Positions 1 through 64,000 of a stretch of DNA of 64,000 nt are shown here, piece by piece; position 1 is the first letter of the stretch, and every line of letters begins with the position of its first letter. The notes below the pieces were generated by a model. That model had not been told where the DNA came from and did not search any database. It worked only from the letters and a program-made list of their open reading frames with translations. A program made the translations under genes and the position numbers. The stretch comes from Blautia sp. (GTDB taxonomy: Bacteria; Bacillota; Clostridia; Lachnospirales; Lachnospiraceae), in the NCBI GenBank assembly GCA_017515325.1, contig JAFWGA010000019.1, positions 1 to 64,000 of the forward strand, in the 5' to 3' direction.

Positions 1-140
1 CAAGTTAGAGTGAAATAATCCAAAACCAGAAAGAATGGAGTGCATAGCCTTGTCTGTACAAGAATAATCTTTAGATTACTGGCCTGATCATATCTCATCT
101 GGCAGGATAATGCTATACGCCTCCATATTAATCGCTTACG

Positions 141-180
141 AAATGACCGCTCAAGTCTGCCAGGCTCGGAGCGGTCATTT
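141..180 (+). terminator. Rho-independent terminator for a gene upstream of the window
   Basis: A perfect 12-bp inverted repeat (AAATGACCGCTC at 141-152, GAGCGGTCATTT at 169-180) encloses a 16-nt loop and is followed by a T-rich run (CTATTATTCTT). It would end a plus-strand transcript entering from the left. Bases 1-18 read as a possible last few codons ending in TAA (Gln-Val-Arg-Val-Lys-stop), but too little is present to call a gene. Nothing else recognisable lies in 19-140. Confidence 0.75.
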
Positions 181-209
181 CTATTATTCTTATTTCTGAT
201 TATACTGCA

Positions 210-262
210 AAATGATTCCTACGGATTGTTCCGCGCTTCGCGCTCCCACACTGGAATCATTT
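210..262. repeat. Interspersed palindromic repeat, copy 1
   Basis: Terminal inverted repeats AAATGATTCC (210-219) and GGAATCATTT (253-262) enclose a GC-rich core. Bases 218-250 are, on the opposite strand, 31/33 identical to 4811-4843. The right arm overlaps the stop codon of the truncated HAD gene, so the element may also act as its terminator. See the copies at 4690-4857 and 20785-20870. Confidence 0.7.
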
Positions 263-1199
263 ACGCTGCCAGATCTAACTCTTCAGCCGTTTCTTCTGCC
301 ATGACGACATCTTCCTCATAAATGGTGGTAAATTCATCCTTCATGGATACCGTCTCGCAACCGAATTCTTTGCAGGATTGGGCAAATGCTTCTGCCACGT
401 CAACATCCCCATAATCACGCTCTGTATCATCGCACAAGAGCATATATGCTTTTCCCCCATTTTCAACAGCATATCGACCCATGGAAAGGTCTCCTGAGCT
501 GTTTCCGAAGACAAGGATAGGCGTTTTACCGATTTCATCGATGATACCGTAGACTTTTCCGGCCTTCAGGTTTTTAGTGGCAGGCGTGCCCGCCAGGATT
601 ACCGGTTCATTCACACCCAGGTCATAATCACGGTTTGCGGTATCCCCCTGATTCGGTGCGGTAAGCGTATAAGAGCTTCCTATGATCTGGTCAGCAGGAA
701 TCCATTGATCCAGGGTTCCCTCAACAAGCTCCCGCAGCATATGGCGTTCCGATCCGCTGCTGATATAGACAGTGAATCCGTTGTCGGAAAGATACTCCAC
801 TAATGACACCATAGGTTTGAAGAAGCCTTCCCCGTAAGTCATGCCTTCGAATCCATAAACCGGCAATTCCATAACCTTTCTGACATAATCCCTGTACTCC
901 TCTACGGTAAATCCCTGGAAGGCCTCGGCGATATGGTTGGCGCTGGAGCCTGGAAGCTTGGTACGGTTAATCATGGCCTCTTCCATACCCTGCGCATATT
1001 CACGCAGCTCGTCTGAAGGCTCGTAGTCTTCATCGTACAAAACCCGCTGCAGCAGCAGGCAGTGGTCGAAGTAAGCGGGGAATCGCTCTCCATACAGTGT
1101 TCCGTCAAAGTCGAATACGGCGATCCGGTCTTCAGGCTCGACAAAGGCGTCGCTTCCTTCTTGCGTGACCCCATTTACAATAATAACCTCCCAGTCAGT
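261..1199 (-). pseudogene. HAD-superfamily phosphatase, N-terminally truncated
   Basis: The frame encodes a haloacid-dehalogenase-type hydrolase. The nucleophile motif DFDGTLYGE is visible around 1090-1115, followed by a cap region, a motif-II-like VYISSGS segment (about 760-790) and the C-terminal GNSSGDLSM motif (about 480-510). These enzymes usually hydrolyse phosphate esters with Mg2+. The longest ORF with a conventional start (TTG at 1040) would begin after the catalytic aspartates and so be dead. The homologous reading continues upstream of it to an in-frame TAA at 1200-1202, with no ATG, GTG or TTG between that stop and the nucleophile motif. Related clostridial proteins that I recall have a longer, usually secreted N-terminus, missing here. 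It is therefore probably a decayed gene; initiation at the ATT codons behind GGGAGG is a remote alternative. Confidence 0.7.
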
Positions 1200-1358
1200 T
1201 TAAATTCATTTATGTTATGCCACAAACTTAAGTATACCTCATCCAGAATTATAATTCGACATCATTTCGTAGATCAAAGATGTATTATTGTCATTTTTCC
1301 CAACGAAACGCATAGAGCTGAGCTGTTACCACGATAATAGAAAACACGCATCCTCTGA

Positions 1359-4346
1359 TCAGGATAACTCCTGGAAAGAGGACTGTTTGGTGAGGCCTCT
1401 GGAGATCAAAAGATTCCGATAAGGCGAAAGCAGGCCGGCGGGTACCCTGACCATAGCTTTGGCAGATGTTTCCGCAAAAGCGCTGCTGCCAATTCCTTCA
1501 TAAGTAAGCTTGCTGCTTCTGATCGTAATACGCTTCAGGTTTGTACAGCCCCGGAAGGCAGAAGAACCGATTTTCACAACTCTGGTGAAAAGCGTGATGG
1601 ATTCCAGCGCCGGGCATTGGGCGAAGGAAGCGTAGCCAATGCTCTGGATGCCTGTTCCACCTGTTATCTTGTGCAGGTTTATACAAGCCCGAAAGGCGTT
1701 GTTTCCTATCATCCTCACTTTGCCGCCTATCCCTATCTCGGTGATCTTCTTATTATCTTTGAAGGCGTTTGCTTCGATGGAGACAACCCAGTAGGTGACA
1801 CCGGTGGATACGATGGACTCAGGAATGGTTACCGCTCCGCTGGCGGAGGCATAGGGAGATATATACGTGACGGTTGGGTTTGTGGGATCATCGCTGGTGA
1901 CCTTGTAGGATGCACCGGTACTGTCCTGCAGCCGGGTTCCCACAGCGGCCGGCTTCTTTCCGGAGGGACCGGGTGCGGGCGTGGGTGTCACAGCAGCCTC
2001 CGAGACATTGATTTTTACATGCTCTGTTTCGATAACGACATCGTTTGCCAGCGTGATCCGGCAGGCGATCTCTCTGTTGCCAAGCCAGGTATCCTTTGGT
2101 TTGACGGTGACCGTGGAGCTTTCCTCCCCGGTAACGTCAGCGTGTTCGTTGCTCTTTAAATAGGAGAAGACTTCCGTTGACCCTGCAGGGAATGTTCTCC
2201 ATTTATAGCTTACCGCGCCAACGGCATAGCAGCTAAAGGAGACGCTGCCTCCTACCTTTGTGGAGGCAGGGGAGGGCTGGCTGGTGAGAGGATTCCATAC
2301 GCCGATTTTGACAATCTGGGTTTTCACGGGAATGTCCAGGGAGAGTGTGATGGAACAACCGATGTATTTTCCATCCAGCCATAAACCGTTACCGCCATTT
2401 GGGATAATTTTTACCGCTGAAGAATACTCACCGCTGACAGTGGCATGCCTTTTGACTTCATCCCAGCTAAGCGGAGTGGTTCCTTTGGCATCCTCGTAGA
2501 CCTTCCACCAATAGTAAGTTCCATTTATACAGGAGGTCTGGAAGGTTAGGGCATTACCAAGATAAACGTTGACCGGCACAGGCTGCTGGGTGACACAATC
2601 ATTGACGGTCAGCCTGACCTTGGCAGACTCTAGTGTGCTTCCGTTCTTACAGGTTACCTTGCATTTCAGATAAATTCCGTTCAGAAAGGTATCCTTCGGA
2701 GTAATGGCAAGGTATGGACTATTGGAGGTCTGGCCTCTGTTGACGGAAGCATGGGCAGAAAGCAGATCAAAGCTGCAAGAGACATATGTTCCATCCTGCT
2801 TTTGTTTATAAACAAGCCAGGTATAGGAGGAAGCGTTTTTGGCCGTCAGGTTAAAGGTAGCAGCTTTCCCAATGACAGTGGTGGCAGAAACCGGCTGTTT
2901 GGTGATCTCCGGCTTCATCAGGGTGACCTGTACCGGAGTACTGGTAAGGGTTCCCATATAGCCATCGACAGCGAGAACCGCCCGTACATAGTAACCTTTT
3001 TCCTGATCCGTGGCGGTAAAGTCAGACTTGTAGGCACCGGAGATATCGGTGAAGGTTCCTGTTTTTGATGGGCTTTTCTGCCATTTCCACCTCCTTGTCC
3101 CCGATGGAACATCTGAGGATGCAGCCGCTTTTGTGGTTTCTCCCACATACCAGGAGGAACGGGAAAGAGAGACCGAGCCTGAAATCTTCTTTACCGGCTC
3201 GATCACAACAGATTTCGCGTCTTTGGAATTGGCATCCAGTATATTGTGGAGACCTGTCCTTCCTCCCGGGGGAGTTGTAATGCCTAAAGGAGTTTGGATT
3301 TTAATGGTACCCTTATTGGACCATAATGCGTTTTTAGCGCCTCTTGCGTCCACTTTTCCGTTTAACACGGAAATATTCTGCGCCGCATAGATGCCGTCAT
3401 TCTTATTGCCCTGTGCCGTGACTTTTCCATAAAGCTTGATCTCTCCGCTGCTGCAGAAGATTCCCCATTTGGAGCCTGTCGCTTCTACCTCGGCATTCCT
3501 GGATATTTCCAGTCCTTTTTTCGCATAGAGACCATATGAGCCGGTTGCTCTGACAATTCCTGAGGTGATGAATATACTTCCGTTTTTGGCTTGCAGGGCA
3601 CACTGATTGGAATGGGTGCTTTCCGCGATTATGGTCCCGCCGTTGATGTAAAGGCCGTTATCTGCACACAATCCATCGGTTCCTTTCACTTTAACATAAC
3701 CACCGTTGAGAGTGAAGGTATTGTGGGCATGAACGATGTAACAATATGGCTGCTTGCCGGTGAAGCTGGCCAGGAACTTGCCGGTGGTAATTTTGATATC
3801 CATTGCGGCGAGAGCTATTTGTGCCTGGGTCATTGTCACGTTGCCGTTCAGGATGATCGAGCTGTCCGAAATAATCCCTGATGACATATGTTCAATAGAA
3901 ATACTGGAACCGCTTGCAATATTCACATAGCCTGACGCTAAAATGGCATATTCAATCCAGTACATGGAAGAGGTGATCGAGATAGACGCGTTTGTGGCAA
4001 AGGTTTTTACCCGAATCGCCCACTGAGGACTGGACTCTCCCTTCACCCTTCCAGGGTCAATGGTCAGGGTATGCTTGGTATTTCCTTTGACGATAGATAG
4101 AGAATAATCCTTCCCCGAGATATAACAGATGGTGCGATCTGTGTCTACTACGATGGAACTGTCAGCGGCAAGGAGCACTTCTGCATTTTCCTTCAGCTTG
4201 CTTGCGTAGACCGTACCGGAGATCGTTACAGTATTCCCGGCTGCCCTGACCTCTGTCCTTGCTAGCAGGAGGCATATGGCCAGGGTAAAAAAGAGGCAGA
4301 ATAAGCTTTTGCGGATTCTGCTGCTGGTAATGCTTTGGGGTTTCAT
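1359..4346 (-). CDS. Secreted multidomain surface protein: beta-helix-like, Ig-like and BspA LRR domains
   Basis: A 995-residue exported protein. A signal peptide spans about residues 1-36 (Arg/Lys start, hydrophobic core FCLFFTLAICLLLA, Ala-Ala end). Residues 60-390 contain repeated short strands of the type NGG/KGTI, suggesting a right-handed beta-helix. About 390-790 holds Ig/bacterial-Ig-like modules; three of them start with QP followed by a hydrophobic strand and one or two Cys. A Pro-rich linker (TPTPAPGPSGKKPA) precedes five BspA-type LRR_5 units with the IG..AF..C..L..I pattern (about 820-995). No sortase motif or C-terminal membrane anchor is visible, so release or non-covalent wall binding is likely. 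ATG at 4344-4346 has an AGAGGTG ribosome site 7 nt upstream. The ligand is unknown; LRR_5 proteins are typically adhesin-like. It is monocistronic. Confidence 0.8.
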   Translation of the reverse strand: MKPQSITSSRIRKSLFCLFFTLAICLLLARTEVRAAGNTVTISGTVYASKLKENAEVLLAADSSIVVDTDRTICYISGKDYSLSIVKGNTKHTLTIDPGRVKGESSPQWAIRVKTFATNASISITSSMYWIEYAILASGYVNIASGSSISIEHMSSGIISDSSIILNGNVTMTQAQIALAAMDIKITTGKFLASFTGKQPYCYIVHAHNTFTLNGGYVKVKGTDGLCADNGLYINGGTIIAESTHSNQCALQAKNGSIFITSGIVRATGSYGLYAKKGLEISRNAEVEATGSKWGIFCSSGEIKLYGKVTAQGNKNDGIYAAQNISVLNGKVDARGAKNALWSNKGTIKIQTPLGITTPPGGRTGLHNILDANSKDAKSVVIEPVKKISGSVSLSRSSWYVGETTKAAASSDVPSGTRRWKWQKSPSKTGTFTDISGAYKSDFTATDQEKGYYVRAVLAVDGYMGTLTSTPVQVTLMKPEITKQPVSATTVIGKAATFNLTAKNASSYTWLVYKQKQDGTYVSCSFDLLSAHASVNRGQTSNSPYLAITPKDTFLNGIYLKCKVTCKNGSTLESAKVRLTVNDCVTQQPVPVNVYLGNALTFQTSCINGTYYWWKVYEDAKGTTPLSWDEVKRHATVSGEYSSAVKIIPNGGNGLWLDGKYIGCSITLSLDIPVKTQIVKIGVWNPLTSQPSPASTKVGGSVSFSCYAVGAVSYKWRTFPAGSTEVFSYLKSNEHADVTGEESSTVTVKPKDTWLGNREIACRITLANDVVIETEHVKINVSEAAVTPTPAPGPSGKKPAAVGTRLQDSTGASYKVTSDDPTNPTVTYISPYASASGAVTIPESIVSTGVTYWVVSIEANAFKDNKKITEIGIGGKVRMIGNNAFRACINLHKITGGTGIQSIGYASFAQCPALESITLFTRVVKIGSSAFRGCTNLKRITIRSSKLTYEGIGSSAFAETSAKAMVRVPAGLLSPYRNLLISRGLTKQSSFQELS

Positions 4347-4689
4347 CTTTTCACCTCTTTTCCTTTCTACCGTTCAAAACACTATCGACCTGTGAGATGA
4401 CTATAGTCACCGCAAAGGTCGAAGTTTTTTGTCCTGATCTTTTACGGCATAAGAGCAGGACTGTCTTCTGGTTAAAGACTATGATCTTATAATTGTCCCG
4501 TCATGGGGTCATCTTACGGCTTTGGCGCATGAACAAAGACGGGAGACAATACAAGTTCTACAGTACAGTATAAATTTTAGAAACAAATATGTCAATATTT
4601 TATATATTTTTTCATTATTCCCAGAGTCATTCTCTTTCTTTTATTGTTTTTATCCCTTCTTCCTTATAATGTTTGTATATATGATTCAG

Positions 4690-4857
4690 CAGTCAAAAGT
4701 CATCCGACACGGCAAGCTTGCTTGCCGATGGAGGAATGACTTTATGACTGCCCCCGATATGAGCAAGTAGTGGGGCAGGGGTCCCACGGATTGCGAATAT
4801 CGGGGAGGATTGTGGGAGCGCGAAGCGCGAAACAATCCGTAGAATCACTTTTGACTG
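4690..4857. repeat. Interspersed palindromic repeat, copy 2 (168 bp, terminal inverted repeats)
   Basis: Exact 11-bp terminal inverted repeats CAGTCAAAAGT (4690-4700) and ACTTTTGACTG (4847-4857) bound a non-coding element. Internally, ACGGCAAGCTTGCTTGCC (4709-4726) matches 17/18 bases at 20804-20821. The segment 4811-4843 matches 218-250 in inverted orientation at 31/33 bases. No transposase is encoded; the structure resembles a MITE or a composite REP-type palindrome. Confidence 0.7.
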
Positions 4858-4944
4858 GAAAATCATATATGAGAGGGGAGAGAAGAGGTTGGAAAGGCAT
4901 TTATCGTGAAAAAAAGCATCATTATCAGGAAAATGTGATTTTGT

Positions 4945-4973
4945 TTGACTGTGATGCTGCCATACGATATGAT
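4945..4973 (+). promoter_or_regulatory. Sigma-A-type promoter for the solute-binding protein gene
   Basis: TTGACT (4945-4950), a 17-bp spacer and TATGAT (4968-4973) give five of six matches to consensus at each hexamer. It would produce a leader of about 160 nt before the lipoprotein gene at 5142. Confidence 0.6.
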
Positions 4974-5141
4974 CTATAAGAGCTGTACCTTTTGCCATAG
5001 CATATACCTCGTGGCGGCAATTTTGATTTCCTTATTTTAGGATGGACGAGGGGTTCAAGCGCAAGAAAACAAAGTATGGCACCTCGAAAGAGGCCAGTGT
5101 GTCGGGTATCTGAAAGGCGAATTCAGGGAGGAGAGACAGAT

Positions 5142-6173
5142 ATGAATAAAATCCGCATTCCTTTTTTTTCTTTACTGCTTTGCATAGCTCTTGTCCTGAC
5201 CGGATGCAGTGATAAAAATGTCAAAGCCAGAAAGACTTCCGTGAAAGATCTGGTAATTATCTATACAGCTGCCGAAGAGGAGCGCATCGCCTATTTACAG
5301 GATGAACTCAATAAAAGATTTCCCGATACCGTGATCAGCATCAGGGCATTTGGTACCGGACAGCTCCTGTCCAGGCTCATGGCCGAAGGAAAGAATATCA
5401 ATTGCGATATCTTCTATGACCTTGAGGTTGTGAATGCAGAGATCATCTTGAATTCTTATCCTCATCTGTTTGTTGATCTGAGTGATTACGACTTCGGAAT
5501 CTATGATCCTTCTGTTGCCGCTTATACGGAACGCCATCACAGGTATGCTGTGAACGGCAAGACTGCCGGTGCTTTCCTGGTCAACACTCGGATGTTGGAG
5601 GAGAAAGGCCTGTCGATTCCTCACACGTATGAAGACATGCTGAATCCTGAGTACAGGAGCCTCATCTCCATACCGAGCCCTAAGTCTTCCGGCACCGGCT
5701 ATAGCTTTTACAACGGTATGATTACGATTCTCGGTGAAGAGGATGGTCTGAACTATTTTGAAGAATTGCAGCCGAATATCAAAGAGTACGCTGCGACCGG
5801 TTCTGCTCCGGCCAAGTCCGTTGTCAATGAGGATGTTGCTATTGCTTATGGCCTTCTGTGGCAATGTGTCAATTATGCCAATAATTATGAGAACCTGAGG
5901 GTTATTGTACCGGATCAGGGGCTTGCTTTTGATCTTTTTACCATGGGTATCGTTTCCGGACATGAGACCAAGGGCAGCGTCAGGGAAGTGTTTACTTTCC
6001 TCTTTAACGACCTGAACAGATCACAATGTGCCCTGTTTAATCCTGATAAGATTTATGTTGATATGCCTGCAGCCGATATTCAGAACTATCCTATCGATTA
6101 TAATGAGATCACCATGAAAGGATTGTTTGATTTTCAATACAAACGGGATCTGCTGCATAAATGGGAGTATTGA
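5142..6173 (+). CDS. Extracellular solute-binding lipoprotein (Fe3+/AfuA-type fold)
   Basis: A 343-residue lipoprotein. The lysine-containing N-terminus, hydrophobic core and lipobox LTGC predict acylation at Cys22 and anchoring on the outer face of the membrane. The mature part begins VIIYTAAEEERIAYL and continues with a periplasmic-binding-protein type 2 pattern typical of ferric iron, thiamine or organophosphate binders (AGAFLVNTRML, YEDMLNPEYRS, PSSGTGYS-like segment). I chose ATG 5142 because GGAGGAGA lies just upstream and the signal sequence starts there; a longer in-frame extension to 5076 lacks these. No permease or ATPase gene is nearby. The next gene, 200 bp downstream on the same strand, is a membrane sensor phosphatase, so the protein may deliver ligand information rather than substrate. 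The ligand cannot be told from sequence. Confidence 0.85.
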   Translation: MNKIRIPFFSLLLCIALVLTGCSDKNVKARKTSVKDLVIIYTAAEEERIAYLQDELNKRFPDTVISIRAFGTGQLLSRLMAEGKNINCDIFYDLEVVNAEIILNSYPHLFVDLSDYDFGIYDPSVAAYTERHHRYAVNGKTAGAFLVNTRMLEEKGLSIPHTYEDMLNPEYRSLISIPSPKSSGTGYSFYNGMITILGEEDGLNYFEELQPNIKEYAATGSAPAKSVVNEDVAIAYGLLWQCVNYANNYENLRVIVPDQGLAFDLFTMGIVSGHETKGSVREVFTFLFNDLNRSQCALFNPDKIYVDMPAADIQNYPIDYNEITMKGLFDFQYKRDLLHKWEY

Positions 6174-6373
6174 TCCGAACACGATTATCTCTAAATCTAT
6201 GAGTTCAATGCAAAAATGACTCCTACTTGCTGTGAGCTGTGTATGTAATGGTTTGCGTAGTGGGCTGAAGGCGCACATCCACTGCGACGAAAGGAGCCGT
6301 GTCTTCTGGTGTGACTACGAAGCACAAAATGCGGAGCAGTTACGTTTTTTCTGTGAAGGGGTAAGTGTTTCAG

Positions 6374-8479
6374 ATGAAAAGAATCAGAATTATCAGGCAG
6401 AATTCCCTGACTTCAAAAATGTTGTGGTCCATTATTCTCAGCTGCTTCATTCTTAATATCGTCTCGATCGCTATCGGTTTGTATATGTATGTACAGGATA
6501 TCACCAGCCAATCCATCAATATGACAATCAATACGGCTCACCAGGCCAATCTGGCAGTGTCCTTTGACTCGACTTCAGCCCAGTACGCTCAGTCTGTCAT
6601 GAAAATTTATAACAGCCTGACCCCAAGCCAACTCGACGAGGTCTGGACGGATGCTTACAGGGAGTATTTTTCAGCAGTAGAAAACACGGAGCAGCACAAT
6701 ATCCTGAGGCAGAGAATGATGGATTTTCTGGAATACAGCAATGTCACGGCTGTTTACCTGGGTATGTTTGACGAAAAGAATCAGGCTGTTGTCTATATCT
6801 CTGACCCGGATGTAGTGGTGGATCCTACGGCTCCCGGCGACTGGGAGAAGGTTCCTCAAAAGACCATAGATACCTTTATGCGAAAGTATAATTCAGACCG
6901 TCCTTACGTCATTGAATGGTTTCGTGGTTATGGGTTGTTGTGCGTTTCGGCGGTTCCCATTTACAATGATGTGGGAGAGTTGAGTGCTTTTCTGATAGTT
7001 GAAGCAAATCTTCGGGACATCATCACAGGCATGGGAGGATATGCGCTGGGGCTTTCGGTTCTGCTGGCCATCCTCACCATAATAATAGCCTGGAGACTGA
7101 TATCGAAAATGGAATCCATGATCGTGAAGCCTGTCAATGAAATAACCCTTGCTGCCATCAATTACATGGATGACAAGAATAAGGGTGTCAGTAATACCAT
7201 GCGGTTTTCCGAATTGGAAATAGATACCGGGGATGAGCTCCAGCGGATGAGTGAGGTCATGGCCAAGATGGAGCGGGACCTGATCGTATACGAAAAGAAT
7301 TTGACCAGTGTCACCGCTGAAAATGAACGGATTGGAGCGGAACTGGATCTTGCCCACAGGATTCAGTCAGAGATGCTGCCTAATATTTTCCCACCCTTCC
7401 CCGACAGGACAGACCTTAACATTTTTGCCTCCATGGATCCGGCAAAGGAAGTAGGCGGTGACTTTTATGACTTCTTCCTGCTGAACCAGGATCACCTGGG
7501 ACTTGTGATGGCTGATGTTTCCGGAAAAGGCGTTCCAGCAGCTCTTTTCATGATGATTTCCCGGATCCTTGTCAGAAATTATGTCATGGCGGGGGCCAGC
7601 CCCAGGGACGTGCTGGAGAAAGTCAATCAGCAAATCTATGACAACAATCCGGAAGAAATGTTCATCACGATATGGCTTGGGATCCTTGATCTGAAAACAG
7701 GACATCTGATTGCTTCCAACGCGGGGCATGAATATCCGATCCTGCAACAGGCGGAGGGGAAATTTAAGATGTTCAAGGATAAACATGGATTTGTTGTCGG
7801 CGGGATGGAGGGGATGAAATACACCAATTACGAACTCCTGCTGAGAAAGGGGGCGAAGCTGTTTGTCTATACGGATGGAGTTCCTGAAGCAACCAATTCA
7901 GATGGCGAACTGTTTGGTATGGACAGATTGCTCAGGGCACTGAACCAGACTGCTGAAGCAAGGCCGGAACAGGTTCTCGAGAATGCCCGCCTGGCTGTCA
8001 ACCGTTTTGTCAATGGTGCCCCCCAGTTCGATGACATTACCATGATGTGCCTGGAGTATTTTGGACCGAAGAATCCGGTAAAGGAAATAACCGTTACGGG
8101 TATCATTGACAATATTCCTGTCGTAACCGATTTCGTCAATGCAGAACTGGAAGGAAAAAACGTTCCACTTAAAATCCAGATAAAGATAGACATCGTAATT
8201 GACGAGATCTTCGGTAATATAGCCCGCTATGCTTATGGCGGAGGTTCCGGTGAAGCAACCGTCCGATTTGAAGCTGTCGAGAACGCGATCATTCTTACAT
8301 TTATCGACCGGGGCATTACCTATAATCCCCTGGAAGCTCCGGAACCGGATCGGACGCTTTCCGCAGAGGAAAGGCCAATTGGCGGACTGGGAATCTTTAT
8401 GGTGCGTAAGATCATGGATGAAGTTGCTTATGAACATGTGGCAGGTTGTAATTATCTTCGCGTAAAGAAATACTTTTAG
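6374..8479 (+). CDS. Membrane sensor phosphatase: extracytoplasmic domain, HAMP, PP2C/SpoIIE and RsbW-like ATPase
   Basis: About 701 residues. Two membrane segments (about 18-40 and 220-242) enclose a roughly 180-residue external sensor domain. A HAMP-like linker (about 243-302) is followed by a coiled stretch and a PP2C SpoIIE/RsbU-type phosphatase domain (about 337-562) with metal-binding motifs GGDFYD, DVSGKG, TDGVPEA and FDDIT. A C-terminal HATPase_c_2 domain resembles anti-sigma kinases (DEIFGN N-box, DRG, GGLGIFM). Such enzymes dephosphorylate anti-anti-sigma factors; here the kinase-like module is in the same chain. No STAS partner is in the window. The start is ambiguous: ATG 6374 is 13 nt after AAGGGG, while GTG 6365 (three residues longer) is 4 nt after it. 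It probably works with the upstream solute-binding lipoprotein. Confidence 0.88.
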   Translation: MKRIRIIRQNSLTSKMLWSIILSCFILNIVSIAIGLYMYVQDITSQSINMTINTAHQANLAVSFDSTSAQYAQSVMKIYNSLTPSQLDEVWTDAYREYFSAVENTEQHNILRQRMMDFLEYSNVTAVYLGMFDEKNQAVVYISDPDVVVDPTAPGDWEKVPQKTIDTFMRKYNSDRPYVIEWFRGYGLLCVSAVPIYNDVGELSAFLIVEANLRDIITGMGGYALGLSVLLAILTIIIAWRLISKMESMIVKPVNEITLAAINYMDDKNKGVSNTMRFSELEIDTGDELQRMSEVMAKMERDLIVYEKNLTSVTAENERIGAELDLAHRIQSEMLPNIFPPFPDRTDLNIFASMDPAKEVGGDFYDFFLLNQDHLGLVMADVSGKGVPAALFMMISRILVRNYVMAGASPRDVLEKVNQQIYDNNPEEMFITIWLGILDLKTGHLIASNAGHEYPILQQAEGKFKMFKDKHGFVVGGMEGMKYTNYELLLRKGAKLFVYTDGVPEATNSDGELFGMDRLLRALNQTAEARPEQVLENARLAVNRFVNGAPQFDDITMMCLEYFGPKNPVKEITVTGIIDNIPVVTDFVNAELEGKNVPLKIQIKIDIVIDEIFGNIARYAYGGGSGEATVRFEAVENAIILTFIDRGITYNPLEAPEPDRTLSAEERPIGGLGIFMVRKIMDEVAYEHVAGCNYLRVKKYF

Positions 8480-8596
8480 AACGTCAGGCTCGGGTCCTTT
8501 TGATGGGAGGCAACAGTCTATGGATGACTGAAAAGGGATATGGATTTCCACAGAATCGGATCATGCCGGAAATCGACATTTCAAAAGGAGGCGAGT

Positions 8597-9451
8597 ATGA
8601 CGGAGCATTTCAGGGACGAAAAAGAACGATATATATCCGGGAAATATTCTGGAAATACCCAGCTAAAGAAAGGGAAACCAGGAAAAAGAAAACCAAGACA
8701 GATCCTTTTGCTCGTTGAAATTCTGGCTCTTATCTTAGCAGGATATTTCTTTGGAGTTTGGGATAAACTGAGTGACAGGATTGACACCCAGGAATGCGTG
8801 GAGTTTTCTTCCGATTCTCCCTCTCAGAGTATCGTGGATGCCGCACCGGGATTGATACCGGAATATGAGGGAATCGATCGTATTGTATTGAATGAGAATA
8901 TGCCGAATTTTACAGCCTATGATTTGAGCCATATCAAAGAGGAAGACTATACCGATCTGGATTTCCTGGGAAGATGCGGGACAGCCACTGCTATGATAGA
9001 CCACAGTATGATGCCCACCGAGAAACGCGGCTCTATCAGGGAGGTAAAGCCATCGGGATGGAACCAGGAGAAGTACCCTGGGATCATAGATTCACAACCG
9101 CCTTATCTCTACAACAGATGCCACCTGATTGCCTATGCTTTGACCGGACAAAACGCAAATGAGAAAAATCTGATCACGGGAACCAGATATCTGAATGTAG
9201 AGCTGATGCTGCCCTATGAAATACAGGTGGCTGAATTTCTGGATACTTCGGACTATCATGTCCTGTATCGGGTCAGTCCATACTTTAAAGGCATAGAAAT
9301 GCTGTCCAGAGGTGTGGAGATGGAAGCATATTCCGTCGAAGACAAGGGAGAAGGCGTGTGCTTTCATGTGTTTTTATATAATGTACAGCCGGGAGTGGAG
9401 ATTAATTACAGAACCGGCAGGAGTACCAGGAAAAAGGAAGAAAACGGGTAA
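8597..9451 (+). CDS. Membrane-anchored DNA/RNA non-specific endonuclease
   Basis: A 284-residue protein. A basic cytoplasmic N-terminus (RKPRQ) precedes a single transmembrane segment (about 36-54), leaving the rest outside the cell as a signal-anchor protein. The catalytic region contains RCHLIAYALTG followed by NEKNLITGTRYLN. This is the histidine and asparagine signature of the beta-beta-alpha metal nuclease family that includes streptococcal DNases and EndA/DNA-entry nucleases. Likely roles are degradation of extracellular DNA, nutrient acquisition or DNA uptake. ATG 8597 is preceded by AAAAGGAGG at ideal spacing; the longer in-frame extension to 8540 has no such site. It lies 117 bp after the phosphatase gene and 56 bp before a small membrane protein gene, on the same strand. 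Confidence 0.85.
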   Translation: MTEHFRDEKERYISGKYSGNTQLKKGKPGKRKPRQILLLVEILALILAGYFFGVWDKLSDRIDTQECVEFSSDSPSQSIVDAAPGLIPEYEGIDRIVLNENMPNFTAYDLSHIKEEDYTDLDFLGRCGTATAMIDHSMMPTEKRGSIREVKPSGWNQEKYPGIIDSQPPYLYNRCHLIAYALTGQNANEKNLITGTRYLNVELMLPYEIQVAEFLDTSDYHVLYRVSPYFKGIEMLSRGVEMEAYSVEDKGEGVCFHVFLYNVQPGVEINYRTGRSTRKKEENG

Positions 9452-9507
9452 TTGCGAGACGCAAAGTGCCGGATAAACCAGAAATGGAGAGACGGAGGTC
9501 GTTACGT

Positions 9508-10299
9508 ATGGAACAGAATGATAGAATGAAAGAGGCAAGAAGAGGACTGAACGCCAGACTTTTACTTTTGGCAGCGGGCATTATGCTGGTGGTCAATTCA
9601 GTCAGTTCCTCTGCAAGGACAGGTCTGAGCTGGCTGAGTCTGGCGGATCTTGTGATTGAGACACAAACCCATCCTGCACAAAAAGCGGAGGGAGGGATTT
9701 TAGAGGAGGCCGGGGAAGACGACGCAGACCATGCAGAAGCGGTAATGGAAGGCGGCGCAGACCATGCAGAAGCGGTAATGGAAGGTGATGCAGAATTCGA
9801 TATCAACCTATTCATCGAGGCGATGGACGAATCCAACCTGACTGTTTTGGATCTGCGCCTCTTCGGAATTTTCTACCTGATTTCGGCAGTCGTTGAGATC
9901 CTGGCAGGCATGACCTGTGCCTTCTTCTCCAATCGTGTGGATAAATCAAAGATTACCTTTACCGCCGCTGCTATTCTTTCGGCCTGGGAACTGATCTTTT
10001 TGGCTTTCCTGCTGCTGCGCGGCGGCCTGATGCTGTCTGTGTTGTTTAATTCTATCCTCCTGCCCCTGGTGCTGCTGTGGGCAGCCTGGCAGATGAGAAA
10101 AATGGCCAAAGCAGATCCCCAACGTGTTTTCGCGGTCAATCCCGGAAGCAAACCGGTCCGTAAAGAAAACCCGCCCGCTCCCCGAAAAAGCATCAGGGAG
10201 CGGGCGAGCTGGGAAGCGCAGGAGACCGATTCTGCCTTCAGCAGCTCAGCTGCCGAAGACACAAAACCGTCATCCGAAGACATGGGAGGAACGGACTGA
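9508..10299 (+). CDS. Hypothetical membrane protein with an internal tandem repeat
   Basis: 263 residues, no recognised family. Predicted membrane segments are at about 17-36, 117-140, 149-170 and 177-195. Between the first and second lies an acidic extracellular or lumenal loop with a ten-residue unit, ADHAEAVMEG, present twice in tandem (DNA 9726-9785). The C-terminal tail of about 65 residues is polar and basic, then Ser/Glu-rich. ATG 9508 follows GGAGG by 9 nt. The gene ends at 10299, directly abutting the stop codon of the convergent M16 peptidase gene (10300). A perfect 11-bp hairpin (10172-10182 with 10196-10206) sits inside the 3' coding part. It probably shares a transcript with the nuclease gene. 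Confidence 0.65.
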   Translation: MEQNDRMKEARRGLNARLLLLAAGIMLVVNSVSSSARTGLSWLSLADLVIETQTHPAQKAEGGILEEAGEDDADHAEAVMEGGADHAEAVMEGDAEFDINLFIEAMDESNLTVLDLRLFGIFYLISAVVEILAGMTCAFFSNRVDKSKITFTAAAILSAWELIFLAFLLLRGGLMLSVLFNSILLPLVLLWAAWQMRKMAKADPQRVFAVNPGSKPVRKENPPAPRKSIRERASWEAQETDSAFSSSAAEDTKPSSEDMGGTD

Positions 10300-13200
10300 T
10301 TATCCTGCCATTTCCATTAATGCTTTCAGCATTTCTGCCAACTCAGCGCGGGTCACGATGTCAGGGCTGGCAGTCTGGGTGAGAGGCTCCAGTTTTTGTC
10401 CGGTCAGGGCGGAGAACAGATCCCAGACTTCTCCCGGCAGGAGAGATGCACTCAGTTCGGCGCTGGGGTCGGCCAGGCCGTATTCCGACAGGGCAGCTAA
10501 TGCCTCTGCTTCGTCTTTTCCTCCTCCCATCATGACATATACCGCGGTATACAGGTCACCGTGGCTGGCGGGTTCGTTTACGCCGAAGGTATCCTCGGCC
10601 CGTGGATCCATCAGACCCTGTTCGAAAACAAACCGCACGGCTTCATAGTGCTCGCTGTACTCGGGGACATCGGTCAGTTCCACCTGGGTATTATCCACCG
10701 CCCCAAAGGGATTGAGGATGGTGTCGAACAGATCGGCATTCTGGTTGATGGCGGAGGCGGCACCGGCGGTCATCCGCGCCCCGTTTTCCAGCAGTTTGGC
10801 GTACAGGTCGGCACTGGCGCGTACGTTTTCGGGTGTCAGCTGCTTCAGCTGACGCATCCATACCAGGCTTCGTGCCGGATCCAGACCAGCCAGCACGTCA
10901 TCCGCCGCGCTGGCTGCACCGGACAGCTCTCCCGGAGGCATGGCATATTCGGAATAGGCCTTCATAATGTAACCGTCCAGGGTTTCCTGGTCAAGCTCCA
11001 GATCCGCAATGAGCTCCGGCAGCTGCTCCAGCATGTCATAGGTCTCGGCAATATTAGGGTCACGGTAGGCATAGAGCAGGAAGAAATCCTCGTTGATTTG
11101 GGTAATAGGAGTGTAAACACCATATTGGTCTCTGAGCATTGGAACGAGGAAGGTGTCGGTTACCAGACTGCACTCGGCGTCCATGCCACCGTTAAAGTCA
11201 TCCAATCCTATCGAGTCCAGGGTATCTGCTACCATATTGAACTGGATGCTGCTGTCTATAATCAGCGCTTCGCGCCGGGAAGGTATGGGAAAGCGGTATT
11301 TGGCGGGTTCGATCTCCCGCCTGTCCAGCAAAGCGAGGAAGGAGTCCGACAACTGTCGGTTCAAAGCGATGCTGGCTTCGTTTCCGGCACACACCGTTAC
11401 GGCGTTTGTGCTGTTGTTGAAGTAAGCCTGGATATCCTGCAGCTTTGCTGTCACGACGTCTGGGTTGTCTTTCAGCAGCAGCTCGACCTCGCCGAGGAAT
11501 TCATAATATTCAACGCCTGAAGTATAACTGCTGTAAGCATACTTCTCATCGGTACGTGCCAAAGCCAGGCGAAGGAGAGCATTGGCTGGGTCTGCGGTGA
11601 CGTTGCTTTTCAGACTTGCTTTCAAGGACTGGACTTGTTCCAGCAGCTTAGATGGATTGTCCACCTTTGTGTCGAAGATCAGTTCATGCATCAGATCGTA
11701 GCCTGTGGCCAGATCCTCGTCCAGGGCGATCCAGATCATGCTCAGGTACGGATGGTATCCGTCTTTACCGACCTTGGCCAAGGACGACAGGATGTCCCCG
11801 CTGTAGAGGTAACGGCTGCGAAGACTTGCCAGTTCTGCCCTGGTGTGTGATTTGGTGTCCAGTTCTCCCAGAAGGTCGGTGTACAAGGAAAACCAGGGGA
11901 CGTCCTCCTGCGAAAGACCTGCCGCATCCAGGAGAAGACTGGTCAGGCTGATGCCGTCTACCGCGGCCTGGGCGTCGATATGACGGATGCCTTCAGGATC
12001 AGTCATATCGGTTACGTTGTACAGCTTAATATCTTCCGGCAGAGATTCCACAGTCACAGCCTTCAGCTGAGCTACATACTCTGCAGACTTATCTTCAGGG
12101 GCTGTGGTATTGGCAGCTTCGACGATGTCGGCGATTTCCTCTTCGGTCATGGCTGCCTTTATCGTGGCCAGCCTTTCAGTCAGCTCAGCATCGTGGATTT
12201 CCTTTGCACCAGGCTCGGGGTAGGTGGTGGCAAGCACAGTGATCTGGCTGTTCAGCAGCCAGTCGGTAACAGCATGGGCGTACATACCCTGCCGGTTCCA
12301 TGCGTCCATGCGGAACAGGCTGTCCTGGTAGTCCAGATGGTACCAGGGATTGCCGGAGGTGGCATAGTTGCTGACCATGGGAATGAAGAGAGTATTGACA
12401 GGATCACTGCTTTCCCGGATCAGTTTGGCGGAGATCTTAAGGGAGGTTGAAACGCTGTCTACCAGTTCCTGGGGAAAGCCATCCTTTGCAATTTTCGCCA
12501 GTTCCTCATTCACGATGACCCGGAAGGTCTCAGCATCGTCCGGATCGACGTTGATGGCTGAGAACAGAATAGAGTCATCCGGTGCGTCCACCTGAATAGA
12601 GACGGAAAAGCTGCCGTAAGGAATGGCTTCCCGCAGGCGTTGCTGCAGATCGGAGGCATTATCATTAAACAGTTCGGTCATCGTGTTCAATGCCAGCTTC
12701 TGCTCTGTCTCCTGCCTGAGACCCGGACAGACGAAGCAGTAGATGGTCATAGAGGTATGCTCGGTATTTGCGCCGGTTTCCACCGGGAAAGGGCAGGAGA
12801 GCACTACCGGCTCGGTAATCGGGGTATAGCCTGTATCATCATGATTGATTTCCTGCTTCTCATAAGCAGAAAAATAGCCGTCCAGCAGCTGCAGAAAGGC
12901 GGTATAGTCAGCAAACTGACCGTACAGGTAACCGACACAGTTGGAGGGATGGTAGTAGCGGTCGTGATAATCCTTCAGTGCCTGCCAGGTCATGTCAGGA
13001 ATACAATCCGGATCACCCCCGGAGTCGTTACCGGCAATGGAGCCGGGAAAGGCGGCACGCATCAGATTCATGATGGCCTGCCTTTGAAGAGTCATAGAGC
13101 CTAGCATTTCGGAGTATACAGTTCCTTCGATGGTCAAAGGGGCTTCTTCGTTTTCCAGGCGATAGCGCCATGCCTCGGTACGGAAGATGTTTTCATTTTC

Positions 13201-13707
13201 CATGATGATAGGATAGAAACAGGCATCGGTATAGAATTCAGCCAGCTTCAACAGCTGTTCCTCTGAAAGGCTTGCGATAGGATAGCTCGTGAGATACTGG
13301 CCGGTCATGGCGTTCAGGAAAGTATTATAGGTCTGGTAGTTCAGATTGAAATACATCTGTTCACCGGGGTACTTCCTGGAACCTTGGATCGTGGCGTGCT
13401 CGAAGACATGGGGCAGACCCGTGTTGTCGATGGGGGCGGTGAGGAAGTTCAGGTCAAATGCCCGGTTGGTGTCGTCGTTGGCGATGTAGTAGAGCTCTGC
13501 TCCGGTCTTCTGGTGCTCAAAGCGATAGATGACGGCATCCATCAGAGGATAGTCCCGTTCCTCGATCACCTCAAAGCCCTCCACCACATCGCCTGTCTGG
13601 GGCCTCGCTGCAGGCGCAGCGGAACTGGCAGACTCGGCACCTGCTGTAGGAATGCATCCAGCCAGCAAGGTCAGCGCAATCAGCATGGTCAGCAAGCTCT
13701 TATTCAT
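10300..13707 (-). CDS. M16-family zinc metallopeptidase lipoprotein (PreP-like) with C-terminal SLH-like tail
   Basis: 1,135 residues. The N-terminus carries a lipobox LLAGC (Cys18), so the enzyme should be tethered outside the membrane. The inverted zinc motif HVFEH (residues 100-104) with a downstream glutamate in GTVYSEM (about 200) is diagnostic of M16 peptidases. The length and the tandem arrangement of halves fit the M16C/presequence protease group, which digests short peptides in a closed chamber. The last about 105 residues (YEAVRFVFEQGLM...FGVNEPASHGDLYTAVY, then ...VTRAELAEMLKALM) resemble S-layer-homology repeats, giving a possible second wall attachment. ATG 13705-13707 follows AGGAGGTACCT. 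It is divergent from the BspA-like gene and convergent with 9508-10299. Confidence 0.85.
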   Translation of the reverse strand: MNKSLLTMLIALTLLAGCIPTAGAESASSAAPAARPQTGDVVEGFEVIEERDYPLMDAVIYRFEHQKTGAELYYIANDDTNRAFDLNFLTAPIDNTGLPHVFEHATIQGSRKYPGEQMYFNLNYQTYNTFLNAMTGQYLTSYPIASLSEEQLLKLAEFYTDACFYPIIMENENIFRTEAWRYRLENEEAPLTIEGTVYSEMLGSMTLQRQAIMNLMRAAFPGSIAGNDSGGDPDCIPDMTWQALKDYHDRYYHPSNCVGYLYGQFADYTAFLQLLDGYFSAYEKQEINHDDTGYTPITEPVVLSCPFPVETGANTEHTSMTIYCFVCPGLRQETEQKLALNTMTELFNDNASDLQQRLREAIPYGSFSVSIQVDAPDDSILFSAINVDPDDAETFRVIVNEELAKIAKDGFPQELVDSVSTSLKISAKLIRESSDPVNTLFIPMVSNYATSGNPWYHLDYQDSLFRMDAWNRQGMYAHAVTDWLLNSQITVLATTYPEPGAKEIHDAELTERLATIKAAMTEEEIADIVEAANTTAPEDKSAEYVAQLKAVTVESLPEDIKLYNVTDMTDPEGIRHIDAQAAVDGISLTSLLLDAAGLSQEDVPWFSLYTDLLGELDTKSHTRAELASLRSRYLYSGDILSSLAKVGKDGYHPYLSMIWIALDEDLATGYDLMHELIFDTKVDNPSKLLEQVQSLKASLKSNVTADPANALLRLALARTDEKYAYSSYTSGVEYYEFLGEVELLLKDNPDVVTAKLQDIQAYFNNSTNAVTVCAGNEASIALNRQLSDSFLALLDRREIEPAKYRFPIPSRREALIIDSSIQFNMVADTLDSIGLDDFNGGMDAECSLVTDTFLVPMLRDQYGVYTPITQINEDFFLLYAYRDPNIAETYDMLEQLPELIADLELDQETLDGYIMKAYSEYAMPPGELSGAASAADDVLAGLDPARSLVWMRQLKQLTPENVRASADLYAKLLENGARMTAGAASAINQNADLFDTILNPFGAVDNTQVELTDVPEYSEHYEAVRFVFEQGLMDPRAEDTFGVNEPASHGDLYTAVYVMMGGGKDEAEALAALSEYGLADPSAELSASLLPGEVWDLFSALTGQKLEPLTQTASPDIVTRAELAEMLKALMEMAG

Positions 13708-13757
13708 AGGTACCTCCTGTCTCGCCTTTTGGGCGCTTTTTTTGTTTATGCTTTCTG

Positions 13758-13766
13758 ATTATAGCA
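13758..13766 (-). promoter_or_regulatory. Extended -10 promoter for the M16 peptidase gene
   Basis: On the minus strand the sequence reads TGCTATAAT, an extended -10 element. There is no convincing -35 box 17 bp upstream. The transcript would begin about 45 nt before the start codon and include a small CGCC/GGCG hairpin (13724-13736). Confidence 0.5.
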
Positions 13767-13823
13767 AATGGTACGGGACTTGTGTATTCCAATTGAAACA
13801 AATGCTTGCTTTTATTCTTCTGA

Positions 13824-13845
13824 TTTGTTAGCATTTTGTTAGCAT
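13824..13845. promoter_or_regulatory. 11-bp tandem direct repeat, possible regulator site
   Basis: TTTGTTAGCAT occurs twice back to back (13824-13834 and 13835-13845). The second copy reaches the -35 region of the BspA-like gene's likely promoter (extended -10 TGCTATGAT at 13863-13871). One-helical-turn direct repeats are typical of OmpR/PhoB-family response regulator sites. The site lies between two divergent genes, so it could act on both. Confidence 0.4.
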
Positions 13846-13862
13846 CAAGGAAAAACACCGTT

Positions 13863-13871
13863 TGCTATGAT
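13863..13871 (+). promoter_or_regulatory. Extended -10 promoter for the BspA-like gene
   Basis: TGC immediately before TATGAT makes an extended -10 element. The -35 position has only a poor match and overlaps the end of the 11-bp direct repeats, consistent with an activator-dependent promoter. The gene starts about 98 nt downstream. Confidence 0.4.
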
Positions 13872-13968
13872 GCGATCAATAGTATTAGTGCCAAAAATGA
13901 TTCTACTGCAAAAAAAGAGAAACCATAAACAGTGCAGATTGTGAAATACTACGATGGAGAATGCAAAG

Positions 13969-15204
13969 ATGAAAAAGGGTTGGATGGTTTTACTTACGTT
14001 GGTTATGGTTATGATGACTGGCATGGAGACACAGGCCGGTGCAGTCGACAGGGATGATGGCCTGAGTGAACAGGGCGAAGGGGAGAGTCTCGTTGTTCGG
14101 ATAAAGGGTTTTCTGCAGGATCTGGATTTTGGGGAGCCTTTTGAAATTGATCCGGATGCTTACTATTCGGAAGTGATTGATGCCGGTGATTACCATTATT
14201 ATATCAATGAAGACAATGAATCGGTCACGATTGCTGAATATACAGGGGAAGAAGAGGTTGTAAGGATACCGGAGAATATCGATGGATACACGGTTTCCGA
14301 GATAGGTTATCAGGCTTTCAGCTATTACAAGATGAAAGCTGTTTCAATCCCCGACTGTGTCAGCCGTATCGGGGGAAGAGCTTTCGAATACTGTATTATT
14401 GAAGACAGGCTCCGGCTCCCTGAAAACATCGAAATCATGAAGGATGCCTTCAGCTATGCGCTGCTCCCTTCTGTGGTGACGATCCCTTCCGGTGCTAAGG
14501 TGGGAAAATGTGCTTTCAGTTATTGCCGTGTACTGGAGCAGGTATGGATCGAGCCGGATGCGGTAATCGGAAGCAGAGCCTTCGGGTATTGTGATTCTCT
14601 GAAGCAGGTCGTCTGCGCCGCGGACAGCCTTGTGGAGTCAGACGCCTTCGAATACTGTCATGGCCTGGAAGAAGCAATTCTCTGCGGATCGGCAAAAACA
14701 GAAGCAAATGCATTTCATTATTGTGAAAATATAAAGATAGTGAGGGGAAAAGAGAGTGAATATGACAATCGGAAACAGGATGCAGGGGAGGAACCGGATT
14801 CCTTTTATGCGGATGTTAAGATAGTTACTCCTTACTATAGTATGACCATTCCGGAAAAATGGTTGGGATCTTACACCATCGAAACTTTGTCTACGGTAAC
14901 GGGTATGTGGCTGAAGCTTTTCTATAAGGCTGAACTGGGAGATTATTCCGGACACCTTTTCAGTATCTGTCTGACGGATAAGGACGATTATCAAGTGATT
15001 GCCGACCACAGGCTTTTGGGGGATCTGACGGATCCAGCGGGGAATGTGTATCATATGGTTGCAGTGTTCCCTACCGATGTGCAGTACTCCAAAGAAGACC
15101 ATGACAGCTACATGGCTTTGTCCGGGGAGGCGGATGCCGTTCTGGATACCATCGAAGCAGCGGAAGGATGCTCGATACGACGTACAGATGGCAAAGAGGG
15201 GTAA
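13969..15204 (+). CDS. Secreted BspA-type leucine-rich-repeat protein
   Basis: 411 residues from ATG 13969. A signal peptide (KKGWMVLLTLVMVMMTGMETQAGA) is followed by an acidic spacer. Then come six or seven LRR_5 units of about 23 residues (roughly 90-265) with the pattern IG..AF.YC..L..V, in which the AF-Y/E-YC core is unusually uniform. The last about 130 residues form a separate domain without visible repeats (YYSMTIPEKWLGSYTIET onward), of a type seen in other clostridial lipoproteins but not assigned here. I preferred ATG 13969 to 13954 because ATGGAGA gives it a ribosome site 8 nt upstream and the signal peptide begins there. There is no wall-anchor motif. It is likely a surface or secreted binding protein with unknown partner. 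Confidence 0.8.
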   Translation: MKKGWMVLLTLVMVMMTGMETQAGAVDRDDGLSEQGEGESLVVRIKGFLQDLDFGEPFEIDPDAYYSEVIDAGDYHYYINEDNESVTIAEYTGEEEVVRIPENIDGYTVSEIGYQAFSYYKMKAVSIPDCVSRIGGRAFEYCIIEDRLRLPENIEIMKDAFSYALLPSVVTIPSGAKVGKCAFSYCRVLEQVWIEPDAVIGSRAFGYCDSLKQVVCAADSLVESDAFEYCHGLEEAILCGSAKTEANAFHYCENIKIVRGKESEYDNRKQDAGEEPDSFYADVKIVTPYYSMTIPEKWLGSYTIETLSTVTGMWLKLFYKAELGDYSGHLFSICLTDKDDYQVIADHRLLGDLTDPAGNVYHMVAVFPTDVQYSKEDHDSYMALSGEADAVLDTIEAAEGCSIRRTDGKEG

Positions 15205-15377
15205 TTCAAATGAGCTTGAATACCACATCAAAGCAATGTTCAATGAAAGAGTTGCCGTCACTTCACTGCGTGCTTAGTACTTATGGTAAACGGACAAAAT
15301 GCCTGCATTTTGATTTATAAACATGACCGAACAGTTAGAAAAGGCAACGGACAGGCAAAGGGGCAAGGGGGAATAAG

Positions 15378-18300
15378 ATGTCTCAAAATAGGGGAAGGGT
15401 ACTAAAAGCAATGCTCCTGATGATTGCCCTGCTGATTCCGGCAGGACTTCTATTGATCGTTTTGGATATCAGAAACACAATCAGGAAGGAACTGATAAAC
15501 GGGCGCGAAAACCTGGCGGCGTTTGCGGATCTGAGCAAGATGAACAAGAACGAGATGGAGAACGCGGCAAGATGGTTTGGCGATAATCTGGGAAATAATG
15601 TTATCCTGACGGTCAGTATCCTGAAAAGCTTTGTTACGGAAGAGGGAGCCTATGAAGGACCGCGCATGTTCGCAGACGGGATGGTTGTGGAACTGAGAGA
15701 TCAGGAGATTATCTATCCGGAAGAAGTACCGGAAGGATCCATAAAGATTACTCCTGCTATGATCCGGAGGGGCCTTGAGGGGAACGTGCTGTATTCAAAT
15801 GTTTCCTTCGAGGTGAGCAGGCTTTGCCAGACAGATGATATTCCCACCGAGAATACAGATGAAGCGGTCAGAGCGGATAAAGCATTTGAAGTGAGTTCTG
15901 GGGAAGAAGAGGATTGGGGGGAAGTGCCTGCCGGGGAGGAAGAAGATGAAGAAGATGATACAGAGGTGCTTCTTACCTTCGAAGAGATTACGGAGAACAT
16001 TTATTATGTAGACCTGACAGCATCAGATGAATATAATGAGTATATGTACACCCATGTTAATAACCAGAATGTCATTATGGCCGCAGAACAATCCTACAAT
16101 GGGGCGATTCTGTCTATCATACCGGAAGAGGAAACGCTTTATATCGGAACACCTTCAATGTATTTCCCGGAATGCTACGATGCAAGGGAACTGGGCTTTA
16201 CTAAGGAAATACTGAAGAAACAGCCTTCGCTGTTTTTGATCAATGACGTATGGTTTATTTGCTCGTATCGCAAATCCGGAATCGAGAGCATGGTGTTTTT
16301 GACGCCGGCAACGGAAAAACTGACAAGATGTGTCCAACGAGGAGGATTTTTTGTCATATTGATACTTATGCTCTGCGTCGTACTGATCGTTTATCTCAGT
16401 GAAATCCTGCGCTATAATGAAAACCCAGGTCACTCTGAGGCAGAGATGGAGCAATATTCCCTGAAGAAGGCAAGGACAATAGTGATGGCAGGCGGGATCT
16501 TCGGGATGGTGATTGTCCTGGGGCTGGTATCCTTTGTCCAGGCAGTCAGTGCTGTGCATGCAGAGGGAATGTCTGCGAATGAGGATATAGGGATTTTATT
16601 TCATCGGCTTGAGGGCAGTGAACAGAAAAAAAAGAACGCTATCCTGGAAGAAGAAACGGATTGGTACCTGTACTATGGGAAAAAGATGGCTTCCCTGTTT
16701 TCACAGTATCCGGAGCTGGCAAGCCGGGATAAGCTGCAGGAATGTTGTGATATTCTGTCTGTCGATTACATCATGCTGTTTGATTCCCAAGGCAGGCAGA
16801 CAGCCTGCAGCAGGGATTATTCAGGATTTACCCTGGGCTTTGGCCAGGGAGAGAACGGCGAGGATTTCAGGCGTCTGCTGATGGGCATTCCCAGTATTGT
16901 CCATGAAGCCTCCTTTGATCAGACGACAGGATTAACCCGGCAGATCCTGGGAGTGACTCTGCCGACAATGTCAGAGACGGAGAAGCATGGAGCCCTGATC
17001 ATGGCTTTGATGCCGGACCGGCTGTCTCATACCATGAATGTGTACGATGTGGAGGCACAGATCCGTGCCATCACGCCGGAGGGCAAAATGTTTCTTCTGG
17101 CAGATGGGGAAACGGGAGAGGTCAAGTATGCCACTTATGAATCCTTTATCGGAGAGGATATCACATCCTTCGGGCTGAGTGAGAACAGCCTTAAGGACGG
17201 CTACATGGATTATGCCACAATAAACGGTACACGTTGCTATGTGATAGCAGAGGAAAACAACAATTCGGATATTGTTTATTGCATTACCAAAACCAGTAGT
17301 ATGTTCCGGAATGTACTTCCCTATGGCCTGCTGGCAATGATTTGTTTTGCAATGATTTTCCTCATTCTGAGAAGATATCTGCTGAGGACTTCTCTTCGGG
17401 GAGAAGGACTGACTATGAAAGAGCAGACCGAAGCAGTTCCTGAAAACCTCTATGACGAAAGCAGGTGGAAAAAACTGCGGTGTTTTTTCAATTCCTCACG
17501 CTGGTCAGAATGGCTGCCGGATGAGAAGGCTAAGGCGATATTCAAGGCGGAGATTTGCTTTGGGATAATGGCTGCCTTTCTCATGGAATTGAACCTGAAC
17601 CGTAACATCTCGGGCTATGACAGCGGCAAATCATTGCTGAATTATATCCTCACCGGAAACTGGATGAGGGGCTTTAATCTGTTTTCCATCAGCAGTATCC
17701 TTATTATCATCGCCTACGCCTTTATCATTTTGCAGATCACCAAGCCTTTCCTGAAGCTGGCCAGTCATTTTCTGGGAAACAAAGGGGATACCGTTTGTCG
17801 GATGATTTACAATTTCCTGGAGTATATCACGGTTTTTGTTGTCCTGTATTATGCCTTTGACTATCTGGGATTTCCGACAAGCACTGTCCTGGCTTCCCTG
17901 AGTTTGGTTTCTCTGGCTCTGACTCTTGGGGCACAAAACCTGGTTGCAGATATTCTGGCAGGAGTGTTTATTGTCATAGAAGGAGAATTCCGAGTCGGCG
18001 ATATCGTGGAGATTGGCGGTTTCCGAGGAACTGTCAAGGAAATCGGCATTAAATCCACAAAGATCGTGGGACCAGGCAATGACCTGAAGATCATCGACAA
18101 TAGGGATATCAAAAATGTCATCAACAAAGTCAGCTTCAATTCTGTTTATGCTTTGGAGCTGAAAATTCCTATGTCCGAAAGCCTGGTGTGGATTGAGGTG
18201 ATCCTGTCCAGAGATTTACCGAAGATCAAAGAGAATTACAGTCAGATCGTAAACGGCCCGAATTATCTGGGGGTGAATTCCCTGGCAAATGGAACCATGA

Positions 18301-18410
18301 CTTTACTGATTCTTGCGGAATGCATGGAAAAGGATATCTATGATGTTCAAAGAATTGTGAACAGAGAAGTACGCCTGATTCTGGAAAGAGAGAAGATAAA
18401 AATGGTATAA
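15378..18410 (+). CDS. Large MscS-family mechanosensitive channel with sensory N-terminus
   Basis: 1,010 residues, far longer than the about 280 of E. coli MscS. The N-terminal half has a membrane segment near 10-32, an extracytoplasmic domain with a highly acidic insert (Asp/Glu run near 175-195), further membrane segments near 325-343 and 370-392, and a second external domain. The latter ends near 645, where the next membrane segments begin. After several more helices, the pore and cytoplasmic part of MscS follow (about 815-1010): a Gly/Ala-rich TM3 (LASLSLVSLALTLGAQNLVADILAG) and the beta domain (GEFRVGDIVEIGGFRGTVKEIGIKST). It should release solutes on hypo-osmotic shock, possibly gated or tuned by the external domains. 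ATG 15378 follows AAGGGGGAATA. A terminator lies directly after the stop codon. Confidence 0.85.
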   Translation: MSQNRGRVLKAMLLMIALLIPAGLLLIVLDIRNTIRKELINGRENLAAFADLSKMNKNEMENAARWFGDNLGNNVILTVSILKSFVTEEGAYEGPRMFADGMVVELRDQEIIYPEEVPEGSIKITPAMIRRGLEGNVLYSNVSFEVSRLCQTDDIPTENTDEAVRADKAFEVSSGEEEDWGEVPAGEEEDEEDDTEVLLTFEEITENIYYVDLTASDEYNEYMYTHVNNQNVIMAAEQSYNGAILSIIPEEETLYIGTPSMYFPECYDARELGFTKEILKKQPSLFLINDVWFICSYRKSGIESMVFLTPATEKLTRCVQRGGFFVILILMLCVVLIVYLSEILRYNENPGHSEAEMEQYSLKKARTIVMAGGIFGMVIVLGLVSFVQAVSAVHAEGMSANEDIGILFHRLEGSEQKKKNAILEEETDWYLYYGKKMASLFSQYPELASRDKLQECCDILSVDYIMLFDSQGRQTACSRDYSGFTLGFGQGENGEDFRRLLMGIPSIVHEASFDQTTGLTRQILGVTLPTMSETEKHGALIMALMPDRLSHTMNVYDVEAQIRAITPEGKMFLLADGETGEVKYATYESFIGEDITSFGLSENSLKDGYMDYATINGTRCYVIAEENNNSDIVYCITKTSSMFRNVLPYGLLAMICFAMIFLILRRYLLRTSLRGEGLTMKEQTEAVPENLYDESRWKKLRCFFNSSRWSEWLPDEKAKAIFKAEICFGIMAAFLMELNLNRNISGYDSGKSLLNYILTGNWMRGFNLFSISSILIIIAYAFIILQITKPFLKLASHFLGNKGDTVCRMIYNFLEYITVFVVLYYAFDYLGFPTSTVLASLSLVSLALTLGAQNLVADILAGVFIVIEGEFRVGDIVEIGGFRGTVKEIGIKSTKIVGPGNDLKIIDNRDIKNVINKVSFNSVYALELKIPMSESLVWIEVILSRDLPKIKENYSQIVNGPNYLGVNSLANGTMTLLILAECMEKDIYDVQRIVNREVRLILEREKIKMV

Positions 18411-18416
18411 AGTTAG

Positions 18417-18456
18417 CGCCGCTCTGTCCGACTGCCTTGGATAGAGCGGCGTTTTT
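18417..18456 (+). terminator. Rho-independent terminator after the MscS-type gene
   Basis: CGCCGCTCT (18417-18425) pairs perfectly with AGAGCGGCG (18443-18451), followed by TTTTTCTT. It separates the MscS-type gene from the convergent GH5 gene, whose stop codon lies at 18458. Confidence 0.85.
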
Positions 18457-18457
18457 C

Positions 18458-19468
18458 TTATACCTTCAAGAGTTCTTCACGGCCGAAATCCTTTTCTTTA
18501 TAATTCCACAGGGCGCGTCCGATGCCTTGTTTTTCCATGACAGCATGGATATCCTTCAGCCAACGGCAGGAGGCCTCAAGGTCGGCCAGCTCGATCACGC
18601 CATATTCCCCACAGTAAAGGGGCACCTGGTCCTTTTCGGCCTTTTCAAGGGCAGGAGAGAAAATGTCCTCAAAAAATCCCATACCGATCTGGTGAATCCC
18701 CTCATAGAAGATGGCTCCGACCAGGTTTTCCTGCAGCCTGAGGCTGTGAACCGCATTCCGGTAGCTTTCCAGGCTTTCGGGATAGCCGATCCGAAAATCC
18801 GAGGGCATACCCTCGACCCAGTAAGCCCCCTGATGGGTAAAGAGGATGGGCTCGTAGCAATGAAAATTGTAGACGATTTTTTCATCCAGGGGAATCTGAA
18901 TGAGAGGGACACTTGTCACGGCATTATAGCGGACGCCGCCGATCACCAGCCAGCTGTCAGGCACGATGGTTCTCATCATTCTGATATAGGAAGCAACGAT
19001 TTTATTCCAAGCATCCGCCACCTCCGGCAGGACGACCTCATTGAGAGGCTCGAAGGCCACCTGGTCTGGCCAGGCGGAAAAACGTTCCGCGATTCTGGCC
19101 CACAGGCGGAGAAAACGTTCCTGCAGCTGTTGGTCAAAGAAAAAACGCTCCCGGTCCATAGGCTTTAAGGGATCGAAGGAATAGCCATAACATTCGTGCA
19201 GGTCAATCAGCATATGCAGGCCGTATTTTTCGCACCAGCTCCGGCACAGCTCCAGATAGGCAAAGCCATCCTCCCTGGCTGTTCCGTCTTCCTCCTCCAG
19301 CAGGATATAATCCACCGGCACTCTTACATGGTCAAAGCCCCAGGAGGCAATCTTCTGGATATCCGCCTCGGTGATAAATGTGTCGAAGTGTTTTTTATCA
19401 TAGACGTCAAACTGAGAGATCCAGCCACCGAGGTTGACTCCCTTTTGAAATCCTTCAAAAATACGCAT
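18458..19468 (-). CDS. Glycoside hydrolase family 5 (endoglucanase/exoglucanase-like)
   Basis: 336 residues with a TIM-barrel GH5 signature: the start GVNLGGWISQF, the RVPVDY strand, DLHECYGY, the acid/base glutamate in FEPLNEV, the FHCYEP segment, and the nucleophile glutamate in YCGEYGVIE. No signal peptide or binding module is present, so it should act in the cytoplasm on imported beta-linked oligosaccharides or glycosides rather than on polymers. ATG follows AGAGGATTATG. It begins 12 bp after the stop of the glycerophosphodiesterase gene, so the two form one operon. The exact substrate cannot be inferred. Confidence 0.85.
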   Translation of the reverse strand: MRIFEGFQKGVNLGGWISQFDVYDKKHFDTFITEADIQKIASWGFDHVRVPVDYILLEEEDGTAREDGFAYLELCRSWCEKYGLHMLIDLHECYGYSFDPLKPMDRERFFFDQQLQERFLRLWARIAERFSAWPDQVAFEPLNEVVLPEVADAWNKIVASYIRMMRTIVPDSWLVIGGVRYNAVTSVPLIQIPLDEKIVYNFHCYEPILFTHQGAYWVEGMPSDFRIGYPESLESYRNAVHSLRLQENLVGAIFYEGIHQIGMGFFEDIFSPALEKAEKDQVPLYCGEYGVIELADLEASCRWLKDIHAVMEKQGIGRALWNYKEKDFGREELLKV

Positions 19469-19480
19469 ATCATAATCCTC

Positions 19481-20416
19481 TTAAACCTGTGTAAGCGCTT
19501 CCCTCGCAGCTTTTTCTATCTCTTCGGCCTGGGCTTTTTCGATGGCTGCCATCCTGTCCTTTTCAGCCTGCGCTTCCGCTTCCGCTTTCTTCGCGGCCTT
19601 CTGCCTTTCCTCTTCGGCCTGAGCCTCCTGCGAGAACATTTCCGTTTCACTGGCTCTGGCATTCTCTTCGTTTATCTCGTTTCTGATCTTCAGCATCCGA
19701 TCCGGACAGTCGCCGATCAGGATATCGGCACCTTTTTTGAAGCAGCTGCGGATAATGAAATCATCATTGGTGGTCCAGACGTTTACCTGCATCTTGAGGG
19801 AATGAGCTTTATCCGCTTCCTGATGGATGAGAAATTCGGAGTGGTGGGGATGGATGGCGTCTAATCCATGTTTGCTGGCAAATTCCCAGGGATCAAACAG
19901 CTTGCGGCCATTGAGCGTTCCCAGGGGAAGCCTGAGCAGACCAACCTTGGCCCGGGAATCGAGGGACTTGAGCTTTGTCAGGCTGTAAAAGCTGAAGCTG
20001 GAATACAGCACCCGGTCTGTCATTCCCATTTCGTCGGCAAGGGCGATACATTTTTCCTCGATCTTATCGTAGCGGATGATGCTTGTCTTTAGCTCGGTAT
20101 TGACACATAGCCCCATGGGCTTCAGCAGCTCATAGACCTCCCGAAGCGTGGGGATGGTCGCGTAAACATATTCCGGATGGGTTTTGTTGAAATGGAACTG
20201 TCTCAGCTGGGCCAGGGTCATATTCTGGATCAGGCCGCTGCCGTCAGAAACGCGGTCGATCTCTTCATCGTGGGCGACAACCAGCTCTCCGTCCTTTGTC
20301 ACGTGCACATCAAGCTCCACACCGTCCGCCCCCATCTTTGCCGCGATATAAAAGGCTTCGAGAGTGTTTTCCGGCGCATAGGCGGATGCACCGCGATGAG
20401 CATAAATCATTTGCAT
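19481..20416 (-). CDS. Glycerophosphodiester phosphodiesterase with charged C-terminal tail
   Basis: 311 residues. The GDPD catalytic core is plain: AHRGASAYAPENTLEAF, VELDVHVTKDGELVVAHDEEIDR and later NTELKT. These enzymes cleave glycerophosphodiesters to glycerol-3-phosphate and an alcohol. There is no signal peptide, so it is cytoplasmic. The core ends near residue 240 with the GADILIGDCPDRMLKIR strand. After it comes an unusual about 65-residue Ala/Glu/Lys/Gln-rich helix that is probably a coiled coil and is not part of the enzyme family. Upstream on its own strand is a 45-nt hairpin that resembles part of a tRNA (see rejected items). It is the first gene of an operon with the GH5 gene. 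Confidence 0.88.
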   Translation of the reverse strand: MQMIYAHRGASAYAPENTLEAFYIAAKMGADGVELDVHVTKDGELVVAHDEEIDRVSDGSGLIQNMTLAQLRQFHFNKTHPEYVYATIPTLREVYELLKPMGLCVNTELKTSIIRYDKIEEKCIALADEMGMTDRVLYSSFSFYSLTKLKSLDSRAKVGLLRLPLGTLNGRKLFDPWEFASKHGLDAIHPHHSEFLIHQEADKAHSLKMQVNVWTTNDDFIIRSCFKKGADILIGDCPDRMLKIRNEINEENARASETEMFSQEAQAEEERQKAAKKAEAEAQAEKDRMAAIEKAQAEEIEKAAREALTQV

Positions 20417-20880
20417 GATATCTGAACCTCCGTTTTCAACAGAAAGAAGGCGGCAGGATAGATTTGAACCACAGGTCTTCAGGCTGCCACGGATTTTTGC
20501 TGTTGATATTTTATAATGTTTTGTTATGATGTCCTGTTATTTGTCCTGCGAGTCCGGCGGACAGCTGACCAGCTGCGGGCTGCTTCACAGTCTCACCTGC
20601 ATGGAAAGACTCGGCAATTGTAACTGGTCGGCATTTTGTCGGCTTACACCTACAATACTATATCATGTATCTATTTGATTTTCAATCTAAGTGTTTTTCA
20701 TCTGTTTGAGTCAGAAGAAAGGCATCCCCACAGATTATGCTATTGCAAAAGGCGAGAGTTTGGGAGATAATATAAGTGATTTCAGTGCAAAAAGCCTGTT
20801 TCCACGGCAAGCTTGCTTACCAGTGGGGCGAGGCTTTATTGCACGCCCCTATATGAGCATGAAGTGGGCGTTGTGATTGA
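20417..20880. other. Intergenic region with a palindromic repeat
   Basis: No credible gene. Near 20449-20490 there is a short hairpin on the minus strand in the leader of the GDPD gene. Bases 20500-20780 are AT-rich with no clear promoter that I can identify. The rest is occupied by the repeat at 20785-20870. An in-frame TGA at 20878-20880 precedes the FMN-binding remnant. Confidence 0.5.
20785..20870. repeat. Interspersed palindromic repeat, copy 3
   Basis: GTGCAAAAAGCC (20785-20796) is an imperfect inverted match to GGCTTTATTGCAC (20832-20844). The loop carries ACGGCAAGCTTGCTTACC (20804-20821), matching copy 2 at 4709-4726 in 17/18 bases. The tail GCCCCTATATGAGCATGAAG (20845-20864) corresponds to GCCCCCGATATGAGCAAGTA at about 4751 in copy 2. 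Confidence 0.65.
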
Positions 20881-21045
20881 CGTCAGTGGGTAGACGGAAG
20901 GTATCGGCAGGCAAGGGGAGAAATACTGACAGAAAAGATTCTTTCGACACAGGGTTTGGATTTTGACGTTGTGTCCGGGGCGGCCGTTACCTCAGAAGCA
21001 GTAAAAGAGGCGGCTGCGGATTGCACCAAACAAGCTGGGGGTAAT
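20881..21045 (+). pseudogene. Remnant of an FMN-binding-domain gene (C-terminal end)
   Basis: The frame open from 20881 encodes a segment ending EKILSTQGLDFDVVSGAAVT and then SEAVKEAAADCTKQAGG. This is the flavin-attachment end of an FMN_bind domain, where the family has D-x-V-S-G-A-T-x-T/S. It is preceded by a stop codon (20878-20880) and has no start. It runs in frame, without a stop, into the ATPase gene that begins at 21067. The invariant threonine of SGAT, the usual site of covalent FMN, is alanine here. The piece is best seen as the tail of a lost gene, and it shows a deletion or insertion junction. Confidence 0.65.
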
Positions 21046-21066
21046 TACAAGGAGACAAAAAGATTC

Positions 21067-22755
21067 ATGCTAAAAAAGATTTTTCTTGGCACTGACCACT
21101 TTGACAAGCTGATCGACAGTGGTGGATATTATGTTGATAAAACAGAACTTCTATATGAGCTTGTGGAGGAAACCTCCAATGAGATAACCCTCTTTACGCG
21201 TCCGCGTAGATTTGGAAAATCACTTACTTTGAGTATGATGGAAAGCTTTTTTGATTGTGGCGTGAGTGGGGAGCGGAACAGCAGGGACAAGTTTAAGGAG
21301 TGGGCGATATATCAGAAGCATCCTGATTTCTGCGAAAACTGGATGAACAGGTACCCTACCATCTTTATCTCTTTGAAAGACGTGGAAGGCCTGACATTTG
21401 AAGACGCCTACGAGATGCTGGTCGGAGAAATTGCGAAGCTTTGCATCAGGAAAGCCTATCTGGAGAAGGAAGAGAAAGTTACGGCAGCTGATTCTGTGGT
21501 GTTCCGCAAGCTGATGTTTAAGGAAGCTTCAAAGGAGGAAATCAAGAATTCCCTGCAAACCATCATGCGCATGATGTGTGCCGTATATCAGACGCCGGTT
21601 ATTCTTCTGATTGATGAGTATGATGTTCCACTTGCGAAAGCTCAGGAGAATCACTATTATTACAAAATGCTGGATGTCATTCGGGGAATCATGAGCATCT
21701 CTTTGAAATCCAATGAGTATCTGAAGTTTGCCGTGGTGACAGGTTGTCTGCGAATCCCTAAAGAGAGCATTTTTACAGGGGTAAATAATTTTGCTTCTTA
21801 TTCTGTTCTGGATGAAGATTTTTCAGAATATTTTGGTTTTACCTATGATGAGGTGAAGTGTCTCCTGAAATATTATGACCGGGAAGAAATGATAGATATG
21901 ATTCGGACATGGTATGATGGCTATATCTTTGGGGATACGAACATTTTTTGTCCTTGGGACGTCTTGAGTTATGTGGCTGCCTTACGCAAAAGAAGCAGCG
22001 CTGTGCCAAAAGCCTATTGGGAAAACACAAGCGGGAATGGAGCAATCAGAGAGTTTTTTAAATTGGGGAACGAAGACATCACAGACCAGCTCGAAGCGCT
22101 TCTGAACGGAGGAACAGTCACTGAAAATGTAACAAACGCCCTTACGTATGAGGAGGCGTATACTTCCGCTAACAATCTTTGGTCTGTACTTCTGATGACG
22201 GGATATGTAACGGCAGTATCTCAAGAGGAAGCAGGGAGTTCAGAAGAAGGAGCCAGAGGAGTGGAACTTCGTATTCCCAATCGTGAAATATTGACGATTT
22301 TTCAAAAGGCAGTTGCGGACCATTTTAGCCAAACCGTGGATCAGGAAAGAATAAAAGAGCTTATTGATGCTTTATGGGATAAAAGAGAAGACCGTGCTAC
22401 AGAACTCTTATCAGATCTTCTTTTCGAAACCATAAGCTATATGGATTACCATGAGGACTATTATCAGGCATTTATTGCGGGAATTTTTGCGGGACGCGGC
22501 TATGTGCCTCAGTCTAACAAGGAGCATGGGCTTGGAAGGCCTGATGTTTATCTGCGTGACAGACGTAACCGTAGAATGATGATAATAGAATGTAAAAAAT
22601 CAGACAGTAAAAACCGGATGGATTACTGGTGTGATAACGCGCTTAAACAGATTGTTGAGAAAAAATACGCGGTAAAGACGGAAGGTTTTGACATAGTTCT
22701 GTGCTATGGGATTTCTTTCTTTGAAAAGAGAGCTAAGGTAAAGCTTTTGAGATGA
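21067..22755 (+). CDS. AAA-ATPase-like / PD-(D/E)XK nuclease-like protein, paralogue 1
   Basis: 563 residues. The N-terminal ATPase-like domain has YYVDKTELLYEL, the variant P-loop FTRPRRFGKS and a Walker B LLIDEYDVPL. The C-terminal region ends with GLGRPDVYL then MIIECKKS, the D...E-x-K core of the PD-(D/E)XK nuclease superfamily. The architecture matches the AAA-ATPase_like plus PDDEXK_9 families common in gut Bacteroidetes and Clostridia, whose role is not established. ATG 21067 follows AAGGAGAC; the longer ORF (from 20956) only adds the FMN-binding remnant. It is tail-to-tail with the close paralogue at 23016-24692, and the two share long segments such as VTGCLRI.KESIFTG and VLDEDFSEYFGFT. 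Confidence 0.85.
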   Translation: MLKKIFLGTDHFDKLIDSGGYYVDKTELLYELVEETSNEITLFTRPRRFGKSLTLSMMESFFDCGVSGERNSRDKFKEWAIYQKHPDFCENWMNRYPTIFISLKDVEGLTFEDAYEMLVGEIAKLCIRKAYLEKEEKVTAADSVVFRKLMFKEASKEEIKNSLQTIMRMMCAVYQTPVILLIDEYDVPLAKAQENHYYYKMLDVIRGIMSISLKSNEYLKFAVVTGCLRIPKESIFTGVNNFASYSVLDEDFSEYFGFTYDEVKCLLKYYDREEMIDMIRTWYDGYIFGDTNIFCPWDVLSYVAALRKRSSAVPKAYWENTSGNGAIREFFKLGNEDITDQLEALLNGGTVTENVTNALTYEEAYTSANNLWSVLLMTGYVTAVSQEEAGSSEEGARGVELRIPNREILTIFQKAVADHFSQTVDQERIKELIDALWDKREDRATELLSDLLFETISYMDYHEDYYQAFIAGIFAGRGYVPQSNKEHGLGRPDVYLRDRRNRRMMIIECKKSDSKNRMDYWCDNALKQIVEKKYAVKTEGFDIVLCYGISFFEKRAKVKLLR

Positions 22756-22826
22756 AAGCTTTTGAGATGATATGAGGGGATTTGTTTTTCTTTTAGTAAA
22801 CAATATTCGTTATTTTGTCGTTTTCT

Positions 22827-22867
22827 GCTTAGGAAATGTACTGCATCTGGCGGTACATTTCCTAAGC
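22827..22867. terminator. Perfect hairpin between convergent paralogues
   Basis: GCTTAGGAAATGTAC (22827-22841) and its exact complement (22853-22867) form a 15-bp stem with an 11-nt loop. No T-run follows on either strand, so it may be a processing or terminator-like structure shared by the two convergent genes, or another palindromic repeat. The remaining bases to 23015 hold nothing recognised. Confidence 0.5.
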
Positions 22868-23015
22868 AAATCCGTGCGCATCCTGCCCGATACGCAGCTC
22901 TAAGCAGGAGGAAGCTGTGAAAGAGGAACAGCCAGGGACAGGTGAGCCCCAAAGATAGGTGCCTGCTCCTGTCCGACATCTGTGAGAAACGCGTTGCGGA
23001 GCGAAGAGTTACAGA

Positions 23016-24692
23016 TTATAATGTCAGCTTTTTTACCAGCGCCTTCTTTTGGTAGAAGGAAATCCCATAGCAAATGACGGAATCAAAACCGGTGAAGCCT
23101 CTCAAATATTCTTTATCCAGGATCTGCTGTTTCCCTTCCAGGGCGTCTCTTTCCATATCTTCCAGCTTTTCAGACTTTTTTGTTTCCAGAATCATTCCGC
23201 GCTTTTTGCTTTTTTCCCGTACATCGATATCTGACCTTCCCAACCCGTTTTCCTGGTTGGACTTTACAGCATAACCAAGGCCGGAAATAATCCCTGTCAT
23301 GAAAGCATGGTAATAATTCTCATGGTAGTCGTGATAACTGATGGTTTCAAAAAGAATATCTGTCATCTTTTCGGATGCCTTTCCTTCATCCCCATCCCAA
23401 AGCGCTTTCATCAGTTCCTTTTGCCTGGATCGATCCAAGGCGAGAGTATCTTTAAAATACCTGACAACTGTCTCCTCAAAAATGTTCATGATCTCGGTAT
23501 TGGGAATCTTAAGCGCAATGGATTCTCCAGCCTCCTGGGGATCTGCCTTCGTCAGGTAGCCTGTCATCAATAGAAGACTCCATAGATTGTCCTCAGACTC
23601 ATGCAGCGTATCATAGGTCAGTTCATCTGAAATAGTCTGAAGGATTGTGCTTTTGTTCAGGAGTGCTTCAAACTGATCGCTCACATCGAAGTCTGTTCGC
23701 TCGACAAAGGTCAGAAGAATCCCGTTATGACTTGTGTTTTTCCAGTAATTTTTTAATCTGGTATTCCTGTTTTTCAGAAGGGCAGCTACATGGCTGGCGA
23801 CGTCCCAGGGACAATAAAGCGGGGTACTGCCGAAAATGTAGCCATCATACCATGACCTTATTTCTTTTTCTTTATCCAGCAGGTTTGCAGCTTCAAGCAA
23901 GTCGTGAACTTCTTCTTGCGTAAAACCGAAATATTCTGAGAAATCTTCATCCAGAACGGAATAAGATACAAAATTATTTGTTCCTGTGAAAATACTTTCT
24001 TTTGCGATTCTCAGACATCCAGTAACAACGGCGAATTTCAGATGATCATTTCCCTTTAAGGCCGCATCAAACATCCCCCGGATGACGTTCGCCATTTTCT
24101 GATAATAGCAGTTTTCTGCCCTATCCTGCTCATTCGCCTTGGCCAGAGGAACATCATATTCATCGATCAGGAGGATGACAGGCTTCCCATATGCAGCGTG
24201 CATCATACGCGTGATGGTTTTTAGAGAATCCTTGATGTTTGCCAAAGAAGACGCTTGCGCCATCATTTCACGGAAGAGCTGCTTATCGTCCCCATTTACA
24301 GTATCACAATCCAACAGATTCTCGTTGGCCTTACATAAGTCTGACAACTTTACCTGAAGCGTAGTATAGGCTTCCACGAAGGAAAGGCCTTCGATACCCT
24401 TTAAGGTCACGAAGAGCACAGGATACTGATTCATCCATTCCTGGCAGAAACCGTCATGCTTCATGATGGCCAGGCCTTCGAAAACATCACGGCTGTTCCC
24501 TTTTTGTATACTGAAAAAGCTTTCCAGCATGCTCATCATCAGAGTTTTGCCAAATCGGCGTGGACGGGTAAAGAGGGTCACCTTGTTATCCGTTCCGTTT
24601 ACCAGATCATAGATCAGATTTGTCTTATCGACATAATAGCTGTGCTCTCTGCGGATTTCTTCAAAGTTCTCTTTGCCAACAGGGATTTTCAT
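23016..24692 (-). CDS. AAA-ATPase-like / PD-(D/E)XK nuclease-like protein, paralogue 2
   Basis: 558 residues, closely related to 21067-22755. It has SYYVDKTNLIYDL, P-loop variant FTRPRRFGKT, Walker B LLIDEYDVPLAKA, and the nuclease-like core GLGRSDIDV ... MILETKKS. ATG 24690-24692 follows AAAGGAGG; the ORF could be read 30 codons further upstream, but that part lacks a ribosome site and is not conserved in the paralogue. It is divergent from the giant adhesin gene, whose promoter lies about 125 bp away. Function is unknown; the retained nuclease residues suggest an active enzyme. Confidence 0.85.
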   Translation of the reverse strand: MKIPVGKENFEEIRREHSYYVDKTNLIYDLVNGTDNKVTLFTRPRRFGKTLMMSMLESFFSIQKGNSRDVFEGLAIMKHDGFCQEWMNQYPVLFVTLKGIEGLSFVEAYTTLQVKLSDLCKANENLLDCDTVNGDDKQLFREMMAQASSLANIKDSLKTITRMMHAAYGKPVILLIDEYDVPLAKANEQDRAENCYYQKMANVIRGMFDAALKGNDHLKFAVVTGCLRIAKESIFTGTNNFVSYSVLDEDFSEYFGFTQEEVHDLLEAANLLDKEKEIRSWYDGYIFGSTPLYCPWDVASHVAALLKNRNTRLKNYWKNTSHNGILLTFVERTDFDVSDQFEALLNKSTILQTISDELTYDTLHESEDNLWSLLLMTGYLTKADPQEAGESIALKIPNTEIMNIFEETVVRYFKDTLALDRSRQKELMKALWDGDEGKASEKMTDILFETISYHDYHENYYHAFMTGIISGLGYAVKSNQENGLGRSDIDVREKSKKRGMILETKKSEKLEDMERDALEGKQQILDKEYLRGFTGFDSVICYGISFYQKKALVKKLTL

Positions 24693-25020
24693 GATGCTTT
24701 GGCCTCCTTTCAAAGGCATTTGCACATCGTTGATTTCTATGTATGGATAGATTAGCATAGCCAGGCAGAAGAGGCAACCCATAAAGAGGGTGTATATGTG
24801 GACTTTTACCTATTTATTGACAAAAACTTATAAGTATTCTATAATATTTTGCCAATACTAACTGACTTCTTGTGGAATATCGCCTGATGTTATATGATAT
24901 TGTCTGGTGAAAAATATTAGCTTTTCAGTCACCACCTCCCACTCCGCTGCGAGGATGCGTGCCGTAAAAGTCTAACAGCCGAGGACGGTTTGTCTGGCCG
25001 TAAGGGAAAGGGTAATAGAT
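24693..25020. other. Divergent intergenic region
   Basis: Contains the strong promoter of the adhesin gene (24817-24845) and about 175 nt of leader. No clear promoter for the minus-strand ATPase is visible. No small ORF is supported. Confidence 0.5.
24817..24845 (+). promoter_or_regulatory. Perfect consensus sigma-A promoter of the giant adhesin gene
   Basis: TTGACA (24817-24822), a spacer of exactly 17 bp, and TATAAT (24840-24845) match the consensus at all twelve positions. Transcription should start near 24852, leaving a leader of about 170 nt before ATG 25021. Confidence 0.85.
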
Positions 25021-28000
25021 ATGAAAAAACAGCATGATTTACAAAAAATGATTCGTACTCTTGTAAAAAGGATATACAGAAAGAAATCGTGGGATCGTGC
25101 TGTGACAACAATAGGCGCTTTGATTGTATTTGTCACAACATATATGCTGATCCTGCCGGCCATCACCATGACAAAAAAGCCTCTTTGTGGATGGGAGGAG
25201 CATGTACATGACGACAGCTGTTATCAGATTGATTATGGCCGGGTATTGGACTGTCCTTATGAGGCCATGGCACATCATAATGGGGTGATCGTGCTCCATC
25301 ATCATGACGCGAACTGTTATGACGAGCAGGGAAATCTGATCTGCACCCTTTTGGAAAGAGAAGGCCATCAGCATACATTGCAGTGTTATAACATGGAGGA
25401 TAAAACCTCAGACCTGTTTCAAGCGGGAAACGCTGAAGGTGAGAGTTCAGGTCTTGTTACCCCAGGGAATATTCAAAATGGAAGCTCAGATTTCGTTTCC
25501 ATAGGGAACAATGAAAATGAAAGCCTGGATTTCAATACCGTAGGGAACAATGAAAATGAAAGTTTATCTCTGTTTTCTGCAGGAAGCACTGAAGGAGGAG
25601 ATTCTCTTACCGTTTTAGATAATGAAAATGTCACAAACGGGGATGGGTTGCCTTCTGTTGAAAGCCTGTCTTCTCCTGAAGATTCAGACCCAGAGGAACT
25701 CTTTTCAGCAGGGGAGGCGCAAGACGAAGCAGCGACCGGGATAAAGCTGATCCCCCATACTCATTCAGCTGAATGCTACGATTTTTTCGACAATCTGATC
25801 TGTGGAAAAGCAGAAGTGGTAGAGCATCAGCATACGGATGCCTGCTTCAGACTTCAGGAGACAGGACGCACCCTGACCTGTACTCTGCCGGAGCATACTC
25901 ACAGTGAAGCCTGTTATGAACAGGCTGTGATAGAGGTATTGACCGGAGATGAGACAGGGGATACTGAAATTGAACCGGGGAGAGCTGACGTAATAGAAAC
26001 AGCTATCCTGACAGAAACAGATTCTGATACAGATGGCTATGCAGAAAGAGGGGCGGAACCCGGGAATGCACTTGAAACCGAAATGGAATTTGCGCAGGCC
26101 GAACCGATTCAGGTGATTCCGGAGGATGATTTCATCGTTGTCGCTGAACCTATATCAGAGGAAAGGAAAAGCCAGGAGGCAGATGGAAGCTCTGCGGAAT
26201 TCACAGCGGAGGAAGAGAATCGGCAGGAAGAGAAATCACCGGAAGAGACCGTTGAAGCCATGGAAACAGTGATGGTCCCACTGATAGAAGTACCACATGA
26301 GACTATGACGGAATATTCGATGGTCTTTGTAAAGGAAGCAACGGAGGAGAATACATCGGAAGCCAATGTAGCGAAGGGAATAGAAGCTGCTGATTTGATT
26401 GCGACAGACGATCCGCTGGATCCTGTCAAAATTATACCTGTTGTTGATATGGCGGTTACTGGAAATGAAGCCACAGGAGAGCAGGTATCTGAGGAATATA
26501 CCGAGACAGACAATCAGACAGTCCTTGCGTTTAATGGGGAAGAAAAACCTTCACCTGAGACTGAATTGAATCCTGAGCGGATCTCGGAGGAAGAGACGGA
26601 GGTCACGACAGAAGAAGTCCTCGTCCTCATGGCAGAGGAAGAGACGGAGGTCACGACAGAAGAAGTCTTCACGTATGTGGTAGAGGCGGAACCGGAATCT
26701 GCAACGGAAGCGGTACTTGAGCCAATAACAGAGGAAAGGCCGGAATGGATCACGGAGACGGAGTCTGAGATTGCGACGGAAGAAGCACCGGGGCTTACGA
26801 CAGAGGGTGTATTTGAGGCAATAAGAGAAGAAGGCAAAGAACTAACGTCAAAAGCCGTCACAGAAAGGACCACGGAATCATCGTCAGAAGCCGTCACGGA
26901 AAGGACCACGGAATCTGCATCAGAAGCCGTCACGGAAAGGATCACGGAATCTATGGCAGAGACCCTGGTTGGGGAGGAAGATAAATCTGCCATGGAATTA
27001 TCGGATATGGAATTCCGGGGGTCAGACTACACCGTGAAGATTTCCTGCACCAGAGATGCGGGCATTCCTGAAGATGCCTTTGTGGAGGCAGAGGAAATCG
27101 CCCCGGATTCCGGGGAGTATGCCCGGTGCCTGAGCCAGGCCAGGAGCGCCCTTGGAATGGATGAGAATCTCCCTCTTCCCGAAACGTATGCTCGCTTTTT
27201 CGATATCCGGATCCTCGCCGAGGATGAGGAGGGTCAGAAGAAAGAAATTGAACCGGCAGTGCCGGTACAGGTGGCAATTCGATATGATGAACCGGTGGTC
27301 TTTATCGGTAGCGGGAGCGCGGAAGCAAATATCGTGCATTTTGATGAAAAAGAGGATGAGGTCAGGGTACTGGCGAAAGAAGACGTCTTTACCGCTCCTT
27401 TTGAGATAGAAGACCCGGATCTGTTTGTGGCGGGGGAGAGCATGAGCCTGGCAAAAACTGGGGCCTTGGAGGAGGGGCTTGAGGATGTCTTTGTCGCCGG
27501 GAGTGAGGGAGAAGAGGAGGCTGGGGAAAGCTATGCCGTTGTGTTCCGGACAGATTCCTTCTCGGTGTATGGCGTGATTTACACGGTGGATTTTGAGTAC
27601 ATGGATTATGCCTGGAGCATTCCGGGGGGGAGCGCGGCATTGCTGTCAAAGGTGCTTGGGATTCTGGAAACCGGTATTGATATCAACGATGTTGAGATGG
27701 TGAGATTTTCAGATCCTTCCTTGGTTGAGGTATCTCCGGCGGAGGAATACGAGGGTGGGTACGACTGGATCTTATTGAGCCTTCAGCCCTTTGATACTGA
27801 AGAACAGCTGACGCTGACGTTAAATGACGGCAGGACTGTGGTCATTGAGGTAACTGATGATCAAACTGTATCCATAGATGATACTACTCTTGCGCAGCTT
27901 TTGACGCGGGTGGATATTTATAGCTTTAGTACCGAAGATGAGGAGGCTGAGTATATAGGCGGTTCACAGCAGACAGCTGTGGTAAGGCGAGGGCAGCAAT

Positions 28001-31000
28001 TTGATCTGCGCCTGGTATTTGCGGAGGATGAGGACGGTCTGCAGTTCCCGGATTCAGGGATCATGAAATTTGAGCTGCCGGATACGATCGACTTTAGCGG
28101 CAATATTAGTACGAAACCTGTTGATTTTACCATCAGCCTGGGCAGGAAATACGAACTGAAGGGAAATAAAGCTACCTTCCATCCTGCAGAGGGGGGAACT
28201 CCGGCCTATATCACTATTGAGTGGAACGAAACGGGTGATCCAGATAATTACAAACGCCTGGTGGCTTCACCACGCGCTACAATCACCCTGCATTACACCG
28301 TCACCATAGATGTTGAAACCGGGGAGCATAAGTTTACCGATGATATCTGCGTTTCGGTGCAGGAAGATCCTCATTACAGCCTTGAACTGGAAAAGACGGG
28401 TGAATATGAGCCTGAAAATGATCGTGTGAAATATACTGTGACAGTGAAGGCTATAGGAAATGCCACAGACATTGACATTTCCGACAGGATTGGCAAAACT
28501 GGAACAGCTTCCGAAAATCAGGCACTAAAATATATTTCCTCTAACCCGGAAAAGGAGAGCACTGGAGTTTCCGTTACATATTCGCGGCAGGTAGATGGAC
28601 AAACGGTGGACGCAGCCGGAATTGAGGGTGATTACGGAGAAGAGAATATCAAGTTAGAAGAAAAACCTGAGGGAGCCAATGGCTTTGATCTGCATATTTA
28701 TTCTCTCAAGGATGGGGATACGGCAACGCTGACTTATTACGCAGATATCGACTATCAGGCATTAAGAAATTGCGGCAGTAATGAACAGGAGATCAAGGAT
28801 CTGACGAAAAACGCAGTGACTGCCGATGGCAAAGACACGGAGGCGAAGCAGAGCTTCTTCGAGATGGAAGATACCTTGTCTTACCTGTCGATTTTCAAGT
28901 TCCAGAGCCCTGATAAATCAAGGGAAGATTTTATTCAGGAAGAGGATTCTGGGTATTACACTGTCCCCTGGACAATTGTTTACAATCCCGAGCGTCGCGT
29001 AGACGTGGAGGGTACGACGCTGACAGACAAGGTTTATGTTGGCGCGGTGAATGCTACCACCTATGATATTGATAAACCATTTTTTGTTAAGGTGTATGAA
29101 AGCGGCGATATAGTCGAGACAGAATATGTAGTAAAAGATGAAGAAGGCAATGTAATAGGGCATGGAACAAAACCCACTGGTTTTACGCCTGGATCTCTCG
29201 TGGCAGAGTATACCCAGAATTGGGTCGCTGCTGGCAGTACTGATGAGGGGGTTATATACCAGGATTTTATACTCAATGGCACACATGACGAAGATGGGAA
29301 GACTATAGATCAGCACAGCAACTGGAGTTGGACGATTCCCGATAAAAATAAACCGATGATTGGTACTGAAACACCGGTTTACCTTGACCCGGAAAAACAT
29401 TACACCTATGTCATTACCTACTATACCAAGACGGAGATCGACCAGATCATTAACGGCTATATCGGTAATGTAGTGACCGACACAAGCAATAACAATACCT
29501 ACGAGGGTGAAATAGAATTCCCCGGTACGACGACCAGGCCTGAACTGACCGTTGATAAGGAATGGGTAGAGAATCAGGTCATTCAGAATAATACTATTAC
29601 GGATGTATATTCCAAGTGGACCATTACCTTTGACCGGCGCAGTTATGCTCTGGATCGTTGTGTGGTTGAGGATACGCTGCCACACGGCCAGAACAGTGAA
29701 AATACGAGTACGAAATATGTGGATTCCTATCAGGGAGAGGTCGTCAATCCTTCGGAAGCAAATGGGGAACAAGTTGGTGGCTATTCAGTTGACGGCTTGC
29801 GGGAAGGGGAGAGGTGCGTACCTGAATATATACCGGATTCAGGGCGTGTGATCTTCCGCTTCTATACAAATTATCAAGGAGTGAATGATAGCCAGAATAA
29901 GGAGGGGTTGCTAGGATATGCCGATGATACAGATAAATCCGTCACCATCACCTTCTGGACAAAGAACAACCCCAACTGGATGACAGCCAGCCAGATGAAT
30001 GAGGCTCCCATAGAGCACACAAATGTTGCGCGGCTGGTTCAGAACGCACAGGAAGCTACGGATGCGGATGTAGAAGTCCCGAAGCGTCCTGGTATTTTGA
30101 AGACCGCTGATCCTCAGCCTGCGGGGGTTGATCAGTCAACGCTTCCATTAAATATGCGGGTCAACCCTGAACCGGTGGGCTATTGGCAGTATAAAGCGAG
30201 TGAATCGGAAGAAGGCAATGGTGTGCCGGTGCCTGTATTCCGTTATACCCTGACGCTGACCGGCATAGATGCCCTGACGTTTGACAGCAACGACCAGATC
30301 GTCATTACCGATGTGTTTGACAACAAGCTTCGCTATCTCAAAAAGTCTGATTTGGAAAATCTCCTGGCAAACGGAAAGTACAGCGGCAAGGCGATTCCTT
30401 CAAACGATGAGAAGCTGGTTCAGACAGCACCCATTCCAGAAACGGAAATAGTTCGGGCTGTTGATCCTATAGCATATACTTCATTGGAAAATGGAAATGG
30501 CAACAATCAGCTGACCTTCACCATCAATAAGGGCAGCGATACTTGGGATGGCGTGAAGTATGAGATTTCTTATTACCTGACTGTGGATGAGACTAAGATC
30601 ATAGATCTGGCAAAGAATGTCACTCTCAGCAATAGCAGCGTAACGACAGATTCTCCTTATTCCAACACTGCCAGATGGAGTGTGGAAGGCCTTGAAGTGA
30701 CGGGTACGCAACCCGTGACGGTAGACTATAAGCCCGTCAGTAAGGATATCAGCTACAACTCGGCCACGGAAACAGCATTTTGCACGATTGAAGTAAATCC
30801 CTACAAGCTGAAAATCAACGATGGGAAATTTTACAAACTGACCGACAAATACGCAAATATCGCGGTAGACTTCGCGACAGTAAAGATAGAAACGGAGCCG
30901 AAATGTGACCGTAATATTGAATGGACCTTCCACAATAATGAGGGCACTTTCTGGCTTCCTGATGAGACGTATGTAAAAATCACCTATGAAGCATGGCCCG

Positions 31001-34000
31001 TGGGTCAGCGGGGCAAGACTTATGATATTTGGAACGAGGCTCAAATCCTCGATCGCTATACGAAACGGGACACAGAGAAAATTACTCTGAGTGTGGATCA
31101 CGAGGGTTCGGCGGCTTCCTACAGCGTGAGGGTATATAAATTTGAGGATGACAATATGGAAAAACCGCTTAAAAATGCAGTATTCCAGTTGTTCACCGAA
31201 AGTGCCAGCCACATAGTTCCCGTAAAATATCAGACAACGATAGAAGATAATAGTGCGACGAATAATGATCCGGCATGGGCTGACCTGTATAAAGAGGACT
31301 GGACCGGAGCCCCTGTAACCACGCATTACCCCACCCCTGATAATCACAAGGTGGGAGACAATGTTTATTTTATCACCGGAAAGGATGGCATTGCGGAAAT
31401 TATGCTTTCCCAGCACCGGGACGGAGTAGCGCTGAAAAAAGGTGTACGGTATTATCTACGGGAGGTGGTGACCCCTCCAGGCCATGTCAGCGAAAACATC
31501 GACTGGATGTTCACCATCGCTGATAACGATGACTTTCCGAATTATGTCTACAGCGATGGCAGCCTCCTGCAGATTGCCAATGCCTCCGCAAAACCCAGTG
31601 TTCTGATCCGCAAAACGATTGACGATCGGACACATTCCTTGACGGATGATCAGATTAACGGGATTACTTTCGTTATCCGGGGAACACAATCAAACAACCC
31701 GGATTCCCCTGCAGTCTATTACAAGGAGGCTTCCTTTGGCAGTTTCATGCCTGTGGATGTTCCCGATGATAGTATAGAAGGCACTCATCGAGAATATTGG
31801 ATGAGTGTCCCCAGTGGGCATCTGCCGGAAGGCTACTATACTGTGACGGAAGAGAGGGAATCTGCGCAATTCCCTGATACGGTATTAACCCCTAGTATTG
31901 ATTTAAGCCGGACGACCGATGCAGGTAAGGCAAATGCAAACTTGAACTTCGTTGAAGGTGATCCATTTGCGTTTCATTTCCAGGTTACCGCAGAAAATAA
32001 AGACAGCATCGCTATTCAGGCAGATTATACAAATATCTATGTAGATGAACCTGTCCAACTTACGATCAAAAAGAAATGGGGGGACGAGGAACCGGGTAAC
32101 GGGACGGTGAGGTTTGCTATTTACAGGGACGGGGTAAAGTATGGGGATATTTCTTTGCCCATCACCAATGGTGGCACAAAATCATGGGAAACTACGGTGA
32201 CTGGATTGCCCCGTCATGTTACCGAGGGGGAACAGGCGGGCAGAGAAATCGAGTGGACAGTGGCCGAGATTGGAGCTACCTATCAGAAAACGGAGAAGAA
32301 TGGCAATGATGGTGATCCTGCGGTCACTGAAGTAACAGTTGAAACCCAGTACATGACAGAGCATTTTTCAACTACCGCAAAGGTAGAGGAAAAGGCGGCC
32401 CAGACTACGCCAGCGGAAGAGGAGATCCCGATCATCACGGGTGGTCAGGCTGTTGCGGTACCCGACGATGGTACGATTACCTTTACGAACATCTTGAAGA
32501 GCACGGTGGCTGTGAAGGTGGAAAAGAAGTGGAAGAATGCCGCAGACGAGGAAGAAACGAGCCATGATATGAATGATGTGGTATATTTCGACCTTTATAG
32601 AACCACCAATCCGTTACCTGAATCACTTACCAGGGAAAATCTGGAAGTATTGACAGACCTTCAAATTGTGCTGGAAAATGTGCCGTTGACTTACGAAGAG
32701 GGCAAAGGCTGGCAGTTTGACGCACTGATGGAGAAGTTTAGCGGAGAAAGCTCTTTCCATTATATTGCGCTGGAACGTTCTGTGGCAGGCTATCAGGATG
32801 GTTATAAAATTAACACCGATAGCGATGGAAACCAGACCATCACCATTACGAATCAACCGTCTGGTGGCCAGGGCAGCCTGGAAATTACGAAAACCGTGAC
32901 GGGTTATACCGGCACAGACAAGCAATTCAAGTTCACGCTGTGGAACAGCGGCAAGTATCTGGATAGTAATGGTACGCTGCGCACGCCGACTGCTGAGAAT
33001 CCGGCACATTTATTTTCTATTTCGACTGATCAGACGCTCAACATCCCAAATGTAAAGCCGGGCGTTTATACTCTGACGGAGATTTTGGATGGCGCTGAAG
33101 TGGATCATCATAGTCTGAACGTTAGCATTGCCACTCCCGTAACAAACGCAAGTGGCACCCAGACTTCAGAAACCACGACAGGGAATACTGCAGTGCTTGT
33201 TGTGACGGATTCCATCCAGACCCAGGCAACTATTCACAATGATTATGTATCTGAAAAAACCAGCTTCAAATTCGGCAAGCTTTGGATTGGCCCGAACGAA
33301 AGGGATACTACCACTTTGATCTGGCCGGACGATACCAGCATCAATGTGAAAATCCAACGCCGTAAGAAGGCAGAAACCCGTAAGGCTGGCGACGTGGATG
33401 CAACCTGGAGCGAAACCTACACCATTACCAAGACCGGAACCCAGACAGTGACAGTGAACGGAGTGGAGGAAACCAGAGATATCCTTACAATAAAGGATAA
33501 AAATGGCAATGTTACCGACGCTCTTAGGTGGTTGGCAAATGACTATAATCATTACACCTTTGAACTGGAGAATCTGGATAAATACGCTGGAGACAACGCC
33601 ACGGAATGGGTATACTATGCCACCGAGGAATCGTATACTGCGCCTGGCGGGGTAGCATATGAGCAGATGTATGGACGTGTGACCGGGATTGTAGCCTTGG
33701 TTACGAACTGGGAGGATGCTGCCGGCGCAAACGAGGTTCAAACGGGCGCTGAAGGTGAGGCACAGCTGGACAATATCACGGAATGCGCAATTAACCGGCT
33801 TAAACTGGCACCGGCCATTACAATTCCGGTGAAGAAGATTGTGAGCGGCCTGAGCAGGATAATTGACTATACCCAGTTTGAGTTCCAGCTTTACAAGGAT
33901 AATAAGCCCGTTTATTTAGATAGTAACGATGAACCCGTGATGGATAATGCTGCTGCAAAGCAGGACGTAAGCGGAAACCCAGTGAATTGGGTTATTAAAG

Positions 34001-37000
34001 CAGGTGCAGATGGAACACTTGTGTTTAACGTTGAGAAATTACTCGATCTGAACAACACCCTGAAATGGCAGGAAGTGGACAGCAGTGGTGAGTTTTTGGG
34101 AGAATTCAGGGGTGTATATCATTTCTCTATTGCCGAAAAAGAACCAGAAAACAAAATAACGGGCATGTCCTACTTTAAAGGCAAACTGCCTGTGGCTTTT
34201 GAAGTGACTTACAAGTGGACGACAGGCGAGCTAAGGGTGAATATGAGGATAGACGGCCACCTCGCTGACACTTGGACGAATGACCAGAGCCAGACGGATG
34301 TAGCCCATGCGCAGACGGCCGCCGTCGCAATCGAGAATAAGTATAATCCTGAGACTGTCACCGTGCAGGCCGACAAGACCTGGGTTGACAATAACGACCA
34401 GGACGGACGCCGCAGGACAGTACAGTTTAAGGTTCATGCGTTCATCACCATCCCGGAGGGAGAGAGCCTTACTGTGGATGGGAAAACTTATAATGGTAAA
34501 ATTATTTCGTCTGAGGAAGATGCTACACCTGGGGAAGGCACTCCATCTGAGGAAAATACTGCGACTGATGAAGGAACTTATGAACTGGAAAAAGTGTGGC
34601 GGGTATGGCTTGGCGACAATGGGAACTGGGTGAGGTTTGGAGAGACACAGATGCCATGCACCATTGAGGCCAAAGGAACCAATGCCAGTGATACATGGAG
34701 CACGAATCCCAAACTGCTGCCAAAATACTTCGAAGGCTATGAGATTACCTATACCGTGGAAGAGGACTTGGAAGGGAGTGGACTATCCAATTACTACGAA
34801 AAGATAAGGGATGAAACTGACAAATCACAGCCGGGCAAGGTTATCTATAGCGCTACCAACAGACATATTCCCGAAGCGACAGATATCAGCGTAACAAAGA
34901 CCTGGGTAGATTCAAATGATCCTCGGAACACAAAACCCTCTGAAGCGACTGTGGTGCTCAAGGCTGACGGTGAAATCTTTCGAATAGAGAATGATAGTGA
35001 GAATCAGCCGAGTGGACAGCAGACACTGAACGCGGGAAATAGTCAAACCTATACCTGGCAGGGACTTCCGGTATTCAAAGATGGCGAGAAAATTGTATAC
35101 ACCGTTGAGGAAGAAAATGTGCCCATGGGTTACCATTGTGTGGTGAGCGATCCAACCCATACAGATAAGGCTGGAACAACGGGTATTCATTACAATAGCG
35201 ATACAGATTATGTCGATTCCTTTTCGATGATCAACACCTATGAGCCGGTTGACATCACTGTGACGAAGAATTGGGAGGATGACAGCGACCGCGATGGCAT
35301 TAGAAGGGATAATAATATCAATTCTGTCAATGTGAAGCTGACTGCTGATGGCATTGATAATTTGTCCGAAATTCTGGCTACGGAACAGTTTTTGCTGGCA
35401 GCCGATCAGGTGGTATCGGATCAGGCATCGTCCACTTCCCAAACGATGACAGTGAGCAACAGTTGGACGCGGACATGGAGGAACCTGCCGAAATATTATA
35501 ACAATAAGGAGATACTTTATAAAGTTGTCGAAGATATTGCAGCCCAGGAGTATGCTACGGGGGGGAGCATAAATAATGATACGGTTGATACCAATGACCT
35601 TGGCTATACGGTATCTTATTCAACAAACACGGCTATTGGAGAAAATGGATATAACTACACTGTTACCAATAGCCGTCCGCTGGACGAGACCAGCGTCAGC
35701 CTGACAAAGATTTGGGATGACCATTACAATCAGGATGGAAAACGTCCTGACGTGGCTGATTATGTTAAAAAGTTTGTGAAGTTTGAGGCAGTATTAGAAT
35801 CTGGTTCGGATTCAAAGACTCAGTTGTATATCGAACAAAATGCCTGTGGAGTAGGAACCTACCATTTGTTTACGAGTGCCGATACGCAGGACGCTACGAC
35901 AGAGTTCTTCCATAACGGCCAGCCTGCTACGGTCACACTGGTTGGAACCAATACAGCCGGGAACAGTAATGAGTATACGATTACCTTCTCCAATCTGCCG
36001 AAAAATAAGCAAGGCGGAAAGGCTGATCCGGTAGTATACACAGTTGAAGAAACGGATGATGCTGGGAATACTTTGTCAGTTAATGGTGCTCACCTTGCAG
36101 TTAACGCTGATAATAGTTCCGCAGCTTACAAGGACTATGCCATTGAAACTGTGATGACCCAGGCTCCTGCTGGCAGCTGGTCGGTAAAAAACAAATATAC
36201 TCCTGAGACGGTAACTGTCACAGCTACCAAAGTCTGGGATACACCAGGAGACAACACCAACAGCAGTGATGCAGGTAAAGCTGCTTTAAGAAGCCAGGTA
36301 AAATTCAAGCTGCACGTTTACGACGGGAATGAAGATATCACAGGTCGACTGACGGCGGATACCACGAATGGCACAGGTGGTTCTGATTCTCTTAAGACTG
36401 TATGGGATGGTTATAGCTATACCTTGCCTTCAGAGAAAACCCTTGGGAGTGACGATACAGTGACATGGGTTAATTTGCCCAAGTATCTTCCGGGCCAGGT
36501 AGGACGTTTGCTTACTTATAAGGTGGAAGAGACCGCAACTCCGGATGGCTATCGCATTGATATGGATGGCATGTCGGCGGATATGCAGAAACCGGTAGGT
36601 GATGATTACCAGGTCACTATTAAGAATATCTATGAAGAGACGGAGATTATTGCAACGAAGCAGTGGGATGATGATGGCAACCGCGACAATGCGCGTCCTG
36701 CTGTGACGCTTAAGCTCCAGCGAAAGATCGGCAGCGGGACGTTTATGGATATGACAAGCGAACAGCTCTGGGCGGCAGCAGAACTTACCATAGCGGGTAC
36801 TGCGGCATTGGATGCCGTGTCAGCGACGATCAGTTCGAACCCGGCCAGTGATACACAGAATGTGGTATGGAGTCATTTGCCTGCATGGATCGGGAATGAG
36901 AAGGTTACCTACAATGTGGTGGAGGTGACTCCTGTTGAAGGTTATACCGTCACTCAGGACGGAGATCCGAACGAGGTGGAGGTTGAACCTGAACCTGCGG

Positions 37001-40000
37001 CAGATTCAGCGCTCAGGTACAGGGCGTGCGAGACAATTATCAACACCCGTACGGTCACCACCGTCCAGGGTTTCTCTTTCATCAAGCACTGGGATGATGC
37101 GAACAACCAGGACGGTAAACGCCCGGATCCCGAAAGTTTTATTTTGAAAAACGTGCGCGTGTTCATGGAAAAGGCTAATATTGACGGTAATGAGTATAGT
37201 AATGTTGTGCTTGTTCCTTTCAAGGATGATACGTCAGGCGAGATCTATCTGGTCTATCATTATACTGAGTCTGGCACTGAAAAGACAAAGCAGGTAACGG
37301 TGCAGACGGTTGAGGGTCAAATCCCTGCTACGGTGTCCTGGGTGGGCAGCAATGCTTCCGGATTTTCGATTAACAATAACAACACACCGGAGAATGCTTC
37401 GGATGATACAACTACCATAACTGTCGATGGACATACGTTCGATTACAATATCTATGCTGTGCATTTTCACAATATGCCTGTAAATTACCTAAATGGACAA
37501 AATATCATCTATACCATGAAGGAGGTGCAGGATACAGCGGAGCTGACGCCGAGCACCGATCAGTGGCTTTTTAGCAAGTGCGAAGACGATGACGTCACGG
37601 CGGAGCAGACGCATCGTTATACATTTGGCGATGCAGAGGTGAGCAATAATAACGAGTATGATATCAGTAAAGTTAAGTATACAGAGAATAGCGAAGAAAA
37701 GGAAAAGCCTTACGAATTCGAGGCGACCAATAAGCATACACCGGATTTGATCAACATCAGCATCAAAAAGGAATGGGATACGCCAGATAATTCGGCGCTG
37801 TCACAGCCCCAAGAGGTTAAAGTCATGCTGTATGCGGATGGAATCCCTGTGGATGATACAATTGTTACGCTTAGTTCAAGTTCCGATTGGTCACATACTT
37901 GGAAGGAAAATCCAGCCTATCATAAGTATGAAGCTGGCAAGGTTGGCGACCTTATCGAGTATACTGTCAGGGAGGAGGGTGTTCCTCTTGGCTATATCGA
38001 AAAGCCAAGCACGGTTACGACTGCTGACCCGAATCAAATTCTGGCTTTTGAAATTGAGAACCAGTATAAGACCGGCAGCCTGAAGATCGAAAAGACCGTT
38101 GACAGCGACGTGGCGGGCGACCTGACACATGAATTCCACTTCAGGGTGAAACTGGTCGGAATCAATGATAATACGTTTAGCGGGCGGAATTTCAATTCCG
38201 ATAATATTACTATTAGAAGAAAGTTAAAGGGTACCGAAGAGGATGGAACTGAGCTGGATACGAAGTTTGATAGCAATGGCGAGGTGACATTTACCCTAAC
38301 TCATAATCAATACGTGGAGATCAAAAACCTACCGATTGACATGACCTATGAGGTGGAGGAATACGGCCTTGATGATGCGGAAAATGCCTTCCTTACCAAT
38401 TTCAATAGGCCAGAAAAGCAGACCGGAACCGTTACCCAGACTCCTGCTGAGCTGTCTTTCATCAACGAACGAAAAACCGGTGAACTGGAATTGACGAAGA
38501 CAGTTTCCAATACGAACAAGATTCCAGGAGACAATGATATATTATTTGACTTCACTGTGACGCTGACAGCCCCGAGCGACAGTTCGCAGAATCTTACCGA
38601 TCCGGCTCTGGTTTACAGCAATAATCGTATTCAGTATCAGATTGGAAATGAGGAACCGCAATTCTTAACAAGTAACAGTGCGACAATATCGCTGAAACAT
38701 GGTCAGACGGTGAAAATCACCGGACTTCCTGTCGGTACTAGCTACACCATAGTTGAGTCTGCCAACAACAGTTTCGAAAGGATATTTACACCGGCGAATG
38801 GGGAGACAAACGACGTGAACGGGGAAGCTGTTGGTACGATTGGTATCGTTTCCGACACTATTGACGGGATGAATAATGACAATAGCACTAGTGATGAAAC
38901 GGAAAATCCCAGTGGAAATGAAACGGAAGACGCAAATGGCGGTGGGTCAAACTATGGCAGCGACACTGAGCCGAACAATGAAGGTGGCGGCGGGACAGAC
39001 GGCGCCAACGAGGGAGGGACGAGTAGTACCAATGACGATGTGTCGGTTAGCGCCGGTGGCGGTGAGACAGACCTCGTCATTGCGACGAATACGCGAAAGA
39101 CGGGTTCGCTGAAGCTGAACAAAATTGTAGTTAGTCCCGTGCTGAAAGAGCGTGAGGATAACTATACGTTCACGGTGGTGTTGGCAAAAGACGGTAATCC
39201 TATTACCGATGCGGATTATCAGGCAAAAATCACCGATGCGACCAGACAAGACCAAACCATTGATCTGTCAACGCTTGGCACGACGGGAAGTGTTTCCGTA
39301 CCGGTTACCGTTAAAGGCAATCAAAGCGCTACCATCACTAATCTTCCTGTGGATGTGACCTATACAATAGAGGAGAAGGATACGCCAGAGAATTTTACAT
39401 CGAATCCGGATAATGCCACGAATCAAATCGCCGTGGATAGTAAAGATGAGAGTCAACATATGGTTCCCGGCAGGATAGCGACGTTTACCAATACCCGAAA
39501 AACCGGCACGCTCACTGTGGAAAAGACCGTTAATAGCAATGTGAATGCGGATAAAACCAGAGAATTCCACTTCAAGGTCGAGGTTGCTTCGGTTGGCGAG
39601 CATGGAGCGCTGGTTGACAATCTGAAATATACGATTAATACTCCTGGCGAGGATGGAAACACAACCTCGGAAGAGGGTAGTTTTACAAATAATGTAGCGG
39701 AATTTACCTTGAAAAACGGACAAACCATGCTGGTATCAGGAATTCCTACCGATTTACATTATAAGGTTACGGAATATGCAATTGATTCAACGGAAGATGA
39801 TTATCTGAAGAAATTTAATACGAGCTGGGGAAAAACTGGTGATGCTGAAGAAATTCAGCTCGCCAATACGGGGACACAGTCCGATGGAAATGAAGCTTCC
39901 GGCGAAGAAACAGGAGCAGATAGCCAATCGACTGTTCATGCCCAGAAAACCCTTCAGCTGACGGGTCAGTCTGCTGCTCTGTCATGCACCAATACTCGTA

Positions 40001-40983
40001 AGACGGGGGATTTGAAACTGAGTAAGAAAGTAAACAGCCCGTTGGAATCTGAAAAGAATGCCTACTATTATTATAAGGTAGAATTAGAAACAAGGGAAGG
40101 AGTAGAAACTCCCGAGACAAGCATACCCGTGAGCGGTACATACACTGCAGAGATACACACTGTGTCAGGTGAAGGAGACACTAATTCTGGTCAGCTTACT
40201 CATCTTGTTGTATTTAACGAAACAGGTGAGGCAATCATACCGGTTCAGGCTGGAGAAAACTGTTATGTGGTATTGAAAGGACTTCCCGTTGATGTTCAGT
40301 ATCTGGTATCAGAGGTTGATACAGGTACACCCAGTATCAGCGGATATACGCCAACGAACGGATATCAGGCATCCGTGTTTGAAAAGTCAGGCGAAATAAC
40401 GGATACAAATCCTCAGTCTGTTATTGAAACAAGCGAAAATAGTGGGTGTATTCCCGGAGTCCAGATCACCAATACCCGGCAGAAAATTCCGGTTACGTTT
40501 TTAAAGGTGAGCTCACTAGATGCTGAAACGCCGCTTGATGGAGCAGAATTTACACTGATGCCAGTTGTAGAAAAAGGACAGACCAGTCCGGTGAACTGGG
40601 CATCAAAACAGCTTAAATCTGACAAAGGATATCTGAAGGAGGTGGTAAATGGCACGGTATCGGGAGACGGGATACTCAGTCTTCCGAAGGGTACTTATCA
40701 AATTACAGAGATAAAAGCCCCCGTTGGTTATGTACTTTCTGTTCCTTCTACATTTGTAGTGGATCCATTGAATCCGAATGGGGTTGTCTATGCAGACGGT
40801 ATTTTGGGGAATGATAATACGGTGATCCCTGGCAGTGAGTCTGTCATCCTGAAAGCAGCCAACTCTCCTGGTGTGAAGCTTCCGGCTACCGGCGGCCCAG
40901 GAAGGGGACTTTCCAATTTGCTGGGAGGTATATTGACCTTGGCTGGTTTTCTCCTGATTCTCAGGAAACGGAGAGAAACATAA
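25021..40983 (+). CDS. Giant LPXTG-anchored Cna-B-type adhesin (5,320 residues)
   Basis: A single uninterrupted 16-kb frame. Residues 1-50 form a basic start plus export segment ending TTYMLILPAITM. Residues about 56-125 and 244-302 carry His/Cys modules (H-x-H-x3-CY, with paired Cys). About 300-690 is acidic, Glu/Thr-rich and repetitive, including a 12-residue unit three times (SEAVTERTTES type, DNA about 26851-26958). From about 700 come surface-protein beta domains. About eleven Cna-B modules start with K-x-W (first near 32071, last near 37768), then five modules of the RKTG-x-L-x3-K type (38070-40010). A Gly/Asn/Thr-rich linker (about 4611-4686) interrupts them. The end has a prealbumin-like domain, LPATG (5287-5291), a hydrophobic segment and RKRRET: a sortase signal. 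Cna-B domains commonly form isopeptide bonds. No sortase gene is in the window. Confidence 0.92.
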   Translation: MKKQHDLQKMIRTLVKRIYRKKSWDRAVTTIGALIVFVTTYMLILPAITMTKKPLCGWEEHVHDDSCYQIDYGRVLDCPYEAMAHHNGVIVLHHHDANCYDEQGNLICTLLEREGHQHTLQCYNMEDKTSDLFQAGNAEGESSGLVTPGNIQNGSSDFVSIGNNENESLDFNTVGNNENESLSLFSAGSTEGGDSLTVLDNENVTNGDGLPSVESLSSPEDSDPEELFSAGEAQDEAATGIKLIPHTHSAECYDFFDNLICGKAEVVEHQHTDACFRLQETGRTLTCTLPEHTHSEACYEQAVIEVLTGDETGDTEIEPGRADVIETAILTETDSDTDGYAERGAEPGNALETEMEFAQAEPIQVIPEDDFIVVAEPISEERKSQEADGSSAEFTAEEENRQEEKSPEETVEAMETVMVPLIEVPHETMTEYSMVFVKEATEENTSEANVAKGIEAADLIATDDPLDPVKIIPVVDMAVTGNEATGEQVSEEYTETDNQTVLAFNGEEKPSPETELNPERISEEETEVTTEEVLVLMAEEETEVTTEEVFTYVVEAEPESATEAVLEPITEERPEWITETESEIATEEAPGLTTEGVFEAIREEGKELTSKAVTERTTESSSEAVTERTTESASEAVTERITESMAETLVGEEDKSAMELSDMEFRGSDYTVKISCTRDAGIPEDAFVEAEEIAPDSGEYARCLSQARSALGMDENLPLPETYARFFDIRILAEDEEGQKKEIEPAVPVQVAIRYDEPVVFIGSGSAEANIVHFDEKEDEVRVLAKEDVFTAPFEIEDPDLFVAGESMSLAKTGALEEGLEDVFVAGSEGEEEAGESYAVVFRTDSFSVYGVIYTVDFEYMDYAWSIPGGSAALLSKVLGILETGIDINDVEMVRFSDPSLVEVSPAEEYEGGYDWILLSLQPFDTEEQLTLTLNDGRTVVIEVTDDQTVSIDDTTLAQLLTRVDIYSFSTEDEEAEYIGGSQQTAVVRRGQQFDLRLVFAEDEDGLQFPDSGIMKFELPDTIDFSGNISTKPVDFTISLGRKYELKGNKATFHPAEGGTPAYITIEWNETGDPDNYKRLVASPRATITLHYTVTIDVETGEHKFTDDICVSVQEDPHYSLELEKTGEYEPENDRVKYTVTVKAIGNATDIDISDRIGKTGTASENQALKYISSNPEKESTGVSVTYSRQVDGQTVDAAGIEGDYGEENIKLEEKPEGANGFDLHIYSLKDGDTATLTYYADIDYQALRNCGSNEQEIKDLTKNAVTADGKDTEAKQSFFEMEDTLSYLSIFKFQSPDKSREDFIQEEDSGYYTVPWTIVYNPERRVDVEGTTLTDKVYVGAVNATTYDIDKPFFVKVYESGDIVETEYVVKDEEGNVIGHGTKPTGFTPGSLVAEYTQNWVAAGSTDEGVIYQDFILNGTHDEDGKTIDQHSNWSWTIPDKNKPMIGTETPVYLDPEKHYTYVITYYTKTEIDQIINGYIGNVVTDTSNNNTYEGEIEFPGTTTRPELTVDKEWVENQVIQNNTITDVYSKWTITFDRRSYALDRCVVEDTLPHGQNSENTSTKYVDSYQGEVVNPSEANGEQVGGYSVDGLREGERCVPEYIPDSGRVIFRFYTNYQGVNDSQNKEGLLGYADDTDKSVTITFWTKNNPNWMTASQMNEAPIEHTNVARLVQNAQEATDADVEVPKRPGILKTADPQPAGVDQSTLPLNMRVNPEPVGYWQYKASESEEGNGVPVPVFRYTLTLTGIDALTFDSNDQIVITDVFDNKLRYLKKSDLENLLANGKYSGKAIPSNDEKLVQTAPIPETEIVRAVDPIAYTSLENGNGNNQLTFTINKGSDTWDGVKYEISYYLTVDETKIIDLAKNVTLSNSSVTTDSPYSNTARWSVEGLEVTGTQPVTVDYKPVSKDISYNSATETAFCTIEVNPYKLKINDGKFYKLTDKYANIAVDFATVKIETEPKCDRNIEWTFHNNEGTFWLPDETYVKITYEAWPVGQRGKTYDIWNEAQILDRYTKRDTEKITLSVDHEGSAASYSVRVYKFEDDNMEKPLKNAVFQLFTESASHIVPVKYQTTIEDNSATNNDPAWADLYKEDWTGAPVTTHYPTPDNHKVGDNVYFITGKDGIAEIMLSQHRDGVALKKGVRYYLREVVTPPGHVSENIDWMFTIADNDDFPNYVYSDGSLLQIANASAKPSVLIRKTIDDRTHSLTDDQINGITFVIRGTQSNNPDSPAVYYKEASFGSFMPVDVPDDSIEGTHREYWMSVPSGHLPEGYYTVTEERESAQFPDTVLTPSIDLSRTTDAGKANANLNFVEGDPFAFHFQVTAENKDSIAIQADYTNIYVDEPVQLTIKKKWGDEEPGNGTVRFAIYRDGVKYGDISLPITNGGTKSWETTVTGLPRHVTEGEQAGREIEWTVAEIGATYQKTEKNGNDGDPAVTEVTVETQYMTEHFSTTAKVEEKAAQTTPAEEEIPIITGGQAVAVPDDGTITFTNILKSTVAVKVEKKWKNAADEEETSHDMNDVVYFDLYRTTNPLPESLTRENLEVLTDLQIVLENVPLTYEEGKGWQFDALMEKFSGESSFHYIALERSVAGYQDGYKINTDSDGNQTITITNQPSGGQGSLEITKTVTGYTGTDKQFKFTLWNSGKYLDSNGTLRTPTAENPAHLFSISTDQTLNIPNVKPGVYTLTEILDGAEVDHHSLNVSIATPVTNASGTQTSETTTGNTAVLVVTDSIQTQATIHNDYVSEKTSFKFGKLWIGPNERDTTTLIWPDDTSINVKIQRRKKAETRKAGDVDATWSETYTITKTGTQTVTVNGVEETRDILTIKDKNGNVTDALRWLANDYNHYTFELENLDKYAGDNATEWVYYATEESYTAPGGVAYEQMYGRVTGIVALVTNWEDAAGANEVQTGAEGEAQLDNITECAINRLKLAPAITIPVKKIVSGLSRIIDYTQFEFQLYKDNKPVYLDSNDEPVMDNAAAKQDVSGNPVNWVIKAGADGTLVFNVEKLLDLNNTLKWQEVDSSGEFLGEFRGVYHFSIAEKEPENKITGMSYFKGKLPVAFEVTYKWTTGELRVNMRIDGHLADTWTNDQSQTDVAHAQTAAVAIENKYNPETVTVQADKTWVDNNDQDGRRRTVQFKVHAFITIPEGESLTVDGKTYNGKIISSEEDATPGEGTPSEENTATDEGTYELEKVWRVWLGDNGNWVRFGETQMPCTIEAKGTNASDTWSTNPKLLPKYFEGYEITYTVEEDLEGSGLSNYYEKIRDETDKSQPGKVIYSATNRHIPEATDISVTKTWVDSNDPRNTKPSEATVVLKADGEIFRIENDSENQPSGQQTLNAGNSQTYTWQGLPVFKDGEKIVYTVEEENVPMGYHCVVSDPTHTDKAGTTGIHYNSDTDYVDSFSMINTYEPVDITVTKNWEDDSDRDGIRRDNNINSVNVKLTADGIDNLSEILATEQFLLAADQVVSDQASSTSQTMTVSNSWTRTWRNLPKYYNNKEILYKVVEDIAAQEYATGGSINNDTVDTNDLGYTVSYSTNTAIGENGYNYTVTNSRPLDETSVSLTKIWDDHYNQDGKRPDVADYVKKFVKFEAVLESGSDSKTQLYIEQNACGVGTYHLFTSADTQDATTEFFHNGQPATVTLVGTNTAGNSNEYTITFSNLPKNKQGGKADPVVYTVEETDDAGNTLSVNGAHLAVNADNSSAAYKDYAIETVMTQAPAGSWSVKNKYTPETVTVTATKVWDTPGDNTNSSDAGKAALRSQVKFKLHVYDGNEDITGRLTADTTNGTGGSDSLKTVWDGYSYTLPSEKTLGSDDTVTWVNLPKYLPGQVGRLLTYKVEETATPDGYRIDMDGMSADMQKPVGDDYQVTIKNIYEETEIIATKQWDDDGNRDNARPAVTLKLQRKIGSGTFMDMTSEQLWAAAELTIAGTAALDAVSATISSNPASDTQNVVWSHLPAWIGNEKVTYNVVEVTPVEGYTVTQDGDPNEVEVEPEPAADSALRYRACETIINTRTVTTVQGFSFIKHWDDANNQDGKRPDPESFILKNVRVFMEKANIDGNEYSNVVLVPFKDDTSGEIYLVYHYTESGTEKTKQVTVQTVEGQIPATVSWVGSNASGFSINNNNTPENASDDTTTITVDGHTFDYNIYAVHFHNMPVNYLNGQNIIYTMKEVQDTAELTPSTDQWLFSKCEDDDVTAEQTHRYTFGDAEVSNNNEYDISKVKYTENSEEKEKPYEFEATNKHTPDLINISIKKEWDTPDNSALSQPQEVKVMLYADGIPVDDTIVTLSSSSDWSHTWKENPAYHKYEAGKVGDLIEYTVREEGVPLGYIEKPSTVTTADPNQILAFEIENQYKTGSLKIEKTVDSDVAGDLTHEFHFRVKLVGINDNTFSGRNFNSDNITIRRKLKGTEEDGTELDTKFDSNGEVTFTLTHNQYVEIKNLPIDMTYEVEEYGLDDAENAFLTNFNRPEKQTGTVTQTPAELSFINERKTGELELTKTVSNTNKIPGDNDILFDFTVTLTAPSDSSQNLTDPALVYSNNRIQYQIGNEEPQFLTSNSATISLKHGQTVKITGLPVGTSYTIVESANNSFERIFTPANGETNDVNGEAVGTIGIVSDTIDGMNNDNSTSDETENPSGNETEDANGGGSNYGSDTEPNNEGGGGTDGANEGGTSSTNDDVSVSAGGGETDLVIATNTRKTGSLKLNKIVVSPVLKEREDNYTFTVVLAKDGNPITDADYQAKITDATRQDQTIDLSTLGTTGSVSVPVTVKGNQSATITNLPVDVTYTIEEKDTPENFTSNPDNATNQIAVDSKDESQHMVPGRIATFTNTRKTGTLTVEKTVNSNVNADKTREFHFKVEVASVGEHGALVDNLKYTINTPGEDGNTTSEEGSFTNNVAEFTLKNGQTMLVSGIPTDLHYKVTEYAIDSTEDDYLKKFNTSWGKTGDAEEIQLANTGTQSDGNEASGEETGADSQSTVHAQKTLQLTGQSAALSCTNTRKTGDLKLSKKVNSPLESEKNAYYYYKVELETREGVETPETSIPVSGTYTAEIHTVSGEGDTNSGQLTHLVVFNETGEAIIPVQAGENCYVVLKGLPVDVQYLVSEVDTGTPSISGYTPTNGYQASVFEKSGEITDTNPQSVIETSENSGCIPGVQITNTRQKIPVTFLKVSSLDAETPLDGAEFTLMPVVEKGQTSPVNWASKQLKSDKGYLKEVVNGTVSGDGILSLPKGTYQITEIKAPVGYVLSVPSTFVVDPLNPNGVVYADGILGNDNTVIPGSESVILKAANSPGVKLPATGGPGRGLSNLLGGILTLAGFLLILRKRRET

Positions 40984-40984
40984 A

Positions 40985-41035
40985 GAAAGTAAAGATTATG
41001 CATTGCCTTCTATAGCGGATATATTGCTTGGCACA
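40985..41035 (+). pseudogene. Remnant of the 3' end of a PD-(D/E)XK gene
   Basis: Bases 40985-41020 match 42522-42557, inside the 3' end of the following ATPase/nuclease gene, at 32 of 36 positions. The remnant reads ESKDYALPSIAD against ESKDYALPFIAD, and three of the four differences are synonymous. It then loses similarity and reaches a stop. It starts one base after the stop codon of the adhesin gene. The pattern suggests that a diverged relative of the downstream gene once stood here and was lost. Confidence 0.6.
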
Positions 41036-41054
41036 GGATAAGGGGGTGCAGGAG

Positions 41055-42632
41055 ATGCTCGAAGTGGGAAATAAAATTCCAATGGGAATCCAGGGCTTTG
41101 AAGGACTTCGAAAAGACAGGTATGTGTATGTTGATAAAACAGCGTATATTTATCGGCTGGTGCATGAAGGAAAGCCATATTTTCTGAGCCGCCCTAGAAG
41201 ATTTGGAAAAAGCCTCCTCCTCTCAACGATGAAAGCCTACTGGGAGGGAAAAAAAGAACTGTTTTCCGGCTTAGCGATTCAGGAACTGGAAGGGAATAAT
41301 CCGGATGCCTGGAAACCATATCCCGTGTTTTTGTTTGATTTCAATGGCGCAAATTATCAACAGATGGGTGCTCTTGAAGAGATCATAGATGAACAACTGC
41401 GACGGTGGGAGACGAATTATGATGTTTCAGCCAATCAGGGGAATTTAGGAGAACGATTCAGAAGGCTGATTCTTGAAGTCAACAAAAAGTTGGATAAACG
41501 CGTTGTTATCCTTGTCGATGAGTATGATAAGCCTTTGCTGGATGTTGTAGATAATTCTGAAATCCAGAAACACAACAAAGGAGTGATTAAGGGCTTTTTC
41601 AGTACCCTGAAAAGCTTTGACGAATATATACAGTTTATTTTTATCACTGGAGTATCAAAGTTTCACAAGGTAAGTATCTTCAGTGACTTAAATCAACTGA
41701 GGGATATTTCTATGAGCGAGGCTTATGCCTGTCTATGTGGGATTACAGAAAAGGAAACAGACGATTTTTTTGCTGAAGAAGTTTCTGCCTTTGCCAAACG
41801 AAGAAGAATGACCATATCTGAGTGCCGTGCATCGTTAAGAAAGCATTATGATGGATATCGTTTTCATCCTGATGGAGAACCGGTTTTTAATCCTTATAGT
41901 CTGTTAGGAGCTTTGCTGGAAAAAGAATTTGGAGACTATTGGTTTGAAACAGGAACCCCTGCTTTCCTGGTAAAAAAAATCAGGGAAAGTCAGTTTGATC
42001 TTCGTAGTTTCTCAGATCAGTCGATTTTTGCGAATGAAGCATTACTAAAAGACTATACCGGAGATAACCTGGACCCGATACCCATCCTTTATCAGACGGG
42101 ATATTTAACAATCATTGGATATGATATGAAACGAAGAAGATACACACTCGGTTTTCCTAATGAAGAGGTTAAATATGGTTTTCTGGAAAGTCTGATCCCT
42201 TCCTATATTCCTATGGCGACAGCAGGCCATAAAATGGATATTTTCACATTAGATGAGTATATTGAAAATGGAGAGCTGGATAAGATTAAGAATCTGCTGA
42301 CGGGTCTGTTTGCCAATATTCCTTATACCCTGGAATCTGATCCGTTCGAGCACTATTTCCAGGCTGTTATTTATCTTGTGTTTACCCTTCTTGGGAAGTT
42401 TGTTTTGTGTGAGATGCATACGTATACCGGGCGTATCGATTGCAAGATAGAAACAAAAGACTATATCTATCTATTTGAATTTAAGAGGGATGATACTGCA
42501 GAAGCGGCTCTGAAGCAAATCGAAAGCAAAGATTATGCATTGCCTTTTATAGCTGACACCAGAAAGCTGATAAAGATTGGCGTTTCTTTTGATTCCGCGA
42601 CCAGGAAACTGGTTGGGTGGGAAGTGGCCTGA
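41055..42632 (+). CDS. AAA-ATPase-like / PD-(D/E)XK nuclease-like protein, paralogue 3
   Basis: 525 residues from ATG 41055, which follows AAGGGGGTGCAGG. It has RYVYVDKTAYIYRL, P-loop variant LSRPRRFGKS, Walker B VILVDEYDKPLLDV and a C-terminal nuclease-like core (GRIDCKIETKDYIYLFEFKR, with D and E-x-K). It is more distant from the two paralogues upstream than they are from each other, so it probably arrived separately. It starts 71 bp after the adhesin gene on the same strand with no terminator between them, so read-through from the adhesin promoter is possible. Function is unknown. Confidence 0.85.
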   Translation: MLEVGNKIPMGIQGFEGLRKDRYVYVDKTAYIYRLVHEGKPYFLSRPRRFGKSLLLSTMKAYWEGKKELFSGLAIQELEGNNPDAWKPYPVFLFDFNGANYQQMGALEEIIDEQLRRWETNYDVSANQGNLGERFRRLILEVNKKLDKRVVILVDEYDKPLLDVVDNSEIQKHNKGVIKGFFSTLKSFDEYIQFIFITGVSKFHKVSIFSDLNQLRDISMSEAYACLCGITEKETDDFFAEEVSAFAKRRRMTISECRASLRKHYDGYRFHPDGEPVFNPYSLLGALLEKEFGDYWFETGTPAFLVKKIRESQFDLRSFSDQSIFANEALLKDYTGDNLDPIPILYQTGYLTIIGYDMKRRRYTLGFPNEEVKYGFLESLIPSYIPMATAGHKMDIFTLDEYIENGELDKIKNLLTGLFANIPYTLESDPFEHYFQAVIYLVFTLLGKFVLCEMHTYTGRIDCKIETKDYIYLFEFKRDDTAEAALKQIESKDYALPFIADTRKLIKIGVSFDSATRKLVGWEVA

Positions 42633-42742
42633 TCTTTATCAACCCCGAAAAACTGTGTTCCCGAGGTGCAAAGAGTTGAGTAGCTACAGACAGATATCTT
42701 ATGGGTTTGATCTTTAGGCAGAAAGAGAATGGAGGGAGAACT

Positions 42743-43858
42743 ATGATTATCGGATGTACAAAAGAGATCAAAAATAATGAGTTTCGCGTAGGGCTGACAC
42801 CGGACAATGTGAAAGCCTATGTGGCTGCCGGTCATCAGGTGCTGATAGAAAAAGGCGCCGGTATTGGTTCCGGCTTTTCAGATGAGGAGTATTCCCAGGC
42901 TGGCGCAAAGCTGGTGGAGGGCGCCGAGAAGGTTTGGAAAGACTGTCAGATGATGGTCAAGGTGAAGGAACCGCTCGAAGGAGAATACCCATATTTTCAT
43001 GAAGGGATGATCCTGTATACCTACCTTCATCTGGCTGCGGATAAGGAACAGACGGATGCCCTGCTTAAGAGCAAAGTGAAAGCAGTCGCCTATGAAACCC
43101 TTCAGGAGACAGACCGTTCACTGCCCCTGCTTGCCCCGATGAGCCAGATTGCAGGCCGATTGTCCATCCAGGAGGGAGCAAAATATCTGGAGAAGAAGTT
43201 CGGAGGAGAGGGGATTCTCCTGGCCGGAGTTCCGGGTACACCAAAGGCAAATGTGGTTATCTTAGGCGGCGGAACGGTAGGAACCAATGCCTGTAAAATC
43301 GCAGTGGGAATGGGAGCCAACGTGACCATTATCGACGTAAACCTGAAGCGGCTGGAGGAACTGGACCATCTGTTCGGCTCCCGGATTCAGACTTTGGTTT
43401 CTACAGACAGCAATATTGAGAGGGCGGTACTGCAGGCTGATCTCGTAATCGGTTCTGTGTTGATTCCCGGGGCATCCACCCCCAAACTGTTTAAACGCAG
43501 ATATCTTTCCCACATGAAAAAAGGCTCTGTATTTGTCGATGTCGCGATCGATCAGGGAGGCTGTGGTGAAAGCAGCCATATTACGACACATGATGATCCG
43601 ATTTTTATCGAAGAGGGCGTGGTCCACTATTGTGTGGGAAATATGCCGGGGTCCGTTCCCAGAACCAGTACAATAGCCCTGACCAACGCCACTCTCCGCT
43701 ATGGCCTGGAGATCGCCAGGGGCGGCCTGGAGGAAGCCTGCGAGAAAAACCCGGTAATCTGTTCTTCGGTCAATTGTTATGCTGGCAGGCTGACCAATAA
43801 AAATGTGGCTGAGGCGCTGGGGTATCAGTACACGCCATTGTCTGAAGTGATGGAATAA
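42743..43858 (+). CDS. ald: Alanine dehydrogenase
   Basis: 371 residues, the usual length. It interconverts L-alanine and pyruvate with NAD(H) and ammonia. Recognisable parts are the start IGCTKEIKNNEFRVGLTP, substrate residues in MVKVKEP, LLAPMSQIAGR, the NAD-binding GGGTVGTNA, and the C-terminal VDVAIDQGGCGESS and GNMPGSVPRTST blocks. ATG 42743 follows GGAGGGAG; an in-frame start at 42701 would add 14 residues not seen in the family. It is the first of a run of plus-strand metabolic and repair genes. Confidence 0.93.
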   Translation: MIIGCTKEIKNNEFRVGLTPDNVKAYVAAGHQVLIEKGAGIGSGFSDEEYSQAGAKLVEGAEKVWKDCQMMVKVKEPLEGEYPYFHEGMILYTYLHLAADKEQTDALLKSKVKAVAYETLQETDRSLPLLAPMSQIAGRLSIQEGAKYLEKKFGGEGILLAGVPGTPKANVVILGGGTVGTNACKIAVGMGANVTIIDVNLKRLEELDHLFGSRIQTLVSTDSNIERAVLQADLVIGSVLIPGASTPKLFKRRYLSHMKKGSVFVDVAIDQGGCGESSHITTHDDPIFIEEGVVHYCVGNMPGSVPRTSTIALTNATLRYGLEIARGGLEEACEKNPVICSSVNCYAGRLTNKNVAEALGYQYTPLSEVME

Positions 43859-43912
43859 CAGGAAGGATAATGTCGTCGCCTTTTCTGGAAAAAGTTCTAA
43901 GAGGACTAAATT

Positions 43913-44743
43913 ATGCTTACATTTATATCCTGGAATATAGATTCCCTGAACGCAGCCCTGACATCGGAGTCTCCCAGAGCGCAGCTGTCCAGAGCTGTAT
44001 TGGATATGCTGAAAGACGAAGATGCCGATATCATCGCGATTCAGGAAACGAAGCTTACCGCTGCAGGGCCTTCAAAGAAACATTTTGAAGCATTGGCCGA
44101 GTATTTTCCCGGCTTCCACATCGAGTGGGTCAGTTCTGAGCCACCGGCCAAAAAGGGATATGCCGGAACCATGATTCTGTGTAAGGAAAAGATAAAGACG
44201 GATAAAATTGTTCCCAGAATCGGTGCTCCGGAGCCCATGGATGACGAGGGGAGACTGCTGGTTCTTGACTGCGGGCAATTCTATTTTGTGAATGTTTATA
44301 CGCCCAATGCCGGAGACGGACTGAAGAGGCTTGGCGAACGGCAGGAATGGGACAGACTCTATGCGGATTATCTGGCTCAGCTGGATCAGGAGAAGCCTGT
44401 TATCGCATGTGGAGATTTCAATGTAGCTCACAGGGAAATCGACCTGGCCCATCCTGACAGCAATCATATGTCGGCAGGTTTTACGGATGAAGAGAGGGCA
44501 GGCTTCACTCACCTGCTGGGGAAGGGCTTTATTGATACCTTCCGTTATGTCCATGGTGACGTAAAGGATACCTATTCCTGGTGGGCGCAGAGAGTCAAAA
44601 CCAGTAAGATCAATAACTCAGGATGGAGGATTGATTATTTCCTGGTCAGCGACAGAATTAAGGAACTGGTGAAAAGATCGGAGATGCTTGATTCAGGCCC
44701 CAGACAGGATCACACCCCGATCCTGCTGGAAATGGATCTTTAA
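43913..44743 (+). CDS. xth: Exodeoxyribonuclease III / AP endonuclease
   Basis: 276 residues of the exonuclease III family, which cleaves at abasic sites and trims 3' ends in base-excision repair. Visible catalytic motifs are SWNIDSL, IQETKL (metal-binding Glu), CGDFNVAH, YSWWAQR, WRIDYFLVS and QDHTPI. ATG 43913 lies after AGAGG. It begins 54 bp after alanine dehydrogenase. Its stop codon is followed in the same frame by a remnant of a GGDEF domain. The symbol follows the common name; exoA is used in some Firmicutes. Confidence 0.9.
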   Translation: MLTFISWNIDSLNAALTSESPRAQLSRAVLDMLKDEDADIIAIQETKLTAAGPSKKHFEALAEYFPGFHIEWVSSEPPAKKGYAGTMILCKEKIKTDKIVPRIGAPEPMDDEGRLLVLDCGQFYFVNVYTPNAGDGLKRLGERQEWDRLYADYLAQLDQEKPVIACGDFNVAHREIDLAHPDSNHMSAGFTDEERAGFTHLLGKGFIDTFRYVHGDVKDTYSWWAQRVKTSKINNSGWRIDYFLVSDRIKELVKRSEMLDSGPRQDHTPILLEMDL

Positions 44744-44902
44744 GAATATCGGAAACGGGAAGGTGATGGCAGAAAAGGTCGGAGTGAACAGCATCATGAT
44801 ATTGTGGATATGATTAAGAAAGCGGATCAGAAAATGTATGAAAAGAAAAGGGAATCATATCAAAACGGTGTTCTTGATCCTATTGGTGATAGGGCTTTGT
44901 AG
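44744..44902 (+). pseudogene. Remnant of a GGDEF-domain C-terminus
   Basis: Directly after the exonuclease stop codon (44741-44743) the same frame stays open. It encodes SEQHHDIVDMIKKADQKMYE followed by KKR. That is the final helix of GGDEF domains (family pattern: L/I-x-x-A-D-x-x-M/L-Y-x-x-K). The frame then overlaps the start of the metallophosphoesterase gene and stops at 44900-44902. No catalytic GGDEF motif is left. The piece is too short to be functional and marks a lost diguanylate cyclase gene, or a 3'-end transfer. Confidence 0.55.
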
Positions 44903-45944
44903 AAGCTGCAGTGCTGAGACCTTTCTGGTCACTTCAGACCTGCACCTGACAAAGGACATTGAAAAGCATGGGGCGGTTCTGGCTGCCCTGCGCCATGCGG
45001 CAGAGGATGTTGACGCTGTCCTTTTTCTGGGCGACAGCACAAACAATGCCCATGAGGAGGAGCATGCCAACATGATAGACTTTCTGGACTCTTTACCGAA
45101 GCCTGCTTATGTGATTCCCGGGAATCATGATATCACCTTGAATCTGCCTGAATTCATTGACAGATATGCGGATTATGGATGGAATGAAGCCTTCAGTCGG
45201 GACGAAGAGACAGCAAGCTGTGCGGTTTTTACAAAAGAAGGCACTTGTCTGCTTCTTCTGGATACCAATCAGATTACCGGTTATGTTGCTGCGCTGGGTG
45301 GTATCTCGGACAGTACATGTGCATGGGTTTCCAAAACCCTGTCCTCATTGCCGAAAGACACTCCTGTTATCGCCTACGGCCATCACCCGATCCTTCCGCA
45401 ATCTCGCTGGGAGAGGACGCCCGGCGCGGGTCAGCTGGTGAAGGCGCTGCAGGGCGTAAAGCTGTATCTGTGCGGGCATGACCATGGCTTTGCCGGGGTG
45501 AAAATAGGAGAGCTTCAGCAGATTACAGTGGGTCAGCCACAGGTATTTCCCGGCTGGGCAGGGATCCTTAAGGTGACAGGAGAGGACTTTCACTGGGAGG
45601 TGCTGCCTTTGTACGATGATTCCACTTTACAGACCATGGAGGCAGAGGAAATGGCATTGGCTGATAATATGGCCAGAGGGACTCTCAGGGGTACGGTTCA
45701 TGAGGACGATGAGGAAGCCATCCAGTGGTTTACCGATATATTCGAAGCAGCCATGGGACTGGAGCTGAATGAAGCCTTCTGCCAGGAAATGCTGAAAGCG
45801 CCGGGGGCGCAGAAATGGCGGGAGATCGAGACCAGGACGGTTGTCAAGAAATGGATTTTCGGGCTGCTGGAGAACTGTCCCCAGGATATCAGGCAGGTAG
45901 ATATGAAATGGTCGCAGCCCCAAAGGAACGCAAGAGGAGAGTAA
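44838..45944 (+). CDS. Secreted calcineurin-like metallophosphoesterase
   Basis: 368 residues. An N-terminal signal peptide (about 1-26, ending near SCSAE) predicts export. The dinuclear-metal phosphoesterase motifs are in order: SDLHL (D-x-H), FLGDSTN (GD), GNHD, AYGHHPI and CGHDHG (GHxH). The domain ends near 265; the about 100-residue C-terminal part is helical and unassigned. The substrate is unknown. ATG 44838 overlaps the GGDEF remnant and has only a weak ribosome site (GGATCAG), so its expression may depend on upstream translation. The next gene starts 1 bp after its stop. Confidence 0.85.
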   Translation: MKRKGNHIKTVFLILLVIGLCRSCSAETFLVTSDLHLTKDIEKHGAVLAALRHAAEDVDAVLFLGDSTNNAHEEEHANMIDFLDSLPKPAYVIPGNHDITLNLPEFIDRYADYGWNEAFSRDEETASCAVFTKEGTCLLLLDTNQITGYVAALGGISDSTCAWVSKTLSSLPKDTPVIAYGHHPILPQSRWERTPGAGQLVKALQGVKLYLCGHDHGFAGVKIGELQQITVGQPQVFPGWAGILKVTGEDFHWEVLPLYDDSTLQTMEAEEMALADNMARGTLRGTVHEDDEEAIQWFTDIFEAAMGLELNEAFCQEMLKAPGAQKWREIETRTVVKKWIFGLLENCPQDIRQVDMKWSQPQRNARGE

Positions 45945-45945
45945 T

Positions 45946-47022
45946 ATGGGAAAAATACGATTTGCTCTGATCGGAGCAGGCTGGCGGGCTCAGTTTTTTA
46001 TCCGGATCGCTAAGGCGTTGCCGGAGAGCTTTGAACTGACCGGAGTCCTGGTCCGAGATCCCATGAAAGGAAGCGCTTTTGCTGAAAATTGGCAGGTAAA
46101 GGTGGTCTCGACTCTGGAGGAACTGCTAAAGGATTCCCCTGACTTTGTCGTCCTGTCGATTCGGCGGGGAGAAGCAGCGGACTATCTGATTCGTTTATTC
46201 CGGATGGGGGTTCCGGTTCTGGCTGAGACACCTCCGGGAGAGACCTTTGAGAAGCTGAATGAGCTGTGGCGGGCTTACGAACAGTATCAGCCAAAGGTAC
46301 AGGTAGCCGAGCAGTATTTCCTGCAACCCTTGTATGCGGCCTGGTACCAGGCTATTCAGGAGGGGCTGATCGGGGAGGTGACAAATATCAGTATTTCTGC
46401 CCTTCATGGCTATCATGCTGTCAGCATGATCCGGAGAATGCTGGGAATAAAGGGGGAGACATGTGTCATGTACGGCAAGCGTTACAGCTTCCCTGTAACC
46501 CAGACCTATAGCCGGGCAGGTATGACCTTTGACGGTGAGGTGACGCAATGCAGCCGGGATCGGGTCGTTTTTGAATTTGAAAACGGAAAGACTGCTTTTT
46601 TTGATTTTGCCGGCTCGGTACAGTATCACAGCTTTATCCGGACAAGGCAGCTCAATATCCAGGGTACCCGGGGCGAGATTGATGATCTGACAATCCGTTA
46701 TCTGTTGCCGTCAAATATACCGGTAACAGAGGAGTTGAGACGGATTGATCTTGGAGTGTACGGAAATCAGGAATGGGCTCATTATGGGATCATGCTGGGG
46801 GAAAGATTTCTCTATCAGAATCCATTTGAGAATGCCAGGCTGAATGATGATGAGATTGCCATAGCCGGACTTTTGCTGGGTATGGGGAGATACGTCGCAG
46901 GGGGGGATGAGATCTATCCGCTTTCCCAGGCCCTGCAGGATACCTATCTTTCCCTTAAGATGGAGGAAGCGCTGAAGACACCTTATCAGCCGGTAAAGAC
47001 CCTGGCACAGATATGGAGCTGA
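45946..47022 (+). CDS. Gfo/Idh/MocA-family oxidoreductase
   Basis: 358 residues. An N-terminal Rossmann fold starts FALIGAGWRAQFF and continues to about residue 120 with VLSIRR and the AETPPGET segment where the family has the EKP motif. The C-terminal alpha/beta domain follows. The EKP lysine is replaced (Glu-Thr-Pro), so classic sugar dehydrogenase activity is not assured. It overlaps no gene but is only 1 bp from the metallophosphoesterase stop, so the two are cotranscribed. A terminator-like hairpin lies at 47043-47079. The substrate is unknown. Confidence 0.82.
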   Translation: MGKIRFALIGAGWRAQFFIRIAKALPESFELTGVLVRDPMKGSAFAENWQVKVVSTLEELLKDSPDFVVLSIRRGEAADYLIRLFRMGVPVLAETPPGETFEKLNELWRAYEQYQPKVQVAEQYFLQPLYAAWYQAIQEGLIGEVTNISISALHGYHAVSMIRRMLGIKGETCVMYGKRYSFPVTQTYSRAGMTFDGEVTQCSRDRVVFEFENGKTAFFDFAGSVQYHSFIRTRQLNIQGTRGEIDDLTIRYLLPSNIPVTEELRRIDLGVYGNQEWAHYGIMLGERFLYQNPFENARLNDDEIAIAGLLLGMGRYVAGGDEIYPLSQALQDTYLSLKMEEALKTPYQPVKTLAQIWS

Positions 47023-47042
47023 TTGCTTTCGAACAGACAAGG

Positions 47043-47084
47043 ACAGGCGCGTACATCTTTTATGGGTATATGCGCCTGTTCGCC
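47043..47084 (+). terminator. Terminator-like hairpin after the oxidoreductase gene
   Basis: ACAGGCGC (47043-47050) pairs with GCGCCTGT (47072-47079), extendable outward, followed by TCGCCTGTTTTC. The T-run is interrupted, so strength is uncertain. Confidence 0.5.
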
Positions 47085-47176
47085 TGTTTTCATATCGATA
47101 AAGGTCAGTTTTCCTGACGTTTTTTGCCTGCTGCACCGGCGAGTAAAGCGAGTCAAATTGGCTTTATACTCTCTCC

Positions 47177-48373
47177 TCACCACATCTCAACAGAGCCTCT
47201 TTTCTCCCCGGCTGTCCAGTAAACCCTGTTTTCTCCGGGTTTGACATAGATATGGTCTATGCCGGGCACAGCAGCTGTCAACCGGTTCGTCAGGTCCTCC
47301 AGGTCTGCCTCCTGCCCTGCGTTGGATTGGATCTTAAATCTGGGCAGGGAGGGAAGCTCCTTTGTGTCCTGTGATATTGGGGAGGTATGATCCTTCTGCA
47401 TCTCCATGTTATTTTTTTGAGATTCCTGGTTTTGGGGATTGCCTGGTGCACTGGGAAAGCTCTGCGTATCTGTGGTCATTCGGGTTAGCTGATGCTCCCT
47501 GGCTTCCTGAGAATCCTGGCCATCCGGGTTCTTCTGGATTATCTGAGGATCAAGGGTATCCGGAAGCTTTTGTGTTATTGGCGTTTCCAGTGGTTCCAAT
47601 GGTTTCAGGGATTCCTGGTGAGGCAGGATATCCTGGGAGTCTAATACCCCGAAAAGGGCGGGTATTTTTTCGGCATTCATCATCCGGCTGGTCACGGCGG
47701 AGGCATGGCTGAGCATGCTCTCCACCTTTGTTTCAAGAGCTACATTGATGAAACGATCGACGTCGATGCCCCGCAGCTCGAAGAAATAGAATGGATTTTC
47801 GTCCAGGCGCAGACCGATTCCGTACATGACGGCAGCTACATGCTTGCACATGAGAGCCCAGTCCGGACAGCTGCACATAAAGCTGATCTCCGCGGGGGAG
47901 GGAAAGATGCCGTCTTTCTGGGTAAAAAGCGTTTTCAAATCCTCGGGGAATTTTCCGTAGACCAGATCCTCCATATTCTGGATACGTCTGCCACATTTTT
48001 CCAGGATGACCTGGCATTTTTCTTCCGACAGGGGACTGATACGGATTTCTACCTTATAGGGGGTGCGTCTGGTACCCTGCACCCGTGCTTCTATTTTCCC
48101 CTTCTGTATTTTGAGATCGACGACAGTGCCGCTTCGGACATAGCGCCGGCCCCGTTCCAGACGAGAACCATAGTCTGCGTAGCGTTCCAGGTTTTCACAC
48201 CAGGCCTGTCCCCACCAGCTTTGGCAGATCGGGCCTTTGGAGGAATGGGGAAGAACAGGCTCCAGGATCCGGCCTTTCTTTTTGGCAGAGGAAACGCTGG
48301 CCTGGGCTTTTCTTTTCAATTCCTCCACCGAAGGCTGGCTGTAGGATGAAAAATCACTCCAATATCTGCTCAT
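47177..48373 (-). CDS. SWIM zinc-finger protein
   Basis: 398 residues. The SWIM motif C-x-C-x(n)-C-x-H is present (FMCSCPDWALMCKHVAAVMY, about residues 168-187). The N-terminal part (WWGQAWCENLERYADY...RGRRYVRSG) is the conserved region of bacterial SWIM proteins encoded next to SNF2 ATPases. Residues about 235-340 are a low-complexity Gln/Pro/Ser/Asp-rich linker. The last 50 residues form a small, separate block (LTAAVPGIDHIYVKPGENRV). The gene starts 19 bp after the SNF2 gene, so the two form an operon and probably a complex acting on nucleic acids. The exact role in bacteria is not settled. Confidence 0.85.
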   Translation of the reverse strand: MSRYWSDFSSYSQPSVEELKRKAQASVSSAKKKGRILEPVLPHSSKGPICQSWWGQAWCENLERYADYGSRLERGRRYVRSGTVVDLKIQKGKIEARVQGTRRTPYKVEIRISPLSEEKCQVILEKCGRRIQNMEDLVYGKFPEDLKTLFTQKDGIFPSPAEISFMCSCPDWALMCKHVAAVMYGIGLRLDENPFYFFELRGIDVDRFINVALETKVESMLSHASAVTSRMMNAEKIPALFGVLDSQDILPHQESLKPLEPLETPITQKLPDTLDPQIIQKNPDGQDSQEAREHQLTRMTTDTQSFPSAPGNPQNQESQKNNMEMQKDHTSPISQDTKELPSLPRFKIQSNAGQEADLEDLTNRLTAAVPGIDHIYVKPGENRVYWTAGEKRGSVEMW

Positions 48374-48392
48374 GTCGCTTGCCCCTCCCTCT

Positions 48393-51017
48393 TTACATTT
48401 CCAGCCGCATCAGCTTCAACAGCTCCTGATTGCCCAGTTCTGTGATCCATGCTTCTCCACCGGAGCCGATCACGTTTTCCGCCAGTTCCTTTTTGCTGTT
48501 GATCATGACATCTATTTTTTCTTCTATCGTTTTTTCCGAAACCAGTTTGTGAACAATGACATTTTTATTCTGCCCGATCCGGTAGGCCCGGTCGGTAGCC
48601 TGATTCTCCACAGCCGGATTCCACCAGCGGTCAAAATGGATGACATGGTTGGCGGCAGTCAGATTCAGCCCTGTGCCGCCTGCCTTTACCGAAAGGATCA
48701 TAAAAGGATAATACTCTTTTCCGTTAAACAGATCGGTAAGCTCGGTTCGTTTTTTGACCGGTGTGCCTCCGTGCAGAACCAGTCCCTTTCTGCCGAAGAT
48801 TGTTTCCAGATAGCGTTCAAGGGCGTCAATGATCTCGCGGTACTGGGTAAAGACGAGAACCCTTTCCCGCTTTTCATAAATGGTACTGCATATGTCCCTG
48901 AGAAGGGAGAATTTACCGCTTTCATCCGGGGCAAAGGCTGTCTGTCCCAGATATTGGTCAGGATGATTGCAGATCTGCTTAAGCTTTGTGATTGTCGCCA
49001 GAATCAGCCCCCGTCTTTGCATCCCGTCAAGAGCTTCAAGCTGATATTCGAGGTTGTCTACCACCTGATGATAAAGAGCGATCTGTTTTTTGCTTAGCTG
49101 GACATAATCCAGCTGTTCCATCTTGTCCGGCAGATCGGCAATGATGCGCTTGTCGGTTTTCAGGCGGCGAAGGATAAAGGGAGATACCATATTCTTCAGC
49201 TTTTGGTAGCCTTCGGTATTCCGTTCCAGCTCCTTGGCGAATTTTCTGAATTCCGTGGATGTGCCGAGGAGTCCCTTGTTGAGGAAATCAAACAGGGACC
49301 ACAGGTTGGCGAGCTCATTTTCGATCGGAGTTCCTGTCATAGCGATCCTGTTGCCGGCGTGGAGCTTTTTGATGGTTCGGGTCTGCAGGGTACCGGGATT
49401 TTTGATCGCCTGAGCCTCATCTAGGATGACACAGGTCCATTCGGTTTCCTGCAGCTGTTTCAGCCTGCCGACCATACCGTATGTGGTGATGGTAAGGAAG
49501 GTGGGTCTGGTTTTCAGAAGGTCTGCCAGCTGGGTTGAAGGGAGGCCGTGCAGGATCAGACAGGGAAGGGAGGGGGTGAATTTTTCGGCTTCCTTTTCCC
49601 AGTTTCCCAGAAGGGAAGCAGGAACAATCAAGAGTATCCTCTCCTGGGGGTCTTTATCATATCTGGCCTGTAGATAGGTCAGAACCTGCAGGGTTTTCCC
49701 CAGACCCATATCGTCAGCCAGACAGGCGCCGAAGCCGAGCTGGGACATCGTTTCCAGCCAGGAAAAGCCGGTTTCCTGATAGGGACGGAGAGTGGCCTTT
49801 ACTCCGCTGGGAATGCTGCTTTGCTCCATGGCAGATGGCTGACGAAGCCGGTAGAGAAGCTCGCTCAACCATTTTCCGTTTGTGATCAGGGGACCCACAT
49901 CAAGATCGACTTTCGATGCGGCACCAAGACCGGTTTCCATACGCAAGGCATCTCTCAGAGAAAGAGATCCCTTGAAGGCTTCCATTTGCTTCAGGAGCTC
50001 TTGCAGACGGGCATGATCCACCTCGACCCATTTCCCCTTGAGCAGGGCCAGGCCTTCAGACTGGCCGAGAAGCATCTGAATGTCTTCTTCGGTCAGCATG
50101 ACACCGTCCACAACAAGAGAAGGACGCATGGAGAGGATTCCGTCAAAGCCCAGGATAGATGGTTTATCCTCTCCCAGAGTAACGTTCAGTGCGACAGAGG
50201 ATGCCTGGCGCTTCCACCAGGCGGGGACCCGGCAGAGGATCCCTGTTTTTTCTATTTCAGGAACTGCCTTCAGGATGACATAGGCTTCCCTGGAGGTAAG
50301 CCGCAGGGGATGAAAAAGCTCGCCGCTTTCCACAAATTCGCCGATCAGAGCACAGGCTTCTGAGGCTTTATTCAGGCAGGAAAGCAAGGAAAGCAGCTTT
50401 TCTCTTTGTCCTTTATATTCTTCCAGGGCGTAGGACAAGGGCATATGCCGGACTGTGCCGTCAGGCAGCTTTGTCGCGTATGTGGCGAGAAAAGCAAAGG
50501 GAAAATCCTCCTCTTTGCTTTCCACAAGGTGGAAAAAGACTCGTTCCGGGACATGAAGCGCCTGGCTTTTTTCCGCCAGGAAGAGGGAAACACTGCCCTT
50601 ATATTCCCGGATGCTCCTGCAGAAAACCCGATTCAGTCGTTCAAACAGCAAGAGAAGCCAGGCTTCATCGATATATTCCGTCCCCAACCCGAAGGGAACG
50701 GAATATAAAAGCCTTCTGGCTGTATCCGGAAGAAGCTCAACCTTTGTCTGCTCTCTGGTCACCTCCAGACCGGGCAGACTGGTCAGGGCCTGGATGAATT
50801 CAACACTCAACAGGTAGAGCCAGCCAAAGGTGGGGGATGCCAGCTGGGGTTTTTCTTCAAAACCTAGAGCAAATAAAGCCTGATCGGGATCCTCGTCAAA
50901 GGCTTTTTTCCAGGAAAGGATCCATGGCTCGTCCTGTGGGCACAGGGCTTCGACCAGAAATGAATCTGGGGTGAAAATGGCATTTAAAGTAGGTAGTGGA
51001 TGAGTTGCTGTTTCCAT
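48393..51017 (-). CDS. SNF2-family DNA-dependent ATPase/helicase
   Basis: 874 residues. The N-terminal half (about 1-410) is the bacterial SNF2-associated region. It is followed by helicase motifs: I LADDMGLGKTLQ, II LDEAQAIKNPG (DEAQ rather than DEAH), III MTGTPIENEL, IV/V LSVKAGGTGLNLTAA, VI ATDRAYRIGQ. These proteins translocate on DNA and remodel DNA-protein complexes. ATG 51015-51017 is preceded by two tandem copies of a 16-bp block containing AAGAGGGAACT. The ORF could be extended 20 codons upstream through that repeat, but the extension has no ribosome site. It is the first gene of an operon with the SWIM gene. Confidence 0.9.
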   Translation of the reverse strand: METATHPLPTLNAIFTPDSFLVEALCPQDEPWILSWKKAFDEDPDQALFALGFEEKPQLASPTFGWLYLLSVEFIQALTSLPGLEVTREQTKVELLPDTARRLLYSVPFGLGTEYIDEAWLLLLFERLNRVFCRSIREYKGSVSLFLAEKSQALHVPERVFFHLVESKEEDFPFAFLATYATKLPDGTVRHMPLSYALEEYKGQREKLLSLLSCLNKASEACALIGEFVESGELFHPLRLTSREAYVILKAVPEIEKTGILCRVPAWWKRQASSVALNVTLGEDKPSILGFDGILSMRPSLVVDGVMLTEEDIQMLLGQSEGLALLKGKWVEVDHARLQELLKQMEAFKGSLSLRDALRMETGLGAASKVDLDVGPLITNGKWLSELLYRLRQPSAMEQSSIPSGVKATLRPYQETGFSWLETMSQLGFGACLADDMGLGKTLQVLTYLQARYDKDPQERILLIVPASLLGNWEKEAEKFTPSLPCLILHGLPSTQLADLLKTRPTFLTITTYGMVGRLKQLQETEWTCVILDEAQAIKNPGTLQTRTIKKLHAGNRIAMTGTPIENELANLWSLFDFLNKGLLGTSTEFRKFAKELERNTEGYQKLKNMVSPFILRRLKTDKRIIADLPDKMEQLDYVQLSKKQIALYHQVVDNLEYQLEALDGMQRRGLILATITKLKQICNHPDQYLGQTAFAPDESGKFSLLRDICSTIYEKRERVLVFTQYREIIDALERYLETIFGRKGLVLHGGTPVKKRTELTDLFNGKEYYPFMILSVKAGGTGLNLTAANHVIHFDRWWNPAVENQATDRAYRIGQNKNVIVHKLVSEKTIEEKIDVMINSKKELAENVIGSGGEAWITELGNQELLKLMRLEM

Positions 51018-51049
51018 ATATAGTTCCCTCTTAATATAGTTCCCTCTTA
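51018..51049 (-). repeat. Tandemly duplicated Shine-Dalgarno block before the SNF2 gene
   Basis: The 16-bp sequence TAAGAGGGAACTATAT (minus strand) is present twice with no gap (51034-51049 and 51018-51033). The copy next to ATG 51017 serves as the ribosome site. The upstream copy has no in-frame ATG directly behind it. Confidence 0.8.
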
Positions 51050-51144
51050 GTGCATGCTGCCGCAGGCTAATCGTCACATTTGCTTCCGACTTTATCTATG
51101 CGTCCGTGCGCACAGTAAACCAGGCATCTGGTTCGTTTCCTAAT

Positions 51145-51173
51145 AATATACTTAAGATTTGTTTTTTCGTCAA
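51145..51173 (-). promoter_or_regulatory. Sigma-A promoter of the SNF2-SWIM operon
   Basis: On the minus strand TTGACG (51173-51168), a 17-bp spacer and TATATT (51150-51145) give five of six matches at each hexamer. The leader would be about 120 nt and includes the duplicated ribosome-site block. Confidence 0.65.
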
Positions 51174-51311
51174 GTTGTAACCACATGGCCCATTGTCCTT
51201 CGCAAAGCATCGGGTTGACTTTTGGGTCACGATGCTATAGGCTTCACAGGGTAAGGCTTTGGCCTCAGTGATTTAGGAGAGGCGTCTTTGTGTATTTAGG
51301 GGGAAAAGGCA

Positions 51312-52433
51312 ATGGTAAGAATGGCCATTATCGGTACGGGAAATATGGGTGGTAAATATGCCAGAATGATCTGGGAGGGAAGGATTCCGGATATGTGTCT
51401 GGCTGGGGTGACAATAAGAAGAAAGGAGGAACAGGAGGATTTCTGCAGACTGACGGATAACCAGGTAAAAGTGTACGGGAGTGAAGACGAGCTTTATCAG
51501 CACGCTGACAGCTTTGACGCTGTCCTGATCGCAACCCCGCATAAGCTGCATCCCGCTATGGCTGTCAGGGCTATCGAGCATGGCAAGCATTTGCTGGTGG
51601 AAAAGCCGATCGGGATTTCTCTCGGGCAGTGCAGGCCTATGCTGGAGAAGGCTGCCGCATCATCGTTGGTTTTTTCCGTTATGTTCCATCAGCGGGCATA
51701 CGAAAAATTCCGCAGGATTAAGGAACTCCTGGACGGAGGAACGATCGGCCGGATCTACCGGGCTCAGATGGAAAACAGCCGATATTTTCGCACAGTCAGG
51801 TATCACCATTCCGGTTCCTGGCGCAGCAGCTGGACGGGAGAGGGAGGAGGAGCCCTGATCAATCAGGGACAGCATATCCTGGACATCTGGCAGTGGCTTT
51901 TGGGCAGGCCTTTGAGCGTTTCAGCCAGGATACATTTTGGGAAATACAATGATTTCCTGGTTGACGATGAGGCAAGCCTGTATATGGAATATCCGAATCA
52001 GAGCTGTGGCGTTTTTATCCTGACGACCGGGGAAGGGACCTGGACAGAAAGGCTTGAAATAGCCGGTTCCAAGGGGACGATCCTTTTGGATAAGGATACG
52101 CTCACATTGTATCAGTACAGCCAGGATCTGGATGAATACAGGAGCCAGGCTTTGGTACACTCGAGAGAAGAGCTGCAGGAGACGGTGAGTGTATGGGAAC
52201 TGCCGGTGAAGCAGGAACCCTATGAGATGATGCTGGAGAATTTTGCGGCTGCCATTGAGAGGGGGGAACCCCTTTTGGTCAGGGGAGAAGAGGCAGCTGG
52301 AGCCTTGGAGCTGATGAACGCGGCTTATCTTTCTGCCTGGAAGGGAAAGGAGATCTCTCTTCCCGTCGATCCAGACGAATATGAGACAGAGCTTGAAAAG
52401 CACCAGAGGGAGGAGGAAAAAGACAGGATATGA
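51312..52433 (+). CDS. Gfo/Idh/MocA-family oxidoreductase
   Basis: 373 residues. It has a Rossmann start MAIIGTGNMGGKYA, IATPHKLHP, and the intact EKP motif in LLVEKPIGIS (catalytic lysine). In the C-terminal domain are GGGALINQGQHILDIWQW, with the conserved His/Asp region of the family. It probably oxidises or reduces a sugar, inositol or related compound with NAD(P). ATG 51312 follows GGGGGAAAAGG. The stop codon overlaps the peptidase T start by 4 nt (ATGA), so translation is coupled. A possible promoter TTGACT/TATAGG lies at 51215-51241, but its 15-bp spacing is poor. Confidence 0.88.
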   Translation: MVRMAIIGTGNMGGKYARMIWEGRIPDMCLAGVTIRRKEEQEDFCRLTDNQVKVYGSEDELYQHADSFDAVLIATPHKLHPAMAVRAIEHGKHLLVEKPIGISLGQCRPMLEKAAASSLVFSVMFHQRAYEKFRRIKELLDGGTIGRIYRAQMENSRYFRTVRYHHSGSWRSSWTGEGGGALINQGQHILDIWQWLLGRPLSVSARIHFGKYNDFLVDDEASLYMEYPNQSCGVFILTTGEGTWTERLEIAGSKGTILLDKDTLTLYQYSQDLDEYRSQALVHSREELQETVSVWELPVKQEPYEMMLENFAAAIERGEPLLVRGEEAAGALELMNAAYLSAWKGKEISLPVDPDEYETELEKHQREEEKDRI

Positions 52434-53647
52434 GAGCCTATGAGCGTTTGATTCATTATGCCAGGATAGATACGACCAGTGATGAGAGTAAGGAGGACAC
52501 GGTCCCCTCCACGCCAGGACAGTTCGACCTTGCCAGGAGCTTGGCCGAGGAGATGCAGGCCCTGGGCATTTCCGAGGTGAGAGTGGATGATAAGTGCTAT
52601 GTCTATGGATGCATCCCGGCGACAGAGGGCAGGGAGGATGCCGTGGGGCTGGGCTTTATTGCTCATCTTGATACGGCACCGGATTTTTGCGGGAAGAATG
52701 TCGCTCCCCAGATTCACGAGAATTATGACGGGGAGGATCTGGTGCTGGGGGACAGCGGACTTTTACTTCGTACCAGTCAGTTCCCGCATCTGAAGAAGAT
52801 GAAGGGAAAGACCCTGATCACAACGGACGGCAGAACCCTGTTGGGAGCAGATGACAAAGCCGGCATTGCTGAGATCATGACGGCAGCTGAACAGCTGATC
52901 TCAAGCGGAGAGCCACATGGCAGGGTCTGCCTGTGTTTTTCTCCGGATGAGGAGATTGGGGGAGGAGCAAAGGATCTGGACATTCCCGGCTTTGGGGCTG
53001 TATATGCCTATACCGTTGACGGGGGAGCGGAGAATGAGATTGAATATGAGAACTTTAATGCTGCCAGCGCAGAATTTGAAATCCACGGCTTTAACATTCA
53101 TCCCGGTGATGCCAAGGACAGGATGATCAATGCGGCTCTGCTGGCCTGCAGGATCAATGGCATGCTGCCGGAGGCTGAGACGCCCAGGGATACACAGGAT
53201 TATGAAGGCTTTTTTCATCTGACGCAGATGGAGGGAGACGTGGAGAAAGCGGTTTTGCGCTATATCGTCAGAGATCACAGCGCCGGGCATTTTGAAGCCA
53301 GACTGGAAACGCTTCGGCATATTGAAAAGATCATGAACAGCCGATGGGGGGAAGGCACGGTAAAGCTGACCATCAGGCAGCAGTACCGGAATATGAAGGA
53401 GAAAATCGAGCCCTGTATGCATCTGATAGAAAATGCAAAAAGGGTGATCCGGGATCTGGGAATGGAACCTGTCACCAGCCCGGTGAGAGGGGGTACGGAT
53501 GGTGCCCAGTTATCCTACCGGGAGCTTCCCTGCCCCAATCTCGGCACCGGAGGATATGCTTTCCATGGCCCCTATGAGCATATCACCGCCGAAGGGATGG
53601 ATTTTGCCGTAGAGGTGATTCTGGGACTGATTCGGGCTTACAGCTAA
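52430..53647 (+). CDS. pepT: Peptidase T (tripeptide aminopeptidase)
   Basis: 405 residues, typical for M20B peptidase T, which removes the N-terminal residue from tripeptides in the cytoplasm. Signatures are YARIDTTSDE near the start, the first metal ligand and catalytic Asp in GFIAHLDTAPD, LLGADDKAGIAEIM, the catalytic Glu-Glu in SPDEEIGGGA, YTVDGG, and the C-terminal RGGTDGAQLSYRELPCPNLG and metal-binding His in YAFHGPYEH. Its start overlaps the upstream oxidoreductase by 4 nt. Confidence 0.93.
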   Translation: MRAYERLIHYARIDTTSDESKEDTVPSTPGQFDLARSLAEEMQALGISEVRVDDKCYVYGCIPATEGREDAVGLGFIAHLDTAPDFCGKNVAPQIHENYDGEDLVLGDSGLLLRTSQFPHLKKMKGKTLITTDGRTLLGADDKAGIAEIMTAAEQLISSGEPHGRVCLCFSPDEEIGGGAKDLDIPGFGAVYAYTVDGGAENEIEYENFNAASAEFEIHGFNIHPGDAKDRMINAALLACRINGMLPEAETPRDTQDYEGFFHLTQMEGDVEKAVLRYIVRDHSAGHFEARLETLRHIEKIMNSRWGEGTVKLTIRQQYRNMKEKIEPCMHLIENAKRVIRDLGMEPVTSPVRGGTDGAQLSYRELPCPNLGTGGYAFHGPYEHITAEGMDFAVEVILGLIRAYS

Positions 53648-53660
53648 CGGAAGGAGACTG

Positions 53661-53700
53661 ATTCTGCTGCTTTGGCAGCTCATTGCCAAAGCAGCAGAAT
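53661..53700 (+). terminator. Long perfect hairpin after peptidase T
   Basis: A 17-bp perfect stem (53661-53677 with 53684-53700) with a 6-nt loop begins 14 nt after the stop codon. No T-run follows, so it may act as a transcript stabiliser as well as a terminator. A second short inverted repeat, TTTACTGCG / CGCAGTAAA, lies at 53727-53776. Confidence 0.6.
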
Positions 53701-53848
53701 TGATATCATGCCTGTATGGTGATTTGTTTACTGCGCCGAATTTATACCGCTGCAAGGGGCATGACTCCGCAGTAAATATGTGAGCATACTGATGCTGCTC
53801 AGGTCAGCAGCCCATACTTGATGCAAGCTGCTTCGGAAACTCTGTCAG

Positions 53849-56719
53849 TCAGATATCCTCCAGCTTTGTCAGCAGGAATTCTTCCTCGTCCTGATTCAGG
53901 GCAGTACCACTGATCATCTTGCATGATACGTGAAAGGATTTTTCTGCGTAGACCAGCTCGGAAGGGGGGAAGGTGTCATAGACTTCCTGGATTTTCAAAA
54001 GTGCCTTCCGGACAACTTCTTCTTCAACATTTCCCTTACAGCTTCTCTGATCACAGATGCAGCCGAGAGAGATGAAAATGCAGACCAGCTCCTCTTTGGA
54101 AACCACTCTGGTGTCCAAAGCCTCGCACAGCAGATTCACGGTCGTCTCGATCTCCTTTGCGGAGGCTTTGCAGGCACCGTCGTTGCGCATGGCCAGACCG
54201 ATGGCATGGGCACTGTTCTGGATGTAGCTCTTTTTCCCCTTTTTCAGGAGCCGGACATCCTCCTGCAGCCTGCTGCGGATCCAGCGAAGCTCTGTCCGGC
54301 TGTTGCCGTGGGTATAAAGGCAGGCATGTAAATATCTGCTCTGAGAGTGGAGTATATTCAGCCGGGAAATGTCATCCTCGGTACCGCAAATGCTTAAGGT
54401 ATGGATGGCATTGATATTTGTGCTGACCTTCAATCCCGTACCCTGCTCCCAATTGAGCAAAGCCGAACCCAGCTGATCCAGGCAGATCCGGGCGAGCCGG
54501 CGTTTTTGAGCCTCGGTCCAGGTTGTTCCCAGCCTTCTGGCAATAACAAAGAGACGCGACCTTGCCTCCTCAGGGAGATTTTTCCCCAGAGCATCCAGAA
54601 CATACAGAGCGAAATCCTTCTTATTCTGGGCATTGCAAATGACGTTCTGGGCTTCGGCAATCCGTTTGCTCAGTGCGGTTTTCTGATATTTGGACTTGGC
54701 GCCGTGAAGGTTGTGGCACAACTGCAGAAAATTGTTAATCTCTCCCTTGGGATCCAGAACCGTGCCGGGCGGTGGAAGAACGGCAGGCCCCTTGGCTGTC
54801 CTGGTCTCATTATCGATGGAGATGACGGCCTGACCCTTTTCGATTTTTTCCTTCCCATCGACATCCTTGCAGGTCCAGGCATTCATGGTAAGAACCTTGC
54901 TGATGCCCATATTGATGGTAAAGACGACATAGGCACCGGAGACATAGTTATTGTTGAAGGTAATGTTTCCGCTGGAAATAGTACGGTAGGTATTATCCAG
55001 GTTCCGGCTCTTGATGGAGACCACAATCCGGTTCTGCCTGGGCTCGATTCGAAAGCCCTTCATGAGATCCGATTCGTAGGGCAGCTTGGAACCGGTGGGA
55101 ATCAGTTCGTGGACGCCCCCGTTTTTTACACCAAGATAGAGGCTGTCATTCAGGATACGGCTGCCCCATTCAATATGCAGGCCATGGTCTGACGCAGCAG
55201 AAGGCGGGACGTGATCTGTCAGGGACTCAGGTGAAGTTTTTTGCCCTGCCGATGCAGCAGGCTCCTGTTTTCCCTCCCCGATCAGCTTCATATTATCCTG
55301 CAGCTCCTCGTACTTTCTGAGATAGTAGTGATAAACCGCAGCTCCGCGTGCTACAGACAGATCCGGATCCAGTGCCACGATCGGATCAAATCCGAAGAAG
55401 CGGCGGACACGGTCTGTAACCATGTAGAATTTCGACATTCCGCCGTTCAGAATGACGGCGTCAACCTTAAAGTCGTCTGTCCCGAACTTTAAGGAAGCCT
55501 TGTGAAGAACGTCAAGAATAGGATAAATGATATTTCTGGTATTTTCTACCGATTCGATTTTTTTATAATCTTCATACGAAAATTCCTCACCCATAAATTT
55601 TTTCAGGATCGTCTCCACCTCTTCCTTGGTAAAGGAATCGTCGTAGGCGTAGCCTGTACTGTTAATGTTTCCGCCCACGTCAAAGCTGGGTTCCTCATCG
55701 TCCCAGCCGGAGCCTTCATCGTCCCAGCCGGAGCCTGTCCCGCTGTTCCAGCCGGACATATCTGAGCACTGTTCACTGACATCGAGCTTGAGATTTTCCG
55801 CGTAATTTCTTAACTGGGAAAATACTGTATCCTTCCTTTCCCGCAGGATCCGGACAACCTCCGGATGACTGGCATATTGTTTGAGATAACGGTCGAACAT
55901 CACCTTGGCGATCTCTTCATCGAAATCGTCTCCCCCCAGAAGGGTATAACGGTTCGTCGCAATCTCATCTACCTTCAGAATATCCTCCTTGCCCTCCCTG
56001 CGCTGCAGTTCATGCAGGGTAATGTCCAGGGTACCTCCACCCAGGTCAAATACCAGCACGAGCTTACGGCTGGACAGATCCAGGATGCGGTCGGAAATTT
56101 CTCCATTGCGGATCTGGTTGACCAGATCATAAATAACGGCATTGGGCTCAGACAAGAGGACAGGCCTTTCGCTGCCATCCTCATTGTATACCCTGATGCC
56201 GGCCTGTTCTGCGGCATCTCTTGTCGCCCTGCACATGGCAGAGTCAAAATTCGCCGGTACTGTGATGACTGCTTCTGTGATCTGGCAACGATAGGCCATG
56301 GATACACCGCGAAGCATATGCTCAATGATTCTTGCAGAGATGCTGGCAGGGGTTTTGTCAGGCACGCCTTCCGAAAACCCCTCCGCCAGAGGTTTTCCCA
56401 TCTGACTTTTGATGGATTTGGCCACCTCATGGGGGCGAAGGGGATACTGCATCTTGGCAAAATCCCCTACAACAGGTTCATAATTTCTCTCCGAACGATA
56501 GTATACGAAGGAGGGAAGGGTAGGTTTCCTCGCCGTCGTCAGACGGACATCGCCGGTGGGCGCGTTATACATGTCCACCGGTCTGGGAAGCTCTACGATC
56601 TTGCTGATAATCCTTCCGCCGGAGCTGACATTGATGGTCGCAGCGGCAGAGTTGGTCGTACCAAGATCCATTCCCAGACATAGGTCGTTGTGAACAGCCA
56701 GTTTTTTTTCATTCATCAT
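53849..56719 (-). CDS. Large divergent Hsp70-family protein
   Basis: 956 residues against about 620 for DnaK. The actin-like ATPase domain (about 14-475) has LGMDLGTTNSA, VITVPANF, VFDLGGGTLDI, GGDDFDEEI and ILNGGMSKF. An acidic, Gly/Trp-rich insertion with the unit GSGWDDE twice (about 325-345) interrupts it. A linker (about 485-515) leads to a beta-rich part resembling the substrate-binding domain (about 516-640), then about 300 residues of helices without close similarity to the DnaK lid. It is likely an ATP-driven chaperone with a specialised client. I chose ATG 56719, which follows AAAGGAGGAATAA; ATG 56743 overlaps this site. It is the last gene of the operon and is preceded by two leader ORFs created by tandem duplication. 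The terminus lacks the EEVD-like DnaK tail. Confidence 0.88.
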   Translation of the reverse strand: MMNEKKLAVHNDLCLGMDLGTTNSAAATINVSSGGRIISKIVELPRPVDMYNAPTGDVRLTTARKPTLPSFVYYRSERNYEPVVGDFAKMQYPLRPHEVAKSIKSQMGKPLAEGFSEGVPDKTPASISARIIEHMLRGVSMAYRCQITEAVITVPANFDSAMCRATRDAAEQAGIRVYNEDGSERPVLLSEPNAVIYDLVNQIRNGEISDRILDLSSRKLVLVFDLGGGTLDITLHELQRREGKEDILKVDEIATNRYTLLGGDDFDEEIAKVMFDRYLKQYASHPEVVRILRERKDTVFSQLRNYAENLKLDVSEQCSDMSGWNSGTGSGWDDEGSGWDDEEPSFDVGGNINSTGYAYDDSFTKEEVETILKKFMGEEFSYEDYKKIESVENTRNIIYPILDVLHKASLKFGTDDFKVDAVILNGGMSKFYMVTDRVRRFFGFDPIVALDPDLSVARGAAVYHYYLRKYEELQDNMKLIGEGKQEPAASAGQKTSPESLTDHVPPSAASDHGLHIEWGSRILNDSLYLGVKNGGVHELIPTGSKLPYESDLMKGFRIEPRQNRIVVSIKSRNLDNTYRTISSGNITFNNNYVSGAYVVFTINMGISKVLTMNAWTCKDVDGKEKIEKGQAVISIDNETRTAKGPAVLPPPGTVLDPKGEINNFLQLCHNLHGAKSKYQKTALSKRIAEAQNVICNAQNKKDFALYVLDALGKNLPEEARSRLFVIARRLGTTWTEAQKRRLARICLDQLGSALLNWEQGTGLKVSTNINAIHTLSICGTEDDISRLNILHSQSRYLHACLYTHGNSRTELRWIRSRLQEDVRLLKKGKKSYIQNSAHAIGLAMRNDGACKASAKEIETTVNLLCEALDTRVVSKEELVCIFISLGCICDQRSCKGNVEEEVVRKALLKIQEVYDTFPPSELVYAEKSFHVSCKMISGTALNQDEEEFLLTKLEDI

Positions 56720-56720
56720 T

Positions 56721-56777
56721 TTATTCCTCCTTTTCTCTGACATGGGTTGTTGTAAACAGCCGGTTTTTGAGGTTCAT
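56721..56777 (-). CDS. Leader ORF 2 of hsp70 (18 residues)
   Basis: ATG 56775-56777 follows AAAGGAGGAATGATAGG. It encodes MNLKNRLFTTTHVREKEE and stops with TAA one base before the hsp70 ATG. Its last codons (AAG GAG GAA) are the hsp70 ribosome site itself, the classic layout of translational coupling. It arose by duplication of the hsp70 start, after which the frame drifted. Whether the peptide has a role is unknown. Confidence 0.5.
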   Translation of the reverse strand: MNLKNRLFTTTHVREKEE

Positions 56778-56792
56778 CCTATCATTCCTCCT

Positions 56793-56837
56793 TTATTCTG
56801 ACATAGGTGGTTGTGAACAGTTGTTTTTTGGGTTCAT
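56793..56837 (-). CDS. Leader ORF 1 of hsp70 (14 residues)
   Basis: ATG 56835-56837 lies 4 nt after the stop codon of the GrpE-like gene and uses the AAAGGAGG at that gene's end. It encodes MNPKNNCSQPPMSE and ends 15 nt before leader ORF 2, providing a continuous chain of starts and stops from the GrpE-like gene to hsp70. Confidence 0.45.
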   Translation of the reverse strand: MNPKNNCSQPPMSE

Positions 56838-56841
56838 CTTA

Positions 56842-57936
56842 TCATTCCTCCTTTACCTTGGGGCGGGAAATCTGAATCTCCTTATCTCTGTAGATCCAAC
56901 CCGGGGAAAGAACACGGATTCTCTTTGAATCCTCGGGGGACAGAAAAGGCGTCCCTTCATAGTTACAGAATTCCACATCGGCAGCCTTTACTTCAAGCAC
57001 GGCATTCAGCTTCATCATGGGATCGATGTGGCTGTCCTTGACAAAACGGATCAGCTTTGATGTCATGATCAGGATTCCGTTGATCTCCAGGGGGAGCTGG
57101 TAGCCGCTTTTGCGCAGCTGGTCGGCGCCCTTTCTCACTTCCAGAAGCTCATCCAGGATACAACCGTAGCGCTCGGAATTCAGACGTGCGAAGAAGTCTG
57201 TCATCTCCTTGATCTTGCTTTCCATGAGCTGTTCGTCGAATTCATCCTGCAGCTCCTGCAGCATGAGGTTGGTTCTGTCCAGGGTGGCTTCCAGCTGTTC
57301 GATCCTGGCAATGGCCTGCTCATAAGTGATGCGCCTGGAAGCCTTTTTTTCATTCTGAGCTCCCCTCTGCCTGGGAGACCGCTGTGGTGCAAATCCATAG
57401 ACATGGCAGATGGCATCCGAAATGTCATCCACCAGATATTTGCCCAGAGTATCTCCCATGCCGAAGACAAGGTCAGCGTCATCCTGCCGATTGAGCTCGG
57501 GATATCTCTCGAAAAGCATAATAGCCAGGATACGCCCCTGAGAACGGTGACGGCGGGTATTCCGGGGCTGAACCGCTTTGCGGATGGTCTCGTAGGCCTC
57601 GAAGGCGGCCTTATCGCCGGACAGGACTTTCGGAAAGAGGACTGCCGCGGAATCTGCCCAGACCAGAAGCTCTTTTCTTTCGACAGGATTCGCCACTTTT
57701 CTGCTGCGGAAAACCTGAATCACATGATTACCGTTCAGATCGTAGCCGTATCTTTCGTTCAGCCGTACCGAACAGTCATTGGGACCCATGTCATAGTTTT
57801 CACAGAGGACAGCGAAAACCCTGTTCTCCAGAAGGATATCATCGCGAATCGTCTGGAGACTTCCTGTTTTCCTCAGAACAGCAGCGTGAATCTCGTCAAG
57901 TACTTCTGTCATTCTGGGATTGGCTTCAATACTCAT
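56842..57936 (-). CDS. GrpE-like protein with an N-terminal extension
   Basis: 364 residues. Residues 1-190 are a mainly helical domain I do not recognise (possible DNA/RNA or protein-binding role). About 203-245 is a strong coiled coil (ARIEQLEATLDRTNLMLQEL). The C-terminal about 110 residues end with KRIRVLSPGWIYRDKEIQIS followed by RPKV. This resembles the beta-wing of GrpE, whose family end reads roughly VL-x-x-G-Y/W-x-x-x-D-R-x-I/L-R-P-A. Together with the hsp70 gene next door this makes nucleotide exchange the most likely job. GGAGGTTAGCC precedes ATG 57934-57936. The upstream gene ends 14 bp earlier. The GrpE assignment is inference; a plain coiled-coil partner is possible. Confidence 0.65.
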   Translation of the reverse strand: MSIEANPRMTEVLDEIHAAVLRKTGSLQTIRDDILLENRVFAVLCENYDMGPNDCSVRLNERYGYDLNGNHVIQVFRSRKVANPVERKELLVWADSAAVLFPKVLSGDKAAFEAYETIRKAVQPRNTRRHRSQGRILAIMLFERYPELNRQDDADLVFGMGDTLGKYLVDDISDAICHVYGFAPQRSPRQRGAQNEKKASRRITYEQAIARIEQLEATLDRTNLMLQELQDEFDEQLMESKIKEMTDFFARLNSERYGCILDELLEVRKGADQLRKSGYQLPLEINGILIMTSKLIRFVKDSHIDPMMKLNAVLEVKAADVEFCNYEGTPFLSPEDSKRIRVLSPGWIYRDKEIQISRPKVKEE

Positions 57937-57950
57937 GGCTAACCTCCTGT

Positions 57951-59102
57951 TTAAATCAGTTGATAGATCTCTTTGCTTTCTGCAAAAATGAATTGGGTGC
58001 GACAGTCTCCATCGAGCATAAGCTCCTGCTCGATGGTGGGAAGGCCTGGTATATCAGATGGAGCACAGTGTACGATCACGGTCTGGCGGGGATTGATCCG
58101 GCGGATCAACTCCGAAAGATCCCGGTAATCCGCGTGAAGGGTGAAGTCGATCCGAACCTGGCGGTAAAATCCTTCAAGCTCCGGAATCTGGCGGTCGGTA
58201 AGGAAGACATGGGGAGTGCCAGGGGGCTGTGCCCCCATCACAAGACCTGATCCGGACAGGATAGGGATTCCCAGGCGTTCCATTTTTTCCGCCACCTGAA
58301 GAATGCCGGAATCGACATAGATGGGGATGTGGTTATGATTATACTGGTTGAGCAGTTTGATGAATTCAATGCCTTTGCTCAGCTGCGACATCTGACACAA
58401 AACGCTGCGGTGGTATCTGTGTACCATGTCAAGAACCTTCTGTGCTTTTTGTTCAATCATCCCTGCCGGTCTTTGGTAATGGGGATGCCTGGCGTGAAGC
58501 CCGCAAAGGATCAGGGTATCGATCTCGTCCTTTGGAATGAGACAGGCCTGGGCGAGAGGGGTTTCCTCCAGCGAAATGTCCCCGGTATAGAGGATCCGGC
58601 GTTTTCCAAAGGTGAAGAGGGTCATCATGGCACCCGGGATATGTCCTGCGGGATAAAAGTCCACCTGGTAGGAGCCAAAGGAAAAGGGGTGGAGGAAGCT
58701 GACAGTGGTGATTCTTTCCAACAGACTCTGCGTGAGAAGACGCTGGGCTTCCCCTTTCTGGGAGAAGAGGTAACGGTTTCTGTCATAGAGCTGGTATTCG
58801 GAAAGGATAGCTGTAGGGGCTGTCATGTAAACATCTGAATGGGGAGCGGAATGCATCAGAAAAGGAAGTGCCCCTACATGGTCTGCATGGGCGTGAGAAA
58901 TATAAATCTGCTGGATCTGGTTCAGGCTTTGAAGAAAAGGAGAGGTGAGAAGCGAATAGAAATCCGGTCGGTAGACCGCTCCTTCTTTTTGACCGGTCCC
59001 GGCATCCAGGATGATATTGTGCTGTCCCAGACGGAGATAGTAGCAGCTGGCTCCGATCTCCTGAGCTCCTCCCAAAGCCATGAAATAAACATGTTCTGTC
59101 AT
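57951..59102 (-). CDS. Beta-CASP metallo-beta-lactamase-fold nuclease-like protein
   Basis: 383 residues. Metal ligands are SHAHADH (residues 69-75), AGHIPGA (His154), YTGDIS (Asp175) and the beta-CASP motifs LHADYRDL (His323) and VHCAPSD (His345). This is the arrangement of RNA- and DNA-processing enzymes such as CPSF-73 and RNase J relatives. The start ALGGAQEIGASCYYL matches the family's GGA-x-E-V/I-G pattern. It should be a cytoplasmic nuclease or RNA-processing enzyme. It lacks the C-terminal KH or dimerisation domains of long homologues. ATG follows AAGGAGGCC, with its own promoter about 20-50 bp upstream. It is the first gene of the operon with the GrpE-like and hsp70 genes. Confidence 0.85.
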   Translation of the reverse strand: MTEHVYFMALGGAQEIGASCYYLRLGQHNIILDAGTGQKEGAVYRPDFYSLLTSPFLQSLNQIQQIYISHAHADHVGALPFLMHSAPHSDVYMTAPTAILSEYQLYDRNRYLFSQKGEAQRLLTQSLLERITTVSFLHPFSFGSYQVDFYPAGHIPGAMMTLFTFGKRRILYTGDISLEETPLAQACLIPKDEIDTLILCGLHARHPHYQRPAGMIEQKAQKVLDMVHRYHRSVLCQMSQLSKGIEFIKLLNQYNHNHIPIYVDSGILQVAEKMERLGIPILSGSGLVMGAQPPGTPHVFLTDRQIPELEGFYRQVRIDFTLHADYRDLSELIRRINPRQTVIVHCAPSDIPGLPTIEQELMLDGDCRTQFIFAESKEIYQLI

Positions 59103-59124
59103 GGAAAGGCCTCCTTCTAACTAT

Positions 59125-59153
59125 ACTATATCACAATTTTCATAAAACGTAAA
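59125..59153 (-). promoter_or_regulatory. Promoter of the beta-CASP/GrpE-like/Hsp70 operon
   Basis: On the minus strand TTTACG (59153-59148), a 17-bp spacer and TATAGT (59130-59125) give four and five matches of six. A second, overlapping TATAGT lies at 59125-59120. No CIRCE-type TTAGCACTC-N9-GAGTGCTAA element, the usual HrcA site of dnaK operons, is present. Confidence 0.5.
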
Positions 59154-59273
59154 AGAAAAATACTTGTAACTGTTCATCGTGCCTTCGCATTCCGTTGCAA
59201 GTTGCGTGGGGCTAAAGCCGAATAGTCAGCGCCTAAGCCTTGAGCAGCTGCCGGTTTGACAAGAAAACCGGGC

Positions 59274-59302
59274 TTGTGAAAACGGTGATATTTGAGTATA
59301 AT
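59274..59302 (+). promoter_or_regulatory. Promoter of the SMP-30-like gene
   Basis: TTGTGA (59274-59279), a 17-bp spacer and a perfect TATAAT (59297-59302) lie about 30 bp before the start codon at 59333. Confidence 0.55.
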
Positions 59303-59332
59303 CAGGGTGATAAAAGGGAAGGCGGTGATGCT

Positions 59333-60208
59333 ATGGAGGCTAAGTTATGGATCGAAGCGCATTGTATCAATGCGGAAGGGCCTGTCTGGGATGACCTAAC
59401 GCAGACATTTTATTTTATTGATGTGGAAGCGGGAAGGATTTTTTCCTGGAAGGACCAGACGCTTCAATCTGTGTCTGTCGGGGAAAAGATTGGTTGTGCC
59501 GTTCTTACCCGGGAGGGGGAGATTCTTGCGGGAATGGCCAGCGGGATTTATGCGATGGATTTTGAGACAGGAAGGAAGACTCTGTTGACAGATCCGGAGC
59601 CGGAGCTTTTGAATAATCGGTTCAATGACGGCAAGGTGGATCCCAGAGGCCGATTTTATGCAGGAACAATGACAATGGATGCGGCTGACGAAGATCCTTT
59701 TCAGGGGGCATTGTACCGGCTGGAAAAAGAAGGGACGGGCTTTACCGCCAGGAGAGTAATCAACGGGATGGGTCTTTCCAATGGTCTTGCCTGGTCCCTG
59801 GACGGAAAGAAGTTTTATCTGGTGGATACGCGGCGCAGCACGGTGTCGGAATACGAATATGACATGGAAACAGGTCGGATAGGGGAAGGCCATGTGCTGA
59901 TCAAGGTGCCGAAAGAGATGGGATTTCCTGATGGGATGACGATCGATGAGGAGGGAAAACTGTGGGTTGCCCTGTGGGGAGGCAGTGCGGTCTCCCGATG
60001 GGATCCTTCCACCGGAAGGCTGCTGGAGAAGGTTGAGCTCCCTGCTTTGAGAGTATCTTCCTGCTGCTTTGGCGGAGAGGATATGGATCAGCTGTTTGTG
60101 ACGACAGCGTCCCAGGATACGGATTTGTCACAATATCCACTGGCAGGAAATGTGTTTGTCCTGCAGCCGGGAGTAAGAGGGGTAAAATCCTACCGGGCGG
60201 CATTTTGA
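59333..60208 (+). CDS. SMP-30/gluconolactonase-family sugar lactonase
   Basis: 291 residues. The six-bladed propeller signatures are ECP-type start NAEGPVWDD (metal-binding Glu), NDGKVDPRGRFYAGTM, INGMGLSNGLAWS (metal-binding Asn), YLVDT and FPDGMTIDEEGKLWVALWGG (metal-binding Asp). Such enzymes hydrolyse sugar lactones to aldonic acids in the cytoplasm. ATG 59333 is chosen because the family start lies there; the ORF could be read 31 codons further, across the promoter. It is followed 18 bp later by a small membrane protein gene. Confidence 0.9.
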   Translation: MEAKLWIEAHCINAEGPVWDDLTQTFYFIDVEAGRIFSWKDQTLQSVSVGEKIGCAVLTREGEILAGMASGIYAMDFETGRKTLLTDPEPELLNNRFNDGKVDPRGRFYAGTMTMDAADEDPFQGALYRLEKEGTGFTARRVINGMGLSNGLAWSLDGKKFYLVDTRRSTVSEYEYDMETGRIGEGHVLIKVPKEMGFPDGMTIDEEGKLWVALWGGSAVSRWDPSTGRLLEKVELPALRVSSCCFGGEDMDQLFVTTASQDTDLSQYPLAGNVFVLQPGVRGVKSYRAAF

Positions 60209-60226
60209 AAAAATGAGGTGAATCAT

Positions 60227-60670
60227 ATGAAAACAGGTAATCATTCCGGCAAGTATCTTCTTCGAGCCCTGATCCTGGGGAGCCTTTTGTATCTGCTCCC
60301 GAGAAAGGCTGTGACTCTGTTTATCCGCGACCTTCTGAATGGAAATGCTGTCAGAAGGCTGGAATTCCTGGTAAACTCATCCCGTTGGGAGGAGGTCGTT
60401 ACATATGTCGGCTTTTTTGCTCTTTCTCTTTTCTTTATTTTTTCCATTCTGGGATTCATTTTTTCTCTGGTTACGAGTAAGGGCGCCCCGAAAGAGGCGT
60501 CGCCCAGAAAACATGTCCCGGCAGGAACTGCTGCGGCAGGAAAAAAAGCGGATGTTCATCAGGCTGGAAAGGATGAATACCTTGAGCAGCTGGAATCTTT
60601 CCTGAAAAGTGACCTGATCACCAGGGAAGAATATGGCTCACTAAGAGATCGATATCTAAAGCGTCGGTAA
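60227..60670 (+). CDS. Small membrane protein with SHOCT-like tail
   Basis: 147 residues from ATG 60227, which follows ATGAGGTG. Two membrane segments are predicted (about 12-32 and 62-86). After a basic linker comes a C-terminal helix pair, YLEQLESFLKSDLITREEYG, very like the SHOCT motif (leucine-rich helix, G/D-L-I-T-x-E-E-F/Y). SHOCT domains occur in many small bacterial membrane proteins and probably mediate protein contacts. It is probably cotranscribed with the lactonase gene, but no functional link is evident. A hairpin, ACAGCTCGCA / TGCGAGCTGT, follows at 60689-60713 without a T-run. Confidence 0.65.
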   Translation: MKTGNHSGKYLLRALILGSLLYLLPRKAVTLFIRDLLNGNAVRRLEFLVNSSRWEEVVTYVGFFALSLFFIFSILGFIFSLVTSKGAPKEASPRKHVPAGTAAAGKKADVHQAGKDEYLEQLESFLKSDLITREEYGSLRDRYLKRR

Positions 60671-60688
60671 ATGCCCAGGCTCAGGCCA

Positions 60689-60713
60689 ACAGCTCGCAGG
60701 TATTGCGAGCTGT
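60689..60713 (+). terminator. Hairpin after the SHOCT-like gene
   Basis: A 10-bp perfect stem with a 5-nt loop lies between convergent genes. The lack of a T-run makes termination strength uncertain. Confidence 0.45.
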
Positions 60714-60756
60714 GCCTTCTGCCGTAACTACGATGGGTAGTTAACAGTAGAATCAT

Positions 60757-62478
60757 TCATGACGAAATCATGTCGGCGGGAACGTTTACCCTCCCCTTAT
60801 CCAATTCGGATTGGATAAGAGTTTCAAATTCCTCTTTGGGAAGGGGGCGGGAAAAATAGAAGCCCTGGACAATGTCACAGGAGGCTTCTCTCAAAAGCTT
60901 GATCTGATTTTGGGTTTCTGCTCCTTCCGCCACAACAGGAACACCCAGATATTTGGCGATATCTAAGATAAGCTCCACCATGCGCAGATCCTTTGTGTTT
61001 GCTTCTATATTTTTGATGAATTTCATGTCCAGCTTCAGTACATCGATTGGCATGAGAGAGATCATATTCAGAGAGGAATATCCGGTTCCGAAGTCATCCA
61101 TTTCTATTTCAAATCCATATTCTCTCAGCTTTTCTATCACGCTGATCATCCGCTGGGCATCATCCGTACAAATGGATTCAGTGACCTCAAGCTTGAGATC
61201 CTTGGGAGAAAGGCCGCTTTCTTCTATCACGCCAAAGAGTGTTTTTTCCAGATCCGGATTGAGGATATCACTGCGGGAGAGATTTACCGATACGGGAAGG
61301 GTAAAGCCGAATTTGTCCCGCCAGGCAGCAATCTGTCTGCCGGCCTGTCTCCAGACGAAGGTATCCACAATATAGATCAGGCCTTTTTCTTCGAACAGGG
61401 GCACAAAATCCGCCGGTGGGATCATACCAAATTCCGGGTGCTTCCATCGCACCAGTGCCTCTGCACTGTTTAGCCTGGGGGGATCACACTGAATGTCGTA
61501 TTTTGGCTGATAATACACCTGGAACTGATGGCTTTCCACCGCATGATTCAGCTCGTTGATTAACTGTGTTTCATACCTCTCGCGAAGACGGATGGCTTCG
61601 TTGTATACAAGCAGATGGGTATGGTAGTTTCCCCTGATGAGATTGCAGGCTACCCTGGCCCGGTCAAACATCTGGGTCGGTGTGACTTCCTCCATCCACG
61701 GCATAACGCCCATTCGAAGCTGGATATTGTTGTGGCCGGAAATATGGTTGACTCTGTTCTGGATCCGTTCAAGGATGCTGTTGTAATCCTCACAGTGCTG
61801 ACAATAGATCGCGAAGTAATCGGCTTCAAACCGGGAGGCGATACCTTGGGTCTGCTCCAGAAAAATACGAATCTCTTCCCCGATCTCCCGGAGGAGCCGG
61901 TTTCCGAACTCCCATCCGTTCAGTTCGTTGAGAGAATGAAAGCTGTTTATATTCAGGACAAAAGCATCCATATGCCATTCCGGATGATAACGGTAAATCT
62001 GATCTGCATAATAGTAGAAAAAGCCTCGGTTGTAGAGCTGAGTCAGAGAATCGGTCTGGGTCTCGTTGATCAGCTGTCTGCCTTCGCAGAGCGCGACAAC
62101 GCGGTTTACCCTGGCAAGGATGATTTCATGTACATCAAAGGGCTTGGGAATAAAATCTGCGGCGCCCATATTAAGGGCGATAAGCTCTGCTTCTTTGTCC
62201 GAGGTCAGCACGATAACGGGGATATGCTTTAACTGCTCATTGTCACGGAGATATTCCAGGACATCATAGCCGTTCATGACCGGCATATTCAGGTCGAGCA
62301 GGATGACGGCTAAACGATCCAGATTGTCGTGGGCAGCAGTCAAAGCCTCTTTACCATTGCAGGCATAGATCACATCATAGCTATCCTCAAGGATAACCCC
62401 AAGCACATCTCGATTGATTTCCTGATCGTCTACGATCAAGGCCAGCCGGGCAAGCTGGATCTGTTTTGCCTGGATCAT
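60757..62478 (-). CDS. Response regulator with degenerate GGDEF and intact EAL domains
   Basis: 573 residues. The receiver domain (about 10-130) has ALIVDDQEINR, phospho-acceptor Asp62 in ILLDLNMP, VLTSD and the FIPKPFD lysine. A GGDEF-type domain follows (about 140-275), but the signature is SRFEADYF, so it cannot make c-di-GMP; it may bind GTP. The EAL domain (about 305-560) retains SAEALVRW, SVNLSRSDI, LEVTES, EMDDFGTGYSSL and AEGAETQ, so c-di-GMP phosphodiesterase activity is expected. ATG 62476-62478 follows AGGAGAAAAGAG. A LexA-like palindrome lies just upstream. No cognate histidine kinase is adjacent. Confidence 0.9.
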   Translation of the reverse strand: MIQAKQIQLARLALIVDDQEINRDVLGVILEDSYDVIYACNGKEALTAAHDNLDRLAVILLDLNMPVMNGYDVLEYLRDNEQLKHIPVIVLTSDKEAELIALNMGAADFIPKPFDVHEIILARVNRVVALCEGRQLINETQTDSLTQLYNRGFFYYYADQIYRYHPEWHMDAFVLNINSFHSLNELNGWEFGNRLLREIGEEIRIFLEQTQGIASRFEADYFAIYCQHCEDYNSILERIQNRVNHISGHNNIQLRMGVMPWMEEVTPTQMFDRARVACNLIRGNYHTHLLVYNEAIRLRERYETQLINELNHAVESHQFQVYYQPKYDIQCDPPRLNSAEALVRWKHPEFGMIPPADFVPLFEEKGLIYIVDTFVWRQAGRQIAAWRDKFGFTLPVSVNLSRSDILNPDLEKTLFGVIEESGLSPKDLKLEVTESICTDDAQRMISVIEKLREYGFEIEMDDFGTGYSSLNMISLMPIDVLKLDMKFIKNIEANTKDLRMVELILDIAKYLGVPVVAEGAETQNQIKLLREASCDIVQGFYFSRPLPKEEFETLIQSELDKGRVNVPADMISS

Positions 62479-62851
62479 AACTCTTTTCTCCTCTAAGAAC
62501 GAATGTTCTAGTTTGTTAATTGTCTTCGGATGACGACCTTGATGCCTGGGCAGACGAAGCTGTCAAAGACAAAAAAATCAGTCTCCTTCATTATATAAGA
62601 TACGATATATACGGTACTACAAGAAAAAGACCTAGGGAGCTGTTCGGGCACGGATTTCTTCACAGGGAAAGACCTATCTATAATCAATATTCAGTTTATC
62701 ATAAAATATAGTAAAAATCCAACAAAAAATCTTTCGAATACAGGACTTTTGTGTTATGATTATTTAGTATTGTCATTCAGACGCTTTTTTGCCTCTTGCA
62801 AAAGTCGCAGGAAGCGCTGAAAGCTGTTTCTAAGGAAGGAGAATGATTGAT
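62479..62851. other. Divergent intergenic region
   Basis: Holds the LexA-like palindrome at 62496-62509 and an AT-rich stretch. A weak promoter candidate for the phosphohexomutase is TTTCGA, 17 bp, TATGAT (62755-62760). A 63-codon ORF at 62520-62711 has no ribosome site or recognisable feature, and I do not call it. Confidence 0.45.
62496..62509. promoter_or_regulatory. LexA/DinR-like palindrome upstream of the EAL response regulator
   Basis: AGAACGAATGTTCT matches the Firmicutes SOS box core GAAC-N4-GTTC, including the purine and pyrimidine preferences around the centre. The outermost C/G of the Bacillus consensus CGAACRNRYGTTCG are replaced. It lies 18-31 bp before the start codon, where bound repressor would block transcription. 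Confidence 0.4.
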
Positions 62852-64000
62852 ATGAAAGCGATGGAGGTTTACTCAGAGTGGCTGAAAAAGCTGGATCCTG
62901 CTGATCCTCTTGCTCAGGAGCTTCAGGCCATTAAATCAGATGAGAAAGAAATCAACGAGAGATTTTACCAGGAAATCGTTTTTGGCACGGCAGGCCTTCG
63001 CGGGATCTGCGGAGCCGGGACAAACCGTATGAACAGGCTTACTGTGGGCAGGGCGACCCAGGGTATCGCAAATTATATCCTCGCTTCCGGCGTAGATCCC
63101 CTCAAGGGTGTGGCAATCGCCTACGACTGCCGCTATCATTCCCAGGAGTTTTCCGAGCTGGCTGCCTGCATTCTGGCCGGAAATGGGATCAAAGCCTATC
63201 TTTTCCCTGATCTGAGGCCGACACCGGAGCTGTCCTTTGCCATCCGCAAGCTGGATTGTGTATCCGGTATCAATATGACTGCCAGCCACAATCCCAAGGA
63301 GTACAATGGCTACAAGGTGTACTGGTCTGACGGAGCCCAGATCTCAGGTGCCGTTTCCGACGGAATGCTGCGTGAGATACAGAAGCTGGATTTCTTTGAT
63401 ACATTCCCGGCCCTTTCCATAGAAGAAGCGATACAGAAGGGGCTGATCGTCATGATCGGAGAGGAGATGGATAAGGAATATCTGGATTATGTCAAGAGCA
63501 TGCGCCAGCACACAGACGACGAGCTGGATCTTGGCGTAAGCCTGGTGTATACCCCTCTGAACGGAGCCGGCGCCATTCCGGTGCGGCGCGTCCTGACAGA
63601 TCTTGGCTTTACCGGTTTTCATCTGGTACCGGAGCAGGAGATGCCTGATCCGGAATTTACCACGGTGGGGTATCCCAATCCGGAGGATCCGAAAGCCTTC
63701 GCCCTGGCCCAGAAGCTGGGCAAGGAGACAGGAGCAGAGGTTCTGATCGCTACAGACCCGGACAGTGACCGTATGGCCATTGAGGTGCGGGGCAAGGACG
63801 GCGAATATCAGTTCCTGAACGGAAACCAGACCGGCGCCATGCTGATCGCCTATATGGCGGAAGGCATGAAGCAGTCCGGAAAGCTTCCTCCCAAAGCAGC
63901 TCTGATCAAATCCATCGTTACCGGTGATATGGGAGCCACCATTGCAAGGGATTATGGAATCCGTGTCTATGAGGCACTTACCGGTTTCAAAAATATCTGC
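62852..64000 (+). CDS. Phospho-sugar mutase (phosphoglucomutase/phosphomannomutase), 3' end beyond the window
   Basis: 383 residues are visible, running off the right edge. Alpha-D-phosphohexomutase features are FGTAGLRGICGAGTNRMN near the start, the phosphoserine loop NMTASHNPKEYNGYKVYW (Ser in TASHNP) and the metal-binding loop ATDPDSDRMAI. The length and the start fit the bacterial glucose-1,6-bisphosphate-dependent PGM/PMM type of about 570 residues, which interconverts hexose 1- and 6-phosphates for glycogen, cell wall and exopolysaccharide precursors. The start could be ATG 62852 (AGGAGA 9 nt upstream) or ATG 62843, three codons longer. Confidence 0.92.
   Translation, partial: MKAMEVYSEWLKKLDPADPLAQELQAIKSDEKEINERFYQEIVFGTAGLRGICGAGTNRMNRLTVGRATQGIANYILASGVDPLKGVAIAYDCRYHSQEFSELAACILAGNGIKAYLFPDLRPTPELSFAIRKLDCVSGINMTASHNPKEYNGYKVYWSDGAQISGAVSDGMLREIQKLDFFDTFPALSIEEAIQKGLIVMIGEEMDKEYLDYVKSMRQHTDDELDLGVSLVYTPLNGAGAIPVRRVLTDLGFTGFHLVPEQEMPDPEFTTVGYPNPEDPKAFALAQKLGKETGAEVLIATDPDSDRMAIEVRGKDGEYQFLNGNQTGAMLIAYMAEGMKQSGKLPPKAALIKSIVTGDMGATIARDYGIRVYEALTGFKNIC

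Follow-up and report, generated by a model that had tools for sequence, protein, structure and literature searches.

The window analysed is a stretch of 64,000 nt from a Blautia sp. contig (JAFWGA010000019.1). Its ORF list includes three ORFs, all on the minus strand (57951–59102, 56842–57936 and 53849–56743), that specify a beta-CASP-type metallo-beta-lactamase (MBL), a GrpE-like protein (MID) and a long Hsp70 (HSP). The features of the locus are collected in Table 1.

Table 1. Features of the MBL-MID-HSP locus, in window coordinates
Feature	Position	Strand	Basis or description
Promoter-like site 5' of MBL	59125..59153	-	TTTACG-17-TATAGT, 9/12 matches, TG before second hexamer
MBL, beta-CASP-type metallo-beta-lactamase, 383 aa	57951..59102	-	motif residues and solved relatives
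MID, GrpE-like protein, 364 aa	56842..57936	-	profile and fold evidence
MID N-terminal all-helical domain, residues 7-180	57397..57918	-	no Pfam family above cut-off
MID GrpE-like core, residues 205-363	56848..57324	-	one helix of 48 residues, a pair of shorter ones and a small beta domain
Three 61-bp tandem copies of the HSP ribosome-binding/start region	56677..56856	-	repeat lies in the MID-HSP gap
HSP, long Hsp70, 956 aa from ATG 56719	53849..56719	-	Pfam HSP70, 113 bits
HSP nucleotide-binding domain, residues ~11-480	55280..56689	-	predicted model and alignment to DnaK
HSP beta substrate-binding domain, residues 527-634	54818..55141	-	strands in predicted model
HSP C-terminal helical solenoid, residues 657-955, replacing the usual lid	53855..54751	-	predicted model

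Organisation of the locus

The MBL and MID genes are separated by 14 bp. The probable start of HSP is the ATG at 56719 (alternative, 56716), which lies behind AAAGGAGG, rather than the ORF-finder start at 56743, so that the gap between MID and HSP is 122 bp. An earlier note on this DNA had described three minus-strand genes with gaps of 14 and about 120 bp, in agreement with this layout. It had also proposed a single promoter, a claim that proved weak: the region carries 10 promoter-like sites, compared with 5.0 (sd 2.6) in shuffled sequence, and the site upstream of MBL is by itself indistinguishable from chance matches. The tandem repeat in the MID-HSP gap is absent from that note; its copies create two mini-ORFs, 14 and 18 codons long, ahead of HSP.

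The operon is not the housekeeping dnaK locus, as had been argued from the lack of a DnaJ gene and of a CIRCE element. The housekeeping dnaK lies on a different contig and adjoins grpE- and dnaJ-like genes, and no CIRCE element occurs in the window when up to 3 mismatches are allowed. The J-domain (HPD) pattern, which detected the housekeeping DnaJ as a control, matched none of the 221 window ORFs and none of 186 ORFs from 22 related loci. What the operon shares with the housekeeping arrangement (hrcA-grpE-dnaK-dnaJ) is an Hsp70 ATPase encoded beside a GrpE-type exchange factor. Unlike that system, it is without a J-protein pattern and CIRCE, its Hsp70 has a solenoid tail for a lid and no DVTP linker, its GrpE-like protein has an extra helical domain, and the partner is a nuclease-type enzyme.

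The three proteins

The closest relatives of MBL with a solved structure are CPSF73, INTS11 and Ysh1, which cut RNA. The motif residues are D33, HxHxDH (70–75), H154, D175, H323 (motif B, aligning with FSAHTD of CPSF73) and H345 (motif C). All 24 MBLs, which represent two clades, keep the seven metal ligands (HxHxDH, H, D and the motif-C His), D33 and the motif-B His. Position 200, which aligns with the IESTYG segment of CPSF73 and corresponds to motif A, is Cys; the acid of this motif is missing from all 24 sequences, being replaced by Cys in 19 and Asn in 5, and the spacing between motifs A and B is only ~120 residues. The beta-CASP motifs had been reported as intact, which holds for the zinc ligands and motifs B and C but not for motif A. 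MBL shares the metallo-beta-lactamase fold, the metal ligands, motifs B and C and an RMMBL-type end with the beta-CASP nucleases CPSF73, INTS11, aCPSF1/FttA, RNase J and type VII Cas14, and differs from them in the lost motif-A acid, a short cap and an operon shared with Hsp70 and GrpE. Its 383 aa compare with at least 431 aa for the CPSF73, INTS11, aCPSF1, RNase J and Cas14 chains listed. MBL can be read as a metallo-hydrolase of the CPSF73/Integrator-11 kind whose beta-CASP cap is small, most likely an RNase.

Assignment of MID to the GrpE family draws on profiles and predicted structure. Two of four divergent MID orthologues passed the Pfam GrpE cut-off of 25.8 bits (29.5 and 26.6 bits) and the other two scored 23.8 and 21.6 bits, while the window MID itself gave no Pfam GrpE match. 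Profile comparison (hhalign) used a GrpE set in which 24 of 30 loci had yielded a frame by pattern. The divergent-clade profile scored 47.9 against GrpE (best of 60 column shuffles, 22.0) and the combined-clade profile 34.9 (shuffle maximum, 21.3); the window clade alone gave no signal. The GrpE fold was also found when structures were compared, with GrpE chains at ranks 1–5 and 8 (Z middling), and the GrpE-type architecture of a long helix, short helices and a C-terminal beta domain is present in the model. The sequence profiles and the modelled fold support MID as a GrpE homologue, as the earlier note had supposed.

In HSP, the ATPase residues D18, K104, E191, D225 and T230, located by alignment to the DnaK of the same genome, are invariant in 17 of 17 sequences, in accord with the intact ATPase motifs described before. 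The nucleotide-binding domain exceeds its DnaK counterpart in length around residues 300–400, and DnaK chains align to the HSP model as far as residue 636. Beyond this, the model predicts the solenoid, which corresponds to the extra helical C-terminus of about 300 residues that had been noticed from the sequence. The DVTP linker motif is present in the genome's own DnaK and absent from 21 of 21 HSPs, in which the linker is variable.

Linkage, distribution and surroundings

The order MBL-MID-HSP was the same in 18 of 18 loci found via MID, with contig ends cutting MBL in L011 and HSP in L006 and L021, and six further loci show the same order (HSP is cut in L024). The three genes were thus linked at every MID locus examined, a co-occurrence far beyond chance, and the order is kept across about 21–58% protein identity. 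In nine of the 14 loci measured, the MID and HSP genes share 1 or 4 bases. Evolutionary distances of these two proteins correlate at 0.95 over 16 loci, a value that none of 1000 permutations reached; for the two pairs with MBL the correlations are 0.79 and 0.80. At two of the five divergent loci, L024 (809 aa) and L041 (794 aa), MBL and MID form a single protein. Pfam matches both domains of these fusions, GrpE in L024 being below the cut-off, and they support a physical link between exchange factor and enzyme. Neither outcome that would have refuted the earlier note, genes lying apart in most genomes or a middle protein lacking the GrpE fold, was observed. Its proposal that a dedicated chaperone pair may control, assemble or be guided by a nuclease, in RNA quality control, stress response or defence, is partly supported.

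The operon is rare and patchy in Lachnospiraceae-type bacteria. MID was detected in 9 of 397 family genomes and in 2 of 60 genus genomes (part of a 98-genome set), the latter two carrying different clades. None of the 397 family genomes showed a clear orphan of the MBL-MID-HSP type, whether MBL or HSP tail; a weak match to the HSP tail occurs in G120 (E 6.5e-4, 245-aa frame). Three genomes considered as sources of orphan MBLs (G148, G359 and G121) were rejected, their beta-CASP proteins being different and longer. MID was not found in these three genomes; motif A of the longer protein is of the ESTYG or ETTYG type in G148 and G359, and its frame is interrupted in G121.

Of the genes neighbouring the operon, that for an M20 peptidase (52430–53647) recurs in 42 of 60 genus genomes and that for an EAL/GGDEF protein (60757–62478) in 17 of 60. 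In the four peptidase loci inspected for an empty site, none of 11 other window genes tested adjoins the peptidase, so that these loci yielded no clean empty site. Pfam families of 68 flanking proteins are mostly housekeeping among the 25 listed of 113, and these 25 include neither the GTPase, GAP1 and FNIII families nor a CnuB/McrB-like GTPase. PADLOC matched flanking proteins to restriction enzyme, methyltransferase and other defence models (25 of 47 matches listed). Applied to the operon, PADLOC returned only PDC-M61B for HSP (E 0.008) and no match for MBL or MID; a divergent HSP matched SspB (E 9e-4). One cassette locus sits in an Hsp70-rich island with a SNF2 helicase that matches DpdE, BrxH and HmaA models. 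Neither 50,697 phage records nor 72,556 plasmid records contained a match to the cassette, and none of the 30 IMG/VR viral stretches that fitted the pattern scan is a relative.

Two types of published conflict system resemble parts of the operon. As far as covered in PMC7159879, GAP1-N2 GTPase-centred systems of firmicutes and actinobacteria include an accessory HSP70 with its own GrpE, and are proposed to employ chaperones as threshold devices. Their core consists of a GTPase, GAP1 and an FNIII protein accompanied by DnaJ or TPR, unlike the three genes with a beta-CASP enzyme described here, and the main text of that paper contains neither 'beta-lactamase' nor 'MBL'. In the relevant parts of PMC11090510, the type III CoCoNuT protein CnuD combines Hsp70 nucleotide- and substrate-binding domains with HEAT-like repeats and is proposed to target RNA. 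CoCoNuTs have an McrB-like GTPase at their core, and the Walker A of CnuD is described there as degenerate, whereas HSP keeps its ATPase residues (17/17). In the text of PMC11090510, GrpE and beta-CASP are not mentioned and a metallo-beta-lactamase fold appears once, in the legend of a gene-association figure. Related Hsp70-GrpE and Hsp70-HEAT systems have been published already; no description of the three-gene set, with its beta-CASP enzyme, was found in the literature searched.

A possible chaperone-controlled nuclease

Because the three genes are kept together at every locus found and two of the proteins are fused in some relatives, the chaperone probably acts directly with the enzyme. The likeliest reading, to which we give about even chances, is a nuclease under chaperone control, with a dedicated Hsp70/exchange-factor machine gating or delivering it. 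HSP would then be an Hsp70 powered by ATP, with the beta substrate domain binding a ligand or client and the HEAT/ARM-like solenoid serving as a scaffold, and MID would be its private GrpE-type nucleotide exchange factor. The natural MBL-MID fusions suggest that MID may be tied to MBL by its extra N-terminal helical domain. The ATP cycle of the Hsp70 could switch, deliver or restrain the MBL nuclease on a target marked by a protein, such as a ribonucleoprotein that is stalled, aggregated or foreign.

Strict co-occurrence and fusion would fit a client-chaperone unit equally well, in which HSP and MID fold or metal-load MBL, and the MBL reaction is neither necessarily gated nor on nucleic acid; with motif A altered in 24 of 24 sequences, MBL may act on a substrate other than that of the known beta-CASP RNases. 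Such a maturation role appears unlikely given that longer beta-CASP proteins are present in three sampled family genomes where MID was not found, and that an exchange factor, not a chaperone, fused to the client would be odd for a folding aid. Non-catalytic or non-nuclease members such as CPSF100 and INTS9 raise the prospect that MBL is likewise a nucleic-acid-binding platform for the chaperone. The missing motif-A acid and the ~120 residues between the positions of motifs A and B would agree with this, yet pseudo-enzymes usually lose metal ligands, and here all seven, together with D33 and the motif-B His, are retained in every one of the 24 MBLs from two clades, making a non-catalytic MBL quite improbable.

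An anti-phage or conflict module, with the chaperone setting the threshold and the nuclease as effector, along lines proposed for other systems that contain an Hsp70, is somewhat unlikely. It would suit the patchy distribution, with different clades in the two genus genomes, the locus in the Hsp70-rich island, and the precedents described in parts of PMC7159879 (Hsp70-GrpE) and PMC11090510 (Hsp70-HEAT). The lone PADLOC match for the operon, the lack of relatives in phage records, plasmid records and viral contigs, and the mostly housekeeping Pfam families listed for the flanking proteins all speak against it, though a divergent HSP matches SspB and some of the flanking proteins match defence models. 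Sporadic occurrence is also what would be expected of transferred DNA, and three unrelated accessory genes might have been co-transferred by accident. This is very improbable, as the gene order is constant over a wide range of identities, no clear orphan appeared in 397 genomes, and the two MBL-MID fusions largely refute it.

Hsp70s are usually regarded as folding aids. If a nuclease is steered by an Hsp70 that has its own GrpE, the cleavage of RNA would be set by recognition of a protein, linking protein quality control to RNA quality control, or to immunity. The cassette is compact, and its three genes, natural fusions and conserved metal and ATP sites that can be mutated make the idea directly testable. 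A narrower version of the chaperone-controlled nuclease is held only tentatively: an Hsp70-gated RNase complex with the exchange factor built into the nuclease, where the Hsp70-bound protein target would set the ATP cycle and so position or switch CPSF73-like cleavage of the associated RNA. It is possible, and put forward with the same reserve, that this would be a chaperone-guided RNase for ribonucleoprotein quality control or conflict. A parallel, which also speaks for the broader chaperone-controlled reading, is seen in one genome, where the gene directly upstream of MBL specifies an Hsp70 with a PIN RNase-type domain.

Operon layout and chaperone context

The cassette comprises a beta-CASP-type metallo-beta-lactamase (MBL), a GrpE-like protein (MID) and a long Hsp70 (HSP), encoded by three minus-strand genes. 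The MBL-MID spacing is 14 bp and the MID-HSP spacing, from the likely HSP start, is 122 bp, in agreement with the 14 and about 120 bp given in an earlier note on this DNA. The single promoter which that note proposed is weakly supported; the promoter-like site 5' of MBL is not separable from chance.

Features of the window and of a related locus
Feature	Position	Strand	Size	Remarks
MBL	57951-59102	minus	383 aa	
MID	56842-57936	minus	364 aa	
HSP	53849-56743 (ORF)	minus	956 aa (from likely start)	likely start ATG 56719 behind AAAGGAGG
Copies of HSP ribosome-binding and start region	56677-56856		3 x 61 bp	tandem; within MID-HSP gap
SNF2-type helicase gene	48393-51077			SNF2-rel_dom, DUF3670; about 2.8 kb from HSP
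Hsp70 with PIN domain	L010:446-2776 and L113:16713-19043 (genome G885)		776 aa	directly upstream of MBL

The tandem repeat in the MID-HSP gap yields two in-line mini-ORFs of 14 and 18 codons ahead of HSP, which could tune its translation. Among 14 relatives measured at this junction, nine have MID and HSP overlapping (by 1 or 4 bases), two have them 0-1 bases apart and three have 74-166 bases between them, so that a comparable gap is missing in 11 of the 14. Because the genes mostly overlap or abut, the repeat appears to have arisen by duplication locally.

The operon was said not to be the housekeeping dnaK locus, and this is borne out: housekeeping dnaK sits on a different contig with grpE- and dnaJ-like genes adjoining, and the window contains neither a CIRCE motif nor, among its 221 ORFs, a J-domain pattern. 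Other genes near the cassette specify a GFO/IDH/MocA oxidoreductase, an M20 peptidase, an SMP-30/gluconolactonase, an EAL/GGDEF regulator and the SNF2 helicase. The plus strand also carries a single ORF of 5320 aa (nt 25021-40983).

Linkage and distribution

The earlier note had proposed searching for the three genes together, and they are linked in all MID loci examined. With MID as query, a scan of genome contigs found 18 loci (48-56% identity to MID), all with the order MBL-MID-HSP on one strand; MBL is truncated by a contig end in L011, as is HSP in L006 and L021, and L006 is nearly identical to L007 (98.3% over 5,729 bases). MID is present in nine of 397 sampled genomes of the family. Three of these (G270, G339 and G113) are L012, L014 and L018 again (100% identical DNA), and the remainder are the window genome, G282 with a new locus of the window clade (L037), and the carriers of four loci of a divergent clade (L038-L041), L038 and L039 belonging to one genus. 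A fifth divergent locus, L024, lies in a genome from the same genus as the window. The order is kept in all six added loci (L024, L037-L041), a contig end cutting HSP in L024, and MBL and MID are fused into a single protein in L024 (809 aa) and L041 (794 aa). In a phylum sample of 398 genomes, MID occurs in the window genome only.

A profile of the HSP tail, a C-terminal helical solenoid in place of the usual Hsp70 lid, matched eight of the 397 family genomes; seven are MID carriers, two divergent carriers were missed, and the eighth match (G120, outside the MID carriers) is weak. The MBL profile (E 1e-20) matched 12 of the 397, namely all nine MID carriers and three others with a different, longer beta-CASP protein. 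These reverse searches therefore revealed no clear orphan of the cassette among the family genomes. Protein distances across 16 loci are correlated (MID-HSP 0.95, MID-MBL 0.79, MBL-HSP 0.80; reached by 0 of 1000 permutations for each pair), a result that shared descent inside one operon can explain on its own.

The metallo-hydrolase and a proposed mechanism

The top solved-structure matches of MBL are CPSF73, INTS11 and Ysh1, followed by aCPSF1/FttA, type VII Cas14, TTHA0252 and RNase J and, lower, Artemis, Apollo and a lactonase. Residues D33, H70, H72, D74, H75, H154, D175, H323 and H345 are invariant across an alignment of 24 MBLs drawn from both clades. Of these, H323 belongs to motif B and H345 to motif C. 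Motif A of beta-CASP enzymes is an active-site acid. At this position, which in CPSF73 is the Glu of IESTYG, MBL carries Cys (19/24) or Asn (5/24). The earlier description of the beta-CASP motifs as intact thus stands for the metal ligands and motifs B and C (24/24) but not for the motif-A acid, lost in all 24. Since the ligands are invariant and motif A is Cys or Asn, the metal site is kept and one active-site acid is lost; judged from these residues, the enzyme is probably active but altered. Beta-CASP-type proteins whose motif A reads ESTYG or ETTYG were seen elsewhere (924 aa, L099:1257-4031; 850 aa, L100:8953-11505), and inspection by eye recognised no Hsp70-like neighbours of either gene.

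Two genomes have MID and MBL as one protein, and the MID gene overlaps that of HSP in nine of 14 loci measured; this arrangement suggests that the putative exchange factor is the physical bridge between them. In the most likely scheme, MID would link a private Hsp70-GrpE pair, of which it is part, to a CPSF73-like metallo-hydrolase, presumably in a complex. A bound client would set the ATP state of HSP, MID would reset it through a putative exchange activity, and that state may gate or place the nuclease, possibly on RNA. The patchy distribution is consistent with accessory functions in conflict or stress; direct evidence of defence was not found for the cassette.

In firmicutes and actinobacteria, Hsp70 is described together with GrpE in GTPase-centred conflict systems, but the words beta-lactamase and MBL are absent from the main text of that report (PMC7159879). 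CoCoNuTs have Hsp70-HEAT proteins for which RNA targeting has been proposed (PMC11090510); the text mentions neither GrpE nor beta-CASP, although one figure legend, on gene associations, names a metallo-beta-lactamase fold once. No description of an Hsp70-GrpE-beta-CASP cassette was found in the literature searched, a scope exclusive of bioRxiv preprints and most subscription papers.

Flanking genes and other Hsp70 loci

Cassette flanks vary between loci. Among 68 of the 110 listed flanking proteins (at least 150 aa), the 25 Pfam families listed, of 113 matched, are mostly housekeeping, and the 25 PADLOC matches listed, of 47, cover among others a restriction enzyme, methyltransferases and RecD-like models. 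In L018, the stretch downstream of the cassette (L018:5969-7584) carries the gene of a D12-class DNA adenine methyltransferase, overlapped by a neighbour that has no Pfam match; the two may be a restriction pair.

The Hsp70 next to MBL in G885 has its PIN domain (E 1.5e-15) inserted in the ATPase domain, flanked by Hsp70 profile positions 69 and 94. This second RNase-type domain carried by an Hsp70 is seen at a single locus, but it agrees with our reading of the cassette. The downstream side of L010 carries three further Hsp70 genes, an SNF2 helicase matching the DpdE, BrxH and HmaA models, and a 1107-aa protein partially matching TmtA. Other Clostridia (L072-L075) have accessory Hsp70-GrpE loci of another kind, where at least three divergent Hsp70-like genes, identified by eye, surround a second GrpE-like gene of 279-645 aa.
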